A stretch of DNA of 64,000 nucleotides from an uncultured Prevotella sp. GTDB taxonomy: Bacteria; Bacteroidota; Bacteroidia; Bacteroidales; Bacteroidaceae. The notes beneath the pieces are model-generated. The model saw only the letters and a program-made list of their open reading frames with translations. It was not told the origin of the DNA and did no database searches. Location: assembly GCA_900318625.1 (NCBI GenBank), contig ONLG01000001.1, forward strand, positions 1 to 64,000, read 5' to 3'. Position numbers and translations under genes: made by a program. Position 1 is the stretch's first letter. Each line of letters opens with the position of its first letter. Shown one piece after another: positions 1 through 64,000 of this stretch.

Positions 1-270
1 GGATTGTTGCCCCTTCGGGCTGCTCTTTTAAAATATAACAGCCCTTGGAATTTGTTTCTGCAATTTTTGTTTTGTTGTTTTTGCGGTTAACCTACATTTT
101 CGGCGTAAGCGGCTGTGGATGTGTGCGTTGTAGAGGTGTAGGTGAACTTTCGCTCATACACATCCTACATAAGTGGAAATGAGGATAAGGCGTTGGAGAT
201 TAGATTATTGCACGATTTTAGAGCGTTTTCAGTCCTCTGTAAAGGATTTTCAAGTGGGGCGTTACTTCAT

Positions 271-366
271 ATCAGACAGAAGGACAGGATACCCATCCTT
301 TTTATCTGACAGAAGGACAAAAGGACATGATACCCCTTTTTATATCTAACAGAAGGACAAAAGGAA
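271..366. repeat. Three imperfect direct repeats (ATCTGACAGAAGGACA type)
   Basis: The 16-base motif ATCnnACAGAAGGACA starts at 271, 304 and 344. The second and third copies continue with AAAGGA. The spacings of 33 and 40 bases make this an imperfect tandem array. No coding role is apparent. Confidence 0.7.
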
Positions 367-665
367 AAAGAGCCTAAACAGTACATGCGGGGAAATACGG
401 CCTGCGCTCGAGCTTGCTCGCTTTCAAAACAAAGTGGAGAAAGAAAGGCCAAAACAAGTCAGCCCAAGGCAACGCCTTGGGAATAGTTAGCAACCAACAT
501 TCGCCCAGAATGGGCAAAAGAATTATTATTTCACCCACCCCTTTGCCATTCTCTAATGGTGGGCTGTTATTCTTTTGCCCCCTTCGGGGGCGTATCCATG
601 CTGCATCCTCTCCCCCCGGGCGTTGCCCGGGGCTGACATATCAATGCCCCTTCGGGGCGTAACTA

Positions 666-778
666 ACACCCACCCCCAACCTCATTCTTCGACAAGCGAA
701 GCGACTTCGTCGATTACCCGAGCGAAGCTCGCCTACCCGTAGCCTTTCCCCAAGGGAGGGGAGATAGCGACGGTTAGG
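666..778. repeat. Intergenic repeat, copy A
   Basis: It runs from CACCCCCAACC to GACGGTTAG and contains a TCCCC-AA-GGGA palindrome. It shares its order of blocks (CATT, CCGAGC, AAGCTCGCC, CCCGTAGCC, AAGGGAG, ACGGTTAG) with copies at 871-950 and 1083-1250. A 30-bp unit at 687-716 is present here and absent from copy B. Confidence 0.75.
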
Positions 779-870
779 AGCAAGGAGCAGTTCTGGCGGA
801 TATGCTATCCGCCTGAGCCGAGTATCAGGATTTTAAATCCGCCATGCCCTGCGGCGCAACCTCCACTAAT

Positions 871-950
871 GACACCCCCAACCCCATTCCCGAGCAAAGC
901 TCGCCTACCCGTAGCCTTTCCCCAAGGGAGGGGAGCGAGAGACGGTTAGT
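871..950. repeat. Intergenic repeat, copy B (empty site)
   Basis: Same block order as copy A but without the 30-bp inner unit. The sequence passes directly from CATT (885-888) to CCCGAGC (889-895), so it serves as the uninserted reference. Confidence 0.75.
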
Positions 951-1082
951 GGTGAGAGAATACTGAGCCTCGTTCATGCTCCCTCCCTTTGGGAGGGCTG
1001 GGGTGGGCTCCTCGTCGTTTATCGGATAATATATCCTCATACTCCAAGCAGGCGGATAGCATATCCGCCTGAACTGGTACCC

Positions 1083-1250
1083 GCCCCTCAGCCCCATTCT
1101 TCGACAAGCGAAGCGACTTCGACGATTACCCGAGCGAAGCTCGCCCGCTCAAACTTTGTTCGCTTGCATGAGCAAGAACCCGTAGCCTTTCTTCGACAAG
1201 CGAAGCGACTTCGTCGATTACCACAAGGGAGAAGAGTGTTGACGGTTGGA
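1083..1250. repeat. Intergenic repeat, copy C (two inner units)
   Basis: Longest copy. It holds the 30-bp inner unit twice, at 1099-1128 (same site as in copy A) and 1191-1220 (a new site, splitting the TTTCCCCAAGGG block). A further roughly 33-base segment near 1146-1178 replaces two bases of copy A. Confidence 0.72.
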
Positions 1251-1270
1251 GGGTGAGGAGTGAGACTCTT

Positions 1271-2023
1271 TTACCCCTCGAGCACCAGCTCGACGGGGCA
1301 ATGGTCGCTGCCAAGGATGTCGGTATGGATTGTTGCGGCAGTGAGCTGCGGTCGCAAACGCTCTGAAATGAGGAAGTAGTCGATGCGCCAACCAGCGTTT
1401 TTAGCCCTTGCCTGAAAGCGATACGACCACCACGAGTATGTCACCTGCTCAGGATGGAGCGTTCGGAAAGTGTCGACGAAGCCACTCTGTAGCAGCACTG
1501 AGAACTTGTCGCGCTCCTGGTCGGTGAAGCCAGCGTTGTTGCGGTTGGTCTTCGGGTTCTTCAGGTCTATCTCGTTGTGGGCTACATTCATGTCGCCACA
1601 CACCACAACAGGCTTCCGTTTGTCGAGTCCGGCAAGATAGCAGCGGAACGCATCCTCCCACTCCATGCGGTAATCGAGCCTGCGAAGGCCATCCTGAGAG
1701 TTGGGAGTGTAGACGGTGACAAGGTAGAACGTGTCGTACTCGAGCGTTATCACGCGCCCCTCGTGGTCGTGTTGCTCTATTCCGAGTCCATAGGCCACCG
1801 ACAGCGGTTCGGTGCGGGCAAAGATGGCAGTGCCGCTGTAGCCCTTTTTCTCAGCATAGTTCCAGTATGAGCGATAGCCCTCGAACTCAATGTCGAGCTG
1901 TCCCTGCTGCATCTTTGTCTCCTGAAGGCAGAAGAAATCGGCATCGAGAGCCGCAAACTGCTCCTTGAAGCCTTTGCCGACGCAGGCACGGAGGCCATTG
2001 ACATTCCAAGATATGAATTTCAT
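1271..2023 (-). CDS. xth: Exodeoxyribonuclease III (AP endonuclease)
   Basis: A 250-residue protein of the exonuclease III / AP endonuclease family, which cleaves DNA at abasic sites in base-excision repair and removes nucleotides from 3' ends. It opens with [13 protein letters not shown] and carries the family blocks LQETKMQQ (metal-binding Glu), [12 protein letters not shown] (catalytic Asp/Asn), [14 protein letters not shown] and the C-terminal GSDHCPV with the catalytic Asp-His. I chose the ATG at 2023, not the one 21 bases upstream: it fits the family start and lies one base after the folE stop with an AGGA ribosome site inside the end of folE. It is the last gene of the folE operon and looks intact. 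Confidence 0.95.
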
Positions 2024-2024
2024 G

Positions 2025-2630
2025 TTATATCCTTTTAGACTCACCTCTTAGCAGGTTCATAAACTCCTCGCGCGTCTTGGCCTGGTTGAAGGCACCGCTG
2101 AAGTCGCTGGTCGTGGTTATGCTGTTTTGCTTTTCCACTCCTCGCATCTGCATACACATGTGCTTAGCCTCAACAACCACCATCACTCCGAGCGGATGCA
2201 GTGTCTCCTGTATGCAGTCCTTGATTTGCTGAGTGAGCCTTTCCTGCACCTGCAGGCGGTGAGAATAGATGTCCACCACGCGCGCCACCTTGCTCAGTCC
2301 GGTGATATATCCGTTCGGAATGTATGCCACATGAGCCTTGCCGTAGAACGGCAGCATATGGTGTTCGCACATAGAGAAGAAGTCTATGTCCTTTACGATA
2401 ACCATCTGGTTGTACTTTTCCTCGAAAAGAGCATCCGTGAGCACCTTGTGCGGGTCCTGCTGATAGCCCCTTGTGAGCACTTTCATGGCCTTAGCCACTC
2501 TCATAGGAGTCTTCTGCAGGCCATCACGCGTAGGGTCTTCGCCGAGCAGAGTAAGCACTTCGTGGTATCTCTTTGCCAGTTGCTCGAGCAGTTCCATCTC
2601 CTCGGCGGTGTATTGCTGTTCTGTTGTCAT
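2025..2630 (-). CDS. folE: GTP cyclohydrolase I
   Basis: Converts GTP to dihydroneopterin triphosphate, the first step of folate/pterin synthesis; a cytosolic homodecamer in known members. The 201-residue length is usual. Visible motifs are the zinc site C-E-H-H in [41 protein letters not shown], and [12 protein letters not shown] with the third zinc Cys. The first residues vary in the family; the ATG gives a normal N terminus. It lies between the SPOR gene and xth on the same strand with very short gaps, so the genes are probably co-transcribed. Confidence 0.97.
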
Positions 2631-2652
2631 ATATCTTTTGGATTGTAATTCG

Positions 2653-3339
2653 TCAGTTCAGGAATTGCGTGTTGCGCACTGTCACCGGCGTTCTCACGAT
2701 AACGGCACCCGGGAAGCCCAGTTCCTTCACTCTGTGAAGCATCGATGCAGCCTCCTTCTGGTCGGTGAAGTTGCCCACGCGGCATATCCAGCGCGGCGAA
2801 TAGAAGTGGACATATACCGGTGCGTCGGGGTATTTGGCTTTCACCTTGCGTCCTGCCTGCTCGGCTTTCTGCCTGTCCACGCGGGTGTTGCCGCCCGAGA
2901 ACACCTGCACCCTGAAGCCTGCTGTCTTCTTGATGCCCTTGTATGTGACTCGCTTGGTCACTTTGCGCGTGAGCGGACGACCGTCGGGACCCAACACTTT
3001 CACTCGCTTATGCACAATCTTCGTTACCATCCGCGGTCCTTTCGCTGCTCCAACCTCCGGGCGTTGCGATGCTTTCACATCGGGAACGGTTGGCCTTGGG
3101 GGTGGCGGAGCCATCTCCTGCATCTTCATGCGTATGTTAGCCGATGAAGCGGCCTTGTTGTCTTGCGGCTGTTTCTTGCTGACTTTGTCGGGCTTGCCTT
3201 TCTTGCCGCTTACCAAGGCATCGATTTCTGCGCTCTGGCTCACCTTTACCGAGCCTTTGCCTTTCTGCTGGTCGGACTGTGCCATGGCTATCGTCATGCC
3301 GCAAACGGCTATCAATATTGTTGCAACGAGCTTTTTCAT
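2653..3339 (-). CDS. Secreted SPOR-domain protein
   Basis: A 228-residue protein with a signal peptide ([20 protein letters not shown], cleavage before Q21). A basic, Pro/Lys-rich linker (about 25-135) leads to a C-terminal SPOR domain (about 142-220) with [27 protein letters not shown] and [23 protein letters not shown] domains bind denuded peptidoglycan glycan strands, usually at division sites, so a periplasmic cell-wall role is likely. The same order (tpiA, SPOR, folE) is common in Bacteroides, as I recall it. It lies 22 bases upstream of folE and looks intact. Confidence 0.88.
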
Positions 3340-3390
3340 AGTTGGTGAGGGGTGATGGTTAATGGGGAGGGGTGTATGAAACCCACTCCA

Positions 3391-3412
3391 GCCCCTCCAC
3401 AGAGGGAGGGGC
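3391..3412. repeat. Palindrome GCCCCTCC-n6-GGAGGGGC between tpiA and the SPOR gene
   Basis: The arms GCCCCTCC and GGAGGGGC flank a short ACAGAG loop in the 105-base gap between two co-directional genes. It resembles the C-rich/G-rich palindromes at 960-1010 and 8601-8733. It has no T-tract, so it is more likely a dispersed repeat than a terminator. Confidence 0.55.
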
Positions 3413-3444
3413 GGAAGTAGGAATGGTTATTCGGGATGCGGATA

Positions 3445-4203
3445 TTATTTCCAAGCATCGATGATGCCCTTGAAGTCGGCAGCCTTGAGCGAAGCTCCAC
3501 CGATGAGTCCGCCGTCGATGTCGGGCTTAGCGAAGAGCTCGGGAGCATTGCTTGCCTTGCAGCTTCCGCCATAGAGAATCGAGGTATCGTTGGCAACGGC
3601 CTCTCCGTACTTCTCGGCGATGATCGAACGGATATAGGCGTGTATCTCCTCAGCCTGCTCAGCAGTGGCAGTCTTGCCGGTACCGATGGCCCAGATAGGC
3701 TCGTAGGCGATTACGATGTTCTTGAACTCCTCTGCGCTGAGGTTGAATACAGAGCCTTCGAGCTCAGCCTTAACCACCTCGTTCTGCTTCTCAGCCTCGC
3801 GCTCAGCCAGTGTCTCACCGATGCAGAAGATAACCTTCAGGCCGTTCTTCAGAGCCAGCAGCACCTTCTCCTTGAGAATCTCGGGAGTCTCAGCATAGTA
3901 TTCGCGGCGCTCCGAGTGACCCAGGATAACGTAACGGGCACCCGTGCTCTTCACCATCTCTGCGCTTACCTCGCCTGTGAAGGCGCCCTTCTCCTTGTCG
4001 GCACAGTTCTCGGCACCCAGGGCAACAACGTCCTGGTCGAGCAGCTGTGCTGCACTTGCCAGATGAATGAACGGTGTGCAGATGATAACGTCGCAGTTAG
4101 GCTTCTCTGCTGTGAGTGTGTCGTTGAGTTCCTTGGCCAGAGCCAGTCCGTCTTGCAGGTTCATGTTCATCTTCCAGTTGCCTGCTACAATTTTCTTTCT
4201 CAT
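3445..4203 (-). CDS. tpiA: Triosephosphate isomerase
   Basis: Interconverts dihydroxyacetone phosphate and glyceraldehyde 3-phosphate in glycolysis and gluconeogenesis. The 252-residue TIM barrel shows the substrate Lys in GNWKMN, the catalytic His in [11 protein letters not shown], the catalytic Glu in [16 protein letters not shown], the phosphate loop [12 protein letters not shown] and the end block [11 protein letters not shown]. The length and start ([13 protein letters not shown]) are standard. It lies 27 bases downstream of the DoxX gene within the minus-strand operon. No anomalies. Confidence 0.98.
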
Positions 4204-4230
4204 TGTTTGGTTCTTTTTTGGGTTGTTAAA

Positions 4231-5613
4231 CTATTTGTTGTTAGATTGATTTTCCTCGTCTTCCGCGTCGGTTTCGGCGTTCTTCCGCCGTCGCCAGCGG
4301 TCCACCTTCAGCCAGCGCGTCCACTGCCATAGCCTGTCGGCCAGCGTGAGCAGCACCAATGGCAGCACATAGCCCAGAAGGAGCATCGTTATCTTCACGC
4401 TCACGCGGTCTTCGGGCAGCTGTCCTATTGCCAGCTTCTCTAATTTCTGGTCGGTGCCGGCCTGGTTGCCGTCGCCCTTGAAGTCGTCAGCCGCCGGCAG
4501 GTCGTTGTGGCTCCACTTGCGCACCACCACCCCATCGCGCAGCAGCAGCAGTCCCGGATTGCTGCGAATGATGGTCTTCAGCGTTGTGGCATCGGTGGTG
4601 CAGAAAGGATATTCGGCACCGGTTATGTTGCGCCACTGCTCTATGCCCTTGTCGCTGCTTGCCGTGAGGCAGTAGAAGGGGTATCCGTTGTCCTGCGCAT
4701 ATTCGTAGATGCGGTCGATGTCGCCGAAGTCGCTGTCGTCGGCATACTCCAGATGTGGCGACACGAGCAGGAAAGTGTAGCCCTTGTGGGTGAGCACCTG
4801 CTGCGTGATGTCGTCGCCGGTGGAACGTTCCACGATGCTCAGGTCCTGGATGGGAGGCTCGTAGCCTTTCTCTATCTGCTCGGTGCGGGCATCCACATAG
4901 GTCCACGTGGAGTCGGGATAGTCCTCGAGGGCAAACTCGCGGCGTTCTCCGTTCTTCTCCATTATATAGGTTGTGCGGAACTTCGGCTTCTTTGCTCCCT
5001 CGGGTATCTCCATTGACTTGACGATGTTGGCACCGACGTGATAGGGCCGGAAGTCGAACATCGGCAGTCGGTAGAGGCTCCACAGGCTCACACCGATGAC
5101 GAAGAGCACCGTGAAATTGATCACTATGCCCTGATTGGTCTTCGATATGAAGCGCGTCATGCGCAGCGGCCACGCCGCCACCACTGCCGAAGCAGTGAGC
5201 AGAGCGACGTTTTTCCACAGTGTCTGCCAGTTAGTCAGCTTCACTGCATCGCCGAAGCAGCCGCAGTCTTTCACCGGATTGGCCACTGCCAACCACAGTG
5301 TCACCACCGTCATCACTGCCATGAAAGCCAGCACCATGCGCGACACCTGCCTGCGCCTGATGGCAAACAGCAGGAACACGCCCAAGCAGAACTCCAGTGC
5401 CGAGAGGCTCAGCGAGGCGGCAAGCGTGAGCCAGTCGCCCACATACTGTGCCAGACCGAGGGCCTCGAGATAGTCCTGTATCTTGTACTGGGTGCCCAGT
5501 GGGTCTACGGCCTTGACGAAACCCGAGAACACGAAAGCCACTGCCAGCAGCAGGCGACACACATTCAGAAGCAACGTCGTCGCCCAGTGACCTGTCTTTG
5601 CGGTTTGTTCCAT
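4231..5613 (-). CDS. DoxX/MauE-like membrane protein (BT_3928 type)
   Basis: A 460-residue inner-membrane protein. The N-terminal half has about five hydrophobic segments of DoxX type (LLLNVCRLLLAVAFVFSGFVKAVDP, then ALEFCLGVFLLF, MVLAFMAVMTVVTLWLAV) and the motif NPVKDCGCFGDA, whose paired cysteines recall MauE/DoxX redox proteins. Residues about 210-390 form a soluble region with a thioredoxin-like feel (YTFLLVSPHLEYADDSD, YPFCTTDATTLKTI, PGLLLLRDGVVVRKW). A last membrane segment (about 408-428) and a charged tail follow. Known Bacteroides relatives sit in the same place between DUF1599 and tpiA. The exact function is unknown; a role in membrane thiol chemistry is inference. Confidence 0.85.
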   Translation of the reverse strand: MEQTAKTGHWATTLLLNVCRLLLAVAFVFSGFVKAVDPLGTQYKIQDYLEALGLAQYVGDWLTLAASLSLSALEFCLGVFLLFAIRRRQVSRMVLAFMAVMTVVTLWLAVANPVKDCGCFGDAVKLTNWQTLWKNVALLTASAVVAAWPLRMTRFISKTNQGIVINFTVLFVIGVSLWSLYRLPMFDFRPYHVGANIVKSMEIPEGAKKPKFRTTYIMEKNGERREFALEDYPDSTWTYVDARTEQIEKGYEPPIQDLSIVERSTGDDITQQVLTHKGYTFLLVSPHLEYADDSDFGDIDRIYEYAQDNGYPFYCLTASSDKGIEQWRNITGAEYPFCTTDATTLKTIIRSNPGLLLLRDGVVVRKWSHNDLPAADDFKGDGNQAGTDQKLEKLAIGQLPEDRVSVKITMLLLGYVLPLVLLTLADRLWQWTRWLKVDRWRRRKNAETDAEDEENQSNNK

Positions 5614-5676
5614 CGGTTTCCTATCTCCTATCTGTGACCTGCGCAGCCTTGGCGCAGATGCCGTTTCCTGTTTTTC

Positions 5677-6273
5677 TCACTCGCCTGACGGCCTGCCGTC
5701 GCCTTCCGCAGCCTCCGCTTCCTTCAGCTTGATGGCTCCGAACACGGCATAGTTGATTATGTCCATGTAGTTGGAATCGATGCCTTCGGAGACGAGGGGT
5801 CTGCCGTCGGCCTGCTCAAGCTCCTTCACGCGCTGTATCTTGGTGAGGATGAAGTCGGTGTATGAGCTCACCCTCATGCCGCGCCAGGCCTCGTCGTAGT
5901 CGTGGTTCTTGCGAATCATCAGGCTGAGGGCCTGCTGAGCATAGCTGTCATAGAGCTTCAGGGCCTCGTCGGGCTGCATATCCACCTCGTCGGCAAAGCC
6001 GCGCGCCAGCTGTATAAGCCCCACGATGCCGTAGTTGATGATGGCTATGAACTCGGGCCTGATGCCTTCGTCGACCCACGCCTCGCCCTTCACCTCGAGC
6101 GAGCGTATGCGCTTGGCCTTGATAAAGAGCTGGTCGGTGAGCGAGGAAGTGCGCATGATGCGCCACGAGGCACCGTAGTCTATGAGCTTCTTGCCGAACA
6201 AGTCGCGACATTCCTGCATCACGTCCTTGAACTGTTGCTGTGTGTCCTGAGTGTTTCTGGGCATGGTCGTCAT
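5677..6273 (-). CDS. DUF1599-domain protein
   Basis: A 198-residue cytosolic protein that opens the operon. It contains two related halves: QQFKDVMQECRDLFGKKLIDYGASWRIMR followed by TDQLFIKAKRIRSLE, and LMIRKNHDYDEAWRGMR followed by TDFILTKIQRVKELE. Both end with an IINY sequence (IIN-YGIVGLIQL and IIN-YAVFGAIKL). This duplicated helical unit is what defines DUF1599; its activity is not established. It is followed by the DoxX gene after 63 bases. A consensus promoter lies 42 bases upstream of the start. Confidence 0.85.
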   Translation of the reverse strand: MTTMPRNTQDTQQQFKDVMQECRDLFGKKLIDYGASWRIMRTSSLTDQLFIKAKRIRSLEVKGEAWVDEGIRPEFIAIINYGIVGLIQLARGFADEVDMQPDEALKLYDSYAQQALSLMIRKNHDYDEAWRGMRVSSYTDFILTKIQRVKELEQADGRPLVSEGIDSNYMDIINYAVFGAIKLKEAEAAEGDGRPSGE

Positions 6274-6314
6274 TGCTGTCTGCCCACCGTCATGCGGCAG
6301 GCACTATCTGACTG

Positions 6315-6345
6315 CAAAAGTACATATTTCCAAACAAACCACAAA
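6315..6345 (-). promoter_or_regulatory. Bacteroidota promoter for the DUF1599-xth operon
   Basis: On the minus strand the -7 element TACTTTTG (6315-6322) matches TAnnTTTG. A TTTG -33 element (6342-6345) lies 19 bases upstream, which is the standard spacing. It points to the gene starting at 6273. Confidence 0.75.
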
Positions 6346-6511
6346 ATATCACCTTTGTTTTATGGCTACAGCCGCCGCCGACCTGCTGTCGGGCTGCCCG
6401 CGAGGTTGATTTTAGTCGGAACAAAACCGCGACAAGCTATTGACAAGCGGAGCGAAACGCAGTTTCTTTGCAGCCGTTAACTGTTTGTCAAACCATAAAA
6501 CCCTATCGACA

Positions 6512-6967
6512 ATGAAGAATTTCACCTTTTCCCTCGACGAAGTGCCCCAGCGTTGGGCTGTCTGTTTCAACGAAAACTGCCCTCTGGCCAAGCGTTGCCA
6601 GCGGCGGCAGGCTGCCGAGCTGATGACCGAGATGGCTCCGCAGCCGGTGCTCAAGGCCACCTGCGTCACCCCACTGGCTTACCGCGACGGCCACTGCATC
6701 ATGTTCACCGAACCCCGAAGCGAAAAGCGCGCATGGGGCTTCGGCTCGCTCTACGACGGCATACCGCGCAAGGCATACCCCAGAATGAAGGCGGCGGTGA
6801 TGGAATACCTCTGCGGACAGTCCACCTACTACCGCTACAACAACGGCGAGAAGACGCTCTCCGAGCGGCAGCAGCAATGGATAGCCCAGCTCTTCAGCCG
6901 CAACGGCTTCACCGCCCCCGTGGTTTTCGACCACTACAAGCGCGTCACGCTCTTCCCTAACGGCTGA
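6512..6967 (+). CDS. DUF6078-like protein
   Basis: A 151-residue protein starting MKNFTFSLDEVPQRWAVCFN. It contains a cysteine cluster (CFNENCPLAKRCQR), then MFTEPRSEKRAWGFGSLYDGIPRKAYPRMKAAVMEYLCGQSTYYRYNNGEKTLSERQQQWI and NGFTAPVVFDHYKRVTLF. This resembles small Bacteroidales proteins filed as DUF6078, but the family name comes from memory. Nothing catalytic is recognisable. I chose the ATG at 6512 over an upstream in-frame start at 6440 because homologues begin near MKNF and the upstream part is not protein-like. It is monocistronic, with a terminator at 7025-7051. Confidence 0.7.
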   Translation: MKNFTFSLDEVPQRWAVCFNENCPLAKRCQRRQAAELMTEMAPQPVLKATCVTPLAYRDGHCIMFTEPRSEKRAWGFGSLYDGIPRKAYPRMKAAVMEYLCGQSTYYRYNNGEKTLSERQQQWIAQLFSRNGFTAPVVFDHYKRVTLFPNG

Positions 6968-7024
6968 GAAAGCCGCCGCCGACAGAGCCGGCTACCACCC
7001 ACAACAGCCGAAAAGCATCCCGCA

Positions 7025-7051
7025 AAGGCACTCTGCGAGGGTGCCTTTTCT
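7025..7051 (+). terminator. Rho-independent terminator after the DUF6078-like gene
   Basis: AAGGCAC and GTGCCTT arms enclose a CTCTGCGAGG-type loop and are followed by TTTTCTT. It lies about 58 bases after the stop codon at 6967. Confidence 0.7.
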
Positions 7052-7064
7052 TGTTTACTGACTG

Positions 7065-7195
7065 TTACGGAGGGCTCCGTAAACTTTCTCCAACAGCCCC
7101 GGAGCAATGCTACAGCTATGCTGGAGAACTGCTACAACAGCCCCGTAAGGTTGCTACAGCTGCCCCGGAGAAAGTTTACGGGGCTGTTGAGAAAT
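7065..7195. repeat. Dispersed intergenic repeat, copy 1
   Basis: Shares the blocks CTCCGTAAACTTTCTCC, CAGCCCCG, CAATGCTACAGCTAT and GGGGCTGTTGAGAAA with 62855-62965. It also contains inverted copies of CGTAAACTTTCTCC (7079-7092 and about 7166-7179), so it can fold into a long imperfect stem. It lies just after a terminator. A diverged piece is present at 29828-29866. Confidence 0.75.
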
Positions 7196-7496
7196 CGGTT
7201 TGTGTGCCATAAAGCAATTGAAAAAAACAAATGAAAATTTGGTTTTTCGACCAAATTCCACTATTATTGCAACTGAATAGTACAATTTAAACGATATGGC
7301 AACAACGACTACATTCAATCCGCGAAGCCGCAAAGATTACTATGACATTGAATAAAGGAAATGAAACCTCTCAGTATAGCAAGCAAGACCAGCTTTTGAG
7401 ACATTTTTTCTGAGATGGTTCAACAGCCACAGTTCGAAAGCAAGATTGCCATGTTTGAAGTATTTAAGCCATAACAGAAAAAAGACCAATACCGAA
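7196..7496. other. Intergenic stretch upstream of the MntA/HEPN pair
   Basis: Holds a perfect hairpin AATTTGGT-n6-ACCAAATT (7236-7243 / 7250-7257). A 19-codon frame at 7296-7355 (MATTTTFNPRSRKDYYDIE) cannot be told apart from chance or a gene remnant. I see nothing else in it. Confidence 0.5.
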
Positions 7497-7805
7497 ATGA
7501 CTCGTACCGCCATCCGACAATCCATCAGCCAGGCATTGCGCTTGCTGCCAATGCAACTCGACACACGGCTTTACGGCAGTGAAGCCCGTGGGGAAGCACG
7601 GCCCGACTCAGACATAGACCTGCTGATACTCGTAGACAAACCAGCGATAACAGACAGTGATGAAGACAAGATATTTGCCCCTCTCTACCAAATTGAATTG
7701 CAGACAGGCATAATGATCAATCCGATAATCATGCCAAAACAGGAATGGGGACGCCATATCAGTCCTTTCTACATAAACGTTGAAAACGAGGGAATAAAGC
7801 TATGA
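7497..7805 (+). CDS. MntA-like minimal nucleotidyltransferase (antitoxin-like)
   Basis: A 102-residue nucleotidyltransferase of the MNT family. It carries YGSEARGEARPDSDIDLLIL, the GS...DxD signature that binds NTP and magnesium. In characterised MntA/HepT pairs this protein inactivates the HEPN partner by AMPylating it; that is family knowledge. I chose the ATG at 7497 because it leaves a normal helix before the GS motif; a start at 7446 would add 17 unlikely residues. It overlaps the next gene by four bases (ATGA), typical of a coupled two-gene toxin-antitoxin unit. Confidence 0.85.
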   Translation: MTRTAIRQSISQALRLLPMQLDTRLYGSEARGEARPDSDIDLLILVDKPAITDSDEDKIFAPLYQIELQTGIMINPIIMPKQEWGRHISPFYINVENEGIKL

Positions 7806-8218
7806 GCAACCGCACATTGACCGAAGAGCAGAGACGCGACATTGTGCGCTACCGCATGGAGAACGCACGGAAAATGCTTGAAGAAGTAAAAAGTCACCGC
7901 AGCAACGGGTTCTACAACACAGCAGTAAACCGTATGTACTACGCTTGCTACTATGCAGCTACCGCCATGCTTATATCTATGGGCATAGAAGTAAAATCCC
8001 ATGACGGTGTGCGCCTAAACCTTGGCAGACATATTGTGCTGGAAGGTCGTCTCTCGCCTGAATTAGGAAGGTTCTACAGCAGGCTTTTTTCCAAACGAAG
8101 CACAGGAGACTACGACGACTTTATCAACCATACACTTACTACAGTTGACGATTTGCTGCCACAAGCCTGCCTCTTTGTCAACACTCTCGGCGAACAGCTC
8201 GATGATTGGTTGGCCTAA
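7802..8218 (+). CDS. HEPN-domain protein (HepT-like toxin, UPF0332 type)
   Basis: A 138-residue, all-helical HEPN protein. It contains YNTAVNRMYYACYYAATAML and then KSHDGVRLNLGRHIV, which supplies an R-x5-H motif of the Rx4-6H kind used by HEPN ribonucleases. Paired with the upstream MNT gene it fits a type VII-like toxin-antitoxin module or related defence element. The sequence is closest in feel to UPF0332, whose members are less well characterised than HepT, so nuclease activity is inference. The reading frame is intact and the active-site His and Arg are both present. Confidence 0.82.
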   Translation: MSNRTLTEEQRRDIVRYRMENARKMLEEVKSHRSNGFYNTAVNRMYYACYYAATAMLISMGIEVKSHDGVRLNLGRHIVLEGRLSPELGRFYSRLFSKRSTGDYDDFINHTLTTVDDLLPQACLFVNTLGEQLDDWLA

Positions 8219-8234
8219 AAACCTATCTATAGAC

Positions 8235-8297
8235 TCACGTCCGGCAAAAAAAAAGAAAATCCTTTTCTTTGTTTTGCACTCACATAACCGTACCTTT
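8235..8297 (+). promoter_or_regulatory. Promoter box of cca, near-copy of the typA promoter
   Basis: Contains CGGCAAAAAAAAAG, TTTTCTTTGTTTTGC and AACCGTACCTTTGCA. TACCTTTG (8289-8296) is a perfect -7 element and TTTG (8268-8271) a plausible -33. Almost the same 63 bases occur at 63081-63143 before typA. Confidence 0.8.
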
Positions 8298-8332
8298 GCA
8301 GTCCTAATTTTATACTGATAAAAAAGCACACA

Positions 8333-9886
8333 ATGAAACTTTGGACCGACGACGAGCTCGCCCAGCTGCTTTCCCACAACATCTTCCACCTGATTTCCGA
8401 GACTGCCGACAGCCTCGGACTGGAGTGCTACGTGGTGGGAGGCTACGTGCGCGACCTCTTTCTCGAACGCCCTTCCAAGGACATCGACGTGGTGGTAGTG
8501 GGCAGCGGCATAGCCCTGGCCAAGGCCCTGAAGAAGCGTTTGGGCCACAAGGCACACTTAGCAGTGTTCCGCAATTTCGGGACAGCGCAGCTGACAGTAG
8601 CCCCCACCAACCTCCCCCCACTGGGGGAGGCTAACGGCAACCCCAATCTCGGGACTGAACAGATTGAAGAGCCGCCAATGACAGACGGGCAAGCTACCAA
8701 AGCCTCCCCTATTGGGGGGAGGTTGGAGGGTGCTCCCATAGAAGTTGAGTTTGTCGGCGCACGCAAGGAAAGCTACGACCGCACCTCGCGCAAGCCGCAC
8801 GTGGAGGACGGAACCCTCGAAGACGACCAGAACCGCCGCGACTTCACCATCAACGCCATGGCCATCTGCCTCAACAAAGACCGCTACGGCGAGCTTGTTG
8901 ACCCGTTCGACGGCATCTACGACCTCGAGGACGGCATCATAAGGACTCCCCTCGACCCCGACATCACATTCTCCGACGACCCTCTGCGCATGATGCGCTG
9001 CGTGAGGTTTGCCACACAGCTGCGCTTCGACATCGAGCGCGAGACACGCGAGGCCCTCTCGCGCAACGCCCACAGGCTCGACATCGTGAGCCGCGAGCGC
9101 ATAGCCGACGAGCTCAACAAAATCATGCTTTCGCCACGCCCGAGCATCGGCATCTACGACCTCTACGAGGCGCAGCTGCTCGAACGCCTGCTGCCAGAGC
9201 TCACCAAGCTCGACATCGTGGAGACCCGAAACGGACGGGCACACAAAAACAACTTCTACCACACGCTCGAAGTGCTCGACAACGTGGCCCGGCAGTCGGA
9301 CAATCTGTGGCTCAGATGGGCCGCCCTGCTCCACGACATTGGCAAGCCCAAGTCGAAACGGTGGGAACCGCCGCAGGGATGGACATTCCACAACCACAAC
9401 TACATCGGGGCGAAAATGGTGCCCGAGATTTTCCGCAGGCTCAAACTGCCGCAAGACGGCAAGATGCGCTACGTGCAGAAACTCGTCGACCTGCACATGC
9501 GACCTATCGTGATAGCCGACCAGGAAGTGACCGACAGCGCAGTCAGAAGGCTAATCAACGATGCCGGCGACGACATCGACGACCTTATGACCTTGTGCGA
9601 GGCCGACATAACAAGCAAGAACGAGGTGCGCAAAGCGCGCTTCCTCGACAACTTCCGCATAGTTAGGGAGAAGCTCGCCGCACTGAAGGAGAAGGACTTC
9701 AAGCGCCTGCTGCAACCCGTAATCGACGGCAACGAAATCATGCAGATGTTCAATCTGAAGCCCTCGGCTGAGGTAGGGCTGCTGAAGAAAGCCATGAAGG
9801 ATGCGGTGCTCGACAACAGCGTGCCCAACGAACGCGAGCCGCTGATGGCCCTTCTGCAAGCCAAGGCCAAGGAAATGGGACTCTAA
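8333..9886 (+). CDS. cca: CCA-adding tRNA nucleotidyltransferase with HD domain
   Basis: Adds or repairs the 3' CCA end of tRNA. The 517-residue class II enzyme has the head domain YVVGGYVRDLFLERPSKDIDVVV (G-G-x-VRD and DxD), VEFVGARKESY, the RRDFTINAM block, DDPLRMMRCVRFA and the arginine-rich ERIADELNKI. A C-terminal HD phosphohydrolase domain follows (LLHDIGKPKS). Residues about 90-134 are an insertion not expected in the family: GTAQLTV should run almost directly into EVEFVGARKE. That segment is coded by a palindromic element (8601-8733) and reads without stops. The gene has its own promoter box. Function is probably kept, because all catalytic motifs remain. Confidence 0.95.
   Translation: MKLWTDDELAQLLSHNIFHLISETADSLGLECYVVGGYVRDLFLERPSKDIDVVVVGSGIALAKALKKRLGHKAHLAVFRNFGTAQLTVAPTNLPPLGEANGNPNLGTEQIEEPPMTDGQATKASPIGGRLEGAPIEVEFVGARKESYDRTSRKPHVEDGTLEDDQNRRDFTINAMAICLNKDRYGELVDPFDGIYDLEDGIIRTPLDPDITFSDDPLRMMRCVRFATQLRFDIERETREALSRNAHRLDIVSRERIADELNKIMLSPRPSIGIYDLYEAQLLERLLPELTKLDIVETRNGRAHKNNFYHTLEVLDNVARQSDNLWLRWAALLHDIGKPKSKRWEPPQGWTFHNHNYIGAKMVPEIFRRLKLPQDGKMRYVQKLVDLHMRPIVIADQEVTDSAVRRLINDAGDDIDDLMTLCEADITSKNEVRKARFLDNFRIVREKLAALKEKDFKRLLQPVIDGNEIMQMFNLKPSAEVGLLKKAMKDAVLDNSVPNEREPLMALLQAKAKEMGL
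8601..8733. repeat. Palindromic element inserted in frame inside cca
   Basis: Bounded by a perfect 13-base inverted repeat, CCAACCTCCCCCC (8607-8619) and GGGGGGAGGTTGG (8714-8726). Each end also forms its own small hairpin (CTCCCCC-n4-GGGGGAG near 8613-8629; CCTCCCC-n3-GGGGGG near 8703-8719). It encodes about 45 Pro/Gly/Asn-rich residues in frame with the enzyme. Confidence 0.75.
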
Positions 9887-9936
9887 AAAGTTGTTAAATC
9901 ATAGCAGCAATTCATTTTCCATTAAAGAATAAGTGG

Positions 9937-9944
9937 TAATTTTG
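9937..9944 (+). promoter_or_regulatory. Probable -7 element of the efflux operon
   Basis: TAATTTTG matches TAnnTTTG and lies 69 bases before the adaptor gene. The -33 region (TTTT near 9915-9918) is weak. It is the only good candidate between cca and the operon. Confidence 0.5.
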
Positions 9945-10012
9945 TACTTTGAAAACTCTACATGCGTCGTTGGGTTTTCAGCCAGAAGGATAATGCTAAT
10001 AATAAATAAGGT

Positions 10013-11254
10013 ATGAAAAAGAACAAGATCATGTTGTTTGCAGCATTAGCTGCCTTGCTCCTTACGGGATGCGGAAAGAAGAACCAGCGTCCCAACTTTG
10101 GCGATAACGAATATCCAGTGATTGCCGTTGGAGCCCAGAACGCACAGTTGCAAACCACCTATCCAGCAACAATCAAAGGTATTCAGGACGTAGAAATCCG
10201 CCCGAAAGTGTCTGGCTTCATCACCCGTCTTGCCGTGCAAGAGGGTCAGGCCGTAGGCAAGGGCCAGCTGCTGTTCGTAGTAGACAACGAGACTTTTGCC
10301 GCAGCAGTGCGCCAGGCAGAGGCTGCCGTGAAGCAGGCACAGGCATCGGTGGCATCGGCTGAAGCCCAACTCGCCACAGCCACGCTGACCTATCAGAACA
10401 GCGAAAACCTCTTTAAGAACAAGGTAATAGGCAACTACGAGCTGCAGACAGCAAAAAACACTATGGAAACGGCCCGCGCACAGGTGCAGCAGACTAAGTC
10501 GGCAGTGGCATCGGCACAGGCTGCGCTGGCCAACGCACGCCAGAACCTGAACTTCTGCTACGTTACTGCGCCCACTGCCGGCGTGGTTGGCAACCTGCCC
10601 TACAAGCAGGGAGCCCTCGTAAGCCCCTCTTCGACACCTGCCGTGACAACCGTTTCAAACATCAGCACAGTGGAAGTGTACTTCTCAATGACTGAGAAAG
10701 ACATCCTGGCAATGACTAAGAACGCCGGCGGAATGAAGGCTGCTGTGAGCGCATACCCCCCTGTGAAGCTGCGTCTGGCCGACGGCACCGACTACCGCCA
10801 CACCGGTACGGTGACAAAAGTGAGCGGACTGATTGACCCCGCCACAGGCTCTGTATCGATGATAGCACGCTTCCCCAACCCCGACCACCTGCTCAAGAGC
10901 GGCGGCTCAGGCTCGATCATCGTTCCGAAGACCGCAAACAACTCTATCATTATCCCCCAGTCGCTCACCGCACAGGTGCAGGACAAAATCTTCGTCTACA
11001 AAGTTGACGGACAGAACAAGGTTCACTACACCGAGATCACCGTCAGCCCCAACAACGACGGCAAGAGCTTCATCGTCACCAGCGGCCTGAAAGTGGGCGA
11101 CAAGATAGTCTCGGCAGGCATCACCAAGCTCAACGACGGCATGGAAATAAAACCCATCACCGAGGCTCAGTACCAGAAGAAAATCAAGGAAGCCGAGAAA
11201 CTGGGCGAGAACCAGGCCGATGCAGCCAAGCTGAAGAAGGCTCTCGGAATGTAA
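10013..11254 (+). CDS. RND efflux periplasmic adaptor (AcrA/MexA family lipoprotein)
   Basis: A 413-residue membrane-fusion protein linking the inner-membrane RND pump to the outer-membrane channel. The N terminus is a lipoprotein signal (MKKNKIMLFAALAALLLTGCGKK; lipid on the Cys of LTGC). It then has the lipoyl/barrel-sandwich hairpin halves (VEIRPKVSGFITRLAVQEGQAVGKGQLLFVVD and NLNFCYVTAPTAGVVG), an alpha-hairpin rich in A/Q (about 92-175), and the beta-barrel and membrane-proximal domains (GTVTKVSGLIDPATGSVSMIARFPNP). It is first of three efflux genes on the same strand; the pump starts 33 bases later. Confidence 0.95.
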   Translation: MKKNKIMLFAALAALLLTGCGKKNQRPNFGDNEYPVIAVGAQNAQLQTTYPATIKGIQDVEIRPKVSGFITRLAVQEGQAVGKGQLLFVVDNETFAAAVRQAEAAVKQAQASVASAEAQLATATLTYQNSENLFKNKVIGNYELQTAKNTMETARAQVQQTKSAVASAQAALANARQNLNFCYVTAPTAGVVGNLPYKQGALVSPSSTPAVTTVSNISTVEVYFSMTEKDILAMTKNAGGMKAAVSAYPPVKLRLADGTDYRHTGTVTKVSGLIDPATGSVSMIARFPNPDHLLKSGGSGSIIVPKTANNSIIIPQSLTAQVQDKIFVYKVDGQNKVHYTEITVSPNNDGKSFIVTSGLKVGDKIVSAGITKLNDGMEIKPITEAQYQKKIKEAEKLGENQADAAKLKKALGM

Positions 11255-11287
11255 CTTCACACCATTTGCTGATTAACGAATACAGTT

Positions 11288-14200
11288 ATGACATTTACAA
11301 CATTCATAAAACGCCCGGTGCTGTCGACCGTTATCTCGGTGCTGATGGTCATCCTGGGACTAATAGGATTGGTCACGCTGCCTATCGAGCAGTATCCTGA
11401 CATCGCGCCGCCTACCGTTGTGGTCTACACCACATATCAGGGAGCCGATGCCGAGACCGTCAAGAACTCTGTGCTCGCACCGCTCGAGGAGAGCATCAAC
11501 GGTGTGGAGAACATGACCTACATGACTTCGTCGGCCTCAAACTCAGGTTCGGCACAGATACAGATATACTTCCGTCAGGGCACCAACGCCGATATGTGTG
11601 CGGTGAACGTGCAGAACCGCGTGTCGCAGGCTCAGGCACTGCTGCCTGCCGAGGTTACGCGCGTCGGCGTGACGGTGATGAAGCGACAGACTTCGCAGGT
11701 TATCATGTACACGCTGACCTCCAAGAACGGAGAGTACGACGACGAGTTCCTCACCAACTATGCCAACATCAACATCGTTCCGGCCCTGAAGCGTGTCGAA
11801 GGTGTGGGCGACGTGCAGAGCCCGGGTATGAAAACATACGCCATGCGCATCTGGCTGAAGCCCGACGTGATGAAGCAATACGGGCTGATGCCTACCGACA
11901 TCAGCGCTGCTCTGGCCGAGCAGAACGTGGAAGCAGCTCCCGGTGCGTTCGGTGAGCAGAGCGACATGGCTTACGAATACAGTATGCGCTACACCGGTAG
12001 GCTGAAAACGGCTGAGGAGTTCGGCAATGTCATCATCACAAGCACGCAGACCGGACAGACCCTGAAGCTCAAGGACGTTGCCAAGATAGAGCTCGGCGGA
12101 CTGCAATACAGCGTGTCGATGCGCAACAACAACAAGCCGTCGTGTATGGGTATGGTGCAGCAGATTGCCGGCTCCAATGCCACATCGATTGCAGAAAAGT
12201 GTAAAGCTGTGCTCGAGGAGCAAGCCAAGAGCTTCCCTCCGGGCATGGAGTATAAGATCAACTACGACGTAACGGAGTTCCTCTTCGCCTCTATCGAGGA
12301 GGTGGTGAAGACGTTGTTCATCACGCTGGCACTGGTGTTCTTCGTGGTTTACATCTTCCTGCAGGACCTCCGCTCAACGCTTATCCCGCTGATAGCCGTT
12401 CCCGTGTCGCTCGTAGGTACGTTCTTCTTCCTTAGAATATTCGGCTTCTCCATCAACCTGCTCACGCTCTCGGCCTTGCTGCTGGCTATTGCCATCGTGG
12501 TCGACGATGCCATCGTGGTTGTCGAGGCCGTTCATGCCAAGCTCGACATGGGCTACAAGAAGTCGCTCACGGCTTCAATCGACGCGATGAACGAGATTTC
12601 GGGAGCCATCATCTCCATCACGCTCGTCATGGCGGCTGTGTTCGTGCCGGTATCGTTCATCGGCGGAACCAGCGGAACGTTCTATCGAGAGTTCGGTGTG
12701 ACGATGGCGGTGTCTATCTTCATATCGGCGCTCAACGCCCTGACCCTCTCGCCTGCCCTCTGCGCCATCTTCCTGAAGCCGCACAACGAGGACGGCAGCG
12801 AGAAGAAAATGTCGTTCGTTGACAGATGGCACACGTCGTTCAACGCCTCATACAACAAGATACAGGCTAAATACCGCAAGGGAGTGGAACGTCTGGTGCG
12901 CCGCCCAATCATTGCAGGCATACTGGTAGTAATAGGTATAGCCGGACTGGCCATCACCATGGCAACGACGAAGACGGGACTCGTGCCCGACGAGGACACC
13001 GGCACACTGTTCTGTACCATCTCGATGCCCCCGGCAACGAGTGCTCAGCGCACCCAGGAGGTCATAGACCAGGTAGATGCCATGCTGGCAAGCAACCCGG
13101 CGGTGAAGAGCCGCGAGCAGCTGCAGGGCTACAACTTCATTGCCGGTGCCGGTTCAGACCAGGCTACGTTCATCATCAAGCTCAAGCCTTTCGAGGAACG
13201 TGGCATAACCGAGGGCGCAATGGCTGTGCTGGGAATGATATACAAGCAGACCGCAAGCATCAAAGATGCCCAGATACTGGCTTTCGCACCGCCTATGGTG
13301 CAGGGATATTCGCTCTCCAACGGTCTGTCTATCGTGATGCAAGACCGCACGGGAGGCGACCTTAACAAGTTCTACGAAGTCACCACCAAGTATCTTGCCG
13401 AGCTTAACAAACGCCCCGAGATACAGATGGCACAGACATCTTACAACCCGAACTATCCGCAATACATGATAAACGTAGACGTTGCCAAGTGTAAGCAGGC
13501 CGGCATATCGCCCTCTTTAGTGCTCACAACGCTGCAAGGCTACTATGGTGGCTTGTATGCGTCGAACTTCAACGCCTACGGCAAGCTCTTCCGCGTTATG
13601 ATACAAGGCGACGTTGACAGCCGCAAGACTATCGAAGGAATGAGCAACATCTATGTGCGCACTCCCGGCGGCATGGCTCCCGTCAACGAGTTCTGCTCGC
13701 TGAAGCGCGTGTACGGCCCCGCCAACATCAACCGCTTCAACCTCTTCACGAGCATCAACGTGACGGCAACAGTCAACGACGGCTACTCGTCGGGTGAGGC
13801 TATCAAGGCCGTAGAGGAAGTTGCAAAGGACAATCTGCCGCAAGGCTACACCTACGAGTTCTCGGGTCTGACCCGTTCAGAGCAGGAGTCGAGCAACTCA
13901 ACGGCACTTATCTTCGTGCTCTGCCTTGTGTTCATCTACCTCATTCTGTCTGCGCAGTACGAGAGCTACATCCTTCCGCTGGCCGTTATCCTGTCGGTAC
14001 CGTTCGGATTGGCAGGCGCGTTCCTGTTCACTCAGCTCTCAGGACACAACAACGACATCTATATGCAGATTTCGCTTATCATGCTTATCGGTCTGCTTGC
14101 CAAGAATGCGATCCTTATTGTGCAGTTCGCCTTGGAGCGTCGACAGACTGGTATGGCTATCTCTTGGGCCGGAATACTCGGTGCCACGGCTCGTCTGCGC

Positions 14201-14488
14201 CCGATTCTGATGACCTCTCTGGCCATGATTATCGGTCTGCTGCCAATGTTGTGGCCCTTCGGTGTAGGTGCCAACGGCAACAACACACTGGGATATGCAG
14301 CTATCGGCGGTATGTTGATAGGTACCCTGTGCCAGGTATTCGTAGTTCCGGCACTGTTTGTGGTATTCCAGTCGCTGCAGGAGCGCTTCACTCCGATGGT
14401 ATTCGAGGACAATACCAATACCGATGTAGAGAGTGAGCTGGCCCAATATGCCCACGGACCTGCAAAGGAATATAAAATTGAGGAGTAA
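11288..14488 (+). CDS. RND multidrug efflux permease (AcrB/MexB family)
   Basis: A 1066-residue inner-membrane proton/drug antiporter of HAE1 type. It has the usual two repeats of six membrane helices, with TM1 in FIKRPVLSTVISVLMVILGLIGL, and the proton-relay pair of acidic residues in IAIVVDDAIVVVEAVH. Other family blocks include PDIAPPTVVVYTTYQGADAETV, GSNATSIA, FIFVLCLVFIYLILSAQYESY-type TM7 flanks and GLLAKNAILIVQFA. Length and motif order are normal. It lies between the adaptor and the TolC-like channel gene, forming a complete tripartite pump. Substrates cannot be read from sequence; drugs, bile salts or dyes are typical of the family. Confidence 0.97.
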   Translation: MTFTTFIKRPVLSTVISVLMVILGLIGLVTLPIEQYPDIAPPTVVVYTTYQGADAETVKNSVLAPLEESINGVENMTYMTSSASNSGSAQIQIYFRQGTNADMCAVNVQNRVSQAQALLPAEVTRVGVTVMKRQTSQVIMYTLTSKNGEYDDEFLTNYANINIVPALKRVEGVGDVQSPGMKTYAMRIWLKPDVMKQYGLMPTDISAALAEQNVEAAPGAFGEQSDMAYEYSMRYTGRLKTAEEFGNVIITSTQTGQTLKLKDVAKIELGGLQYSVSMRNNNKPSCMGMVQQIAGSNATSIAEKCKAVLEEQAKSFPPGMEYKINYDVTEFLFASIEEVVKTLFITLALVFFVVYIFLQDLRSTLIPLIAVPVSLVGTFFFLRIFGFSINLLTLSALLLAIAIVVDDAIVVVEAVHAKLDMGYKKSLTASIDAMNEISGAIISITLVMAAVFVPVSFIGGTSGTFYREFGVTMAVSIFISALNALTLSPALCAIFLKPHNEDGSEKKMSFVDRWHTSFNASYNKIQAKYRKGVERLVRRPIIAGILVVIGIAGLAITMATTKTGLVPDEDTGTLFCTISMPPATSAQRTQEVIDQVDAMLASNPAVKSREQLQGYNFIAGAGSDQATFIIKLKPFEERGITEGAMAVLGMIYKQTASIKDAQILAFAPPMVQGYSLSNGLSIVMQDRTGGDLNKFYEVTTKYLAELNKRPEIQMAQTSYNPNYPQYMINVDVAKCKQAGISPSLVLTTLQGYYGGLYASNFNAYGKLFRVMIQGDVDSRKTIEGMSNIYVRTPGGMAPVNEFCSLKRVYGPANINRFNLFTSINVTATVNDGYSSGEAIKAVEEVAKDNLPQGYTYEFSGLTRSEQESSNSTALIFVLCLVFIYLILSAQYESYILPLAVILSVPFGLAGAFLFTQLSGHNNDIYMQISLIMLIGLLAKNAILIVQFALERRQTGMAISWAGILGATARLRPILMTSLAMIIGLLPMLWPFGVGANGNNTLGYAAIGGMLIGTLCQVFVVPALFVVFQSLQERFTPMVFEDNTNTDVESELAQYAHGPAKEYKIEE

Positions 14489-14507
14489 CACCCGTAACTA
14501 TCAAACC

Positions 14508-15914
14508 ATGAAAAAGAGTAAAAACATAGTAATCATAGGTCTTGCAGCTGTTCTGCTGAGCAGCTGCAAGGCATACCATTCGCTCTACGACGAATACAAG
14601 AGGCCGCAGGTGAAGGCCGACAGCATTGTGCGCGACCCACTGCTCGACGATGCGATGCTTCACCAGACCGACACCGCCAGCTTCGGCAACCTGCCCTGGC
14701 GCAGCGTGTTCACCGACCCGCAGCTTCAGACAATCATTGAGAAGACCCTGCGCAACAACCCCAACCTGATCAATGCCGCACTGAATATCGACATGGCCGA
14801 GCAGCAACTGAAAATGGCTAAGCTGGCTTTCCTACCTTCGGTAGCTTTCGCCCCGCAAGGCTCGGTGTCGCATCTCGGAGCGTTCGAGCAGGGCAACAAG
14901 GCCACCCTTGCCTACTCATTGCCTATATCGGCATCGTGGACCATCGACCTCTTTGGCAACCTCCGCAGCCAGAAAAGAGCAGCACAGGCCGCCCTGCTGC
15001 AAACCAAGGACTACGAACTGACGGTGAAGACCAGCCTCATAAGCAACGTGGCTAACCTCTACTACACCCTCCTGATGCTCGACAAGCAGATGGAAATAGT
15101 GAAGAATATGCAGTCGCTGACCAAGGACACATGGGACATGATGAAGCTGCAGATGTCATTTGGCCGCGCTCGCTCGACGAGCGTACAGAGTGCCGAGGCT
15201 GCATACTATTCGGTGCTCACGCAAGACGCCGACCTGAAAGGACAGATACGCGAAGTTGAGAACTCGCTGTCGCTGCTCATGGGAGAGCCTGCCCACAGCA
15301 TAGCACGCGGCAAGCTCGAAGACCAGAGCCTGCCTTCGACATTCTCTACCGGCATAGGCTTGCAGCTGCTCAGCAACCGCCCAGACGTCCATGCCAACGA
15401 GATGGCACTGGCACAGTGCTTCTACGGCGTAGAGACTGCACGCTCACGCTTCTACCCATCGATAACCATCTCGCCCACGGGAGCCTTCACCAACAGCAAC
15501 GGATTGGTTAACCCTGGCAAGATACTGCTCTCCGTAATAGGACAACTCACCCAGCCCATCTTCGCACAAGGCAAGCTCGTGGCAGGCCTTCGCGTAGCCG
15601 AAGACCAGTACAAGCAGGCCTACAACACCTGGCAGAACTCCATTCTGACGGCTGGAAACGAAGTGAGCAACGCACTGGTGAAGTACAACTCCAGCGACGA
15701 GAAGAGCAAACTCGAGGAGAAGCGCATACAAGTGCTCAAGGCAAACGTAGAACACACTCAGATGCTCTACAAGCAGTCGTCGAGTTCTTACCTTGAGGTT
15801 ATCACCGCACAGCAGAGTCTGCTCAATGCCGAAATAGCCAAGGTGCAAGACGATTTCTCGAAGATGCAGGCCGTGGTAAACCTCTACTATGCTCTCGGAG
15901 GAGGCACCAAGTAA
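14508..15914 (+). CDS. TolC-like outer-membrane efflux channel (OprM/NodT family)
   Basis: A 468-residue outer-membrane factor lipoprotein. MKKSKNIVIIGLAAVLLSSCKAY gives a lipobox ending at the Cys of LSSC. Two OEP repeats follow, with NPNLINAALNIDMAEQQLKMAKLAFLPSVAFAP in the first and ARSRFYPSITISPTGAFTNSNG in the second, plus long heptad-rich helices. I chose the ATG at 14508 and not the in-frame start at 14433, because only the former gives a signal peptide and the latter would overlap the pump gene. It completes the efflux operon and is followed 41 bases later by lpxA. Confidence 0.95.
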   Translation: MKKSKNIVIIGLAAVLLSSCKAYHSLYDEYKRPQVKADSIVRDPLLDDAMLHQTDTASFGNLPWRSVFTDPQLQTIIEKTLRNNPNLINAALNIDMAEQQLKMAKLAFLPSVAFAPQGSVSHLGAFEQGNKATLAYSLPISASWTIDLFGNLRSQKRAAQAALLQTKDYELTVKTSLISNVANLYYTLLMLDKQMEIVKNMQSLTKDTWDMMKLQMSFGRARSTSVQSAEAAYYSVLTQDADLKGQIREVENSLSLLMGEPAHSIARGKLEDQSLPSTFSTGIGLQLLSNRPDVHANEMALAQCFYGVETARSRFYPSITISPTGAFTNSNGLVNPGKILLSVIGQLTQPIFAQGKLVAGLRVAEDQYKQAYNTWQNSILTAGNEVSNALVKYNSSDEKSKLEEKRIQVLKANVEHTQMLYKQSSSSYLEVITAQQSLLNAEIAKVQDDFSKMQAVVNLYYALGGGTK

Positions 15915-15955
15915 CAGAACACCAATCCACCCATCTAATCAACAAACAACAACTT

Positions 15956-16738
15956 ATGGCAAGCGAGATAAGTCCAAGAGCCGAAGTGTCGCCAAAGGCG
16001 AAGATCGGCAACAACTGCAAGATATTCCCCTTCGCCTATATCGAGGACGATGTAGAGATAGGCGACGGTTGCATAATCTTTCCTTTTGTGAGCATCCTCA
16101 ACGGAACACGCATGGGCAAGAGCAACAAGATACACCAGGGAGCGGTGATAGGAGCACTGCCGCAGGACTTCAACTTCCGCGGCGAGAAGAGCGAGCTCAT
16201 TATGGGCGACAACAACATCGTCCGCGAGAACGTGGTAATCAACCGTGCAACCCACACCGGCGGCCAGACAGTGATAGGCAACAAAAACTTCCTCATGGAA
16301 GGTGCTCACATCAGCCACGACACCAAGGTGGGCAATGCGTGCGTGTTCGGCTACGGCACCAAGATTGCAGGCGACTGCGAGATTGGCAACGGAGTAATCT
16401 ACAGCTCAAGCGTGATAGAAAATGCGGGCACCCGTGTGGGCAATGGCGCCATGATACAGGCCGGAACAACATTCTCGAAAGACGTTCCTCCATATATCAT
16501 AGCTGGCGGACAGCCTGTGGCATACGGTGGCGTGAACCGCACAATTTGCTCGGCCTACGGTATCTCCGACAAGGTGCTGAAGCACATCAGCAATGCTTAC
16601 CGCCTGGTGTTCCACGGACAGACCGACGTGTTCGATGCCTGCCGACAGATAGAAGAGCAGGTGCCAGAGTCTGAAGAGATACAAAACATTGTGAATTTCA
16701 TCAGAAATACTAAGCAAGGCATTATCACCAAGCTGTAA
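15956..16738 (+). CDS. lpxA: UDP-N-acetylglucosamine acyltransferase
   Basis: Transfers the first (R)-3-hydroxyacyl chain from acyl-ACP to UDP-GlcNAc in lipid A synthesis. The 260-residue protein is a left-handed beta-helix of hexapeptide repeats (ISPRAEVSPKAKIGNNCKI onwards), with the catalytic His in the HTGGQTVIGNKN / GAHISHDTKVG region and a C-terminal helical bundle (CSAYGISDKVLKHISNAYRLVF). LpxA of other Bacteroidales is often the fused LpxC/FabZ neighbour's partner, whereas here it follows the efflux operon on the same strand with 41 bases between. Intact. Confidence 0.93.
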   Translation: MASEISPRAEVSPKAKIGNNCKIFPFAYIEDDVEIGDGCIIFPFVSILNGTRMGKSNKIHQGAVIGALPQDFNFRGEKSELIMGDNNIVRENVVINRATHTGGQTVIGNKNFLMEGAHISHDTKVGNACVFGYGTKIAGDCEIGNGVIYSSSVIENAGTRVGNGAMIQAGTTFSKDVPPYIIAGGQPVAYGGVNRTICSAYGISDKVLKHISNAYRLVFHGQTDVFDACRQIEEQVPESEEIQNIVNFIRNTKQGIITKL

Positions 16739-16766
16739 TTTCTGAAAGGAAGAACACCGTTTATTA

Positions 16767-16806
16767 AAAGAAACGCACTTGTAAAAAAGAGCGTTTCTTT
16801 TTTTTT
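16767..16806 (+). terminator. Terminator after lpxA
   Basis: Perfect 10-base arms AAAGAAACGC (16767-16776) and GCGTTTCTTT (16791-16800) with a long T-tract to 16806. It lies between convergent transcription units. Confidence 0.85.
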
Positions 16807-16964
16807 CGTCGTTTCTGACTGGAAACGGGGCGGTTTTCCTGATTTTGCCACTATCGTCGGGAATGGCCAAACAACCGGGGGGGAGGTCTAAAAAAACAGA
16901 GATTACAATATCGAAAAATACCGATAACGCTTATTTCCTTCAAAAACAAAAACTTTCATAGTGC

Positions 16965-17456
16965 TTATCTCAATATCATCATGGCTTTTTCATCCTTATG
17001 TTTTGCCGCCTCCTGCATCCAGTACTCTTCCTTGGCAACATCTATCGCAGTACCTAATCCGTAGCGATAGCAGGCGGCCAACAACCGCATGGCTGTGCCG
17101 CATCTGAACTGCTCCTCATCGGCTGCCTTCTTCAAATACTCAAAGGCTTTGGCATAGTCCTTCTTCAAGTATCTTCCATAGTAATACATCTCGCCGATGT
17201 AGCTACACGCTGATGACTTCCAATCTTGCGGCATGGTGAGATAACGATAAGCCTGGCCGTAATCTTGCCCAACCCCTTCACCCTTAACGTAGCATACTCC
17301 CAAGTTATGCTGCGCTTCGGCATATCCCTGCTCAGCCGCCTTTCTCCACCATTTCACGGCTTCAGCATGGTTCTGCCCAACCCCATCACCAAAAAAGTAG
17401 ATCTCTCCTAAGGCGAACTGTGTAGATGCGTCGCCTCCATTTTTCTTTATTCTGTT
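16965..17456 (-). pseudogene. 5'-truncated Sel1-repeat gene copy
   Basis: The open frame starts directly at the end of the upstream Sel1 gene and has no ATG. Its Sel1 content begins near 17438 (GGDASTQFALGEIYFFGDGVGQ) and continues WWRKAAEQGYAEAQHNLGVCYVKGEG to a tail LLAACYRYGLG...EEYWMQEAAK. That tail is a paralogue of the last 45 residues of the neighbouring Sel1 protein. The signal peptide and first repeats are missing. The likeliest history is unequal recombination between tandem copies leaving a 3' fragment. A weak alternative is a -1 slip on the AAAA near 17455-17458 that would fuse both frames. A GTG at 17357 could start a 130-residue product but has no supporting context. Confidence 0.6.
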
Positions 17457-18472
17457 TTATCCAGAATGTTTGATGCAGCTCGGTCACGGAATCTCTCTGC
17501 TTTCTGCATCCAGTATTGTTCTTTATCGTTGTCAATCGGCAATCCACCTATGCCATATCTGTAGCAAGCGGCCAACAGGCGCATTGCACTTCCTTGCGGA
17601 TTTGATTTGCTTTCGGCTGCTGCCTTGATAAGTGGCACTGCTTTGGAATAATCCTTGCTCTTATAGTATTGCTCTCCTAATCTGGCCTGAGCTATAGGAA
17701 TAGCTATTCTGGTTTTCAAATCATTATTGACAGACAATGACTTTGAGAACAATTCTAATGCCTTTTGATAATTCACATCAACTCCCCGACCATATAGATA
17801 CATTATTCCTAAAAGATAGAAAGACATATCATGTCCCAGCCCAGCAGCCCTTTCAAACAGTGCCGCTGCTTTCTGGTAGTTCTGTGGAACACCGGTTCCA
17901 TCATGATACATGGCTCCTAAATTGACCAATGCTTCAGGAGAACCTTTATCAATAGCTTTTTCAAACAATTCGGCAGCCTTAGAGTAATCTTGTGATAAGC
18001 CATTGCCATTTTTGTATAGCAATCCTAAGTTGTTCAGAGCTGTAGGGTGATCTTTACTCGCAGCCTTCTCATACCAGTAAGCAGCCTTACGATAATCTTG
18101 GTAGCCTCTTTCATTTTCGTAAATCCATCCCAGATTATACATAGACACATCTATGCCATGATTTACGGCTTTCTCATACCAGTATATCGCTTTATCAATA
18201 TTTTTCTCCGTTCCTCTACCATACTGATACATTATGGCAATATTATGGGAAACCCCGACCTGGCATTTTCCCGTATATGCAGCCTTTAGCCAAAATTTAA
18301 GTGCCATTTCATAGTTTTGAGATACATTTACTCCGTTGTAATACCTGTAGCCTAACGCTTCCATTGACGTGACATCGCCCGCTTCTGCCTTGCTTTCCAA
18401 TTCAGATATAGACTGGCTTTTTGCTGCTATTGATAACAGCGCAAAGAATAGAATTAAAAGAATCTCTTTCAT
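17447..18472 (-). CDS. Secreted Sel1-repeat (TPR-like) protein
   Basis: A 341-residue protein with signal peptide MKEILLILFFALLSIAAKSQ and eight or so Sel1-like repeats of about 36 residues, for example A-LNNLGLLYKNGNGLSQDYSKAAELFEKA and ALVNLGAMYHDGTGVPQNYQKAAALFERA. Sel1 repeats form helical solenoids that bind proteins and often act in signalling or envelope stress. It is one of three Sel1 genes here (with 16965-17456 and 22171-23745). All lie on the same strand as the kinase operon. No enzymatic motif. Its last 45 residues match the end of the truncated neighbour. Confidence 0.85.
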   Translation of the reverse strand: MKEILLILFFALLSIAAKSQSISELESKAEAGDVTSMEALGYRYYNGVNVSQNYEMALKFWLKAAYTGKCQVGVSHNIAIMYQYGRGTEKNIDKAIYWYEKAVNHGIDVSMYNLGWIYENERGYQDYRKAAYWYEKAASKDHPTALNNLGLLYKNGNGLSQDYSKAAELFEKAIDKGSPEALVNLGAMYHDGTGVPQNYQKAAALFERAAGLGHDMSFYLLGIMYLYGRGVDVNYQKALELFSKSLSVNNDLKTRIAIPIAQARLGEQYYKSKDYSKAVPLIKAAAESKSNPQGSAMRLLAACYRYGIGGLPIDNDKEQYWMQKAERFRDRAASNILDKTE

Positions 18473-18480
18473 AACTCCAC

Positions 18481-18948
18481 TTAGTTAAGTTTTAATCGTA
18501 GAACTTTCTTCCTTACATCAATTGGACTCAGTCTCTTTTCTTTCTGTTGGCTCTCATATCTCCAACGAAAAACAAGAGTAGTATTGGTGTCTCTAAGCCC
18601 ATCTAAGAACCATTGGAGAGTTTCACCGGAGGGATCCTCTTTATTAAAACCTCTGAACATTTCTGCAATGCCGGCATCTGCACCGTCCTCAAGGTTACCG
18701 ACGTTAAAAAGGTCTTCTGAAAAACATTCATAGTCATAAATGAATTCATTAGAAGCACGTGAATAAATTACATTCATCCTCATGGTAACACCGTAAGTTT
18801 CTGCAACCGTTGTCTCCATTCCTTTTAGTTCTTCCGTTATAGATGAAGCCATTCCTTGCAAACCATCTTTGAATTCTTCAATGGATGTTTGTGCTGAAGC
18901 GCATACGGAAAAGCACAAACAAAGAAATGAAATGATACTCTTTTTCAT
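18481..18948 (-). CDS. Small secreted protein of unknown function
   Basis: A 155-residue protein with a clear signal peptide (MKKSIISFLCLCFSVCASAQ). The mature part is acidic and mixed helical/beta (SSITEELKGMETTVAETYGVTMRMNVIYS, FIYDYECFSEDLFNVGN, DTNTTLVFRWRYE). I do not recognise the family. It is only eight bases upstream of the Sel1 gene on the same strand, so the two are probably co-transcribed. It looks intact. Confidence 0.7.
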   Translation of the reverse strand: MKKSIISFLCLCFSVCASAQTSIEEFKDGLQGMASSITEELKGMETTVAETYGVTMRMNVIYSRASNEFIYDYECFSEDLFNVGNLEDGADAGIAEMFRGFNKEDPSGETLQWFLDGLRDTNTTLVFRWRYESQQKEKRLSPIDVRKKVLRLKLN

Positions 18949-19031
18949 AATGTTTGTTTTTTAAAAGGTTGTCGTTTTATCATTTAGGAACTGTGCTAAA
19001 ACCTATGGGTAATAGTTTTGTATGTAGATAG

Positions 19032-19120
19032 TGTAGAGATTTAGCTTGTCTAATTCCGCGTAGGGGAAACTACGCAGGGATAATCAGCCAGAGCTGTCTT
19101 AGACAAGCTAAGGTTCTACA
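19032..19120. repeat. Nested inverted-repeat element between two secreted-protein genes
   Basis: The outer arms TGTAGAnnnTTAGCTTGTCTAA (19032-19053) and TTAGACAAGCTAAnnnTCTACA (19099-19120) pair with three mismatches. Inside is a perfect hairpin GCGTAG-GGGAAA-CTACGC (19059-19076). It could be a structured RNA, a terminator-like spacer or a miniature mobile element. Confidence 0.7.
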
Positions 19121-19175
19121 AGTGAGTAAAGTTTTATTCCAAGTAACACAACCCACCCAAATCAACACAGCACCT

Positions 19176-19652
19176 TCATTTATCAAGTTCGGTGTAATAA
19201 TTCTTTGTCTTTTTCTTTACCAAGTCAATCGCACTTATTGCTCTGTAGAAAATGCTCGTGAAATCATTTACAGAATAACAATATGCCTCAACTGAAAAAT
19301 CTATGCCGGATAGTCCTATGTATGCTTTAGCGCACCTTGTCTCAAAAGTAGCCTTATTACATGCTTCCATTATATTTGAACGATTGATGTCTTCCATTTT
19401 GAACCCCGTTTTATGTAGCTCAATGTATGTGGGAGAAGATCCATAGACATTAATCCAATAATCTTCTCCTTCTTTTTTGAAGTTGAGACTGTTGTCCTCC
19501 TTATCTACGGTTGGAGAAAATCCCTCTTCCAACAAAAACAATTCTATTGCATCACGGAATTTCAATTCCTCTTTTGTTAGTTCGGTGTCTTGTGCATAGC
19601 TGGCAATAATGCTATTAGTCAGACAAACTAATAATATAAGTATCTTTTTCAT
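19176..19652 (-). CDS. Small secreted protein, paralogue of the broken gene upstream
   Basis: A 158-residue protein with signal peptide MKKILILLVCLTNSIIASYAQ. The mature part reads TKEELKFRDAIELFLLEEGFSP, DNSLNFKKEGEDYWINVYGSSPTYIELHKTGF and ACNKATFETRCAKAYIGLSGIDFSVEAYCYSVNDF, ending in a helical segment. It has two conserved Cys (TRC and AYC) also present in the paralogue at 19672-20108. The function is unknown; the beta-rich core with DYW and short loops recalls small periplasmic binding folds, but I cannot assign one. It looks intact, unlike its copy. Confidence 0.7.
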   Translation of the reverse strand: MKKILILLVCLTNSIIASYAQDTELTKEELKFRDAIELFLLEEGFSPTVDKEDNSLNFKKEGEDYWINVYGSSPTYIELHKTGFKMEDINRSNIMEACNKATFETRCAKAYIGLSGIDFSVEAYCYSVNDFTSIFYRAISAIDLVKKKTKNYYTELDK

Positions 19653-19671
19653 AATTCACATTTTCTTTAGT

Positions 19672-20108
19672 TTATTCATGTTCGCTATAATATTCTAATA
19701 CGGCTTTTTTCACACTCGTCAGGGCTCTGATGTTATATATGAATGAATGTTTAAATCCTTCAATAGAGATGCAGTAGAATTCGATAGTAAATCCTACTTT
19801 ATCGTCCTTGACCCATGCTTTTCCACAACGTTTTTCCAATTTTGCATAGTTACATGCTTCCAGTATAAGCTTTCGTTTTTTCTTTTTAAACGTGTAACCA
19901 TCAATATGGAATTGGATATAATAAGGTCTGTCTCCATCTACCGTCAACCAATAAAACTCCTCTCCTTTTTTAAAATTAAGACTGTTGTCACCAGGAACTG
20001 TTCGATACCATTGCGGAACTTCATTTCCTCGGAAGTCATTCCACTTTGGGAATAAGCATTTAGCAGTCCTGCAAAACTGCATAACAAACAAAAAAAAAGT
20101 TTCTTCAT
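19672..20108 (-). pseudogene. Frameshifted paralogue of the 19176-19652 gene
   Basis: The first part encodes a signal peptide and MTSEEMKFRNGIEQFL (matching TKEELKFRDAIELFL of the neighbour). The frame then shifts near 20005: the continuation DNSLNFKKGEEFYWLTVDGDRPYYIQ is in another frame and runs to EYYSEHE. Compared with the intact paralogue, about ten residues (EEGFSPTVDKE) are missing at the junction, so a small out-of-frame deletion broke it. No slippery sequence is evident at the junction. Confidence 0.75.
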
Positions 20109-20183
20109 AATATTTACTTTTAAAATTAGAATTATCAAATTTTGACAAATAAAACATCAGACAGTTGAACTTTGCTTCTTTAC

Positions 20184-22163
20184 CTATGGTATTGGGTAGT
20201 CCATATATTTCAGTTTCTGTATAACTTCTGCTTTCGTTTTCGGATCAGCCTTTAATGCCCATTGGTATGCTTGTCTGTGATTTTCACCTGTCCTTGCGCC
20301 ATTGAGATATTGCATGGCTTTTTGCGCAGCCTCTTCCTCTGCTTTCTTCTTAGCTTCTTCTGCTTTCTTCTTATCCTCCTCTGCTTTCCTTTTAGCCACT
20401 TCCTCCCTCTTCTTCCGTTCTTCTATCTCCGCTTCTTTTTTCTTGGCAGCTTGTTGTGCGGCAATGTCGTTTGCCGATGGCAGAGGTGTTTTGGGCAATG
20501 TGCTTTCCGGAGTAACCTCTTTGCTGACATCTGCCTGTGTGTCTCTGCTCTGGTCACCGTCCTGAATAGTGTCGACGGAAACAGCATTTACGGTGTCGGC
20601 AGGCGACGGTGCAGGTCCGGACTTCCCCCAAGGCTTGATAGGGTCAATACTGTTCCATACCACATATATTCCATATAAGAATAATGTGATAATGGCAACG
20701 AAGCCGATGCCTTTAACTATTGACTTGAGATGCTTTCCAAGTGCCTTAAACGACTGGCCAAGCTGCTTGAACTGCTGGCGCAAGGTCGTGATAATTGCCG
20801 GTTCAGGCTTCCAGCCTTTCCTCACCACGGCATACGTTGTGCCGTTTGCATGGAATAATTCACTCAGTATTATGTTTGTTTTCTTCTTGCATTCGCCAAC
20901 TTCATCCAGTCCCGTCAGTTTCTTGCAGTGTTTGATATATAATCCAAAAGGCGATAATCGGGGGGAGGCGGGCTCCACATCCGTTACAGACTCGTCGGCA
21001 TTGCGGTTGGAGAATCCTTTCTCGAAGTATTCATAAACGATATAGCCTGTCGTTCTGGTATTGTGGTTGTCTGTGTCGCCGGTGTATATCGTTGCGTCAT
21101 ACTTCAGCCAACATTCATTCTCGTCCATCAAGTCGGAAACTATCTGGTAGGTTGTGTTGGGGCTCTTCAGCACAAACCATCGTTGAAGATAGTATCTTTC
21201 CTCGAAGCCTTTCAGGAAAGCCTTTGCCGTGGCTGTACGCTCCATGTAGTCCTGCTTCATGGCATTTATAATCACAGCTTTGGTCTTGTCGCTTACGTTG
21301 AGAGTCGCTACTTTCTGCTGTATTATTTTATCAAGCCCGTAGGAAGCCAAAGGCGGAGTGGTTGCTGTGAGCAGATAGAACAATGTTGCTCCGAGAGCAT
21401 AGACATCCATCTCGAAAGGGATGAGCGGTATGTGGGTGTGCCCCTCCTCATGCATTTTCTTTCTGGAGTCAAGTATGGCCTGTAGTCCCAGAGATTGCTC
21501 CTGCGGTGAATATCCTTTCGACCACGCCACGAAGTTGTGTGTAGTGGTCAGTTCTCCATTCTTGTTGAAGTGGATGGAAATGCCGAAGTCAATCAGTACC
21601 GGTTCCATCGGCTGCCCTTCCTCATCAAGCCTGATCATTATGTTGTCGGGCTTTATGTCGCAGTGGAGCAGCTGGTGGCTGCTGTGTATGAACTCCACGG
21701 CTTCTGCGATGGGACGGATGTAGGAAAGAGCCACACGCTCCGGCAACGGGCCTTGTTCGAGAACCAAATCCCTCAGACTTTTACCTTCAAGGAATTCCAT
21801 CACATAGTATGCTGTGCCGTTAGCTTCAAACACCTCGTTCACGTTCACAATGTTTCTGTTGCTGCGGCACAGCTTGTTCAGCCGTCGTGCTTCCTTCAGG
21901 AAGTCTTTTAGTGTTTCTTGCTTTGATGATGGCGGAAAGCATACCGTGTCGCTGCCTGGGTTGCGCCAACACTGTTCCTTGAAGAAAAGCTCTTTTATAG
22001 CATACTTATGTGGTATGTTGTCTCCCTTTCTGTAGCCTTTAGCCTGATAGGTTATGCCATAGCCGCCCTGCCCCAACACACGCTTTATGGTGTATTCACC
22101 CTCCGGGCTGACCAGCTTGGTTCCTGCCTTCAGCACATACTCGTATTTCTTTGCCTCTGTCAT
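20184..22163 (-). CDS. Hanks-type Ser/Thr protein kinase with membrane anchor
   Basis: A 659-residue kinase. The catalytic domain (about 22-325) has the Gly loop VLGQGGYGITY, the VAIK-type lysine in HKYAIKEL (K57), the catalytic loop LLHCDIKPDN (D169, Cys in place of the usual Arg) and the DFG in LIDFGIS. A basic linker leads to one membrane helix (about 480-500, GIGFVAIITLFLYGIYVVW). The C-terminal region has a Lys/Glu/Ala coiled coil (about 575-625, KKKAEEAKKKAEEEAAQK) and ends AYQWALKADPKTKAEVIQKLKYMDYP. It is last in the LytTR-FHA-caspase-PP2C operon; the PP2C phosphatase is the natural antagonist and the FHA proteins natural readers. Targets are unknown. Confidence 0.93.
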   Translation of the reverse strand: MTEAKKYEYVLKAGTKLVSPEGEYTIKRVLGQGGYGITYQAKGYRKGDNIPHKYAIKELFFKEQCWRNPGSDTVCFPPSSKQETLKDFLKEARRLNKLCRSNRNIVNVNEVFEANGTAYYVMEFLEGKSLRDLVLEQGPLPERVALSYIRPIAEAVEFIHSSHQLLHCDIKPDNIMIRLDEEGQPMEPVLIDFGISIHFNKNGELTTTHNFVAWSKGYSPQEQSLGLQAILDSRKKMHEEGHTHIPLIPFEMDVYALGATLFYLLTATTPPLASYGLDKIIQQKVATLNVSDKTKAVIINAMKQDYMERTATAKAFLKGFEERYYLQRWFVLKSPNTTYQIVSDLMDENECWLKYDATIYTGDTDNHNTRTTGYIVYEYFEKGFSNRNADESVTDVEPASPRLSPFGLYIKHCKKLTGLDEVGECKKKTNIILSELFHANGTTYAVVRKGWKPEPAIITTLRQQFKQLGQSFKALGKHLKSIVKGIGFVAIITLFLYGIYVVWNSIDPIKPWGKSGPAPSPADTVNAVSVDTIQDGDQSRDTQADVSKEVTPESTLPKTPLPSANDIAAQQAAKKKEAEIEERKKREEVAKRKAEEDKKKAEEAKKKAEEEAAQKAMQYLNGARTGENHRQAYQWALKADPKTKAEVIQKLKYMDYPIP

Positions 22164-22170
22164 GTGTCAA

Positions 22171-23745
22171 CTATTTGGATATTGCCTGCAGAACAGCCAT
22201 TAGCCTGTCGTTCTGTTTGGTGTTGTTAAGTTTATCTATACGTTTTTTCGCATCCTTCAAATCGGGCAGCGTGGCAATTTGCATCTCATAGCACTTCGCA
22301 AGGTTCTTTGCCGACTGTGGTGTGAGATGGTGCTGGGCTTCAGCCATGATATACAGCTGTGCAGCCCTGACATAATCCTGTGGAACACCACTGCCATCCA
22401 TGTATTTGTCGCCAAGCTTGCATTGTGCGTAAGCTATGCCCTCGTCGGCAGCTTTCTGCAAGAGTTCAAGAACCTTTGCCTTATCCTTCTTCACGCCTGT
22501 TCCACTTTCGTACATAGCTGAAAGGTAGTATTTGGCTGCGGCACTCTTGTCGGCAGCCTTCGTGAGAGTCTTTACAGCCTTCTTAGGATTTCGCTTGCCG
22601 TAGTTCTTGTTGGCGATAATTACACCCATCATGGTCTCGCCCTCGGCGATTTTTGCCTTGGCAACTTTCTTGAACAGTTCAAGAGCCTTGTCATAGTCCT
22701 TGATGACATAGTATTCTTTCAGCCCCAACAAGTATTGTGAGAATGGTCCTTCATTGTCTTCTTTCAGCAATTCGTTGAACTCTTTTCCGTGGCTGCGGCT
22801 CGCCTCTGCCAAGTATTGAGTGGCAAGGTAATAGTCTTGTTCCACACCTTGTCCTCTGAGATAGCACAACCCCAGCAACCACTGGGCATCGGCATTGCCA
22901 TTGGCCGCTTTCTTCAGGTGGTTGGCTGCCTTGGCATAGTCCTGCTCGGTGCCGTTTCCTTCAAGGAATATCTTTCCAAGTTGGTAGTCGGCAGCGGTGA
23001 CTCCCTTTTCTGACGCCTTCTGCATCAAGGCAATGCCCCTGGCTTTGTCCTGAACAGTCCCTCTGCCTTGGTGCATCAGCCATCCGTAGTAATAAGTGGC
23101 TCTGGCATCACCTTTCTCTGCTGCTTGTCTGAACCAATCTGCCGCTTTGTCTGGCTTGTTGTCGTTAAGATGGCACAGCGCAAGCTTGTATTGCGCATCC
23201 GTGTTTCCTGCCTTGGCCACAGTTTCCAGAAATGCAGCTGCTTTTGCCTTGTCTTGCTTCACGCCAATGCTGTTGAAATAAAGTTCGTAGAGCAACATGC
23301 TGCTGAATGTGTTGCCGCTGCCTGTGGCCAATTTCTCATGCTGCGCCACCACCGCCTTGTTTCCCTTCTGCACAGCAGCTTTGTACAGTTTCAATGCCAT
23401 TACCGAGTCCTTTCTGGCACCATTGCCCAGTTGATAGCACATAGCCATGTTGGCCACGGCATCGGTATTTCCTTTTTCGGCAGCTTTCGACCACCACTCC
23501 AAGGCTTTAGCATAATCCTGCTTCACGTTCTTTCCTGTGTAGAACCATGTCCCCAAAGTGTTCTGCGACACAGCATTGCCAGCTTCAGCCTCTTTCGTGA
23601 GGATTGAAACACTGTCATTCTCCACTTTCTGTTGTGTTGTGGGCTGTTTGCCAACCTTCCGCTGTTTCTGTGCACAGGCTGTGGCACAACAAGCAGTCAG
23701 CATTATGGCCGCAAACAATAATGATTTAAATTTGTTGTTTTTCAT
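22171..23745 (-). CDS. Large secreted Sel1-repeat protein
   Basis: About 524 residues with a signal peptide (MKNNKFKSLLFAAIMLTACCATACA; two Cys could serve as lipid sites but the lipobox is poor) and roughly twelve Sel1 repeats, such as AVSQNTLGTWFYTGKNVKQDYAKALEWWSKAAEKG and AQWLLGLCYLRGQGVEQDYYLATQYL. I chose the ATG at 23745, preceded by AAGGTGG, over the GTG six bases upstream. It lies between the PP2C and kinase genes (gap of seven bases to the kinase), so it probably acts in the same pathway as an envelope scaffold or sensor; that is inference. Confidence 0.87.
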   Translation of the reverse strand: MKNNKFKSLLFAAIMLTACCATACAQKQRKVGKQPTTQQKVENDSVSILTKEAEAGNAVSQNTLGTWFYTGKNVKQDYAKALEWWSKAAEKGNTDAVANMAMCYQLGNGARKDSVMALKLYKAAVQKGNKAVVAQHEKLATGSGNTFSSMLLYELYFNSIGVKQDKAKAAAFLETVAKAGNTDAQYKLALCHLNDNKPDKAADWFRQAAEKGDARATYYYGWLMHQGRGTVQDKARGIALMQKASEKGVTAADYQLGKIFLEGNGTEQDYAKAANHLKKAANGNADAQWLLGLCYLRGQGVEQDYYLATQYLAEASRSHGKEFNELLKEDNEGPFSQYLLGLKEYYVIKDYDKALELFKKVAKAKIAEGETMMGVIIANKNYGKRNPKKAVKTLTKAADKSAAAKYYLSAMYESGTGVKKDKAKVLELLQKAADEGIAYAQCKLGDKYMDGSGVPQDYVRAAQLYIMAEAQHHLTPQSAKNLAKCYEMQIATLPDLKDAKKRIDKLNNTKQNDRLMAVLQAISK

Positions 23746-23755
23746 ATCCACCTTG

Positions 23756-24670
23756 TTATTTTCCGAATAATTTCTTTATCATTTTCATTATAGGGTTTCC
23801 CGCGTGTTGCCCGGCAACGGACTCCATTTCGCTCACCTCCATCACAAAAGGGTTGGTTTTGACTGTTGTCTCGCCTGTGTCTGCTCCTTCTTTATAGCAA
23901 GCCTCCCCTGCAAGAAGTTCCACTTGCTCTATAGGTATCAGTATGGCTGTGTTGTTGTCGGTGCTGTCCTTGCACTGTTCTGCCATCTTCTTTATTTTCT
24001 CTTTGTCATCGCAGTTGTCAGCAACAACATCCTGCAGTTGGTCGTCTGAGAGCTGTTGCAACACCCCGTCCGTGCATAACAGGAAATAGTCGCCTTTTTT
24101 CACATCGCGGGTTTGCACCACCGTTGCCATGCAACGGCTTTCATCGTCGGCAACGGGTGCCATGTATCTGGTGATAACGTTTCGTTGCGGATGGTCTCTT
24201 GCCTGCTCAGGTGTGATGATGCCAGAGTGTACCATCTGGTTCACTTGCGAATGGTCGTCGCTTCGATATATAATGCCTTGCGTGGGACGTATCTGGTAGA
24301 TGCGGCTGTCGCCTATATGACACAAGGTGGCTCCTGCGGAATGGAAAGCCGCAAAGGTCATGGTAGTTGCCATGTCTGTCCCTGGTCTTGCGCTATTATC
24401 CAAAGCATTATATGCCGCGTCCAGTGCTTCGTTGAAAGCCTTGTTGGTGAAATCTTTTGAAAAATCCACCTTGCTCATTGCCTTGGCAAAAGCCTGGCAT
24501 ACAGTGTGGCTGGCCACTTCGCCGCCCTCGCTGCCTCCCACACCATCGCAGACCACGAAGAACCGCTGTGCCTTGTCAGGAGTGTCGCAATCGGGGTATC
24601 TGGCATCTTCCTGATTGCTTCTCTGTCCTTTCTGGCAGAAAGAGAATGTCTGTCCTAATGTTATTTTCAT
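23756..24670 (-). CDS. PP2C-family Ser/Thr protein phosphatase
   Basis: A 304-residue metal-dependent phosphatase. Visible motifs are FVVCDGVGGSEGGEVAS (metal Asp and Gly), the TMTFAAFHSAGATLCHIGDSRIYQI block, NVITRY, YFLLCTDGVLQQL (second metal Asp) and DNNTAILIPIEQ (last metal Asp). It removes phosphates from Ser/Thr and typically opposes a Hanks-type kinase; the kinase gene is in the same operon. A 50-residue tail after the domain (VKTNPFVMEVSEMESVAGQHAG) is not conserved. Its ATG overlaps the preceding FHA gene's stop by four bases. Confidence 0.95.
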   Translation of the reverse strand: MKITLGQTFSFCQKGQRSNQEDARYPDCDTPDKAQRFFVVCDGVGGSEGGEVASHTVCQAFAKAMSKVDFSKDFTNKAFNEALDAAYNALDNSARPGTDMATTMTFAAFHSAGATLCHIGDSRIYQIRPTQGIIYRSDDHSQVNQMVHSGIITPEQARDHPQRNVITRYMAPVADDESRCMATVVQTRDVKKGDYFLLCTDGVLQQLSDDQLQDVVADNCDDKEKIKKMAEQCKDSTDNNTAILIPIEQVELLAGEACYKEGADTGETTVKTNPFVMEVSEMESVAGQHAGNPIMKMIKKLFGK

Positions 24671-25344
24671 TGTTTCTTGTAAGCTTTGAATGTGAGTGTA
24701 GTGTGTCCTATTCTTATGGTGTCGCCATAGTTGAGATAGATGCTGTTGCCAACGAGCAATTCGTTGCTGTTGACCATGATCGGGTTTGCCGCCCTCTTGA
24801 CAGTAAGCCTGAACGTGTAGCCCGATAAGTTTGGACTTTTCTCTACGTCAATGACAATAGATTGCCGGCTCATATAGGCATCGCTGAAAGATATGTCAGA
24901 GGGCAGTGCCACGTCTTTCCTGCCTACTATATTCTGCCCTGCTTTCAATGGAGCACTGTGAATACCGCGGAATCCCCATGCCAGCTTGCCCTTGAAGTTC
25001 AGCACGCCCTTACCCTGCGAGAGTATGTGGCGTTCTGTGGGTAGGGGGGCTTGGCTTTCCTTCTCTCTGTCAGTGGCAAGTTCCTCGATGCCCTGTTTGG
25101 CTTTATATCCAAAGTTGGCATTGCACTGTCGGCATTTCTCTATGACGATGCCTTTCTTATCGGGTGTTGTGATGACATGATTGCCACATACGGGGCAAAC
25201 GATGCAATACGTCCGACCCACCACGGCTTTCTTATTGACAATGTAAGTCTTGCCGTTTATCAGTTCAGGCTCTCCCAATATGGGAAACGAATGACTGGCT
25301 TCGTCCAATATTGTTTTTGCGGTGTTATCTTTCAAGGCTTCCAT
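24667..25344 (-). CDS. FHA-domain protein with zinc ribbon
   Basis: A 225-residue protein. The N-terminal half has a four-Cys zinc ribbon (CPVCGNH with a later KCRQCNANFGY). The C-terminal half is an FHA domain: NIVGRKDVALPSDISFSDAYMSRQSIVIDV, TFRLTVKRAANPIMVNSNEL and NYGDTIRIGHTTLTF, with the Gly-Arg and Ser-Arg positions that contact phosphothreonine. FHA domains read phosphothreonine, so it is probably an effector of the kinase in this operon. I chose the ATG at 25344; the longer frame would overlap the acidic protein gene. It is translationally coupled to PP2C. Confidence 0.88.
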   Translation of the reverse strand: MEALKDNTAKTILDEASHSFPILGEPELINGKTYIVNKKAVVGRTYCIVCPVCGNHVITTPDKKGIVIEKCRQCNANFGYKAKQGIEELATDREKESQAPLPTERHILSQGKGVLNFKGKLAWGFRGIHSAPLKAGQNIVGRKDVALPSDISFSDAYMSRQSIVIDVEKSPNLSGYTFRLTVKRAANPIMVNSNELLVGNSIYLNYGDTIRIGHTTLTFKAYKKQ

Positions 25345-25393
25345 ATTAAAATAAGGTGTGTTCTGCAAATTGTGTGTATGGCTCGTTTCGGTC

Positions 25394-26488
25394 TCAATCT
25401 TCCATTTCCTCATAATCATCATCAGCTGAGTCTGGCTCGTCATCATCGTCTTCAGGCTCATTATCATCTTCCATATCCAGTTTCTTTGCCTTGTCGATTA
25501 AGGCAACATCTTCCAGTTCAACCTCCTCATCCTCATCGTCTATATGCAGTTGAGCAAGAAGCTCGCTAATGTCTTCTTCTTCGTCGTTTTCAGTAGTTAT
25601 GTTTTCTGATGTGATATTTTCAGTTGCAGTACCATTTCCAGTCAATCCGTCTATGGAATTTTCTCCATTTTCATTCAAGGCAACAGTATTTCCTTGTGAG
25701 TTGTTGCCTGTATCGACAATATCGACAGAAGGGTCATCAGTGGCAGAATTCTTGTCGAATTCATTGCGGGCCACGAAAGAACCATCGTTGTGGCTCATCA
25801 TCTCCAAGTCGGAATGTTCGAGTCTGGCATTTGCAAGAATTGTTTCAAACGAAGTCTGGCTGCCGTCTTGGTTCAGGAAAGACAGACTGAAGGGTTCACC
25901 GTCGGCAGTGTACAGTCCGTCGAAAACGCCATCGCCATCCGAGTCGGCCAACACAAACTGCTGTCCTGCCAGTTCCGGGTAGTTGAACTGAACGTTGTAA
26001 ACGTTTACGGCATTGCCCTCCATGTCATACATGGTAGAAGGTTCTCCAATTTTCATCAGTGGCACAGACGTACCGTCAGCGGCATCCACTTCATTGCCCG
26101 ATACTATCTGTTGTGCCACCTCATCGGGAGATGCAGCGTTGCCAGTATCACCAGCGTTGGAGTTGTCTGCCGTAGGCGAGTTTTCTCCATGCGAGTCGAT
26201 GGGAGTAGGCTCAGTTGGTTGAGATGAAGTCTGGTGTTGTTCCTGACTTGTGGCGTTTGCTGACTGAACAGGCTGTTCTTCAGTGGCCTGTAGTTCCTCC
26301 GTAGGCTGTTCCTCGGTTTGTGTTGTTTCCATTGCCTCTTGTGAGGCAGTGGGTTTCAAGGGGTTTCGTCCCACCACTACACCAGCCACACTGCCAATAA
26401 CCAGTCCGCCACCAGCCACTAACAGTTTCGACATGTCGTTGCGACCACCTTTTTCATTCCCTGCGATTGTTTGTTTCTTTGTGTCCAT
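25394..26488 (-). CDS. Acidic single-pass membrane protein
   Basis: A 364-residue protein of unknown function. After a short polar N terminus comes one membrane segment (about 20-40, MSKLLVAGGGLVIGSVAGVVVG). A Thr/Gln/Glu/Ser-rich linker follows, then a compact region (about 150-240) with MKIGEPSTMYDMEG, ELAGQQFVLADSDGDGVFDGLY (a DxDxDG calcium-loop motif) and SLSFLNQDGSQTSFETI. The C-terminal 60 residues are almost all Asp/Glu. With the flanking FHA, caspase and kinase genes it could be the phosphorylated or proteolysed partner; the many Thr and Ser residues allow that but do not show it. Confidence 0.7.
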   Translation of the reverse strand: MDTKKQTIAGNEKGGRNDMSKLLVAGGGLVIGSVAGVVVGRNPLKPTASQEAMETTQTEEQPTEELQATEEQPVQSANATSQEQHQTSSQPTEPTPIDSHGENSPTADNSNAGDTGNAASPDEVAQQIVSGNEVDAADGTSVPLMKIGEPSTMYDMEGNAVNVYNVQFNYPELAGQQFVLADSDGDGVFDGLYTADGEPFSLSFLNQDGSQTSFETILANARLEHSDLEMMSHNDGSFVARNEFDKNSATDDPSVDIVDTGNNSQGNTVALNENGENSIDGLTGNGTATENITSENITTENDEEEDISELLAQLHIDDEDEEVELEDVALIDKAKKLDMEDDNEPEDDDDEPDSADDDYEEMED

Positions 26489-26520
26489 GATATAAATGTT
26501 TTATGTGATTTTAACAGAAA

Positions 26521-26528
26521 CAAATATA
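26521..26528 (-). promoter_or_regulatory. Possible internal promoter for the acidic protein gene
   Basis: TATATTTG on the minus strand matches TAnnTTTG, 33 bases before the start at 26488. No good -33 at 19-20 bases is present, so it is weak. Confidence 0.35.
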
Positions 26529-26626
26529 ACACCTCGAACCTCCGTTTTGCAACCACAAAAGTGTTTTCTTGATAAAGCGGTTGGCTTTCTTTACGAATAT
26601 GTAAACTTATTGGGCAAAAAATCCAG

Positions 26627-27343
26627 TTACCATTTTGTTATTACGGTGTTGAACAAGGCTGAGTTGCCCGCCAGTTGCGGGTGTTGCTTGTTAGCAGACC
26701 TTTGTATAACATCGTTATGCACATATTTGAAAGTTTCCATTAACGTGATGGCTCGGTTGCCATCGTAGTCGGCCTTGCCTCGCAGGGCTTTTATGAGTGC
26801 TTGAGTGAAGATGCCGTTGTCAACCAGAAATCTCTCTGACGAATACTCTTCGGGGCGGCTTGCCATGCAGAACACCGGTCTCACCCCGTCAAGTCCGGAG
26901 GATGCGCCAACGGCATATTGGGCACTTCCTGAATGGCAGGCATCTATGAAGCAAAACACTTTATCGGTTCGAGCCTTGGAAAGTTTCAGAGCCAATTCGG
27001 AATAGTGATACTCCTGAAAGCGATAGCAGCAGAACACATCAGAACCGCCGTGGCCAGAGAAAAAGAATATCACCTTGTCTTCGGGTTTGGCCAGTTTTAT
27101 TATGGCATCGAGTTTCTTGTTGATATTGTCCTTCGTCACAAACTTGCTTGTTAGAAGCGCGACAATGGCTCCTTGATGCTCAAATATCTGTTTCAAGTCC
27201 TTTGCATCGTTCACTGGGAAGTTGAGATTGTTCTTCCCCGTGCCGTAGTTGTTTATACCAGTCAGCAGCACATAGGTTTTCTGTGCATGAGCAAAAGCCG
27301 CCATCAGCAGCATGATAACTCCGAGCAATAGTTTCTTTTTCAT
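26627..27343 (-). CDS. Secreted caspase-family (C14) peptidase
   Basis: A 238-residue protein with signal peptide MKKKLLLGVIMLLMAAFAHAQ. It has a caspase/metacaspase p20 fold: YVLLTGINNY at the first strand, VIFFFSGHGG with catalytic His98, and VFCFIDACHSGS with catalytic Cys136. It ends in a p10-like helical part (IFTQALIKALRGKADYDGN, ALMETFKYVH). The presence of both dyad residues supports active peptidase. A caspase exported to the periplasm beside a kinase, PP2C and FHA set is unusual; it may cut the neighbouring acidic protein or Sel1 proteins (inference). Intact. Confidence 0.9.
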   Translation of the reverse strand: MKKKLLLGVIMLLMAAFAHAQKTYVLLTGINNYGTGKNNLNFPVNDAKDLKQIFEHQGAIVALLTSKFVTKDNINKKLDAIIKLAKPEDKVIFFFSGHGGSDVFCCYRFQEYHYSELALKLSKARTDKVFCFIDACHSGSAQYAVGASSGLDGVRPVFCMASRPEEYSSERFLVDNGIFTQALIKALRGKADYDGNRAITLMETFKYVHNDVIQRSANKQHPQLAGNSALFNTVITKW

Positions 27344-27376
27344 GTTTTAATAGTTTTTTGTTTGTATTTGTATTTA

Positions 27377-28018
27377 TCAATGACAATGGCATTTTGCGCA
27401 GCATGCGTCCATAATCTCATTCGACGACATCACATGCGAACATTCCGGATTGGGGCATTTGTGGAAACTCTCTTTCTGGCTTTTCATCTTCTTCCTTGCC
27501 TTGTTCACGTCGTAGAAGAATGGCACCAAGTAGGCCGCGCATCCCATCACACCAAACCTTATGAACATGGTGAGGTTGCTGTTGTCGGACGTAACCAGGA
27601 ATGATATGGCAAGCACGGCCATAGCTGCAGCAAAGCGCACAAGGATGTTTATAAGGTTGTTCTTCTTTCTTAATCGTTCTTCTTCTCCATCGAACCATTC
27701 CTCCTTGCTCCTCATGTAAAGAAGCTCTTCTTTGAAGTCACCGTAGTTTAAACACTGTTTGGCATAGAAGCTGCATCCCAGCATACCTTCAGAGCCGAGG
27801 ATCACGAATGTCATGGGAGTGATTCGCACTTCGCCTACTCTTTTCATTTCGCCCGTCTGTTCATTGCGAACGTATGTCCCGTTGGTCGAGTGCAAGTCTC
27901 TTAGAAGCCATTCTCCATTATCAGAAACAATAATTTCCGCATGCTTCCTACTCACAAGTTCTCCTTTTATTTCAAAAGGCTGGTTGCCCTGCTTGCCCAG
28001 GATTATGGTCTTTTCCAT
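27377..28018 (-). CDS. FHA-domain membrane protein with zinc-ribbon tail
   Basis: A 213-residue protein. The N-terminal FHA domain (about 1-85) has FEIKGELVSRKHAEIIVSDNGEWLLRDLHSTNGTYV, the textbook S-R-K-H and N-G phosphothreonine site. Two membrane helices follow (about 125-145, ILVRFAAAMAVLAISFLV, and 152-170). The C terminus is a four-Cys ribbon (CPNPECSHV and CCAKCHCH). The zinc ribbon is a common adaptor in bacteria. It overlaps the LytTR gene by 47 bases, so the two are translationally linked. It is the most canonical FHA in the operon. Confidence 0.88.
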   Translation of the reverse strand: MEKTIILGKQGNQPFEIKGELVSRKHAEIIVSDNGEWLLRDLHSTNGTYVRNEQTGEMKRVGEVRITPMTFVILGSEGMLGCSFYAKQCLNYGDFKEELLYMRSKEEWFDGEEERLRKKNNLINILVRFAAAMAVLAISFLVTSDNSNLTMFIRFGVMGCAAYLVPFFYDVNKARKKMKSQKESFHKCPNPECSHVMSSNEIMDACCAKCHCH

Positions 28019-28385
28019 GATTATTCCTTATTTTGATGCTTTGTACCACTGCTTCCTTGTAAGGCTTTATGAGTTTCTTCGACAGGTTGAGCCTTATTTC
28101 CTGCGTACCGCCGTCTGTAAGTACCACAAGTTGACGTTGCAGGTCTATTATGTGCAGATAGAAATGGTTGATGATAATGCTGCGGCTGATGCGTATGAAG
28201 CGATTGCGCTTGCCTCCATTGGTTCTCAACATCTCTTCAAGTCTGCTTATTCCTATAGTGAGCCCAACCTCGCGCTTGTTGATGTAGTACACGCGGCAAT
28301 AATTGCCATCGGCCTTGACGGCAGCTATCAAGTCGGTTTCAATAGATGTGAGGTGGTTGCGAGTGTTGATTATTATTTTCGACAT
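27972..28385 (-). CDS. LytTR-type DNA-binding regulator
   Basis: A 137-residue protein made of a LytTR domain without a receiver domain: DLIAAVKADGNYCRVYYINKRE, GLTIGISRLEEMLR, NRFIRISRSIIINHFYLHIID and QRQLVVLTDGGTQEIRLNLSKK. LytTR proteins bind direct repeats in promoters. A stand-alone LytTR at the head of an operon usually autoregulates it. The last 47 bases overlap the FHA gene in another frame. A consensus promoter lies about 360 bases upstream, giving a long leader (28386-28746). Confidence 0.87.
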   Translation of the reverse strand: MSKIIINTRNHLTSIETDLIAAVKADGNYCRVYYINKREVGLTIGISRLEEMLRTNGGKRNRFIRISRSIIINHFYLHIIDLQRQLVVLTDGGTQEIRLNLSKKLIKPYKEAVVQSIKIRNNHGKDHNPGQAGQPAF

Positions 28386-28746
28386 AGGCAGATTTCACTG
28401 TAAGCCTTTTTGCCGATAGCACCCCAGGTTCCGGCAGGTTTGATGAGAAATATTTAGGTTTGGCTTATGATACAAAAAAGGCGTAGGTGCTGTTCTTGTC
28501 TATCCTAGAGCTGTAGGCCTTCGCATTGCCCCCGTCACACAGGATAGACAACGCAGAAAGCCTACGCCAATACGAACTATATATAAAGGTATATAGATAC
28601 GCACTACGCAGACGTTATTGTTGCCATCTGCCTGTTGTGACGGTTGAGTTTGCGAAGTTCACAGCTCACAACGACAGACGTCCGAAAACGTCTTTCTTAT
28701 AAAATAAGATGCCTGCTGCCCTGTTGCAGGACAACTGGCGATAGTG
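28386..28746 (-). promoter_or_regulatory. Long structured 5' leader of the LytTR-kinase operon
   Basis: Between the promoter at 28747-28778 and the LytTR ATG. It contains an 89-base nested inverted repeat: GGCGTAGG (28480-28487) pairs with CCTACGCC (28561-28568), and GTCTATCCT (28498-28506) with AGGATAGAC (28541-28549). Other short palindromes lie at 28640-28740. No open frame is convincing. Confidence 0.55.
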
Positions 28747-28778
28747 CAAAAATAAGGATAAAGAACAAAACAAGCAAA
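28747..28778 (-). promoter_or_regulatory. Bacteroidota promoter for the LytTR-FHA-caspase-kinase operon
   Basis: Minus-strand TATTTTTG (28747-28754) is the -7 element and TTTG (28775-28778) the -33 element, 20 bases apart. It would drive all genes from 28385 down to at least 20184. Confidence 0.7.
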
Positions 28779-28965
28779 AAAATCAGTATGTTTTTTTGCA
28801 TGGAAGTTTATTCATAAAACTGTAGAAAGCTGTCTTGTCAGGAAAAAGAAGATCAGTACTACAAAATCCACATTCGTTGGCTTACCAATGCCGATGGATA
28901 TAACAGTTATTATGACATCAAGAATTATCGGTTGTAATATTACCTATGCATTCTGAATGCTTGCG
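28779..28965. other. Intergenic stretch with a possible gene remnant
   Basis: On the plus strand 28824-28937 reads as an open stretch without a start, ending QYYKIHIRWLTNADGYN, SYYDIKNYRL and a stop. It looks protein-like and may be the tail of a lost gene. Otherwise I see nothing. Confidence 0.3.
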
Positions 28966-29754
28966 TCAGTAGGATGCAGTGCAGGGAATACCTTCACTGA
29001 TGACGCGGTCGCGGATGGCATCAAGCTGTTCGCGACTTGCTTTTTGCAGCCCATTGACAGGCGTTTCCCTGTCGATGGTATATATCATAACGCTGCCCGG
29101 AGCAATTCTTCGCACAGCCTCGAGCCAGGGACCGACAAACTTTTCCGACGTATTGTCAGCCGACACGCTGCGGCCATCCTTCTCGAACGTGCCGCGCATG
29201 AACATTGTCTGGATTATCACATGACCTTCGAAAAGCCTCATGTTCTCGATCACGTCCTCCAAGTCATAGGCACCCACGGGCTGGTCGACGAGCTTTATGT
29301 AGTCGATGTCTACCGTGTCGAGCTTCTGAATGTTGTTGTCGACACGCATCAGAGCCCTGCGCACGTCTTCCCGGCCTATGCGCGTAGCATTGCTCAGCAC
29401 TGACACCTTGGCTTCAGGACAATAGCTGTCGCGCAGACGCAGGGTATCATCTATAATATCGGGGAAATCGGGATGCGCCGTAGGCTCGCCGTTTCCGGCA
29501 AATGTCAGCACGTCGGGATGCTCGTCGCGCTCGTGCATGGCCTTCAGCGTGGCCTCGAGAGCCTCAGCAACCTCGCTGCGAGAAGGACGAGGCAGGTGTG
29601 GACGGTGACTGCCATTGAGTCCGCACTCGCAATAGACACAGTCGAAAGTGCATATCTTGCCGTCGCCGGGCATCAGATTGATACCAAGCGACAAGCCCAA
29701 CCTACGGCTATGCACAGGTCCGAAGATGGGCGAAGGATAGATTACAGTACTCAT
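28966..29754 (-). CDS. Radical SAM protein
   Basis: A 262-residue radical SAM enzyme. The cluster-binding cysteines are in CTFDCVYCECG (C-x3-C-x2-C) after a typical FGPVHSRRLGLSLGINLMPGD start. FAGNGEPTAHPDF is the SAM-binding glycine-rich block, followed by VSVLSNATRIG. It belongs to the YfkB/MoaA-like proteins common in Bacteroides; the reaction is unknown. A consensus promoter lies almost at the start codon, so the leader is very short. Downstream on the same strand there is nothing until the LytTR operon promoter. Confidence 0.88.
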   Translation of the reverse strand: MSTVIYPSPIFGPVHSRRLGLSLGINLMPGDGKICTFDCVYCECGLNGSHRPHLPRPSRSEVAEALEATLKAMHERDEHPDVLTFAGNGEPTAHPDFPDIIDDTLRLRDSYCPEAKVSVLSNATRIGREDVRRALMRVDNNIQKLDTVDIDYIKLVDQPVGAYDLEDVIENMRLFEGHVIIQTMFMRGTFEKDGRSVSADNTSEKFVGPWLEAVRRIAPGSVMIYTIDRETPVNGLQKASREQLDAIRDRVISEGIPCTASY

Positions 29755-29764
29755 ATTCTGAGTG

Positions 29765-29795
29765 CAAAGTTACGATTAAGCAAGCAAAAAGCAAA
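29765..29795 (-). promoter_or_regulatory. Bacteroidota promoter of the radical SAM gene
   Basis: Minus-strand TAACTTTG (29765-29772) and TTTG (29792-29795), 19 bases apart. Transcription would start within about five bases of the ATG at 29754, which suggests a leaderless or nearly leaderless message. Confidence 0.72.
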
Positions 29796-30095
29796 CAGAG
29801 AGTTTGCTTTTTCGATTACAAGGGTCGCCGTAGACTTTCTCCATGAGCCTTGTAACTATAGCTTGAAAGCGGTATGCCAACCAGTCAGCTGAGCATGAAG
29901 CGCCGGCTCTGCAACCGTTCGTTGCTTTTTTCTGGATGGACAAGTTCCAGAATGGAAAAGGTTTGTTACCTTTGTCAAACCATTCAATACCAATCTGAAG
30001 AATAGTCATACGCTCAGAGCCTAATTAGTGATTTTGCGTGAGATAGACAATCAGATAAATCGGAATTTATATATGTTTCTGTAAATGAAAATATA
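29796..30095. other. Intergenic stretch with a diverged repeat
   Basis: 29828-29866 (CCGTAGACTTTCTCC, GAGCC, GTAACTATAGCTTG) looks like a diverged piece of the repeat at 7065 and 62855. TACCTTTG (29967-29974) is a possible plus-strand -7 element for the membrane protein, set inside GGTTTG...CAAACC. Nothing else is visible. Confidence 0.45.
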
Positions 30096-30587
30096 ATGCT
30101 GAAATTTATACATCTGTTCAATAATTATTATATAGGGGTATCTATTATTGGAATGATAGCTTTTGTGATTCAGGAAATCCCATATATTATTATGCCATTG
30201 GTTAAACCTGTCCACAATCCCATTATGTGCATGCAAAATGAAATCGAATGGTTAGTTACAATTCAGAATATACTTGGTGTGTTAACTATGGCTTTGTTAA
30301 TGCTGATTGTTCGGGATGATGTCGGTCTCTTTTCATTAAGAACAACAAAAGAAAAAATATTTTTTGCATTAACAGTTTTAATGTTGTTGATTAATTTTAC
30401 AGGGTGGACTGCCTACTATTCTGGGTATCAATATGGATGGTTGATAGTGATTAGCCAGTTTATGGCTGTTCCACTATATTATTTATTCTATGGAGTCTGG
30501 AAAGGCAATTATCCGATGGTCGGAACGGCTGCGTTGTTTCTCATTTTTCATACAATAAATGGATATATGAATTTTGTAACTCTGTAA
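30096..30587 (+). CDS. AT-rich four-helix membrane protein of unknown function
   Basis: A 163-residue protein with four or five hydrophobic segments (YYIGVSIIGMIAFVIQEIPYII, IQNILGVLTMALLMLIV, IFFALTVLMLLINFTGWTAYY, WLIVISQFMAVPLYYLFYGVW, GTAALFLIFHTINGYMNF). I do not recognise a family. The base composition is clearly more AT-rich than its neighbours and the codon use differs, which suggests transfer. It stands alone, with no partner gene on its strand until the T6SS leader. Confidence 0.6.
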   Translation: MLKFIHLFNNYYIGVSIIGMIAFVIQEIPYIIMPLVKPVHNPIMCMQNEIEWLVTIQNILGVLTMALLMLIVRDDVGLFSLRTTKEKIFFALTVLMLLINFTGWTAYYSGYQYGWLIVISQFMAVPLYYLFYGVWKGNYPMVGTAALFLIFHTINGYMNFVTL

Positions 30588-30885
30588 CTAATTTAGCAGA
30601 TTTTGTGACATTGAGGATATAGCTATTGCTGAAAAAAAGTCATTTTATTATTATGACAGAGTACGGTTGGAGAATGTAATCTTTCTATGATGGAATAGAA
30701 ACAGTTCTGCGATTATTAAGGCAGGCCGATAAAACTAATGGCCTTTTATGAAATATCGGAAACTAAGAAACTTCAAGTTGCTTAGGATATGGGAAGAGCA
30801 TATATGCCTTATTCCCATTACAACGGTATTAAATTTAGGGGGAGAAACGACATTTCCTGTTATTTTTTTGTCCTTTTTCTGCTTC
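30588..30885. other. AT-rich intergenic stretch, no gene seen
   Basis: No supported open frame. The composition resembles the preceding membrane gene, so the transferred segment may run from about 30040 to 30890. Confidence 0.45.
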
Positions 30886-31085
30886 TTTGTTAAAAAAAAA
30901 CGTACTTTTACAGCCGAGACTCAGGGCTTTAGCAAGCCTGCAACGGCTGTTAGGGCACACAGCAAAAGCCCCGCCACTCTGCAACGGGAACAGTTACGAC
31001 GGCAAACCAGAAGTAGCACAACGTACAGAGCGAAGCTCAAAGAAAAGCGTGTCGAACCGACCAACACATACGCAACAGGTCCGAT
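30886..31085 (+). promoter_or_regulatory. Promoter and structured leader of the T6SS operon
   Basis: A TTTG (30886-30889) and TACTTTTA (30903-30910) form an imperfect promoter with a short spacer. Immediately after comes a hairpin: ACAGCCG (30910-30916) with CGGCTGT (30944-30950), enclosing CAGG-G-CTT / AAG-CCTG (30922-30940). The remaining 135 bases of leader lead to the NusG-like gene. A NusG/UpxY-type factor acting on such a leader is the usual arrangement in Bacteroides. Confidence 0.5.
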
Positions 31086-31769
31086 ATGAACACATTGTCT
31101 AATGTGGAAACTCGTCGAGGCGAGACAAATCCTCCGAGCATCAGCCCTGCCGCTGATGCCTTCCCCGAAGCCACGAGCTCAAAAACAGGGGTGTCGGTGA
31201 GGTATGCTCTCGACCCAGAGAAGAGCTGGTTTGTTTTCCGTGCATCCTACGGAAGAGAAGACAAGGCAGCCGACTTTCTCGTAAACGACGGCACCTATAC
31301 TTATATAGCCAAGAAATATGTCGAGAGATATGTCCGCGGCAAGCGCAAGAAGTATCTGCAGACGCTAATTCCAAACATCCTGTTTGCCTATACTACTGAG
31401 GACAAGGCCAAAGAATATGTGAGCAACACACCCGAGTTGTCCTACCTCACCTACTACTACAACCACTTCAAGGTAGACGGCAACCACAGGAACCCACCAC
31501 TGACCGTCCCGTGCGAGGAGATGGACAGCTTCATAAAAGCCACCAGCACCCACAACAAGCACCTGCTGTTTGTAGACCCGGCGCAGTGCCACTACAAGAG
31601 CGGCGAGACAGTGAAGGTGACAGACGGTCCCTTCAAGGGGGTAGAGGGCAAGGTGGCACGAGTGTCGGGACAACAGCGTGTAGTCATCACACTGGCGCAG
31701 ATCGGTTTGATTTCAACAGCCTACATCCCAACTGCATTCTTGCAGAAAACAGGGCTGATTGAGGGCTGA
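31086..31769 (+). CDS. NusG/UpxY-like transcription antiterminator
   Basis: A 227-residue specialised NusG paralogue. After a variable N terminus (1-45) come an NGN domain (WFVFRASYGREDKAADFLVND, YVERYVRGKRKKYLQTLIPNILFAYT, EYVSNTPELSYLTYYY) and a KOW domain (SGETVKVTDGPFKGVEGKVARVSGQQRVVITLAQIGLISTAYIP). UpxY-type factors in Bacteroides bind RNA polymerase and let it read through long operons such as capsule loci. As first gene of a T6SS unit of about 21.7 kb it is well placed to prevent early termination. The start could be slightly downstream, as the first 45 residues are not conserved-looking. Confidence 0.87.
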   Translation: MNTLSNVETRRGETNPPSISPAADAFPEATSSKTGVSVRYALDPEKSWFVFRASYGREDKAADFLVNDGTYTYIAKKYVERYVRGKRKKYLQTLIPNILFAYTTEDKAKEYVSNTPELSYLTYYYNHFKVDGNHRNPPLTVPCEEMDSFIKATSTHNKHLLFVDPAQCHYKSGETVKVTDGPFKGVEGKVARVSGQQRVVITLAQIGLISTAYIPTAFLQKTGLIEG

Positions 31770-31833
31770 CACGCGAGCAACAGAAGAGAACCTAAACTTG
31801 AATTTAATAACTATACAAAAACTAAAAGCCAAA

Positions 31834-34065
31834 ATGAACGCTAAGTTAAGACAAATAGCTAACTCCTTCGCTGAGGAGTATGGAAGCGATGCCATATATC
31901 CGGCACATCTGTTCAAGGCTATACTTCACAAGGAAATCGGTCTGGTGCGCTTTCTGGAAACGGAATTGGGCAAGGACTACTATTACCTTCAGGACTGGGC
32001 CGACGTGCAGATGCAACTATCGCCGCGTGCAGTAAGGCCGATGCGCGACCTTGAATATTCGGAAGAGTCGACAGCCGTCATGGAAGAAGCCGAGAACTAT
32101 CAGGTGAAGTTCGGCCTCGACGAGTGTACTGATGTCTGCGTGCTTGCCTCGCTCGTGACCCCCGGCGTGGGCTTCACGTTCGACCAGCTGAAGACTCTGC
32201 CACTGACTCCGTCAGAGATAAGTGCCAAGATGGGCGGCGGCGCAAACGTAGAGGCTCCATATATGGAAGGAGACGAGCTGAAGAAGCACACTCCAGCCAC
32301 AGGCAAAAGCAATCTGGCAAAATACTGCACTGACCTCACTGCCGCCAGCCGTGCCGGAAACATGGGCACCGTGGTAGGGTTCGAGGACGAGATGTCTGTG
32401 ATTTTCGAGATTCTGGGCCGCAAGACAAAGGCCAACCTACTGATTACCGGCGAAGCCGGAGTAGGCAAGAGCTCACTTGTGAGCGGCTTTGTGCAGAAGG
32501 TGGCAGCCGACGAAGTGCCGAGTTTCCTGAGCGGAGCAGCAGCCTACGAGCTCGACACTGCCGCACTGGGCAGCGACGCACAGTATCGTGGCGAGGTGGA
32601 AGACCGCTTCAAGAGCATCATCAACGAGATAGAAGCACTGCCAAATGCTGTGCTCGTCATTGAAAGCATCGACAAGCTGTTCGACAAGCAGGGCTCGCTG
32701 TTCGGCACTTCGGCCATTCTGAAGAACGAATTGTCGAAAGGCCGTCTGCAACTGCTCGCAACATCGAGCATCGACGGCTACACTAAGAATATCGAAACCG
32801 ACAAGGAGATGGTGTCTTACTTAGAGAAGATTACTATCGAGGAACCTACAGCCGAGCACACGAAGCAGATACTGGAAGGCATAATCCCCACTTACGAGAG
32901 CTACCACGGGCTGACCGTTGCAGGCGAGGTGCTTGACGATGCCATACGACTGGCCAAGCGCTATCTCACCGAGAAGTCGCTGCCCGCTTCGGCCATCGAC
33001 CTGCTTGACCGCGCTATGTCGCACGTGAAGGTGGACAACGACCTTGGCGACGAGCAACAGAAGCACACCGACCTGCGCAGCGACGACCTGAGCGCAGTGG
33101 TAGCTAAACAGACCGGCATACCCCTTGGCAAGGTGCAGACCTCGGAGCGCGACCGTCTGCTGGGCGGCGAGGAGACTCTGAAAAAGCGCGTAGTAGGCCA
33201 AGACCATGCCGTGAAGAAGGTGCTCGATGCTGTCTACGAGGCACGTTCGGGACTGAGCAAGAAAGGCCAGCCTATGGGTTCGTTCTTCTTCCTCGGCCCG
33301 ACAGGAACCGGAAAAACCGAGTTGTCGAAGGCGCTTGCTGCTTTCCTCTTCGGCGACGAGAGTGCGCTCATCCGCTTCGATATGTCGGAGTTCAAGGAAG
33401 AACATTCCGTTGCGTTGCTCTACGGTGCTCCTCCGGGATATGTAGGTTATGAGGAAGGTGGCCTGCTGGTGAACAAGATACGTCAGAGTCCCTACTCCGT
33501 CGTACTGTTCGACGAGATAGAGAAAGCCCACAAGTCGGTGTTCGACCTCTTCCTGCAAATCCTCGATGAAGGAAAGCTGCACGACCGTCTGGGCCGCGTG
33601 GGCGACTTCTCCAACGCGCTGATACTGTTCACCTCAAACATAGGTGCGCAGACCATCGTTGAGAAATTCAACAGCGGCGTAATCCCCGGCAACAACGAGC
33701 TGATGGACATCATGCAAGGCTACTTCCGCCCCGAGTTCCTCGCTCGTCTGACGGAGATAGTGCCCTTCTCGCCTATTACAGACAAGACCGTCACCGCTAT
33801 CTTCGACATCCACTTGAAGGGTCTGCTGAAGCTTTTGGAGGAGCAGAACATCACCCTCACGCTGACCCCGGAGGCACGCCAGGCCATAGCTCTGCGCGGC
33901 TACAACCAGCAGTATGGAGCCCGTCCGGTGCTTGGAGTTATACGCAAGGAGCTGCGCCATCCCATCTCGAAGATGATGATAGCCGGGAAAATAAAGCCTG
34001 GCGACCATATAGAGGTGCAACTCGACGAGGACGGCAATGCAAAGTTTGAAATCAAAAGTGTATAA
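31834..34065 (+). CDS. tssH: T6SS ClpV-type AAA+ disassembly ATPase
   Basis: A 743-residue ClpB/ClpV-family unfoldase that recycles the contracted TssB/TssC sheath. It has an N-terminal Clp repeat domain (LRQIANSFAEEYGSDAIYPAHLFKAIL), AAA1 with Walker A GEAGVGKSSL (about 205-214) but a degenerate Walker B (LVIESIDKLF), a reduced middle domain, and AAA2 with GPTGTGKTEL (about 487), VVLFDEIEKAH, the sensor TSNIGAQT and the ClpB-type end FRPEFLARLTEIVPFSP. I chose the ATG at 31834 over 31759, because the latter overlaps the NusG-like gene and adds non-Clp residues. Loss of the AAA1 DE pair hints that AAA2 drives the motor. Confidence 0.9.
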   Translation: MNAKLRQIANSFAEEYGSDAIYPAHLFKAILHKEIGLVRFLETELGKDYYYLQDWADVQMQLSPRAVRPMRDLEYSEESTAVMEEAENYQVKFGLDECTDVCVLASLVTPGVGFTFDQLKTLPLTPSEISAKMGGGANVEAPYMEGDELKKHTPATGKSNLAKYCTDLTAASRAGNMGTVVGFEDEMSVIFEILGRKTKANLLITGEAGVGKSSLVSGFVQKVAADEVPSFLSGAAAYELDTAALGSDAQYRGEVEDRFKSIINEIEALPNAVLVIESIDKLFDKQGSLFGTSAILKNELSKGRLQLLATSSIDGYTKNIETDKEMVSYLEKITIEEPTAEHTKQILEGIIPTYESYHGLTVAGEVLDDAIRLAKRYLTEKSLPASAIDLLDRAMSHVKVDNDLGDEQQKHTDLRSDDLSAVVAKQTGIPLGKVQTSERDRLLGGEETLKKRVVGQDHAVKKVLDAVYEARSGLSKKGQPMGSFFFLGPTGTGKTELSKALAAFLFGDESALIRFDMSEFKEEHSVALLYGAPPGYVGYEEGGLLVNKIRQSPYSVVLFDEIEKAHKSVFDLFLQILDEGKLHDRLGRVGDFSNALILFTSNIGAQTIVEKFNSGVIPGNNELMDIMQGYFRPEFLARLTEIVPFSPITDKTVTAIFDIHLKGLLKLLEEQNITLTLTPEARQAIALRGYNQQYGARPVLGVIRKELRHPISKMMIAGKIKPGDHIEVQLDEDGNAKFEIKSV

Positions 34066-34096
34066 AATAGAATATTAACCTTAAAACCATGACATT

Positions 34097-34561
34097 ATGG
34101 CAATGAAAGAGAATTTCATTTCGATGGCTCCCGATGAGGAGAGCAGCGCGAAAGTCAGTTTGATCGACCAGAACAAGACTCTGATGATCGATCAGTACAC
34201 CACCGATGTGGATGCCGGCAACCCGGAATTGGTTGAAGACATCCAGAACATCAACGATGCTTTCGAGCACTTCAAGCCGAAAGTGAATGTCACCTTTACC
34301 GACGAGGAAGGTGGAGCAGTTGAGGAAACGCTGAGATTCGGCGAGCTCCGCGACTTCGAGGCTCAGAGCGGCAAGGGCCGTCTGGTGCAGAACAGCCCGT
34401 TCCTCTCTGGCACAAAGGAGAAGATCGACACCAACGTGAAGATACGCAAGAGCATTGAGCAGAACCGCAAGCTGCGCGACATACTGAAAGACGCAAGCAG
34501 CCGCGAAGAGCTCAAGGAACTGCTGCAATCTATGCTCGACGAACTCAAGGGAGCAGAGTAA
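34097..34561 (+). CDS. tssB: T6SS sheath small subunit
   Basis: A 154-residue TssB/VipA-like protein. It pairs with TssC to form the contractile sheath around the Hcp tube. The lines KVNVTFTDEEGGAVEETLRFGELRDFEAQSG and the helical C terminus (KIRKSIEQNRKLRDILKDASSREELKELLQSML) are typical of TssB of Bacteroidota T6SS. It is followed 32 bases later by tssC and preceded by the disassembly ATPase. Identification rests on order and fold-level similarity rather than strict motifs. Confidence 0.85.
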   Translation: MAMKENFISMAPDEESSAKVSLIDQNKTLMIDQYTTDVDAGNPELVEDIQNINDAFEHFKPKVNVTFTDEEGGAVEETLRFGELRDFEAQSGKGRLVQNSPFLSGTKEKIDTNVKIRKSIEQNRKLRDILKDASSREELKELLQSMLDELKGAE

Positions 34562-34593
34562 CTATTATCAAGAACTGAAAAAAGGAAACAAAA

Positions 34594-35952
34594 ATGGCAG
34601 ATACAGAAATGAAGAAAGCACCTGTAGCCGAACAGGCTGGTGCCCAATTACAAGAGAAAGGCAAAGATGTCAGCAAACTGCTGTCGGCCTTTGGTGGCTT
34701 CAATGCTGTACGCGGCTTCATGCCCGATGCAGACAACATGAACCCTGCCCGCAAGGCAGCTAAGCAAGTGTTCCTGAGCGACAAGCGCTTCAAGGACAAG
34801 CGCGAAGGACTGATAAAGGAAATATCCCGCTGGATTGAGCTGCTCGACGACGCCAGCATCGACAGTGCAACAGGATATGCCGATGCCTGCAAGAAGGACG
34901 AGGAGAAGTACACCAACGTGCTGAAGCAGGGTATCACCGATGCCTTGTATGCCACACAGAACCTGGAGCGCTCATACCGCGAGCTCGACTCGTTCTTCAA
35001 GACCTGCGGTACAGACAAGGTGAAGAACCTCCGCGTCATCAACGTAGTGAAGGAAGACATAGCCGATGCCGACTCTGGCTTCTACGAGGAAGTGGAGAAC
35101 TTGCTGCGCAACGGCTTCGACCGTCTGAGCCTGAAAGATGCCTACAGCCTCGTCTGCGTACCAGGAGCAGTGTTCACCGACAAGGTAGACCTGTTGCGAT
35201 GGGCCAAGCTTGCATTTAAATATAAGGTGATGCTGCTCACCGACCATGCCGACGAGTATTCGTTCGATGACCTGCAGGCCAACACCGAGGGCTACCGCGA
35301 CAGCGACCAGGAACTGATGAACGTGGTGATGTGTGCCAACTGGATTGTAGGCCGAGAAGCCGAGAAGATGTCGAGCGACGAGGAAGATGCCAAGGCTTTC
35401 TATATAGCTCCTTCGGCAGCACTCTGCGGAAAGCTCTACAACGAGACAGCCAACATGGCTCAGGGAGCAGGCGGCAAGAAGTACGGTACACTCGATGGCG
35501 TGAAAGGCGTAAAGAGCGACCTGCTGAAATCAGAGATTGCCGCACTGATGGACAATCAAGTTATCCCGATGGTCTACAGCGAGGGACGCGTAATGGCTTT
35601 CAACAATGCCACGCTCTACAACGGCGACCTCGATGCCATGAAGGAGTATCCTATCGTGCGCGTATTCGACTGGGTGAAGAAGGTGCTGATGAACTTTGTG
35701 CATGAGGTTGCACTTGAGAATTGGGATCCATACAACAGTCCAAAGAACCTCAAGGCCAAGATACAGGAGTTCCTCAACCAGTACAAGGGATACGGCAACC
35801 TGTTCCAGAACTATGAGATTGGCGAGCCTCGCATGGATCCCGTTACCAAGCGTGTCACCTGCGACATAACGCTCACTCCGTTCTATGCTGCCAAGAACTT
35901 CATAATCAAGGTGGCTGCCGACAAGAAAGACAAAGAAGCTGCTTTGGAATAA
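34594..35952 (+). CDS. tssC: T6SS sheath large subunit
   Basis: A 452-residue TssC/VipB-like protein. Typical features are the N-terminal linker rich in Ala/Lys, the TM-free beta-rich core, SERAFKDKREGLIKEISRWIELLDD-like helices near 65-95, FKYKVMLLTDHADEY, NVVMCANWIVGREAEKM, and the C terminus WVKKVLMNFVHEVALENWDPYNSP with CDITLTPFYAAKNFIIKV, which forms the sheath handshake strands. Together with TssB it makes the sheath. A strong hairpin (35966-36007) follows the stop codon. Intact and of normal length. Confidence 0.88.
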   Translation: MADTEMKKAPVAEQAGAQLQEKGKDVSKLLSAFGGFNAVRGFMPDADNMNPARKAAKQVFLSDKRFKDKREGLIKEISRWIELLDDASIDSATGYADACKKDEEKYTNVLKQGITDALYATQNLERSYRELDSFFKTCGTDKVKNLRVINVVKEDIADADSGFYEEVENLLRNGFDRLSLKDAYSLVCVPGAVFTDKVDLLRWAKLAFKYKVMLLTDHADEYSFDDLQANTEGYRDSDQELMNVVMCANWIVGREAEKMSSDEEDAKAFYIAPSAALCGKLYNETANMAQGAGGKKYGTLDGVKGVKSDLLKSEIAALMDNQVIPMVYSEGRVMAFNNATLYNGDLDAMKEYPIVRVFDWVKKVLMNFVHEVALENWDPYNSPKNLKAKIQEFLNQYKGYGNLFQNYEIGEPRMDPVTKRVTCDITLTPFYAAKNFIIKVAADKKDKEAALE

Positions 35953-35965
35953 GCTATCATACTGC

Positions 35966-36007
35966 TTTCGGACAATAATCGGGGGTGCGCCTCCGATTTG
36001 TCCGAAA
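35966..36007 (+). promoter_or_regulatory. Strong hairpin between tssC and the first hcp
   Basis: Perfect outer arms TTTCGGACAA (35966-35975) and TTGTCCGAAA (35998-36007) enclose an inner ATCGGGGG/CCTCCGAT stem. It lacks a T-tract, so it may be an attenuator or RNA-stability element, separating sheath from tube expression. Confidence 0.6.
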
Positions 36008-36076
36008 TGCAGCTTCCTGTCCGATAGAACAAACAAAAAAAAGCACCAGAAAATAGGAGCGAGCATAAAACCTTCC

Positions 36077-36084
36077 TACATTTG
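36077..36084 (+). promoter_or_regulatory. Probable promoter -7 element for the hcp genes
   Basis: TACATTTG matches TAnnTTTG and lies 78 bases before the first hcp. No clear -33 element is seen. It would boost tube protein, which is needed in high amounts. Confidence 0.5.
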
Positions 36085-36161
36085 CATCAGAAAACCAAGC
36101 CAATAGGCTCGGTGCTCACACAAAAAAAGAACACATTAACAATATTAAAAACATTACAACT

Positions 36162-36554
36162 ATGGCAAAGACTCCAGTAAAAATCGAGATTGACGGTTAC
36201 AAAGAGAGAGAAGTTCTTATGGTAACCTACGAGTTTGATCAGGCAACTGATGTTGAGGGACAGATGGCTGGTATTCCCCGTGGCGGAAAGATCACTGTCC
36301 GTGTAAAGGCTCTGAATGACGGTACTCCCGATCTGCTGGCATGGATGATAGAGCGCAACCTTCCGAAGAACGGCACTATCACCTTCAACGAGACCAAGAC
36401 CGGCAAGGAGATGAAGACCATAAAGTTCACCAACGGCTATTGCGTAAGCTTTGACGAGAGGTGGGAGGACAAGCAAGGTCACTACGAGGAGATTGTCATC
36501 ACCTGCAAGAAGATTGAGTTCGGCAATGTCGTTTACGAGAACGAATGGGCATAA
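36162..36554 (+). CDS. tssD: T6SS tube protein Hcp (TssD), paralogue 1
   Basis: A 130-residue protein of the Bacteroidota TssD/Hcp type. It is a small all-beta barrel unit: REVLMVTYEFDQATDVEGQMAGIPRGGKITVRVKAL, LLAWMIERNLPKNGTITFNE and SFDERWEDKQGHYEEIVITCKKIEFGN. It stacks as hexameric rings inside the sheath and is expelled. It shares most of its length with the next gene (36609-37007), a tandem duplicate with about 50% identity by eye. It has a good promoter candidate of its own upstream. Confidence 0.88.
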   Translation: MAKTPVKIEIDGYKEREVLMVTYEFDQATDVEGQMAGIPRGGKITVRVKALNDGTPDLLAWMIERNLPKNGTITFNETKTGKEMKTIKFTNGYCVSFDERWEDKQGHYEEIVITCKKIEFGNVVYENEWA

Positions 36555-36608
36555 TGCCGGTTAGTAATTAAATTCAGTTAACTTAAAAATTAGGAAAGGA
36601 AACATATT

Positions 36609-37007
36609 ATGGCAGAGAACGTAACACCGGTACAATTAGCCGTTAAAGATTTTGAGACTCGCGAAGTAATCTTGATTGACTACAAGTTTGATCAGGCCAC
36701 CGACCGTGAAGGACAGATTTCAGGTATTCCACGCGGCGGAAAAGTAACCATCCGCGTGAAGGCTATGAACGACGGTAACAACCAGCTCCTGCAGTGGATG
36801 CTCGCTCCCAACGACCCACGCGACTTCACCGTTACCTATTTCAATACCGTTGACGGTTCGACCATGAAAGAGCTGAAAGGCACTGGCTGCTACTGCATCA
36901 ACTACGTAGAGAAGTGGGAAGACGGCCAGGAACACTACGAGGAGATCGAAGTGGTTTGCCAGAAGCTGGAGAACGGCCCCGTAGCCTTCGAGAACCCCTG
37001 GAAGTAA
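36609..37007 (+). CDS. tssD: T6SS tube protein Hcp (TssD), paralogue 2
   Basis: A 132-residue TssD-type protein: REVILIDYKFDQATDREGQISGIPRGGKVTIRVKAM, LLQWMLAPNDPRDFTVTYFNT and NYVEKWEDGQEHYEEIEVVCQKLENGPVAFENPW. Same fold and order of motifs as the preceding gene. Keeping two tandem Hcp types suggests that different cargo sit inside or bind to different rings, or that both mix in one tube. A terminator-like hairpin follows (37022-37053). Confidence 0.88.
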   Translation: MAENVTPVQLAVKDFETREVILIDYKFDQATDREGQISGIPRGGKVTIRVKAMNDGNNQLLQWMLAPNDPRDFTVTYFNTVDGSTMKELKGTGCYCINYVEKWEDGQEHYEEIEVVCQKLENGPVAFENPWK

Positions 37008-37021
37008 CACTAACAAGACAG

Positions 37022-37053
37022 ACTCAGTTCCCTGCGGGGAATTGAGTTCTTTT
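37022..37053 (+). terminator. Terminator-like hairpin after the second hcp
   Basis: ACTCAGTTCCC and GGGGAATTGAGT arms with a three-base loop and a T-rich tail (TTCTTTT). If functional, it would limit downstream expression unless antiterminated, which fits the NusG-like gene. Confidence 0.6.
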
Positions 37054-37081
37054 ACTTTGTAGCAAAACAGTTTAAAGGTCT

Positions 37082-37471
37082 ATGGGCAATTTCGTATGTA
37101 TGGGTGCCATGTTGCAGTGCAATTTCGGAATGGCTCCGTCGTCGCTGATGGTGACGGTGCCCCTCCGACCGAAATGCGGGAATATGCTGATGGCTAATAT
37201 CATGGATAACATACCAATGACCAATATCCTGCCATTCGGTATGTGCCAGTCGATGGCCAATCCCACTGTTGCATCCGCAACGGCAGCAGCTCAGGGAGTG
37301 CTTACACCGATGCCCTGCGTGCCTGTAATTGCAGCTCCCTGGGCTCCACCAGGACAAGTAAAGGTAATGAATATGCCTGCATTGATAAACAATGCGAAAT
37401 GTATGTGTCAATGGGGCGGTGTCATTTCCGTAAACAATCCCAGCGGCTGTCTTATGACACAAGGAAAATAA
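37082..37471 (+). CDS. PAAR-like spike-tip protein (DUF4280 type)
   Basis: A 129-residue protein rich in Met, Pro and Cys: FVCMGAMLQCNFGMAPSSLMV, PMTNILPFGMCQSMANPTVA, LTPMPCVPVIAAPWAP and CMCQWGGVISVNNPSGCLM. It matches the DUF4280/PAAR-like proteins of Bacteroidota, which cap VgrG and often bind a metal through cysteines. Being directly after the Hcp genes suggests it makes the tip of the injected needle. No effector domain is attached, so toxins would have to bind separately. Confidence 0.8.
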   Translation: MGNFVCMGAMLQCNFGMAPSSLMVTVPLRPKCGNMLMANIMDNIPMTNILPFGMCQSMANPTVASATAAAQGVLTPMPCVPVIAAPWAPPGQVKVMNMPALINNAKCMCQWGGVISVNNPSGCLMTQGK

Positions 37472-37481
37472 AGAATGGCAG

Positions 37482-38852
37482 ATGCTTAGCAGAGTGATTC
37501 TGATAATGACAATGCTCATAACTATGCTCCCAGCGGTGGCACAGGATATGAGCATTGTCGGTTTTGCAAAACAAAAACACTCGCCGCTGAGCAGCATAAA
37601 GATAAAGAAAGACAAGAAGCAGGCCACCCTTCTGCTGACCACCGATAAGAAAGGATTTAAGTTCAAGGCTGACGGGCAGACTGACGTAGTGGCCGAGGAA
37701 GGCGACGGAATACTGACACTGAAAGTGCCGCACAAGACGCAATTCCTGACTATCACACATCCAGACTACGGGCAATACACTTGGCGCGTACCAGGCAAGA
37801 GCCTCAGAAAAAAGAAGTGCTATCATGCCTATTTGCAGACCTACAGTCCGAACGAAGAGTACAAGCTACAGAAGCAGTGGGTGGTGTTTATGGTGTCACC
37901 GGCTAAGGCCATAGTGCACGTAGACAGCACCTTGACACGCATCATGGATGGCAAGGCGCAGTTCCATCTGCCATTAGGCAAACACCCATATATGGTGGAA
38001 GCTCCTTTCTACCAGACCGTGAAAGACACTCTGGAAGTGACCGAGGAGCAGAAACTCATACTGCCCGTATACCTGCAACCCGAATACTCCTATCTTGCAG
38101 TGAAGACACCGTCGACAGCCTGGCGCATATTGATAGACAACCAGCAGATTGGTAACGGCGAGGCGGTGAGCAGCCATCTTTCTGCGGGTATCCACCGACT
38201 GTCGGTGTTCAAGGGTAACGTATGCTATTATGATGCTCCTGTGGAAGTTGGTGAGGCCGAGAAGAAAGTCGTCGTGCTGACTGCTGCCGATTTCCAGCCA
38301 AGGACATGGCGCGAGCAGAGAAAGTTACCTTCAGTAGTATCATCAGCCAATACACCTGTGTTATCCAGCTCAATTAACAGCACTCAAACAACTGCTGCCG
38401 ACGATTTTGCTCCCATCAAGGCTCCTGTCACCATCAAGGCTCCCGATGACGACACAGAGATTCTGCTAAACAGGGAAGTTGTGGGAAGAGGAACATGGAA
38501 CGGCATCCTTGACGAGGGCTTCTACATTATCAATACAAGAAAGGACAGCATGGAGTCGGCTGTAAAATACCTTTGGGTGAACGACGAGTTCCCAAAAGAA
38601 ATAAAGATAGGAGCACCACAGGTTGACTACGGTTTCCTTAATATCCACAGCAATGTGATGGGAGCAAACGTGTTTGTCAACGACAGCCTGATGGGGTTCA
38701 CTCCCTGCATCGTGGAGAACCAGCCCGCGGGCAAGACCTGCCTCATAAGACTTGAAAAAGCTGAATATAAGCCCGTAGAACAGACTGTGGTCGTTCTCGG
38801 AAACGACATGGTTGACGTTGAACTTATTATGAAAAGAAGGCATGACGATTAG
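37482..38852 (+). CDS. Secreted PEGA-like repeat protein in the T6SS operon
   Basis: A 456-residue protein with signal peptide MLSRVILIMTMLITMLPAVAQ. Its last three repeats are PEGA-like: YLAVKTPSTAWRILIDNQQIGNGEAV, VTIKAPDDDTEILLNREVVGRGTW and FLNIHSNVMGANVFVNDSLMGFTPCIVENQPAG. PEGA domains sit on outer surfaces. In this operon it may serve as an envelope part, taking over from TssJ/L/M or TssN-R proteins, which I could not recognise. Its stop codon overlaps the E1-like gene start by 11 bases, so the two are coupled. No known T6SS family matched. Confidence 0.72.
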   Translation: MLSRVILIMTMLITMLPAVAQDMSIVGFAKQKHSPLSSIKIKKDKKQATLLLTTDKKGFKFKADGQTDVVAEEGDGILTLKVPHKTQFLTITHPDYGQYTWRVPGKSLRKKKCYHAYLQTYSPNEEYKLQKQWVVFMVSPAKAIVHVDSTLTRIMDGKAQFHLPLGKHPYMVEAPFYQTVKDTLEVTEEQKLILPVYLQPEYSYLAVKTPSTAWRILIDNQQIGNGEAVSSHLSAGIHRLSVFKGNVCYYDAPVEVGEAEKKVVVLTAADFQPRTWREQRKLPSVVSSANTPVLSSSINSTQTTAADDFAPIKAPVTIKAPDDDTEILLNREVVGRGTWNGILDEGFYIINTRKDSMESAVKYLWVNDEFPKEIKIGAPQVDYGFLNIHSNVMGANVFVNDSLMGFTPCIVENQPAGKTCLIRLEKAEYKPVEQTVVVLGNDMVDVELIMKRRHDD

Positions 38853-39978
38853 CGAGTTCAGCCAAGAACGGATTTCCAGCGCCCACATCATGGTAGTAGG
38901 ATGCGGAGCCTTGGGCAACGAGGTGCTCAAGAACCTTGCCCTGTCGGGTGTGCGCCATCTGGTTGTTGTCGACTTCGATGTTGTTGAACCCGACAATCTT
39001 TCCCACTCCGTGCTGTTCACCGCCGACGATGCTGTTGCTGCCAGACGCAAGGTTGATGCAGTTGCCGAGTGCCTTCCCCATTTCAACCCCGACATTGAGA
39101 TAACACCTGTCTTTGGCGACATAGCCTACGATGTCGGAGTGGGGCTTATAATGGATATGGATGTCGTGATAGGCTGTGTCGACAACCGCTGGGCACGCTA
39201 CTGCATCAACCGCCACTGCATGAGGGCAGGCATCCCTTGGGTCGATGGGGGTATCGACACGCTGGAGGGCACAGCACGCGTCTTTGTCCCCGGTCAGAAT
39301 TGCTACGCCTGCAACCTTGGCCCAGAAGGTCTGCGCGACCTGGCTTACCGTATGCCATGCGCCGGTACAGTCAAGAGGAACATTGCAGCTGGGAAAGCTC
39401 CCACAACCAGCATCACAGCCTCTGTGATAGCAGCCGTACAAGTTCAGGAGGCTCTGAAGCTGCTTCATCCTCAGGCTTTAGCCGAAGGACGGCTCACCTC
39501 GCTTGTCGGCAAGATGTTTTGCTACGAAGGGCAGCATCTCAGCACGCGCACCGTTGCGTTCAAGGCATACGATGACGACTGTGCCGTTCACGAGCAGTGG
39601 ACTCCTGTTGCCCGCACGCCACTCACCCCTGCTGACACCGTGGCAGAAACATTGTCATGGATAGACAGGCAACTGAATATGGAGCAGCCGAGCATCATGC
39701 TGTGCGATGACTGCTTCGTAGACTATGTGGCGCTGCGCTCCGACAACACTGAGACCAGCGTGATGTGTCCCGGCAGGGCTGTAGCCGATGCCGTTTCGCG
39801 CCACCAACAGCTGCGCCACGTCCCCCTGAGCGGCATCTATCAGCACGAGTATCGCGAAATAAGCCGGCTGTTCCCATATCAGCAGCTCACACTCGCCCAG
39901 CTCGGCATCCCCGGCAGGGCTGTGCTGCCGGTGAGTTCAACAGGCGGCGAACATTATATAGAACTAAGTGGAGTATGA
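38842..39978 (+). CDS. E1-like ubiquitin-activating enzyme (ThiF/UBA family)
   Basis: A 378-residue adenylating enzyme. The Rossmann nucleotide site is MVVGCGALGNEVLKNLALSG (16-35), followed by VVDFDVVEPDNLSHSVLF and VVIGCVDNRWARYCIN. A CxxC (C154, C157) pairs with C247-x2-H250 as a probable zinc site, in place of the CxxC...CxxC of MoeB and ThiF. The conserved block KAPTTSITASVIAAVQVQEALKLL (185-208) follows C173, a candidate catalytic cysteine. Residues 255-378 are an extra C-terminal domain not found in MoeB/ThiF. It would adenylate the C-terminal Gly of the ubiquitin-like protein at 44197 and pass it on as a thioester. It overlaps TssG by four bases, so it is tightly embedded in the secretion operon. 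Confidence 0.9.
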   Translation: MTISEFSQERISSAHIMVVGCGALGNEVLKNLALSGVRHLVVVDFDVVEPDNLSHSVLFTADDAVAARRKVDAVAECLPHFNPDIEITPVFGDIAYDVGVGLIMDMDVVIGCVDNRWARYCINRHCMRAGIPWVDGGIDTLEGTARVFVPGQNCYACNLGPEGLRDLAYRMPCAGTVKRNIAAGKAPTTSITASVIAAVQVQEALKLLHPQALAEGRLTSLVGKMFCYEGQHLSTRTVAFKAYDDDCAVHEQWTPVARTPLTPADTVAETLSWIDRQLNMEQPSIMLCDDCFVDYVALRSDNTETSVMCPGRAVADAVSRHQQLRHVPLSGIYQHEYREISRLFPYQQLTLAQLGIPGRAVLPVSSTGGEHYIELSGV

Positions 39979-40760
39979 AAATAAACAGCAACCTATCTCA
40001 GATAAGGGCAGAAGTGCTGCTCAGCCATCTCTATCCGGAAATGGAAGAGCGGTGGAAGGTCCATCACGAAGGAGCCTTCTTCCGCAATTACAACGGCGAC
40101 TCCATGAGCATTGACGAGACCACAGGCGAAGTGCGGCTGTCGCGCGACGGATTTATGCGGCTGCTGCCACAAGGCGTGCTCACTGACGACGAAGAACTGA
40201 AGGGCGAAGATGCTCCAGAGAAGTTCAAGAAACTGGAGCACCGCCTCAGAGTGCTCCACGAAGCGTTCCTTCCGTTCGACACATACGCTTTCCAGAAGAA
40301 GCTCGCCATAGAACGGCAAGTGTCGCGTCTGCTCGACGACAAGCTCAGCTACGTACTGAGCCAGTACTTCGGCTTCGACCTGCCGGGCGAGAAGAATCCC
40401 CTCGTAAGGCAAGCTGCCGTATTGCTTCCGTTTGTGTGCCGCTACAAGGGCGACCTTGGCTTTATATCCAACATACTGGCAGCACTTATGAAATGTGAGG
40501 TGAGAATGTATCTCGCACGCTACAGCCACACCGACACCAACAAGAGTTGGCTGCCGTTCGTGAAATACGAACTGCTCATTCCCGGACTGACAGCTACCGA
40601 ATATCGCAGGCGCAGCGAAGACCTGCAACCGCTCGCCGATTTCCTCAGAGAGTGGATGCTGCCATGCGAGGTGCATTGCGAGATATGCATCAAGGAACAC
40701 GTAGCCTGCAAGTCCTTAGACGAAAGATTTACATTAGACTACAATACAGAATTAAGATAG
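39975..40760 (+). CDS. tssG: T6SS baseplate protein, TssG-like
   Basis: A 261-residue protein starting MKINSNLSQIRAEVLLSHLYPEMEERW. Helical segments are GFMRLLPQGVLTDDEEL, RVLHEAFLPFDTYAFQKKLA, PLVRQAAVLLPFVCRYKGDLGFISNILAALM and LQPLADFLREWMLPCEVHCEICI. It fits the divergent TssG of Bacteroidota T6SS, which joins TssF in the baseplate wedge; the evidence is position (E1-TssG-TssK-TssE-TssF) and length rather than a clear motif. I chose the ATG at 39975, which overlaps the E1 stop; a longer frame from 39765 would run through the E1 gene. Confidence 0.65.
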   Translation: MKINSNLSQIRAEVLLSHLYPEMEERWKVHHEGAFFRNYNGDSMSIDETTGEVRLSRDGFMRLLPQGVLTDDEELKGEDAPEKFKKLEHRLRVLHEAFLPFDTYAFQKKLAIERQVSRLLDDKLSYVLSQYFGFDLPGEKNPLVRQAAVLLPFVCRYKGDLGFISNILAALMKCEVRMYLARYSHTDTNKSWLPFVKYELLIPGLTATEYRRRSEDLQPLADFLREWMLPCEVHCEICIKEHVACKSLDERFTLDYNTELR

Positions 40761-40775
40761 AGACAACCCGTGAAT

Positions 40776-41972
40776 ATGGACATCAATTCAACAATCAACT
40801 GGAGTCCCGGCATGGAACTCACAGCCCGGACATTCATCGGAATGGAACAGCAGTTCGACCTCCGACAGCAGACTGCTCTCCGCCTTGCCCTCGGCAACGA
40901 CCAGATGGGACTGTTGCCCGGAACTGAATATAGCTGCAAGGGTGTGTTCGCCGGAAGCACATTCGAGATCGAACGGCTCCAGTGTGCCGCCGTGCTGCCT
41001 TCGGGCCGCATAGCCAATGCCGACGAGCGCGTGGCAGTTCCCATCCCAATGCTCTTCGGCGACACCTACTATCTCACGATGACAATAGGCCAGAGCTCCA
41101 CCCCCTTCGAGCGCGACGGCGTGGCATATCTGCGGCCAAACTACATCTATGCCATTCAGACACTGGAGGAGATGGAAGCATCCGATGTGATGCCGCTTGT
41201 GAGGTTCAAGGTACGCGAAGGTGTGTTCGCTGTCGATGACGATTTCATTCAGCCATGCCTCATGCTTTCTGGCGACGAGCGGTTTGCCCGCTACATCGAC
41301 CGATTTGCCAAAGCGCTGGAAACACTGGCTACCCACCCCAACATGGCCGAAGGCGACGGTAAACGGACAATCTATCGTTACCTTTTCCTGATGAAGGGCT
41401 ACAACAGCCAGCACCGGGTGAGCCAGCTCGTTCAGCTGACTCAGGAGATAGTGCAGGCCATAGACTATTTCATAGTGGCTCCAAACCAGCCTGAGCGTGT
41501 GCAGATTCCTTGGCCACACAGGGACGACGTGCAGCTGTGGCTGAGCTGGGTTGAAGACTACCTTTCTGCCGCTGCCACCATACTCGACAAGGTCGTGCTC
41601 GAGGACAATGCCATCGACTACGAAGCACTGCTGGCACAGGCCAAGCGCGAACTCTACGAACAGCTGCATCCCGAACTGCTGCAGAAGCTTGTCGCGCAGA
41701 CAAGGCAGGAGCTGCAACAGCAGATGCAACAGCTCACTGACTCTCTTACCACCTACGTGCGCGACACGCTCAAAGACGAACTCTCAAGACAGCTGGCCGA
41801 CGACATCGAGACACGCTCCACACAAATCAGCGACCGCCTTGCCCGGGACATCGAGCAGACCGCCGAGCGAATGGAGAAGTCGCTCTACGACAAGCTCTTC
41901 TCTGATGTATATATCGGAGTCTACAATGTGCTCCATGAAGAAAACGAAGACCATTTCATCCCACTGATATAA
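40776..41972 (+). CDS. tssK: T6SS baseplate adaptor TssK
   Basis: A 398-residue protein. It opens with INWSPGMELTARTFIGMEQQFDLRQQTALRLAL, equivalent to the WxxGM...Q(H/F) start of TssK, which hooks into the baseplate. Further blocks are YYLTMTIGQS, IQTLEEMEASDVMPLVRFKV, and the long helical C-terminal half (LLQKLVAQTRQELQQQMQQLTDSL, QISDRLARDIEQTAERM). TssK links the baseplate to the membrane complex. A GTG six bases upstream is possible; I chose ATG at 40776. Confidence 0.85.
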   Translation: MDINSTINWSPGMELTARTFIGMEQQFDLRQQTALRLALGNDQMGLLPGTEYSCKGVFAGSTFEIERLQCAAVLPSGRIANADERVAVPIPMLFGDTYYLTMTIGQSSTPFERDGVAYLRPNYIYAIQTLEEMEASDVMPLVRFKVREGVFAVDDDFIQPCLMLSGDERFARYIDRFAKALETLATHPNMAEGDGKRTIYRYLFLMKGYNSQHRVSQLVQLTQEIVQAIDYFIVAPNQPERVQIPWPHRDDVQLWLSWVEDYLSAAATILDKVVLEDNAIDYEALLAQAKRELYEQLHPELLQKLVAQTRQELQQQMQQLTDSLTTYVRDTLKDELSRQLADDIETRSTQISDRLARDIEQTAERMEKSLYDKLFSDVYIGVYNVLHEENEDHFIPLI

Positions 41973-41988
41973 GCCACACACACACCGT

Positions 41989-42438
41989 ATGCTGCAACTA
42001 CCCCTGACCATCACCCCCGAAGGACTCTCCCGGGAGAACGACCTCAGGCAGTCGCTCAACCAATCCATGCAGCTGCTGCTCACCACACCGCGTTTCAGCA
42101 CACCTGCCGACCTCCGTTTCGGTTTCGTGTTCTGCAACCTGCGCTTCGAGATATTCAACGAGCACGAAGGCGTAGTCTATGACTCCGGCATCGTCGAGGA
42201 GTCGCACGGCATCGAGGGACTCTACGACAAGAAGATTTCCGGCACATCAAAGAACCTCAACACCTTCGCAGCCGAACTGCGGGACGCGCTGGCCCGATAC
42301 GAGCAGCGGCTCAGCAACCCATCAGTCACCATGACCTACATCCGGGAGGAACGGCGCATCTATGTCACGATAAAAGGCATAATCGCCGACACACGCGAAA
42401 CATACACCTACACCACCACCCTGCGTGTGTGGAAATAG
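41989..42438 (+). CDS. tssE: T6SS baseplate TssE-like protein (gp25 family)
   Basis: A 149-residue protein with QSLNQSMQLLLTTPRFSTPADLRFGF, LNTFAAELRDALARYEQRLSNPSV and EERRIYVTIKGIIADTRETYTYTTTLRV. This corresponds to the gp25/TssE wedge protein, which has a helix-turn leading to I-x-Y-E-x-R-like positions and a C-terminal beta sheet. The EPR-type core motif is weak here (RYEQRL), as in other Bacteroidota. Its place between TssK and TssF supports the call. Confidence 0.72.
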   Translation: MLQLPLTITPEGLSRENDLRQSLNQSMQLLLTTPRFSTPADLRFGFVFCNLRFEIFNEHEGVVYDSGIVEESHGIEGLYDKKISGTSKNLNTFAAELRDALARYEQRLSNPSVTMTYIREERRIYVTIKGIIADTRETYTYTTTLRVWK

Positions 42439-42453
42439 CAAACACAAGCAACC

Positions 42454-44178
42454 ATGATACAAACCATATTTGAAACAAAACAAAGGGCTGCCGAATTGCT
42501 CCAGAAAGCCATCGCCATCTGGAGGGAGAGCGAACAGAGCGACTACCTTCAAGGAATAGAGAAAGACCCCGTGTTCGCGCTGCTCATTACTGCATTGGCA
42601 TATCAGGCAAATGAAACTGAGACTGAGATTGAGCAGATGAAGACGGAACTGCTCGAGGAGTTCGCCAATTTGCAGATTCCCTTCGAGATGGGACACGCCA
42701 TTCCTGCCACGGCTGTAGTTGAAACAGCATTGGAGGACAGTGTGTCAGAAATGGAACTCACGTCCAATCATGTCTTTACGCTGGGCTACAACGGATACGG
42801 CTTCATTCCTTTGCTACAGACGCGAGTCCTCAACGCATCAATACATTCAATCAACAGGCTTGACAGCCGCCGCTGGAAAGTCAATATAGTCTTCAAGTCA
42901 CCCGTCTCAGATTTGTCAGGCTTTACATTCGCCATCCGCAACCAGAACTTCCGCGACCTACGCGTGACCATGAACGGCACACCCCTGCCGCTGATAGCCC
43001 CCTGGGACTATTCCGAGTTGCCCTTGTCGCCATGCTTTGCCATAGATACGATACTCTACAACAAAGCCCAGACCTATATGGCCTCGTCACATTGCCTTGA
43101 CCTTTACGCAAGACAAGACGTGAGGATGTACTGTGTGAAACAGCACCAGCGTAGGAAGCTTCTGCCTTTCGAGACTGAGAACATCGAATTGGAATTTGAG
43201 TTCCTTGGCATCGACGAACATTTTGCTTTCGACAAGTCCTCCATCTCGCTTAACACGGTAATACTGGTCAATGCCATGCAGCAGGCCGCTACATTGTCGA
43301 CCGACAATCCTGTTGTCCGTGTTGTGGGCTACCAACATCAGGAGACGGCTCAAGCCGAGCCCAGCCAACAGTTCTTGCATATGCTTCGCCCATCTGAGGA
43401 TCAGCTTTATGGCAATATGCAGGTCGAAGTACGCAGAATGGCTGCCGACCGTTTCAATCAGGGCAGGCTGTTGAAGTCATTGAACTATATGCTGAGCAAG
43501 TATTACTCCGATTATTATGCCTTTATGAATATAAGCGGTGTAGCCACTGACAAAGTGCTGAATGGTCTTGCCCAGACCTTGGGACGGTTAGCAGAAGCTG
43601 TCAAGACGCAGAACACAGGAAGCCTGCCTGGGGTCTACCTAATGCTCAAGCCTTCCGGCGGACAGCGTCGCCAGCAAGGCAGCATCGAGATACATTACAT
43701 GACTACATCCGGTGCCGCAGTAAATGAAGCGCTCAATGTAGAGGCGCGCTTTATTCCGCCTTCCGGGTTCGACAGCAAAGCTACAAACCAGATAGCAGCA
43801 CCAGTGCCCGGATACGACGAGATTCGTGACGAACGTGCCGCTGCCAGCCTTTCCCATTATTACATGGCAACCAACGACCGTCTGGTGACACCTGCCGACA
43901 TCAAGCTGTTCTGCTACCATGAGCTCTTGATGCGCTATGGCATAGTGCGAGACAGGGTGAAGAGCCTTACCGTAAATACCCGCCAACAGTCAGACGTCAC
44001 GCAATGTGGCTACGAGATTTTGGTTGATATCACAGTAGCTAACAATTCGTTCATAAAGCGTGGCTTTGCCGACAGGATTGGTTCCATCGAGAAAATCATG
44101 GAGAGCATGATAAAAGTGCGTAGCACTAATATCTATCCCGTCAAGGTATCTATCGGAATAGAAACAGATGAAAAATAA
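42454..44178 (+). CDS. tssF: T6SS baseplate protein TssF
   Basis: A 574-residue TssF/VasA-like baseplate wedge protein. Typical parts are the helical start QRAAELLQKAIAIWRESEQSDYLQGIEKDPVFALLITALAYQANETETEIEQMK, the FANLQIPFEMGHAIPATAVVE strand, FVLNASIHSINRLDSRRWKVNIVFKSP-type domain, GVYLMLKPSGGQRRQQGSIEIHYMTTSG and the C-terminal DIKLFCYHELLMRYGIVRD. It forms the wedge with TssG and TssE. It is followed directly by the ubiquitin-like gene (18 bases to its ATG). The base composition is a little lower in GC than its neighbours. Confidence 0.85.
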   Translation: MIQTIFETKQRAAELLQKAIAIWRESEQSDYLQGIEKDPVFALLITALAYQANETETEIEQMKTELLEEFANLQIPFEMGHAIPATAVVETALEDSVSEMELTSNHVFTLGYNGYGFIPLLQTRVLNASIHSINRLDSRRWKVNIVFKSPVSDLSGFTFAIRNQNFRDLRVTMNGTPLPLIAPWDYSELPLSPCFAIDTILYNKAQTYMASSHCLDLYARQDVRMYCVKQHQRRKLLPFETENIELEFEFLGIDEHFAFDKSSISLNTVILVNAMQQAATLSTDNPVVRVVGYQHQETAQAEPSQQFLHMLRPSEDQLYGNMQVEVRRMAADRFNQGRLLKSLNYMLSKYYSDYYAFMNISGVATDKVLNGLAQTLGRLAEAVKTQNTGSLPGVYLMLKPSGGQRRQQGSIEIHYMTTSGAAVNEALNVEARFIPPSGFDSKATNQIAAPVPGYDEIRDERAAASLSHYYMATNDRLVTPADIKLFCYHELLMRYGIVRDRVKSLTVNTRQQSDVTQCGYEILVDITVANNSFIKRGFADRIGSIEKIMESMIKVRSTNIYPVKVSIGIETDEK

Positions 44179-44196
44179 TTGAATCATAATATCTAT

Positions 44197-44514
44197 ATGG
44201 AAGATTTCTTTTTGAATATCGTTTATAAAAACAAGTCTGTCAAGTTCAGGGTGACTAATCCCGAGGCCCCACTGGCAACACTGATGACAAACCTGCGCCA
44301 TGCCATCGGACAGGACGGACGACTTATCTTCGACTTCCCCTCCATTGACGATTCGGGCGCACCGCTCGACTACTTCTTTGGAAAAGAAGACCCCGAAGTG
44401 CATGAGATAAGGGTGATGCGCCCACGCATTGGTAAAACAGACCAGACGTTGGCCGACTACAACATCAACAATGGCAATACTGTCTACCTCATTCCAGACC
44501 CATTCCCGGGATAA
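44197..44514 (+). CDS. Ubiquitin-like protein ending in a glycine
   Basis: A 105-residue beta-grasp protein. It shows FFLNIVYKNKSVKFRVTN, then a helix TLMTNLRHAIG, LIFDFPSIDDSGAPLDYFF, HEIRVMRPRIG and TLADYNINNGNTVYL, which aligns with residues 55-69 of ubiquitin (TLSDYNIQKESTLHL). The protein then ends IPDPFPG and stops, so the last Gly falls on the Gly76 position of ubiquitin, with Pro instead of Gly75. No extension has to be removed. I chose the ATG at 44197; an upstream TTG at 44179 is unlikely. The E2 gene follows after nine bases and the E1 lies 4 kb upstream, so it is the likely modifier that they activate and pass on. Confidence 0.9.
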   Translation: MEDFFLNIVYKNKSVKFRVTNPEAPLATLMTNLRHAIGQDGRLIFDFPSIDDSGAPLDYFFGKEDPEVHEIRVMRPRIGKTDQTLADYNINNGNTVYLIPDPFPG

Positions 44515-44523
44515 AAGAAAAAG

Positions 44524-45129
44524 ATGAATACAGTCGAGGATTTTGAGTCTGTTCGCCTAAGTGGACGCCAGAGGCGACTATTATATGAATGGAGGAAGCT
44601 TGAAGAGCGACTGAACAACCGCTCCGACATCAGTTTCCACATTACACGGCAAGACACTGCCGGCCTGCCTGTAGCCTACACCATTGACTACCATATCCGC
44701 AGCATCTGCGGCGTGGAGGGGCTGGAGCATTTAGGCGAACCGGGAATTTCAAATCCTCCCTTGTTTGCCAGCGAATACAGGATGCTGATTGACCTGCCAC
44801 CGGGCTATCCCTGCATAGATTCGCCTCCGGCTCTACGCTTCCTGACCGCTGATGAGAATGGCAATCCTATCCCCCACCCCTGGCATCCCAACATACGATA
44901 CTTTGGAAGCTTCGCCGGACGTGTCTGCATCAACATGGCCGACAGCTACACAGATTTAGCCTGGGGAGCGGAAAGAGTTGGACAATATCTTCGCTATGAG
45001 CGCTATCATGCCGTCAACGAACCGCCATATCCTGAAGATATGCAAGTGGCAGCCTGGGTGATAAGACAAGGCGAGCCAAACGGATGGGTATATTTCAGCC
45101 AAGCTGCAAAAAGAATAGAACTGATATGA
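44524..45129 (+). CDS. E2-like ubiquitin-conjugating enzyme
   Basis: A 201-residue protein with the UBC fold order. It has a long N-terminal helix (RQRRLLYEWRKLEERL), the beta-meander YRMLIDLPPGYPCIDSPPALRFLTADENG, the HPN tripeptide (121-123) in WHPNIRYFGSFAGRVCIN, and the catalytic Cys at 135 followed by MADSYTDLAWGAERVGQYL and a C-terminal region PPYPEDMQVAAWVI. The HPN-to-Cys gap of 14 is longer than the ten seen in eukaryotic E2s. It would take the ubiquitin-like protein from the E1 by thioester exchange. The stop codon overlaps the next gene's ATG by four bases. Confidence 0.9.
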   Translation: MNTVEDFESVRLSGRQRRLLYEWRKLEERLNNRSDISFHITRQDTAGLPVAYTIDYHIRSICGVEGLEHLGEPGISNPPLFASEYRMLIDLPPGYPCIDSPPALRFLTADENGNPIPHPWHPNIRYFGSFAGRVCINMADSYTDLAWGAERVGQYLRYERYHAVNEPPYPEDMQVAAWVIRQGEPNGWVYFSQAAKRIELI

Positions 45130-46325
45130 TTTTCAACGAAACAAGAACTATTTTCACATTGCTGGCCATCAGCTTCTCCACCATGCTGTCTGCACAGGTG
45201 GTCAAGGAGATTACAGTCAGCCAGAAAGAGTCCTACACCGACCATCTGTCGTTGAAGAAAGACACACGCGACATGGATCTGATGGTGAAGTTTGTGTTCA
45301 ACGAAGAGGCTAACACACTGACCGTAAGCCTTATTTCCTACCGTTGCCTGTTTGTATTCTGGGAGCAGGTACGTTTCAAACCTACGTTCAGATGTCGCAA
45401 GCTCCGCCCTAAGATGCTGCCTTATGTGGCCCAGTTTGAGCCAGAAGATCGGTTCCGCATCTCCAAAGCCCTCAAGAAGTCACTCCCACGTCCCCGCAGG
45501 AAGTATGTGTTCAACCGCTGGAACACTTACGACGGCTTGCAGCCCGTGCCGCAAGACTACAAGCTCGTGAACGACTACATCAGCCAGACTTTCGGCATCA
45601 TGGACAAGCGCAATCAGGTGAGCTTTACTCTCCGCGATGTCTTTGTCATGGAGCACACTGACTACAACGACTACGAGCTGATGTTCGGAAAGGATATAAA
45701 CACGCAATACCAGATAACCATTCAGCGCGACCCGTGCTTCGGAAAGGACGAGCAGCTGAAAGGGGCACAGGATGCCGAGAAGAGCATTGCCACTGCCTAT
45801 GCTTCGTTCAAGCAGAAATATGGTTCGGGCAAGGTGTATAGCGACGAGAGCCTTAAACTGTTCCATGAGATGCAGGACGTGCTTATGGGGCAGTTCGCGC
45901 GCCAGGACATAACCAGCCCCTGTCCCGACATTCAGCAGGCATGGGACAGCTACAACCTATATACCGACTCCATCAGACAGATGACTTGCAAGGTAGTCTA
46001 TCTGCCCTCAGCTAACAAAAGCGGCACAGGGATGAGCGGCCAAGGCAATGCTGCCAACCTCATGGCCAGTGAGCCCGAAGCAGCTCCGACAGGGATTCTG
46101 CCGAGAAGCGTTCTTCAGAAAGCACGCCAGATAGACCAGATGGTGGCACGATGGCTGAACAGCACTGACAGCATGGAGCGCCGCGCAATAATCATGCAGT
46201 GCGGCGACATCATAAAGAGATGCAACGAGGAGATAGCCACTCAGGGTGTGGTCACTCACGAGCAGAAGCAGGCTGTGGACGTGTTCCGCAAGGCCGTGCG
46301 CTATTATTATAATATATGTAAATAG
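45126..46325 (+). CDS. Secreted protein of unknown function in the T6SS operon
   Basis: A 399-residue protein with signal peptide MIFNETRTIFTLLAISFSTMLSAQ. The first half is beta-rich (EITVSQKESYTDHLSLKKDT, LMVKFVFNEEANTLTVSLIS, VFVMEHTDYNDYELMFG). The second is helical (QDAEKSIATAYASFKQKYGSGKVYSD, VLQKARQIDQMVARWL, FRKAVRYYYNICK). There is no membrane helix or lipobox, so it is probably periplasmic. The start at 45126 overlaps the E2 stop, so it is translationally coupled. It may be part of the trans-envelope complex; no known TssJ/L/M or TssN-R sequence is recognisable. Confidence 0.75.
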   Translation: MIFNETRTIFTLLAISFSTMLSAQVVKEITVSQKESYTDHLSLKKDTRDMDLMVKFVFNEEANTLTVSLISYRCLFVFWEQVRFKPTFRCRKLRPKMLPYVAQFEPEDRFRISKALKKSLPRPRRKYVFNRWNTYDGLQPVPQDYKLVNDYISQTFGIMDKRNQVSFTLRDVFVMEHTDYNDYELMFGKDINTQYQITIQRDPCFGKDEQLKGAQDAEKSIATAYASFKQKYGSGKVYSDESLKLFHEMQDVLMGQFARQDITSPCPDIQQAWDSYNLYTDSIRQMTCKVVYLPSANKSGTGMSGQGNAANLMASEPEAAPTGILPRSVLQKARQIDQMVARWLNSTDSMERRAIIMQCGDIIKRCNEEIATQGVVTHEQKQAVDVFRKAVRYYYNICK

Positions 46326-46334
46326 GCAACGACT

Positions 46335-49300
46335 ATGACGAGCAAGCAAGCAATCATCACAACCCTGTGCGCCACCCTGCTGCTATCCGGAAGCATCAGG
46401 GCGTATGCCCAGAAAGATTCTCTGGTGAGCGACAGCGTTGAGACCAACCGCATAGAGATACAGAGCCGGATACAGTCTATGAAAGACGAGGCAAGGCAGA
46501 TATACGTGTCATTCCGCACTATGCCCACCAACGAAAAGGACAACAAGGTGAAAGCTCCTATGGCAAAGGCCATGGCTGAACGGCTCAAGTCAACCGACCT
46601 CGCAATGAAATCGCTCGAGTTCAAGTGGACTACTTACTACCAGACTATTCAGCCCACCATAGCCGACGACGACGAACTGCTGAACGAAGCCAATACTTTT
46701 CAGCAGACCAATCTCGCCGTAAGGGACTCGCTCAATGCCACCATAAACAGAGTGGCGCTGCTGCAGGCTTTCTGCAAAGCCGAGGCGTTCATGCCCACTC
46801 AGGATAAAGTTTATAAAGATATGCAGAAGAAAGCGCTCGAATTGTCGCTTGTCAGCAAGCTCGCTCCACAGCTTGAGAAACTGAAAGGCGAAGAGAAACT
46901 GGTGTTTGCAAACATACAGCAGCAGTACGACAAGGCCAAGGCTGCTGCCGATGCCATGCCCGGACTGAAAAGGCGAATGGCTGCTGTAGACCAGAAGTAT
47001 ATAGCCCTGAAAACCTGTTCCGAGAAGATACAGGCTGCCGAATACAAGCCTCTAATCCAGCGCGCCAAGGACTACCTGCTGGGACTGGCTGCCGTGGCCA
47101 TACTGCTGATGTTCATCAACATGGTTTCGAGCAAGATACAAGCCTACAAGCAAACCCGCGAAAGCATGAAGAAGATGAAGGAGATGATGAACAGCGATGG
47201 CAAGTTCTATCCCACCATAGCCATGCTGCCCTTCGTGCTCCTTGCCCTGACCGGCTGCGACAACACGCCAGAGCTGCCCGGCGACACAGAGGACCAGATG
47301 GCGGACTCGGTGCAGGTGATGCAGCTCTCGCAGCCAAGGTTCGCCAACCGATGGAAGACGATGGTTGTGGATGCCCGTATGGGCAGCAGCATCGCGACGG
47401 CTCCGCTGACGGACTCCCGGCAGGTGCGCATAGAGGTGACTGAGACCACGCACCGGCTGCTGACCGTCAGCCGGGGGCTTTCGCCCAGACTGGTGAGGGT
47501 GGACAACATGGCTTCGCGCCAAGCCCGACAGCTCGGCATAAAGATGCTTGCACTGGTGGACCTCACGCTGCCGCAGCCTGCCATAGACCGCGAGCGAATA
47601 GCGGTGATGCAGATGCGCGGCCTCTTCTCTGAGGGCAATCTCTACGTGGCTTTCATCCGCGGAACGGCTGTCACCGAGACCATGCCTGCCACCAACTATG
47701 TGCTGAGAAACCTGTTCCAGCAATGCGACTCCACCCGGAAATTCCTCTACCGCTCCATCCTCGCCAAGATGGACGAGATGGCCGACGGTGCCGACTGGAC
47801 TGCCGGGTCGCGCTACAGGGCTATGGTGGTGATGTCGGACGGGGCGACCTATCGCGACGATATGCCGATGGACCCGCAACACTTCGACATGGAGCGCCGA
47901 CTGGCCTACAGCGACACCACGCGTCCGCTCTACTATGCCGACTTCAGCGACGCGGGAGATGCCGACCCCTTGGCGTTCGACATGACTCAAGCCGACCTTG
48001 CGGGCTCCGACGACGGCGCGATGCTGCGGTCGCGGTGTGTTGCCTCGAAGGGACTGTATCAGCAACAGTTTGACTGGGCTGCCATCAAGGGCAACATTCA
48101 GCAGGCTTTCGGGCTCGACTCCGTAGACTACCGCTTCACGCTGGAAAACCCCGACAACAAGGTCTACAGCGGACGCAGCGGTCGCGACCTGCAGATAGCC
48201 TGCTATGATGCTGCCACCGACACGCTGATGGTGAAGGGCAACTGCCACTACAGGCTGGGCAGTGTCTACGACCCGGTGATCGTCAATCCCCGACCACTGC
48301 GCGACGTGCTGCTACAGGGCATAATCATAGCCCTGCTGCTTGCACTGGCGGTATATGTGGTGTTGCAGCTGATAGTGCCCTACATCAGGTATCGCCTGTT
48401 TCTGAGGAAGCACGTCGTGGCCTATTCGGGACCGCTGATGGGAGCTGAAGGGCTCATGCTCGGCGAGACGTGCTATCTGTGCAAGGCTCCCTTTACCGTG
48501 GGCGACAGGGTTGTGAAGAAATGCCGGCACAGCGTGCACCTCGACTGCTGGGAGGAGAACGGCGGTCAGTGTCCCGAATATGGCCGCCACTGCCACGAGG
48601 GACGCCACTACTACAACCGTCAGCAGCTGCTCGACCCGGAGAACGCCACCTTCTACCTGCGCTGGGTCATCGTCGCCATACTTGCCGGACTGGCAGCATG
48701 GCTCACATATACCGTGCAGATGCATCCGCTCCTGTCGGCGGTTTCGGAGCGCATCATACTCTTCATAGGCGACATCAGGCCCGGCACGCCGGAGGCTGAG
48801 GCAAGGATAGCCGAATACAGCTCTCTGGTGAACCTCTTTCCGTCGTTCGGCCTTTGCATAGGCTTCTTCCTCACCCTCATGCTCAGCTGCCTGTCGGTGG
48901 CTCAGCGCGAATGGTCGGTGCGCATTGCCGACATCACCCTGCGCACGCTGCTCGGCGGTCTGGGAGGAGGGCTGTTCTTCCTACTGGGCGGAGTCATGTC
49001 GGCTATAATCGGACTCAAGGAAAACACATTCCTCATAGACTGGATTCCCTGGTCGCTCACCGCCTACTGGATTGCGCTGTGCGTGACATGGAGAACGCGC
49101 ATCCGCCTCCACCACTCGCTCATCATAGGCGCAGTGCTCGTAGGCGTGGCATCAACCTATCTATGGGCATGGCTCTACACGGGTGCAACAGTAGACTACC
49201 GCCTTGCGCTGCTGGCCATCTTCATTATCTTCTCAATAGCGATGGCTATCAGCATTGCCAAGAACTCACCACGCTCCGAACGCTATTTCCTCACGACAAG

Positions 49301-49604
49301 CGGCATAGTGAAGCAGATGGACATAGCTCTATACAAGTGGTTCAAGGCCAACCCCAACGAGCACGTCACGATAGGACATTCCGTAGACTGCCACCTGCAA
49401 CTGTCGTGGGACATCCAGAGCGTGATAGCACCCGTGCAGGCCGAAATCTATATGCACCACGGCACGCCCAGACTCTATGCTCTCGAAGAGGGAGTCTTCG
49501 TCAACGGCAAGCCGCTGACTGTGGGCAAAGGCATCAGGCTCTATCACGGCAAGTCGTTCTCTATAGGCCAGACACTGTTCACGTATATTGAAAAGGACAA
49601 CTGA
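46335..49604 (+). CDS. Large membrane protein with vWA-like, RING-H2-like and FHA-like domains
   Basis: A 1089-residue protein. 1-25 signal peptide; 26-244 helical periplasmic part; TM 245-266; basic KKMKEMM; hydrophobic 292-308 with lipobox LTGC; 340-650 periplasmic, with a vWA-like core (KMLALVDLT, RAMVVMSDG); TM 657-684, followed by the basic RYRLFLRKH. Then a zinc motif C713-x2-C716-x13-C730-x-H732-x2-H735-x2-C738-x7-C746-x6-C753, a RING-H2-like pattern, then six more membrane helices (773-976) and a C-terminal FHA-like domain (1008-1085). By the positive-inside rule the RING and FHA parts are cytosolic, on the same side as E1 and E2. It is a candidate E3 ligase and also a candidate trans-envelope hub. 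The lipobox after an internal basic stretch suggests fusion of two ancestral genes. Confidence 0.8.
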   Translation: MTSKQAIITTLCATLLLSGSIRAYAQKDSLVSDSVETNRIEIQSRIQSMKDEARQIYVSFRTMPTNEKDNKVKAPMAKAMAERLKSTDLAMKSLEFKWTTYYQTIQPTIADDDELLNEANTFQQTNLAVRDSLNATINRVALLQAFCKAEAFMPTQDKVYKDMQKKALELSLVSKLAPQLEKLKGEEKLVFANIQQQYDKAKAAADAMPGLKRRMAAVDQKYIALKTCSEKIQAAEYKPLIQRAKDYLLGLAAVAILLMFINMVSSKIQAYKQTRESMKKMKEMMNSDGKFYPTIAMLPFVLLALTGCDNTPELPGDTEDQMADSVQVMQLSQPRFANRWKTMVVDARMGSSIATAPLTDSRQVRIEVTETTHRLLTVSRGLSPRLVRVDNMASRQARQLGIKMLALVDLTLPQPAIDRERIAVMQMRGLFSEGNLYVAFIRGTAVTETMPATNYVLRNLFQQCDSTRKFLYRSILAKMDEMADGADWTAGSRYRAMVVMSDGATYRDDMPMDPQHFDMERRLAYSDTTRPLYYADFSDAGDADPLAFDMTQADLAGSDDGAMLRSRCVASKGLYQQQFDWAAIKGNIQQAFGLDSVDYRFTLENPDNKVYSGRSGRDLQIACYDAATDTLMVKGNCHYRLGSVYDPVIVNPRPLRDVLLQGIIIALLLALAVYVVLQLIVPYIRYRLFLRKHVVAYSGPLMGAEGLMLGETCYLCKAPFTVGDRVVKKCRHSVHLDCWEENGGQCPEYGRHCHEGRHYYNRQQLLDPENATFYLRWVIVAILAGLAAWLTYTVQMHPLLSAVSERIILFIGDIRPGTPEAEARIAEYSSLVNLFPSFGLCIGFFLTLMLSCLSVAQREWSVRIADITLRTLLGGLGGGLFFLLGGVMSAIIGLKENTFLIDWIPWSLTAYWIALCVTWRTRIRLHHSLIIGAVLVGVASTYLWAWLYTGATVDYRLALLAIFIIFSIAMAISIAKNSPRSERYFLTTSGIVKQMDIALYKWFKANPNEHVTIGHSVDCHLQLSWDIQSVIAPVQAEIYMHHGTPRLYALEEGVFVNGKPLTVGKGIRLYHGKSFSIGQTLFTYIEKDN

Positions 49605-49630
49605 GCTGTCTTACTTTAACGGCACCTATT

Positions 49631-51823
49631 ATGAAGCTACTCACAAAGCTTAGCTTTAAGAAGCAACGCTCACAGTTCATCATTGTGATGCTTGTCTTGG
49701 CAGGACTGCTGACAGCTGCCACCTCTGCCGTGCAATACTGGTATGCCCATGAGGAGCTGCGCAAGAGCGCGCACGACCATGCCAAGTCCAGGCTGGAGCT
49801 GAAGAGCATGGAGATACAGGCTGCAATGACTTCAGTAGAGTCTGCCATCAACAACTCGGTGTGGATGGTTGAGAAACGTATCTACCAACCCGATTCCATT
49901 TACTCCATACTGCAACGGCTCGTAGCCCAAAACGTCCAGATAGTAGGAGCCACGGCTGCGTTCAAGGCCGACTTCTATCCTCAGTTCGGTCGTTGGTGCG
50001 AGCTGTATGTCAGCCAGCGCCGCGACGGTTCGTTCGAGCAGAAACAGATTGGCGGTCCACTCCACGACTATCTGCAGAGCGACTGGTTTCGCGAAGGCAT
50101 CAAGGCCAATGCCTGCAACTGGAGCGAGCCTTACTACGACAACATTGGTGCCAAGATGCTGGTATGCACCTATACCATGCCCATACGCAATGCCAATGGG
50201 CGCATCGTCGGACTGCTTGATGCCGACGTGTCGCTTGAATGGCTGGCGCATTTTGCCAACTCGCAGACCACTTACAAAAGCAGCTACAACGTAATTCTCT
50301 CGAAAGGCGGCAAGCTTCTGGTACATCCCGACAAGCATATCCTCCTCAGGTCAACCATGCGCGACCAGGATATCAGCCAGAAAGACAGGGCCTTCGACCA
50401 GATCAGCCGCCAGATGTTCAGGGGCATGAGCGGCCACTCGGAAGTAATCACCATGAAAGGCGAGAAGAAGCACGTATTCTTCACCCCGGTAAGGGGCCAC
50501 ACAGGATGGTCTATCGCAATGGTTTTCAACGACGACGAGATTTACGCCACTCTCCAGCAAGCCACCTTCCGTATGTCGGCCATACTCCTTGCCGGCCTGC
50601 TTCTGCTGGGTTACATCATCTGGCGCTCCATTCGCAACATGAGACGTCTCGAGGACACGCGCCGAGAGAAAGCCGCTTTCGAGCGCGAGCTGCGCGTTGC
50701 CAGCAGAATACAGATGGCTCTGCTGCCCAAAAGCTTTCCGCCCTACCCCGAACGCAACGACGTTGACCTCCATGCCACTCTCGTACCGGCGAAGGAAGTG
50801 GGCGGCGACCTCTACGACTTCTACATCCGCGACGAAAAGATGTTCTTCTGCATCGGCGACGTCTCTGGCAAGGGGATTCCAGCCTCGTTAGTCATGGCCA
50901 TCACGCGAACCCTGTTCCGCAACGTGTCGGCACGTGAGTCCAAGCCACACAGCATCGTCTCGGCAATGAACAACACCCTTGCCGAAGACAACCAGAACAA
51001 CTTCTTCGTCACACTCTTCGTCGGTGTGCTCGACCTGCCAACGGGTGTGCTGAGCTATTGCAACGCCGGCCACGAGCCACCGATAATCATCAATGAAACG
51101 GCAACACCCCTGAAAGTAGACTCCAACCTGCCCATCGGCGCTATCTCGCAGTGGCACTACACCATGCAGGAAATAACCATCACACCGCAGACAACGATTT
51201 TCCTATACACCGACGGAGTGACAGAAGCCAAGGATGCCGCCCACAACCAGTTTGGAAGGCAGCGGATGCTCAGGGAGCTCACTTCCAATGCCAATCCCAA
51301 GACGATTGTCGACAACATGACTGCCGCCATCCACTCGTTTGTAGGAGGAGCCAGGCAGAGCGACGACATAACGATGATGGCTGTATGCTACAACAAGCAG
51401 GAACGGGCTGTGCGCCTCAACCGCAGCCTTACGCTGACCAACGACGTGAGCAATATTCCCGAACTAACCAAGTTTGTCAACGAGGTGTGCAGGGAAGTCG
51501 ACTTCAACAACAGCAAGACCAAGCAAGTGCGTCTGGCTATGGAGGAAGCCGTAGTCAACGTCATTGACTACGCCTATCCCCATGGAACTACCGGAAAGAT
51601 ATACATTGAAGCCGTTGCCAACGACGAACGACTGAAGTTCACCATCACCGACAGCGGCAAGCCTTTCGACATCACTGCCTATCCGGAGGTAGACCTGAAC
51701 ATTCCAGCCGAAGAGCGCCCCATCGGCGGACTGGGCATACACATCGTGCGCCAGATGATGGACTCTATCAACTACAACCGAATTGACGGAAAGAACGTGC
51801 TGACCCTGCGCAAGAAGCTGTGA
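49631..51823 (+). CDS. SpoIIE-type phosphatase fused to an anti-sigma-type kinase, with extracytoplasmic sensor
   Basis: A 730-residue signal protein. It has TM1 (about 16-34), a dCache-like extracytoplasmic sensor (about 40-300; IYSILQRLVAQNVQIVGATAAFKADFY, AKMLVCTYTMPIRNANGRIVGLLDADVSLEWL) and TM2 (about 318-336). The cytosolic part has a short linker, a SpoIIE/RsbU PP2C domain (LVPAKEVGGDLYDFY, FFCIGDVSGKGIPASLVMA, FLYTDGVTEAKD, SDDITMMAV) and a C-terminal HATPase_c domain of RsbW type (RLAMEEAVVNVIDYAYPHG, GGLGIHIVRQMMDSI). The phosphatase would dephosphorylate the STAS protein next door and the kinase phosphorylate it, putting both sides of a partner switch in one chain. It follows the RING protein after 26 bases. 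Confidence 0.93.
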   Translation: MKLLTKLSFKKQRSQFIIVMLVLAGLLTAATSAVQYWYAHEELRKSAHDHAKSRLELKSMEIQAAMTSVESAINNSVWMVEKRIYQPDSIYSILQRLVAQNVQIVGATAAFKADFYPQFGRWCELYVSQRRDGSFEQKQIGGPLHDYLQSDWFREGIKANACNWSEPYYDNIGAKMLVCTYTMPIRNANGRIVGLLDADVSLEWLAHFANSQTTYKSSYNVILSKGGKLLVHPDKHILLRSTMRDQDISQKDRAFDQISRQMFRGMSGHSEVITMKGEKKHVFFTPVRGHTGWSIAMVFNDDEIYATLQQATFRMSAILLAGLLLLGYIIWRSIRNMRRLEDTRREKAAFERELRVASRIQMALLPKSFPPYPERNDVDLHATLVPAKEVGGDLYDFYIRDEKMFFCIGDVSGKGIPASLVMAITRTLFRNVSARESKPHSIVSAMNNTLAEDNQNNFFVTLFVGVLDLPTGVLSYCNAGHEPPIIINETATPLKVDSNLPIGAISQWHYTMQEITITPQTTIFLYTDGVTEAKDAAHNQFGRQRMLRELTSNANPKTIVDNMTAAIHSFVGGARQSDDITMMAVCYNKQERAVRLNRSLTLTNDVSNIPELTKFVNEVCREVDFNNSKTKQVRLAMEEAVVNVIDYAYPHGTTGKIYIEAVANDERLKFTITDSGKPFDITAYPEVDLNIPAEERPIGGLGIHIVRQMMDSINYNRIDGKNVLTLRKKL

Positions 51824-51903
51824 CACACCGTCAGCCTACAAAGCAGCAAGCCGGCCAGAAAGCCTTTCCCCCCTTCCTCTCGTCAACTAAAAAGCAACCA
51901 AAT

Positions 51904-52209
51904 ATGACAACATCAATCACAAAATTAGAAGACCGGGCTATCGTCACACTCGAAGGCGAGCTCGACACCGCTGCCAGCCGTCAGGTTGAGCAGAGCCTGG
52001 CCCAAGTCTACAGCTACGAGGATTGCGACATCTTCATCGACTGCTCCAACCTCACCTACATCTCGTCGAGCGGTTTGCGGATACTGCTCTCCATCTATAA
52101 GTTCACACGCCGCACCGGCCACAAGGCAGTGCTCATGCACATCAACGACGACATACACGACACCTTTGCCATCAGCGGGTTCATTCAGCTGTTCACCATA
52201 GAGAAATAG
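51904..52209 (+). CDS. STAS-domain anti-sigma factor antagonist
   Basis: A 101-residue SpoIIAA/RsbV-like protein: AIVTLEGELDTAASRQVEQSLAQ, DIFIDCSNLTYISSSGLRILLSIYKFTRRTGHKAVL and FAISGFIQLFTI. The phospho-acceptor is a Ser in ISSSGLR. It is the likely substrate of the phosphatase/kinase fusion encoded upstream. I chose the ATG at 51904; the longer frame from 51820 has a low-complexity front part. As no sigma factor is encoded here, the output partner may be the AraC-type regulator next to it or a T6SS component. Confidence 0.9.
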   Translation: MTTSITKLEDRAIVTLEGELDTAASRQVEQSLAQVYSYEDCDIFIDCSNLTYISSSGLRILLSIYKFTRRTGHKAVLMHINDDIHDTFAISGFIQLFTIEK

Positions 52210-52213
52210 CATC

Positions 52214-52777
52214 ATGGCCGACAACGCTATCCAGGCACTGCAAGCCGAGAACGATGCCCTCAGACAAGAGATTGAACATCTGAAGAACGAGATGGTGAGG
52301 CTCGTGAGCCGCAATCTCGACCTCTCGGAGCGGCTCGAGGAAGACAACGAGCTGCGGCGACGAACCGAAGTGGCACGCGAGCTGCTCAACGGAAACATTG
52401 AGCGCCAGCGCAACGCCGACCTGAAAGACGACTCGCAGCTCATGGCTCTCATCGAAATCAAGGTGGAAAACGAGAAATACCACCTCGACCCCGACTTCAA
52501 CGGCAAGCAGCTTGCACAGGTCATCGGAGTGAGCCACGAACGGCTGCTGCGCCTGTTCCACCGGCAGACCATCCACCGCACACCGGATGCCTATCTCGAC
52601 AACCTGCGCACACTGACAGCCTTGCGGATGCTGCGCGAAAAGCCCCACTACAGCATAGCATCGGTGGCCGAAGACTCAGGCTTCAGCAACGTGCGCACCT
52701 TCCAGCGCCGCATACAGGACATCGTCGGCATGAGTCCGGCTGAATACCGGGCACTCTTCACAAGGGACATCAAATAA
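52214..52777 (+). CDS. AraC-type regulator with N-terminal coiled coil
   Basis: A 187-residue protein. Residues 1-75 form a coiled coil (ALQAENDALRQEIEHLKNEMVRL, SERLEEDNELRRRTEVARELL). Residues 90-187 are a helix-turn-helix pair of AraC type (NGKQLAQVIGVSHERLLRLFHRQT, ALRMLREKPHYSIASVAEDSGFSNVRTFQRRI, GMSPAEYRALF). It is four bases after the STAS gene. It is the last gene of the unit and the operator-like repeats at 52799-52862 lie 22 bases after its stop codon. Binding there would allow it to control the second T6SS unit; this is inference. Confidence 0.87.
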   Translation: MADNAIQALQAENDALRQEIEHLKNEMVRLVSRNLDLSERLEEDNELRRRTEVARELLNGNIERQRNADLKDDSQLMALIEIKVENEKYHLDPDFNGKQLAQVIGVSHERLLRLFHRQTIHRTPDAYLDNLRTLTALRMLREKPHYSIASVAEDSGFSNVRTFQRRIQDIVGMSPAEYRALFTRDIK

Positions 52778-52798
52778 GCAGAAAGTATCAGGGAGAAA

Positions 52799-52862
52799 GT
52801 AATATGAGTCATATTACCAACCAATATGAGTCATATTACCAACCAATATGAGTCATATTACT
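52799..52862. promoter_or_regulatory. Triple palindromic operator-like array
   Basis: The 15-base palindrome AATATGA-G-TCATATT occurs at 52801-52815, 52823-52837 and 52845-52859, linked by ACCAACC. The 22-base period puts the copies on one face of DNA (about two turns). It lies between the AraC-type gene and the hcp-vgrG unit. Confidence 0.8.
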
Positions 52863-53095
52863 TTATGAAAACACGCTTCCTTTGTGGTGAAAGGCGAGAG
52901 ATGATGCGGTGAGAATACAGCAGAGCCGGTGCGACTACATTTGCATCGGCTCTGCTTTTTTGTCGCAATTCAGGGCTGCTGTCGCAACAATATCCCATCT
53001 AAAGGCAGCCGTCAGCTTGTCCAAAGCATCCAGCATCATTACTTTTGTGGAAAAATAAAAGCGAGTGAGATAAGGGTAAAATCCTTTTAATTGGT
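52863..53095. other. Intergenic stretch with terminator, before the second T6SS unit
   Basis: Apart from the terminator at 52919-52961 and the promoter at 53096, I see no gene. Confidence 0.5.
52919..52961 (+). terminator. Rho-independent terminator of the first T6SS unit
   Basis: AGCAGAGCCGGTGC (52919-52932) pairs with GCATCGGCTCTGCT (52943-52956) with one G-T pair, followed by TTTTTT. It separates the two T6SS units. Confidence 0.85.
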
Positions 53096-53103
53096 TAACT
53101 TTG
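53096..53103 (+). promoter_or_regulatory. Probable -7 element for the hcp-vgrG unit
   Basis: TAACTTTG matches TAnnTTTG, 24 bases before the first ATG (53127). The -33 region has no TTTG, which fits a promoter that needs an activator. Confidence 0.55.
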
Positions 53104-53126
53104 CTGCAATATACATTCCTAAGGCT

Positions 53127-53540
53127 ATGGCACTGACTGCAACATTAGAATTCGGCGACAACAACATAGGGCGTTATCCTAAGCGTTATCTGGTATCCGA
53201 CTACCATCTGGTGTTCGACCGTTCGTTCAACACGTTCGCTCCCGAGGCCACGGCACGCTGCGAGCGGCTCGAGGTGGTAGTGGTGGCACCCGGCAGAAAC
53301 GATCTCAGCCTGTTTGAGTGGTTCTCCACGCAGGGGGCTCAGGACGGGCGCATCGTCATCGGCAACGACAGCGACAGCGGCAAGACCGACGACGACACGC
53401 AGATTATTCACTTCGAGGACGGCAGATGCTTCGCATTATCCGAAAGCTATGACATCGACAACCAGCGGCGCAGGCTCCTCAAGCTTGCCATCATAGCAGA
53501 GCAGCTCGATATTGACGGCATAAACTATAATTGCAAATAA
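53127..53540 (+). CDS. tssD: T6SS Hcp/TssD-like protein, paralogue 3
   Basis: A 137-residue TssD-type protein: LTATLEFGDNNIGRYPKRYLVSDYHLVFDRSFNTFAPEATARCERLEVVVVAPGRNDLSLFEWFSTQGAQDGRIVIGND and ALSESYDIDNQRRRLLKLAIIAEQLDIDGINYNCK. It is more distant from paralogues 1 and 2 than they are from one another. Its place next to VgrG suggests that it forms the tube base or an adaptor ring between tube and spike. The ATG at 53127 is right after the promoter element. The next gene starts four bases after its stop. Confidence 0.82.
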   Translation: MALTATLEFGDNNIGRYPKRYLVSDYHLVFDRSFNTFAPEATARCERLEVVVVAPGRNDLSLFEWFSTQGAQDGRIVIGNDSDSGKTDDDTQIIHFEDGRCFALSESYDIDNQRRRLLKLAIIAEQLDIDGINYNCK

Positions 53541-53544
53541 TCAG

Positions 53545-54024
53545 ATGGCTACACTATATTCCAACGAACTGAAAGCGGTGGTGGTGCAGGACAATTTCCT
53601 TGAGAATCCACTCAACGTGATGAAGGAAAACTGCCAGACGGTGCAGCACTTCGACTATCGCTGCGAGCACCGCCGCAACGAGGCCGGCGACCTCTACGGA
53701 GTGTCGGAGCCTGTGCTTCTGAACTTCTCTGTGCGCATCGGTTCGCCGCGCGACGGTCGCCCATACTACAGGGCAATGGCTGCCAACGAGCACTACCGTT
53801 TCTCGTTCATATTCAACGCCACGTTCAACAGCATGGGCAGGCTCAACGGCTATGAGGACGGAATGGTGGTCGACGGCTACGTGGTACACATCGAGGAGCA
53901 GTCGGCAGAGAAAGACAACGGTGAGGGCGAGGACAGGCAGACACTGCTCAAGGTGATGCTGCAAGTGTGCTCAGTGACCTATCTGGGCAGCGACAACAAC
54001 TACAAATGCACCTTTATACAATAA
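53545..54024 (+). CDS. tssD: T6SS Hcp/TssD-like protein, paralogue 4
   Basis: A 159-residue TssD-like protein: LYSNELKAVVVQDNFLENPLNVMKENCQTVQHFDYRCEHRRNEAGDLYGVSEPVLLNFSVRIGSP, YRFSFIFNATFNSMGRLNGYEDGMVVDGYVVHIEEQSAEK and LLKVMLQVCSVTYLGSDNNYKCTFIQ. It is the most divergent Hcp-like protein here and has extra cysteines. Like the preceding gene it sits beside VgrG. A tube with up to four subunit types is possible. Confidence 0.75.
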   Translation: MATLYSNELKAVVVQDNFLENPLNVMKENCQTVQHFDYRCEHRRNEAGDLYGVSEPVLLNFSVRIGSPRDGRPYYRAMAANEHYRFSFIFNATFNSMGRLNGYEDGMVVDGYVVHIEEQSAEKDNGEGEDRQTLLKVMLQVCSVTYLGSDNNYKCTFIQ

Positions 54025-54114
54025 GCTCTCTTTGGTTTCCCGGCTGAAGGGGGAGTCAAAGAGCTACTTTATGATTAGACAAACTATAACATAACAAATC
54101 GAAGCTCAAGAACT

Positions 54115-57100
54115 ATGGCTACAGGAGTTAACAAGAAAGCGTTGTATATCTACAGGTTGACTTTCGGCAACACAATAAACAAGAAGGACGACAAGCTCAG
54201 CACGCTGTTGCTGGAACAGGGTGTGCGCAAAGAGTTCACCGAAGGCAACGACACCTACTACCTCATGTTCAACGGCATAAAGATAAACCGCAAGATATAT
54301 CAGCCCAGCAAGATTGAGGTGGAGCTCGACATCATGCAGACAACCAAGGATTCCACCACCGGCAAGGAAACGACAAAGGCACCCAGCTTCGACAGCGTGA
54401 CCGCTCTTCTGCTGCAAAGACAAGTGAAGCTCGACATTCTGGAGGTAGACCGCATTGCCGATACAACCAGAACGATTGATTACAAAGCCACCTACAATTT
54501 GGCTCAGAACTTCTATGTCCATGAGCTCAACCCTCAGCTGAAGCGCGATGTCAACGGTACTAAGATGTATGTGAAGATGGACATCTTCAGCATGGACAAG
54601 CTTATGACCCTTAACCCCTACTGCAAGGCTTACGTTGCAAGCAAGCTCGGCTCGGAAATACTCCAGCCCGAAAGTGGCAACTTCGGCAAACAGACGGGAG
54701 GCGAGCCGCTGATTGAAACCGACTTCGAGTCGCAGCGCTTCCTTAAATACAACGAGTCGGGCACAAGCCACGAGTTCATACAGCCATATCTGGTGCAGTA
54801 CAACGAGTCGTTCTACGACTTCCTCGTGCGCACCGCCAACCGTTGCGGAGAGTTTCTCTATTTCGAGGACGGCAAGCTGATACTCGGTTTGCCCCAGACC
54901 AGCAATGTGGAAACCATCAGCGACTTTGAAACCGTCACCGCTCAGAAGATTTCGGGCGACCCTATCCAGGTGAAAGACTTTACCCGCGACAGCGTGAAGG
55001 CTTCACCACTCGATGACGAAGCAAGCTATGGCGACAAGGAAGAAAAGGATAAGACAGACGAGGAAAAGAAAAAGGAAAAAGAAGAAAAGGAAGAAAGAGA
55101 GAAGAAAGAATCCGAGCTCAACTATTCACGCATCGACAAGAAGTCGACAGGTTTTCCCAGGGGCATTTTCCCCTATTACCTGTCGAGCAATTCAGAGATT
55201 GCCGCCGACGACTACATCTTCCCTTTGTTCAAGGACAAGTTCTCCAACCAGAAGCGCGAGATCTATGCCGACGGCAATGGCAGCGAAATTGCCATGTCGA
55301 AGCTGATTCCTTTCTTCAAGACCGTGCTGTCAAGCGAAGAGGGCGGAGGCGATGCCTGCATTATGAGCCTGCTCCGACAGATTGTCATCGAGGAAGGCAT
55401 ACTCAATCTGAAGGCACTCACTCAGGTGAAGGACGTCAACGAAAAGCAAAAGGAGACCCATCTGGATCCATACGAAAAGAAAACAGAGCAGCACAACGAC
55501 GAGAAGACCGTGCAGTTCTCCTCGCTCTCCGAGACAGGCTGGACCAAGCTCGACTACTACCGCGACATCCACACCTTTGAAGTGTCGCAGCAACGGCAGA
55601 TAGTCTGCATCAACATGGGCACCGCTTTCATTCCCGTCAAGCTGGGACAGATGATTCACATCGACGGCGTCGACGGCACTTATGTCATCATTCAGATACA
55701 GCAAAACTCCGAAGAGACCTGGAGCCGCGACTATGACAAGTACGACACCGTGGCCGACGATACGTTCAAAGGCAAGCGCTCGCTGAAGATTTATGCCATT
55801 CCGGCATATAAGCAAGGCAACTCCGAGGCCTTCTATCCGCCTGTGCAGCCTGTGCCTATAACCCGCAAGGTTGGCCCGCAGACGGCTTTCGTCACAGCCA
55901 ATGAGGACCCGAAATATCAGGGACGCGTGCGAATAGCCTTCCCCTGGCAGACAGGTAATGGCGCATTGGAAAACAAGCTGGAAAAAGCAGAGCAGAAGCT
56001 CAAGCAGGTCAATGACGATTTGAAAGCTCTCAAGAAGAACGAGGAGAAGCTGTCGAAGCTTCAGGCCGAACATGAAAAATATGTGGAGGACCTGATACGC
56101 TACGTCAATGCCACGCCCGAAAAGCGGAAGGAGATTATTGAAGAATATCAGCCGACAGCCGACAATGGCTCTAAGAAGCTCGAAGCTGAAAGGCTTACCC
56201 TGCACAATCAGGCCGAAGAACTGAAGAAGAAGAATCCGAAGGATAAGGACGATGAGGCCAAGATTAAGTATCTCGAAGCCGAAATAGAGAAAAAGAATAC
56301 CGAGATACAGGAGCTGAAGCAGGAGCTGAAGGATGCTGAGGACCGGAAGAAAGCCTTTATCAACGACATGATAAAGGCCGGAAAGGAGCACGACAAGAAG
56401 AAAGGCAGTGCTGACTACCAGGATCCGGAGAAGGACAACACCGTCATCGTCACATACAAGAAAAAGTACGACGACGCAACTCGAGACTACAAGGAAGCAA
56501 AGGCTGACCTCGAAAGAGCCAGTGCCGAGCAGCAAGAGCTGGAAGGAAACAGGAACGCACTGGCTGAAGCCATCAAGAAGGAAATGGAAGATATGTCCAC
56601 TCCCTGGGTGCGCATAGCCTCGCCTATGGCCACACCGGGCGGAGGAGCCTTCTTCAGACCACGTGTCGGCGACGAAGTTCTCGTGAACTTCGAGTACGAC
56701 AACGTTGAACGCCCTTACGTGGTGGGCAGCCTCTACTCCAAGAACGTGCTCACACCAGACGAAGGTCTGTACCGAAAGGCTGCTCCCATGATGCAACAGA
56801 AGAGCATCTCGATGCAGCTCATGTCGCCTAACGGACACCATATCACGTTCTCCGACCCCGGCAGTGGAGGCAACTTCTTCCTCAACTGCATCTCGCCGGG
56901 TCTGGGACTCTACGGCAGTATGTTTGGTTTCAGCAACTTCGCGCCCGAAGCCAAGGATCTGGCAGGCGGCATCCACATAGGCGACCGCTATGGATTGTAC
57001 GAGATAGAGATGAAAAGCCACAGCCGTGCCATCGACATACGCTCGCCTTTCGGCACGGTCAACATCAGCGCTTTCAGCGGCATAACCATCAGCGCGCCCA

Positions 57101-58434
57101 ACGGCAATATCGCTATCAAGGGCAAGAACATAACCCTTGAGGCCGGCAACAAAATCACTATGCTCTCGGGTAAGAACCTCCAGACTCTCTCTGCCGACTC
57201 GCCAGACGGCAAAGCCAATAAAGCACAGGAAAAAGCAGTGTCGGCTTTAGGCTCGTTAGCTTCCGAATTGTCTAAGACCTATGCAGAATCCGTGTTTGAC
57301 CTCTCGCTGGTACGCCAGGTTGTAGAAGTGTTCGTCCGCCCCGTAGATGGAACGATGCTGCTCAAGTCGAAGCGCTACCTGAAGTTGGAGGCCGGCAATG
57401 GCAACGCCACCATAAAGCGCGACCGCTACAAGAAAAACGTAAAAGATAAAAAGGAAACCTCTGAAGAGTTCTACAAGGCTTTGGTAACAACTATAAGAGA
57501 AATAAACACCAAAGTTGACACATTCTTCCTCGCTTACGAAATTCTCAGGTCAGCTGTCAGCCGCGCATTGGCAGCATATAAAGCCAATCAATACGTAGGA
57601 AACCTACAGAATGGAAACGATCCCGACTTGTTTAATATAGTGAAAAATCTGGATGCATTGGCGGCAGACACTTTCACCGTAGACCAATATGCGCATAAGT
57701 TTAATGCGCAGGAGGCCAGCGACCAAGATGCTTTTAATAACATCAAGCCACTTGCGAAGGCTGTCGGCAATGCTGTTATTAACTTGAAAACGCACGTTAT
57801 GAGTTTCGAGCAAATACTTAATAATGTTACTGAATATGATTTCGAAGGTTCCAATTTGCGTGAGCGGGCAATTAGAGCATTGGGCGATAACGCCACGTAT
57901 TTCTTTGACATTAACAATTGGAAAAGGGATATTCTGAATAATGATAACTTCCGATTAGCCGTAGTGGATGGTTGCACGGAACTGACAGGAATGTCCAAGA
58001 AGGTTCTAAAGCGCAAGCTCATGCTTATGTTCCTATACTATGTGGGGCTTTCTGGTGCCAATGCAAAGGACAAGTACATCAAGATCAGCTACAAGCTTGA
58101 CGATATAAAGAATAACAATACATTCAATCAAGATTACTATTGGAAGCGTCAGGTCGTCAACATGGACCACTTCTTCCAGAAGTCCAACCTCCTCAGAACC
58201 TTTATGGAGAATACAGTCCTCAAGGTTAAGGACAAGATTCTTGAAAGCACCAAGGGAATCTATGACTACATCAAAGACCGCGAGGTGTGGGACGAAAAGA
58301 AGAGCGGCCAGATTCTCTTCTCCGACCAGCCAGACTCCACTTTGAACTTCAACGGCAACCACTTGGAAACCCAGACAAGCGCCAACATCGGCACGATGGA
58401 CTACCTGAAGAAAGTACTTATATCAATCAAATAA
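54115..58434 (+). CDS. tssI: VgrG (TssI) spike protein with coiled-coil insertion and C-terminal extension
   Basis: A 1439-residue spike protein. Residues 1-600 are the gp27-like part (SKIEVELDIMQTT, FIQPYLVQYNESFYDFLVRTANRCGEFLYFEDG), interrupted at about 303-345 by a Lys/Glu run. The OB fold starts KYQGRVRIAFPWQTGNG (about 600-616) but is split by a coiled coil of about 210 residues (KLEKAEQKLKQVNDDLKALKKNEEKLSKL and onwards). It resumes at about 827 (STPWVRIASPMATPGGGAFFRPRVGDEVLVNFEYDNVERPYVVGSLYSK). A beta-helical needle follows (about 888-1030, GNIAIKGKNITLEAGNKI), then 400 helical residues of unknown role that could hold an effector. The ends of the OB fold are well kept. Confidence 0.9.
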   Translation: MATGVNKKALYIYRLTFGNTINKKDDKLSTLLLEQGVRKEFTEGNDTYYLMFNGIKINRKIYQPSKIEVELDIMQTTKDSTTGKETTKAPSFDSVTALLLQRQVKLDILEVDRIADTTRTIDYKATYNLAQNFYVHELNPQLKRDVNGTKMYVKMDIFSMDKLMTLNPYCKAYVASKLGSEILQPESGNFGKQTGGEPLIETDFESQRFLKYNESGTSHEFIQPYLVQYNESFYDFLVRTANRCGEFLYFEDGKLILGLPQTSNVETISDFETVTAQKISGDPIQVKDFTRDSVKASPLDDEASYGDKEEKDKTDEEKKKEKEEKEEREKKESELNYSRIDKKSTGFPRGIFPYYLSSNSEIAADDYIFPLFKDKFSNQKREIYADGNGSEIAMSKLIPFFKTVLSSEEGGGDACIMSLLRQIVIEEGILNLKALTQVKDVNEKQKETHLDPYEKKTEQHNDEKTVQFSSLSETGWTKLDYYRDIHTFEVSQQRQIVCINMGTAFIPVKLGQMIHIDGVDGTYVIIQIQQNSEETWSRDYDKYDTVADDTFKGKRSLKIYAIPAYKQGNSEAFYPPVQPVPITRKVGPQTAFVTANEDPKYQGRVRIAFPWQTGNGALENKLEKAEQKLKQVNDDLKALKKNEEKLSKLQAEHEKYVEDLIRYVNATPEKRKEIIEEYQPTADNGSKKLEAERLTLHNQAEELKKKNPKDKDDEAKIKYLEAEIEKKNTEIQELKQELKDAEDRKKAFINDMIKAGKEHDKKKGSADYQDPEKDNTVIVTYKKKYDDATRDYKEAKADLERASAEQQELEGNRNALAEAIKKEMEDMSTPWVRIASPMATPGGGAFFRPRVGDEVLVNFEYDNVERPYVVGSLYSKNVLTPDEGLYRKAAPMMQQKSISMQLMSPNGHHITFSDPGSGGNFFLNCISPGLGLYGSMFGFSNFAPEAKDLAGGIHIGDRYGLYEIEMKSHSRAIDIRSPFGTVNISAFSGITISAPNGNIAIKGKNITLEAGNKITMLSGKNLQTLSADSPDGKANKAQEKAVSALGSLASELSKTYAESVFDLSLVRQVVEVFVRPVDGTMLLKSKRYLKLEAGNGNATIKRDRYKKNVKDKKETSEEFYKALVTTIREINTKVDTFFLAYEILRSAVSRALAAYKANQYVGNLQNGNDPDLFNIVKNLDALAADTFTVDQYAHKFNAQEASDQDAFNNIKPLAKAVGNAVINLKTHVMSFEQILNNVTEYDFEGSNLRERAIRALGDNATYFFDINNWKRDILNNDNFRLAVVDGCTELTGMSKKVLKRKLMLMFLYYVGLSGANAKDKYIKISYKLDDIKNNNTFNQDYYWKRQVVNMDHFFQKSNLLRTFMENTVLKVKDKILESTKGIYDYIKDREVWDEKKSGQILFSDQPDSTLNFNGNHLETQTSANIGTMDYLKKVLISIK

Positions 58435-58447
58435 GAGCGCAAGAGAT

Positions 58448-60430
58448 ATGGACACTATATTCAAGGAATGGGAGAAAAAGCTCTCTACATTCGAAAGCAG
58501 CGTAGAGAAAGACCTTGCCGAGATACGCAAGTGCAAGGCCGAGATGCAGCAGATACAGGTCGACATCACCGCCGAGATAAAGAGTGGGCACTACCTGCGC
58601 GACCCGCAGCGGCTTGTGCTCTCTGCACCAGAGATTGTAATAGGCAACGTAGACCGCAACGGAACTCTCCTTCAAGGCGGCTCGGTCATCATCCGAGGCT
58701 CTCACGTCGGCGTTGAGGGCGTTGGCGAAGGTGGTGATGTGGAGCTTCGTGCCGCCAGCCTGCGCCAGGTTGCCGAAGACCCGGGTCCCGACGGTAAAGA
58801 GCACGTGGTGGGCGCAGTCTCCGAAGTGGTCAGCCATGCCCGCAACATCACCCTCCACAGCGAGGACGCACAGGGAGCCTTCTCCTCGCCTACACCCATG
58901 GCAGGCATCAGCGGTGTGCGAATCCATGCCGACCAGACTGTAGACATACACGCCGCCATGACCGCAGAGAGCCGCGAGAAGCAGCTCGACAACCTCATCA
59001 AGAGCAAGGAAACGCTGAAGAACAACCTCAAGCAGCAGGCATCGGCCTACAAGAGCTCGTTTGGAGAGCTGGTCAAGGAGATGGAAAAGCTGCTCGAAGA
59101 CAAGGAGAAGCTGTCGGGAGACTACAGCGACGTGCGCACTAACTTCCAAGACATAGGCGACATCAACGAACAGATAGAAACGCTGTCACAGGCCATCACC
59201 GAGCAGACCTACGCCTACTCCGAAGTGCTGTCGCTTCTGGCCGAAGCCAGCCGCCAGCTGAAGTGCTTCAAGGACGAGAAGTCGAAGATAGTGAAGGGCG
59301 ACGACTTCAAGAAAAAGCCTACGGGAGCGCGCGTCAACGTCACGGGCGAGCGCATAAGCCTCACGTCAATGGACGGCGAGAGCAACCTGCGCGACAACGA
59401 AGGCTCCGGCATTTCGGTGAAAGCCAACACCGTGGACATCGCGTCGATTGAGCATGACGGCAAACTGAAAAAGGACGGAAAGGTCAGCATACAGGCCAAG
59501 AACGTTGAGGTGGCCACTGCCGGCACAGCCGACATGAAGCGCGACGACAAGGGTGTGGTGGAGAAAGCCACCTACACTGCCGAGGGCGACTTCACACTGA
59601 AGTCGAAGAACATCACCATCGAGAGCGTCGACTACGAAGTGGCCGACAAGAAGCTCAAGGAGAAGCAGCTCACTGCCGACAGCAAGATAAAGCTCCGCGC
59701 CAAGACCATCGAGGTGAGCACCGAAGGCTCTGCCAACGTGGAGGTCGACGACAAGGGCAAGCTCACTAAAGCCAACATGACAGCCCAGGGCGACATCATC
59801 GTCAAGTCCAAAACCTTCACCCTTGAGAGCACCGACAGCGACATCGAGAGCGGCAATGCCAAGGAGAAAGCCCTCACCAAGGGCGGCAGCGTGGCCATCC
59901 GCGCCGAGAAACTCGACCTCTCTGCCACCGACACCGAAGGCAAAGCCACGGGCAGTGTGAGCATCAACGCCAAGGCGGTAGCCATGAAGTCGATGGACGT
60001 GGAGAAGGAGAAGCGCACCGACGACAAGCTTGCTGCCGGCAGCACCATGACCATCGTGGCCGAAAAGATGTACTTAGGTGCCAAGTCGAACGACGTGAAG
60101 AGCAAGAAAGTGCAGGTAATGTCGGAAGAGGTTGGTGCCTTTGCCGACAAGACACTTGAGATACAGCAGGACAACGGCAAGGCTATGGTGCAGCTTACGG
60201 GTGGCAACACCTCGGTAGGCGGCAGCAAGACACAGCTCTACGGACCCACGACCATCAACGCAAAGACCGAGGTCAAGGACGAGCTGAAGGCTCCGAAAGC
60301 CACCATAGACAACCTCGAGGCAAAGACATCGTTCAAGTCGACAAACATCAGCGACGGCATAGCAGTGCCGGCACCACCCAGCACGGCCAACCTCAGTGCC
60401 AAGCTGAAGACCGAGGATGCGCCGAAGTAA
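58448..60430 (+). CDS. Beta-helical needle-like protein with coiled coil
   Basis: A 660-residue protein. 1-60 helical; 55-170 beta-rich (RLVLSAPEIVIGNVDRNGTLLQGGSVIIRGSHVG, ARNITLHSEDAQG, GVRIHADQTVDIHAAM). A coiled coil spans about 175-285 (EKQLDNLIKSKETLKNNLKQQASAY). Residues 300-600 are repeats of the type T-V-x-I-A-S/T-x-x-D-x-x-x-K-x-x-G-x-V-x-I-x-A-K (SIQAKNVEVATAGTADM, KLRAKTIEVSTEGSANV). They resemble the VgrG needle (DUF2345). It may extend the spike or carry effectors. It has no predicted signal peptide. The gene starts 13 bases after VgrG. Confidence 0.75.
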   Translation: MDTIFKEWEKKLSTFESSVEKDLAEIRKCKAEMQQIQVDITAEIKSGHYLRDPQRLVLSAPEIVIGNVDRNGTLLQGGSVIIRGSHVGVEGVGEGGDVELRAASLRQVAEDPGPDGKEHVVGAVSEVVSHARNITLHSEDAQGAFSSPTPMAGISGVRIHADQTVDIHAAMTAESREKQLDNLIKSKETLKNNLKQQASAYKSSFGELVKEMEKLLEDKEKLSGDYSDVRTNFQDIGDINEQIETLSQAITEQTYAYSEVLSLLAEASRQLKCFKDEKSKIVKGDDFKKKPTGARVNVTGERISLTSMDGESNLRDNEGSGISVKANTVDIASIEHDGKLKKDGKVSIQAKNVEVATAGTADMKRDDKGVVEKATYTAEGDFTLKSKNITIESVDYEVADKKLKEKQLTADSKIKLRAKTIEVSTEGSANVEVDDKGKLTKANMTAQGDIIVKSKTFTLESTDSDIESGNAKEKALTKGGSVAIRAEKLDLSATDTEGKATGSVSINAKAVAMKSMDVEKEKRTDDKLAAGSTMTIVAEKMYLGAKSNDVKSKKVQVMSEEVGAFADKTLEIQQDNGKAMVQLTGGNTSVGGSKTQLYGPTTINAKTEVKDELKAPKATIDNLEAKTSFKSTNISDGIAVPAPPSTANLSAKLKTEDAPK

Positions 60431-60484
60431 TCCGCTCACCCACTTACCACCACCCAAATAACCATAACAACACCACAGAAAGAT

Positions 60485-61159
60485 ATGACAAACTACATAG
60501 CAGTGGAACTCACAGAGTTCGAGAAGAAGATGAGCGGCTACATCATGCTGTTCAACTACCGCATGACAAACCTGTGCGTAAAGGCCGAACCGACGGCATT
60601 GCTCCCCGTGACCGTAGCCTTGGACAGTTCCGAATACAATTTCGAGGACGTTGCCGTAACCATGAGGCCCGACGAGTTCACCTTCGACGTTTATCCCAAG
60701 AACCAGAACAACCTTCAGGCTATAGTGCGGGGCGTAGAGGAGATGCACCCGGAGTTCAAGATGGAAGTGAAAACCGAGAAGCAAGACGACGGCAAGGAGA
60801 TACACCACGTGGTCTACACCATGCCCGATGTGGACAAGACGCGCCGCGACCTGATAAACGAGACCTCAAAGATATTCCACAAGGAGTGTCTTGCCAAGCT
60901 CAACGTGTGCTTCGTGAAGCAGCAAACGCAGATGTCGGAAGCCTTCGAGCACCTCTCTGCTTCCGACGTTGACGAAGCCAAGGACTCACTGAAAAAGATA
61001 TACGAAGAGTCGAAGAAGCAAGCCGACAAACTGCTCGATGCCAAGCTTCAGGAAACAGAGGAAGCCTATCAGCACTACTTGGAGGGAAAGAAAGACGACA
61101 ATCAGAAAGACGGCAGTGGCTTCGACGTTACCAAAGCCATGAAACTGCCACAACAATAG
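60485..61159 (+). CDS. Cytosolic protein of unknown function, after the needle gene
   Basis: A 224-residue protein. It begins MTNYIAVELTEFEKKMSGYIML, has a beta-rich middle (LLPVTVALDSSEYNFEDVAVTMRPDEFTFDVYP) and ends in a long helical stretch (DEAKDSLKKIYEESKKQADKLLDAKLQETEEAYQHYLEGK) and a disordered tail. I do not recognise it. Its place after VgrG and the needle-like gene fits a loading chaperone (for example the DUF1795/Eag or DUF4123 type) or a cargo protein, but no motif of these families is visible. No membrane segment. Confidence 0.6.
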   Translation: MTNYIAVELTEFEKKMSGYIMLFNYRMTNLCVKAEPTALLPVTVALDSSEYNFEDVAVTMRPDEFTFDVYPKNQNNLQAIVRGVEEMHPEFKMEVKTEKQDDGKEIHHVVYTMPDVDKTRRDLINETSKIFHKECLAKLNVCFVKQQTQMSEAFEHLSASDVDEAKDSLKKIYEESKKQADKLLDAKLQETEEAYQHYLEGKKDDNQKDGSGFDVTKAMKLPQQ

Positions 61160-61178
61160 CATAACAACAACCATACAA

Positions 61179-61316
61179 ATGAAAAGAAACAACTACAAGC
61201 GACCATCAGTGAAGGCAGCCGCCCTCGACGAAATGACAATGCTGCAGGCCAGCGAGAGGGGCATCAAAGCCGTGAAAGAACAGTACGTAACCGAAGAGGA
61301 ACAGGTATGGGAATAG
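61179..61316 (+). CDS. Small basic peptide, 45 residues
   Basis: MKRNNYKRPSVKAAALDEMTMLQ... ending EEEQVWE. It starts 20 bases after the preceding stop and its end overlaps the lipoprotein start (61307) by ten bases, which is typical of translational coupling. No homologue is known to me. It may be a chance frame, but the coupling and normal composition favour a real gene. Confidence 0.5.
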   Translation: MKRNNYKRPSVKAAALDEMTMLQASERGIKAVKEQYVTEEEQVWE

Positions 61317-62767
61317 TCAGACCACTTATGCAGGCATCACTGCTGCTCGCAGTGATGCTCTTTTCTGCATGTACGGGAGGTAAGGACCCCGAGCCGCCCG
61401 TGCCCACGAAGACCTACACTCTCACCGTGAGGGCTGATAAGGGCAGCGATGCCGAGACGCGTGCGCTGTCTATCGACGACGGCGGAAAGATGATTGGCGA
61501 GTGGGCAACCACCGACCACATCTACGTAAAGAAGGGCAACACCTGGTGCACAGGCTACATACAGCCGCAGTATGCCGGCACTTCGACCACGCTCTCGGGC
61601 ACTATCTCCGGCGTGGAGATTGCCGTCAAAGACCAGCTGCTGCTACAGTTCCCACGTCAGACCATCGACTACACCGGGCAAGACGGCACCTTGCAGACCA
61701 TTGCCGAGAGCTACGACTACTCCTCTGCCACAGCCACTGTCACCAGCGTTGACGGCGGACAGGTCAGCGCCGATGCCGTGACGTTCAGCAACCAGCAGGC
61801 CATCGTGAAGTTCAACCTCCGCACCACCTCGGGCACCGCCATCCAGGCGAGCAGCCTGAAGATAGCGGCTGCCGGACTGAAGACCTCCGACGGCGCAACC
61901 GGCGAGCTCACCATCACCCCCGCCTCGCCCACAGCGGAAATCTACGCAGCCCTCAGCGGCATCAGCAACGCCACCCTCACCCTCACGGCAACCGTCGGTT
62001 CTGAGACCTATCGCTACGAGCGGGCCGGCGTAACCTTTGCCAACGGCATATACTACCCCCTCACCGTGAAGATGAAGTCGCACGAGGAGGAGCAGCTCGG
62101 GCAGCCGCTGACGCTGGAACCGACCGAAGACGACACGCAGATAACCTTCATCAACAAAGCCGAAGGTCCCGTGGAGTTCAGCCGCAACCTCACCAACTGG
62201 GTGCAGATAGGCTCCGGCGAGTCGCGCAACATCACTGTCGACGCAGGCCAGCAGGTCTATTTCCGAGGCAACAACGCCACCTACTACCCCGACAGCGAGC
62301 CCTCGCTGATTTCGTGTACGGCTCCGTGCTACGTCTACGGCAACGTAATGAGCCTCGTCAGTGCTACCGGCTACGAGACCCTCGCCACCCTGACAGAGCC
62401 CAACACCTTCCGCCGCCTGTTCGAGGACAACGCAAACATCATCAGCCATCCGCAGAAGAGTCTGCTGCTGCCGGCAACGACACTGCAGCCCAGCTGCTAC
62501 CGCAATATGTTCTCGGGCTGCACGTCACTCACCGTGGCTCCCACGCTGCCGGCGACGGCCCTCAGAGCCAACTGCTATCAGGCCATGTTCGAGGGCTGCA
62601 GCGCACTGGCACGCGTGAAATGCCTTGCCACAAACCTCTCGCCTACTGACTGCACCACCAACTGGCTCAGCAACGTGAGCGCGACAGGCGTGTTCATAAA
62701 GAACGCCGCCATGACTTCGTGGCCCAAAGGCGACAGCGGCATCCCCTACGACTGGCAGGTGGAATAG
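61307..62767 (+). CDS. Lipoprotein with fimbrillin-like N terminus and leucine-rich-like C terminus
   Basis: A 486-residue lipoprotein. The signal peptide (MGIVRPLMQASLLLAVMLFSACTGG) ends in the lipobox FSAC. Residues about 40-260 are beta-rich in the manner of Bacteroidales fimbrillins (TYTLTVRADKGSDAETRALSIDDGGKM, WATTDHIYVKKGN, ANGIYYPLTVKM). Residues about 385-470 hold BspA-like leucine-rich repeats (CYRNMFSGCTSLTVAPTLPATALRANCYQAMFEGCSALARVKC). It is probably on the surface. It is the last gene of the unit and is followed by a strong terminator. It might be a T6SS immunity or accessory protein, or simply a passenger. Confidence 0.75.
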   Translation: MGIVRPLMQASLLLAVMLFSACTGGKDPEPPVPTKTYTLTVRADKGSDAETRALSIDDGGKMIGEWATTDHIYVKKGNTWCTGYIQPQYAGTSTTLSGTISGVEIAVKDQLLLQFPRQTIDYTGQDGTLQTIAESYDYSSATATVTSVDGGQVSADAVTFSNQQAIVKFNLRTTSGTAIQASSLKIAAAGLKTSDGATGELTITPASPTAEIYAALSGISNATLTLTATVGSETYRYERAGVTFANGIYYPLTVKMKSHEEEQLGQPLTLEPTEDDTQITFINKAEGPVEFSRNLTNWVQIGSGESRNITVDAGQQVYFRGNNATYYPDSEPSLISCTAPCYVYGNVMSLVSATGYETLATLTEPNTFRRLFEDNANIISHPQKSLLLPATTLQPSCYRNMFSGCTSLTVAPTLPATALRANCYQAMFEGCSALARVKCLATNLSPTDCTTNWLSNVSATGVFIKNAAMTSWPKGDSGIPYDWQVE

Positions 62768-62789
62768 GGCATCGTGGCTGAAAACAGAT

Positions 62790-62823
62790 AATCGGGAGCC
62801 GTTACCGGCTACCCGATTTTTTT
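62790..62823 (+). terminator. Terminator of the second T6SS unit
   Basis: AATCGGG (62790-62796) pairs with CCCGATT (62812-62818), with an inner CCG/CGG pair, and is followed by a seven-T tract. Confidence 0.88.
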
Positions 62824-62854
62824 GTGTACGACTGCGCCGAAGCCTCCGCTGAAT

Positions 62855-62965
62855 TTACGGAGCCCTCCGTAAACTTTCTCCAGCAGCCCCGTAACAATGC
62901 TACAGCTATCCTGTAACATTGCTCCAGAGCCTCTGTAAGCTTACTCCGGGGCTGTTGGAGAAACA
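62855..62965. repeat. Dispersed intergenic repeat, copy 2
   Basis: Shares CTCCGTAAACTTTCTCC, CAGCCCCG, CAATGCTACAGCTAT and GGGGCTGTTGGAGAAA with 7065-7195. Both copies follow a terminator. Confidence 0.75.
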
Positions 62966-63048
62966 TTACGGCCATTTTCCGATTCAGCAGACGCGCCAGA
63001 CTGTGGATTATTATAGGCTCGGAAGTAGTTGTTTTAAGGAAAAATATG

Positions 63049-63056
63049 TACCTTTG
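63049..63056 (+). promoter_or_regulatory. Upstream promoter element of typA
   Basis: TACCTTTG matches TAnnTTTG, 86 bases before the second -7 element. The -33 region is weak. It suggests two start points for typA. Confidence 0.5.
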
Positions 63057-63080
63057 CTCCGTTAAACGCAGCGAAGGTAC

Positions 63081-63143
63081 TCACGTTCGGCAAAAAAAAG
63101 AAATTCTTTTCTTTGTTTTGCTCTTACTTAACCGTACCTTTGC
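63081..63143 (+). promoter_or_regulatory. Promoter box of typA, near-copy of the cca promoter
   Basis: Contains CGGCAAAAAAAAG, TTCTTTTCTTTGTTTTGC and AACCGTACCTTTGCA, with -7 element TACCTTTG at 63135-63142. It is about 90% identical by eye to 8235-8297. Confidence 0.8.
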
Positions 63144-63188
63144 ACCCTGATAATCTGCCTGTTCGGCAGAAAACACAAATCAACAACC

Positions 63189-64000
63189 ATGCAAGACATA
63201 AGGAACATAGCCATCATAGCCCACGTGGATCATGGCAAGACTACACTTGTAGACAAGATGATGCTCGCCGGAAAGCTCTTCCGCGAGGGACAGGATAACA
63301 GCTCGCAGGTGCTCGACTCGAACGACCTGGAACGCGAGCGAGGAATAACAATCCTATCGAAGAACGTATCAATAAACTGGAAAGGCACAAAAATCAACAT
63401 CATCGACACTCCGGGACACTCCGACTTCGGCGGTGAGGTGGAGCGCGTGCTCAACATGGCCGACGGCTGCCTGCTGCTCGTGGATGCCTTCGAGGGTCCA
63501 ATGCCCCAGACGCGCTTCGTGTTGCAGAAGGCACTGCAAATCGGACTCAAGCCGATGGTGGTGGTAAACAAGGTCGACAAGCCCAACTGCCGCCCCGAGG
63601 AGGTCTACGAGATGGTGTTCGACCTTATGTGCGACCTCAATGCCACCGAGGAGCAGCTCGACTTCACGGTGGTCTACGGCTCTGCAAAGCAGGGCTGGAT
63701 GGGGCCCGACTACCAGCACCCTACCGACAACATAGACTATCTGCTCGACAAGATAGTTGAGATTATTCCTGCTCCGCAGCAGCTTGAGGGCACTCCGCAG
63801 ATGCTTATCACGTCGCTCGACTACAGCAACTACACCGGGCGCATAGCCGTGGGACGCGTCCACCGGGGCACCCTCGCCGACGGAATGAACGTGACCATCT
63901 GCCACCGCGACGGCTCACAGGAGAAGACGCGCATCAAGGAGCTCCACACCTTCGAGGGCATGGGACACCAGAAGACTGCTTCGGTAAGCTCGGGCGACAT
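63189..64000 (+). CDS. typA: Ribosome-binding GTPase TypA/BipA (partial, runs off the end)
   Basis: The first 270 residues of a translational GTPase of TypA/BipA type, which acts on ribosomes in stress and assembly. G1 AIIAHVDHGKTTLVDKM, switch DSNDLERERGITI, G3 IIDTPGHSDFGGEVERVLNMADGCLLLVDAFEGPMPQTRFVLQKAL, G4 VVNKVDKP and G5 YGSAKQGWMG are all present, followed by the start of domain 2. The sequence VLQKALQIGLKPMVVVNKVDKPNCRPEEVY identifies TypA rather than EF-G. The gene is cut by the window end. It has two promoter candidates. Confidence 0.95.
   Translation, partial: MQDIRNIAIIAHVDHGKTTLVDKMMLAGKLFREGQDNSSQVLDSNDLERERGITILSKNVSINWKGTKINIIDTPGHSDFGGEVERVLNMADGCLLLVDAFEGPMPQTRFVLQKALQIGLKPMVVVNKVDKPNCRPEEVYEMVFDLMCDLNATEEQLDFTVVYGSAKQGWMGPDYQHPTDNIDYLLDKIVEIIPAPQQLEGTPQMLITSLDYSNYTGRIAVGRVHRGTLADGMNVTICHRDGSQEKTRIKELHTFEGMGHQKTASVSSGD

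What the first reader, a model, noticed from the sequence alone, without database searches (positions are those of the whole stretch)
38842..49604. A ubiquitin-like conjugation cassette (E1, modifier, E2, membrane RING) built into a T6SS operon
The same strand carries an E1-like enzyme (38842-39978), a ubiquitin-like protein (44197-44514), an E2-like enzyme (44524-45129) and a membrane protein with a RING-H2-like zinc motif (46335-49604). They are interleaved with baseplate genes (TssG, TssK, TssE, TssF), not appended, with stop/start overlaps on both sides (E1 overlaps TssG by four bases, E2 overlaps the next secreted protein by four). All catalytic landmarks are visible. No JAB/JAMM deconjugating protease is present, unlike the Bil and CBASS Cap2/Cap3 systems. 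I know of no published T6SS with an embedded ubiquitin-like system; the inference is that conjugation controls assembly or loads cargo.
Basis: partly seen in the sequence, partly recalled or inferred. Interest (0 to 1): 0.97.

Follow-up and report, generated by a model that had tools for sequence, protein, structure and literature searches.

The report
Ubiquitin-like cascade inside bacterial injection machine
In gut and rumen bacteria related to Prevotella and Bacteroides, the operon for a toxin-injecting nanomachine (type VI secretion system) carries, interleaved in a fixed gene order with its baseplate genes, an E1-like enzyme, a ubiquitin-like protein ending in glycine, an E2-like enzyme and a membrane protein with a RING-like zinc motif, which together would likely attach the small protein to a part of the machine and so control how it is built at the membrane.

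Summary
Confirmed and extended. Window 38842-49604 encodes an E1 (ThiF, 9e-50), a beta-grasp ubiquitin-like protein (UBL), an E2 with HPN...Cys, and a membrane protein with vWA, RING-like and FHA domains, interleaved with TssG-K-E-F. An E2-seeded genome scan confirmed 114 places and kept 80: 72 of 80 have E1-TssG-TssK-TssE-TssF-UBL-E2-secreted protein-RING protein in order; 8 are cut by contig ends. A TssF-seeded search gives all nine genes in 24 of 24 close loci (20 seen earlier). The UBL ends exactly ...P-G-stop in 84 of 84 rows. A distant T6SS group carries E1, RING protein and a JAMM-protease protein beside TssG-K-E-F in 15 of 16 fetched loci (the 16th is a 3.7-kb contig); the window's type has no JAMM match in 103 loci. 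The published membrane-complex protein TssN exceeds its cut-off in 0 of 42 cassette genomes and 10 of 13 others. Related cassettes sit beside an extracellular contractile injection system, beside SrfB/SrfC, or alone. Conjugation, its substrate and its role are inferred, not shown. Ten open-access paper searches found no report of this; key 2011 and 2025-26 papers were not held or not looked up.

The parts
31086..31769 (+). NusG/KOW-family antiterminator-like gene at the head of the operon (overlaps ClpV)
   Evidence: PF02357 4.4e-7, KOW 2.6e-6
31759..34065 (+). ClpV/TssH AAA+ ATPase
   Evidence: PF07724 1.5e-56
34097..34561 (+). TssB (sheath)
   Evidence: T6SS_VipA 0.03 only, and position before TssC
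34594..35952 (+). TssC (sheath)
   Evidence: PF17541 5e-100
36162..37007 (+). two Hcp/TssD genes (36162-36554, 36609-37007)
   Evidence: PF17642 1.8e-31 and 3.8e-21
37082..37471 (+). PAAR-like DUF4280 protein
   Evidence: PF14107 1.9e-29
37482..38852 (+). PEGA-domain protein with signal-like N-terminus, overlaps E1
   Evidence: PF08308 6.5e-14
38842..39978 (+). E1-like adenylating enzyme; invariant Cys173 (candidate thioester Cys), candidate zinc ligands C154/C157/C247/H250
   Evidence: PF00899 9e-50; conservation; PDB UBA7/UBA6/UBA1/SAE2/MoeB
39975..40760 (+). TssG-type baseplate protein (tentative name)
   Evidence: no Pfam hit; profile matches the corresponding gene of TssN-type loci
40770..41972 (+). 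TssK baseplate protein
   Evidence: TIGR03353 4.4e-5, VasE 2.5e-4, both under cut-off
41989..42438 (+). TssE (gp25-like)
   Evidence: PF04965 4.5e-9
42454..44178 (+). TssF-type baseplate protein
   Evidence: no TssF hit in Pfam itself; its profile matches TssF of other T6SS loci, one of which has PF05947
44197..44514 (+). ubiquitin-like beta-grasp modifier ending ...DPFPG-stop
   Evidence: C-terminus P-G-stop in 84 of 84 rows; fold
44524..45129 (+). E2-like enzyme, HPN 121-123 and Cys135
45126..46325 (+). secreted conserved protein (P413), no known family
   Evidence: no Pfam hit; 82 homologues
46335..49604 (+). membrane protein: fused coiled-coil/TM part, vWA, TM, RING-like, TM bundle, FHA
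47532..48125 (+). vWA domain, approximate: L018 residues 119-316 shifted by the offset of the RING cysteines
48471..48593 (+). RING-like zinc ligands C713...C753
49365..49568 (+). FHA domain
   Evidence: PF00498 1.5e-6, over cut-off
49631..52209 (+). SpoIIE-type phosphatase/GHKL protein (49631-51823) and STAS protein (51820-52209); in the E2-seeded set matched only in L016 and L017
53091..58434 (+). Hcp-like (53091-53540), unknown (53545-54024), VgrG (54115-58434)

Best explanation
The operon encodes a type VI secretion system together with an E1-like enzyme, a ubiquitin-like protein, an E2-like enzyme and a membrane protein with a RING-like motif, and this cassette likely attaches the ubiquitin-like protein to the machine's own baseplate or envelope proteins and thereby would license its assembly at the inner membrane. 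Steps: (1) the UBL is made with its C-terminal glycine already exposed (shown by sequence: ...PG-stop in every row of this type), so no processing protease would be needed (inferred); (2) E1 would adenylate that glycine and pass it to its invariant Cys173 and on to E2 Cys135 (inferred from residues and folds); (3) the membrane protein (predicted lipoprotein N-terminus in relatives, periplasmic vWA domain, transmembrane helices, cytosolic RING-like and FHA domains) would act both as envelope anchor and as E3-like platform, the FHA domain adding phosphothreonine control (predicted); (4) the target would be a TssG-K-E-F baseplate protein or the membrane protein itself (inferred only from gene interleaving and co-inheritance); (5) the module appears where the published TssN-type membrane complex is not found, so it would take over part of that complex's job (inferred).
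For: Nine genes in fixed order in 72 of 80 E2-seeded loci, the 8 others cut by contig ends. TssF-seeded loci of the same type: 24 of 24 with all nine. E1-TssG overlap in 58 of 75 loci, median -4 bases, with start codons chosen by script. UBL tail P-G-stop in 84 of 84 rows, 3 of them second copies of the same contigs; five distant T6SS loci read end ...AG-stop, 5 of 5. Within the nine-gene block UBL is the most conserved: mean pairwise identity 77.9% against 59 (E1), 59 (E2), 52 (TssE), 50 (TssK), 48 (TssF), 46 (TssG), 41 (P413), 39 (RING protein); outside it PAAR has 68 and TssC, in 13 loci only, 92.5. E2 HPN and Cys135 84 of 84; E1 Cys173 78 of 78 and 43 of 43 across all cassette kinds, where the genome's own sulfur-carrier ThiF has Pro. 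Folds: UBL, vWA and FHA. TssN over its cut-off in 0 of 42 cassette genomes and 10 of 13 other T6SS genomes; no E1, E2, UBL, RING or P413 match in 10 of 10 TssN loci; no TssN, TssP or TssR profile match in cassette loci. Distances of cassette and TssF correlate (E1 0.86, E2 0.82, RING protein 0.83, UBL 0.72; not corrected for species relatedness). Distant cassette locus L171 also encodes a Ser/Thr kinase and a PP2C phosphatase, fitting an FHA input.
Against: No substrate, thioester or conjugate has been observed. The RING scores are under Pfam's cut-offs and the last zinc spacing is unusual. The UBL model has no Foldseek match at E<=0.001. The window's own E1 has His55 where 77 of 78 homologues have Arg; the four database relatives fetched, the top four of 120 listed, also have His, so this lineage may be altered. 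The cassette is not strictly required: T6SS loci L141 and L147, nearest to the distant group in the TssF tree, show neither cassette nor TssN, and L148 likewise. L140 has E1 beside TssG-K-E-F but no UBL, E2 or RING match in the 20 kb read (genome 68% complete). Five cassette genomes have TssN matches at E<=0.001, all under the cut-off. Profile comparison finds no homology of the RING protein with TssR or TssN. E1 and TssF trees do not agree fully (L142). Cassettes also exist without any T6SS gene nearby. Eight weak TssF genomes and a second, weak TssF of G517 were not read.
Confidence: 0.55

Rival explanations
1. The UBL acts without covalent transfer, as a docking scaffold like the ubiquitin-like domain of EccD or the one reported for TssN; E1 and E2 would be non-catalytic scaffold proteins.
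For: EccD ubiquitin-like domains are among the top structural matches; TssN is reported to carry a ubiquitin-like cytosolic domain proposed to dock the baseplate (PMC10781749, passages); His55 in the window's E1.
Against: Catalytic Cys of E1 and E2, the HPN motif and the exact C-terminal Gly are invariant in the rows examined, which a scaffold would not need; distant T6SS relatives keep a JAMM protein, 15 of 15 plus L139 and L142.
Confidence: 0.17
2. The cascade modifies effectors, Hcp or VgrG, as a loading tag or to keep toxins harmless until fired, and not the machine's frame.
For: Hcp, VgrG and PAAR genes flank the block; one related cassette lies beside eCIS tube, sheath, PAAR and an eCIS_core gene.
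Against: The cassette is interleaved with baseplate genes in a fixed order while Hcp, VgrG and other flanking genes vary in place and presence; PAAR distances correlate less with the cassette proteins (0.53-0.64) than TssF distances do (0.72-0.87).
Confidence: 0.18
3. Quality control: UBL tags misassembled or spent baseplates and sheaths for removal by ClpV or a protease.
For: ClpV and the cassette lie in one operon in the window; a RING platform at the membrane could see docked baseplates (inference).
Against: ClpV-type ATPases are also present in T6SS loci without the cassette (L145, L146, L148, L184-L187); no proteasome-like Pfam hit among the window proteins scanned.
Confidence: 0.08
4. 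Sulfur-carrier or small-molecule chemistry (ThiF/MoeB-like) that happens to sit in the operon.
For: E1 belongs to the ThiF fold family and scores best in NCBIfam with ThiF/MoeB/SAMP-E1 models, below their cut-offs.
Against: An E2 with HPN-Cys lies in the same block in the loci read; the same genome has a separate ThiS-like, ThiF and JAB set on contig C20 whose ThiF lacks Cys173.
Confidence: 0.02

Closest known systems
Bacteroidota T6SS-iii with TssN-Q-O-P-R membrane complex (PMC10781749; PMC4714493)
   Same: TssB, TssC, Hcp, VgrG, ClpV, TssE/F/G/K core; TssR is reported to have a vWA-like domain and TssN a ubiquitin-like domain (PMC10781749, passages)
   Different: No TssN, TssP or TssR match in the cassette loci; instead E1, UBL, E2, secreted protein, coiled-coil membrane protein and RING/vWA/FHA membrane protein. 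PMC10781749 states that the membrane complex or part of it is found in all 443 systems detected; its main model required at least one such gene, and a second model allowed their absence (passages)
Bacterial ubiquitin-like operons (Bil, Bub, type II CBASS Cap2/Cap3; Iyer et al. 2006 type 6d)
   Same: UBL, E1, E2 and, in distant relatives, a JAMM/JAB protein
   Different: Separate E1 and E2 genes, HPN-Cys E2, a membrane RING/vWA/FHA protein, and embedding in a T6SS operon; PADLOC E1-E2 models match only the ThiF part of E1 (best 1.6e-15) and E2, UBL and RING protein have no PADLOC hit. In type 6d the E2 is described as lacking the conserved histidine (PMC1779556, table passage)
Prokaryotic RING E3 systems with YukD-like UBLs, E1, E2 and JAB (Burroughs, Iyer and Aravind 2011; recalled, nothing seen)
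   Same: By memory, standalone cassettes such as L013 and L229 look like what was predicted there; a UBL of L189 matches YukD weakly (1.3e-3, under cut-off)
   Different: The T6SS embedding, the absence of JAB with a pre-exposed C-terminal Gly in the window's type, and the eCIS neighbour; whether that paper noted any of these I could not check
ESX/T7SS EccD
   Same: Ubiquitin-like domain at a membrane secretion pore; among the top structural matches of the UBL
   Different: EccD's domain is fused to the membrane protein and not known to be conjugated (recalled)

Membership tests
Ubiquitin-like conjugation system | E1 of the ThiF fold with adenylation residues and a thioester Cys | tested here: met
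   PF00899 9e-50; G20, G22, G25, D46, N52, K70, D114, R119, C173 in 43 of 43; the window has His55 for Arg; thioester itself untested
Ubiquitin-like conjugation system | E2 fold with HPN and active-site Cys | tested here: met
   84 of 84; PDB matches at E<=0.01 only UBE2K/E2-25K, 8 of 8
Ubiquitin-like conjugation system | beta-grasp modifier with C-terminal Gly | tested here: met
Ubiquitin-like conjugation system | covalent conjugates on a target | not testable with these tools
   needs biochemistry
RING E3 ligase | cross-brace of eight zinc ligands with canonical spacing | tested here: inconclusive
   eight conserved Cys/His, last spacing x6 not x2; Pfam under cut-off
Bil / Bub / CBASS Cap2-Cap3 | match of E1, E2 and UBL to the family models | tested here: inconclusive
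   PADLOC 2023: only E1-E2 models hit the ThiF part of E1; no hit for E2, UBL or RING protein; this library may lack Bil and Bub models
Bil / Bub / CBASS Cap2-Cap3 | JAB/JAMM protease in the operon | tested here: not met
   no profile match in the window or 103 loci of its type; met in the distant T6SS group
Type VI secretion system | sheath, tube, spike, ClpV and TssE/F/G/K baseplate in one operon | tested here: met
   TssG, TssK and TssF by profile and position
T6SS-iii with TssNQOPR membrane complex | TssN and partners | tested here: not met
   no TssN in the genome (84.7% complete); 0 of 42 cassette genomes over cut-off; no TssN, TssP or TssR match in cassette loci. TssO was covered only by the Pfam scans; TssQ was not searched by name

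The most novel reading that the evidence does not exclude
A separate class of T6SS in which a dedicated ubiquitin-like conjugation cascade builds or licenses the membrane anchor: the RING/vWA/FHA lipoprotein is the envelope complex itself and the modifier is the bolt that joins the baseplate to it; the same module has been lent to other contractile injection systems (eCIS).
Probability: 0.3. Interest if true: 0.97.

Novelty: new variant of a known kind. Interest (0 to 1): 0.9.

Why it matters
It would put ubiquitin-style protein conjugation inside a bacterial weapon, in species titled as isolates (Xylanibacter ruminicola D31d, Bacteroides mediterraneensis An793, Mediterranea massiliensis, Parabacteroides distasonis An863, Millionella massiliensis). 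It questions the statement that the TssN-type membrane complex is part of all T6SS of the phylum (PMC10781749, passage), offers a defined E1-UBL-E2-RING set outside phage defence, and gives a natural series of cassettes with a JAMM protein (15 of 15 distant T6SS loci) and without it (0 of 103 loci of the window's type) to study how C-terminal processing was lost.

Tried and rejected
Homology of the RING membrane protein with TssR or TssN, of P413 with TssP, of the UBL with TssN, and of P413 with the secreted protein of L189: none detected by profile comparison, so I do not call the module a homologue of the known membrane complex. VIA-align of the RING-protein model listed nearly only vWA chains in its top 50; this says nothing about the RING part. 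A sequencing error as cause of His55: unlikely, the four top database relatives share it. Chance neighbourhood: rejected. Strict one-or-other replacement of TssN: weakened by three genomes with neither. Single recruitment of the cassette into T6SS: the TssF and E1 trees do not settle it. SpoIIE/STAS as core parts: rejected, matched only in L016 and L017 of the E2-seeded set. My first JAMM scan used a pattern so narrow that it would have missed two of the known JAMM proteins; it was redone with a loose pattern and a profile: no profile match in the window or 103 loci, one loose-pattern hit in a 96-residue frame of the window at 42183-42470, which overlaps tss genes and has no profile match. Samples show the system is patchy: 11 of 295 genomes with any TssF match, 4 of 295 with E1 at 1e-60, 3 of 395 with the RING profile, each count including the window's genome.
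Full report
What is there. From 31 to 58 kb one strand carries a T6SS operon: NusG-like, ClpV, TssB, TssC, two Hcp, PAAR-like DUF4280, a PEGA protein, E1, TssG, TssK, TssE, TssF, UBL, E2, a secreted protein, the RING membrane protein, SpoIIE, STAS, AraC-type regulator, Hcp-like, VgrG. Pfam and NCBIfam leave several of these unnamed or under cut-off (TssB, TssK, TssF, TssG, E2, UBL, RING protein), so I tested them by family alignments, folds and synteny.

The enzymes. The E2 search found 710 homologues. In the loci and earlier, HPN and Cys135 are present in 84 of 84 E2s; E1 Cys173, C154 and C157 in 78 of 78, C247 and H250 in 79 of 79 (each set includes the three repeated contigs and the outlier L013). 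An E2 profile matches only UBE2K/E2-25K in the PDB (8 of 8 at E<=0.01); an E1 profile matches UBA7, UBA6, UBA1, SAE2, the NEDD8 E1, MoeB and ThiF. Across all cassette kinds Cys173 is kept in 43 of 43 E1s while the genome's own ThiF on contig C20 has Pro. The window's E1 differs at one conserved residue, His55 for Arg (77 of 78 Arg); the four top database relatives share His, so it looks like a lineage trait of unknown effect.

The JAMM protein. A profile built from eight such proteins matches 15 of 15 distant T6SS loci (L169-L183) and L139 and L142, with the HSHP...S..D motif, and nothing in the window or in 103 loci of its type (the 103 include about 20 repeats).

Synteny and co-inheritance. 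One search confirmed 114 stretches and kept the best 80 loci, titled Prevotella/Xylanibacter, Bacteroides, Parabacteroides, Alistipes, Millionella, Mediterranea, Paludibacteraceae or unplaced Bacteroidales and Bacteroidia. 72 of 80 have E1-TssG-TssK-TssE-TssF-UBL-E2-P413-RING in order on one strand; the remaining 8 stop at contig ends. E1 and TssG overlap in 58 of 75 (median -4). TssF-seeded searches avoid choosing loci by E2: 54 of 348 genomes of the genus have a TssF match, 24 strong (E<1e-150) and 30 weak. All 24 strong ones have the nine genes (own; L010-L012; 20 of 20). Of the weak ones I fetched 20: 15 carry E1 and the RING protein beside TssG-K-E-F, 4 carry neither and 1 (L136, a 3.7-kb contig) cannot tell; two more were read later and have TssN; 8 were not read. 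In the 295-genome order sample 11 matched: the window's own genome, 3 more with E1 (L139, L140, L142) and 7 without (L141, L143-L148). Extended flanks add UBL and E2 for L171, L142, L139 and for L169 and L181 (L193, L195). L140 shows E1 only. Within the nine-gene block the UBL is the most conserved protein, and cassette distances track those of TssF, without correction for species relatedness.

Relation to the known membrane complex. TssN (PF17555) was sought in 55 T6SS genomes: over cut-off in 10, all without cassette; 0 of 42 with cassette (5 of these have matches of at most 23.4 bits against a cut-off of 30.3); 3 genomes have neither. 'With cassette' means all nine genes in 24, E1 plus RING protein in 17, E1 alone in G277. 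The 10 TssN loci show no cassette gene, and profiles of TssN, TssP and TssR find nothing in the cassette loci. The Bacteroidota membrane-complex paper (PMC10781749; passages read) reports TssN-R or part of them in all 443 systems it detected and no other kind in the phylum; its main model demanded at least one of these genes, though a second allowed none. The loci here do not fit that statement. No sequence homology links the RING protein to TssR or TssN.

Other homes of the cassette. L013: E1-UBL-E2-JAB-RING beside SrfB and SrfC. L217/L218 (another family of the class): nSTAND NTPase-E1-UBL-E2-JAB-RING; next to L217 lie PAAR, tail tube, sheath and an eCIS_core protein of a contractile injection system. 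L228/L229: E1-UBL-E2-JAMM-RING near a contig end, no T6SS match. So the cassette is older or more mobile than its T6SS use; the trees do not show how often it was recruited.

Mechanism and rivals. The interleaving with baseplate genes, the co-inheritance, the membrane RING-like platform and the absence of TssN make conjugation to a baseplate or envelope component my first choice (0.55). A non-covalent scaffold role and cargo tagging remain open. Nothing here shows a conjugate.

Literature. Searches of the open-access library (listings seen) gave no paper on a T6SS with a ubiquitin-like cascade; Coyne et al. 2016 (PMC4714493) has no occurrence of ubiquitin, ThiF, FHA or SpoIIE in its main text (term search). 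PMC1779556 passages describe bacterial E1-E2-UBL-JAB operons; the passages shown do not mention this context. PMC11354881, PMC13373217, PMC7159879 and PMC3482391 were seen in passages only. Two papers on bacterial UBLs and Bub cited there are not held, and the 2011 RING paper is recalled and was not looked up, so prior mention elsewhere is possible.

Noticed in passing
31086-31769: A NusG/KOW paralogue overlaps the start of ClpV at the head of this ~27-kb operon; it may be a dedicated antiterminator.
   Followed up: no
49631-52777: SpoIIE phosphatase/GHKL, STAS and AraC-type regulator follow the RING gene; SpoIIE and STAS matched only L016 and L017 of the E2-seeded set.
   Followed up: partly
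38842-39978: E1 codon 55 is His (CAC) where nearly all relatives have Arg; shared by the four top database relatives.
   Followed up: partly
L171 3783-9404: Distant cassette T6SS locus also encodes a Ser/Thr kinase, a PP2C phosphatase and a LysM-glucosaminidase next to TssF.
   Followed up: partly
L217, L220: A related E1-UBL-E2-JAB-RING cassette lies beside an extracellular contractile injection system with an eCIS_core protein that also has a calpain-type protease domain.
   Followed up: partly
L013: A related cassette lies beside SrfB (1e-213) and SrfC (Virul_Fac, 1.8e-139) genes; their biochemical role is unknown to me.
   Followed up: no
L141, L147: T6SS loci with neither TssN nor the cassette, near the distant cassette group in the TssF tree; their envelope complex is unknown.
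   Followed up: partly
G000 contig C20 (L219) 605-2151: Separate ThiS-like, ThiF and Prok-JAB genes; the JAB is the only Prok-JAB match in this genome.
   Followed up: no
G517 contigs C79 and C81: One genome has both a strong TssF of the window's type and a second, weak TssF on another contig, so both cassette kinds may coexist.
   Followed up: no
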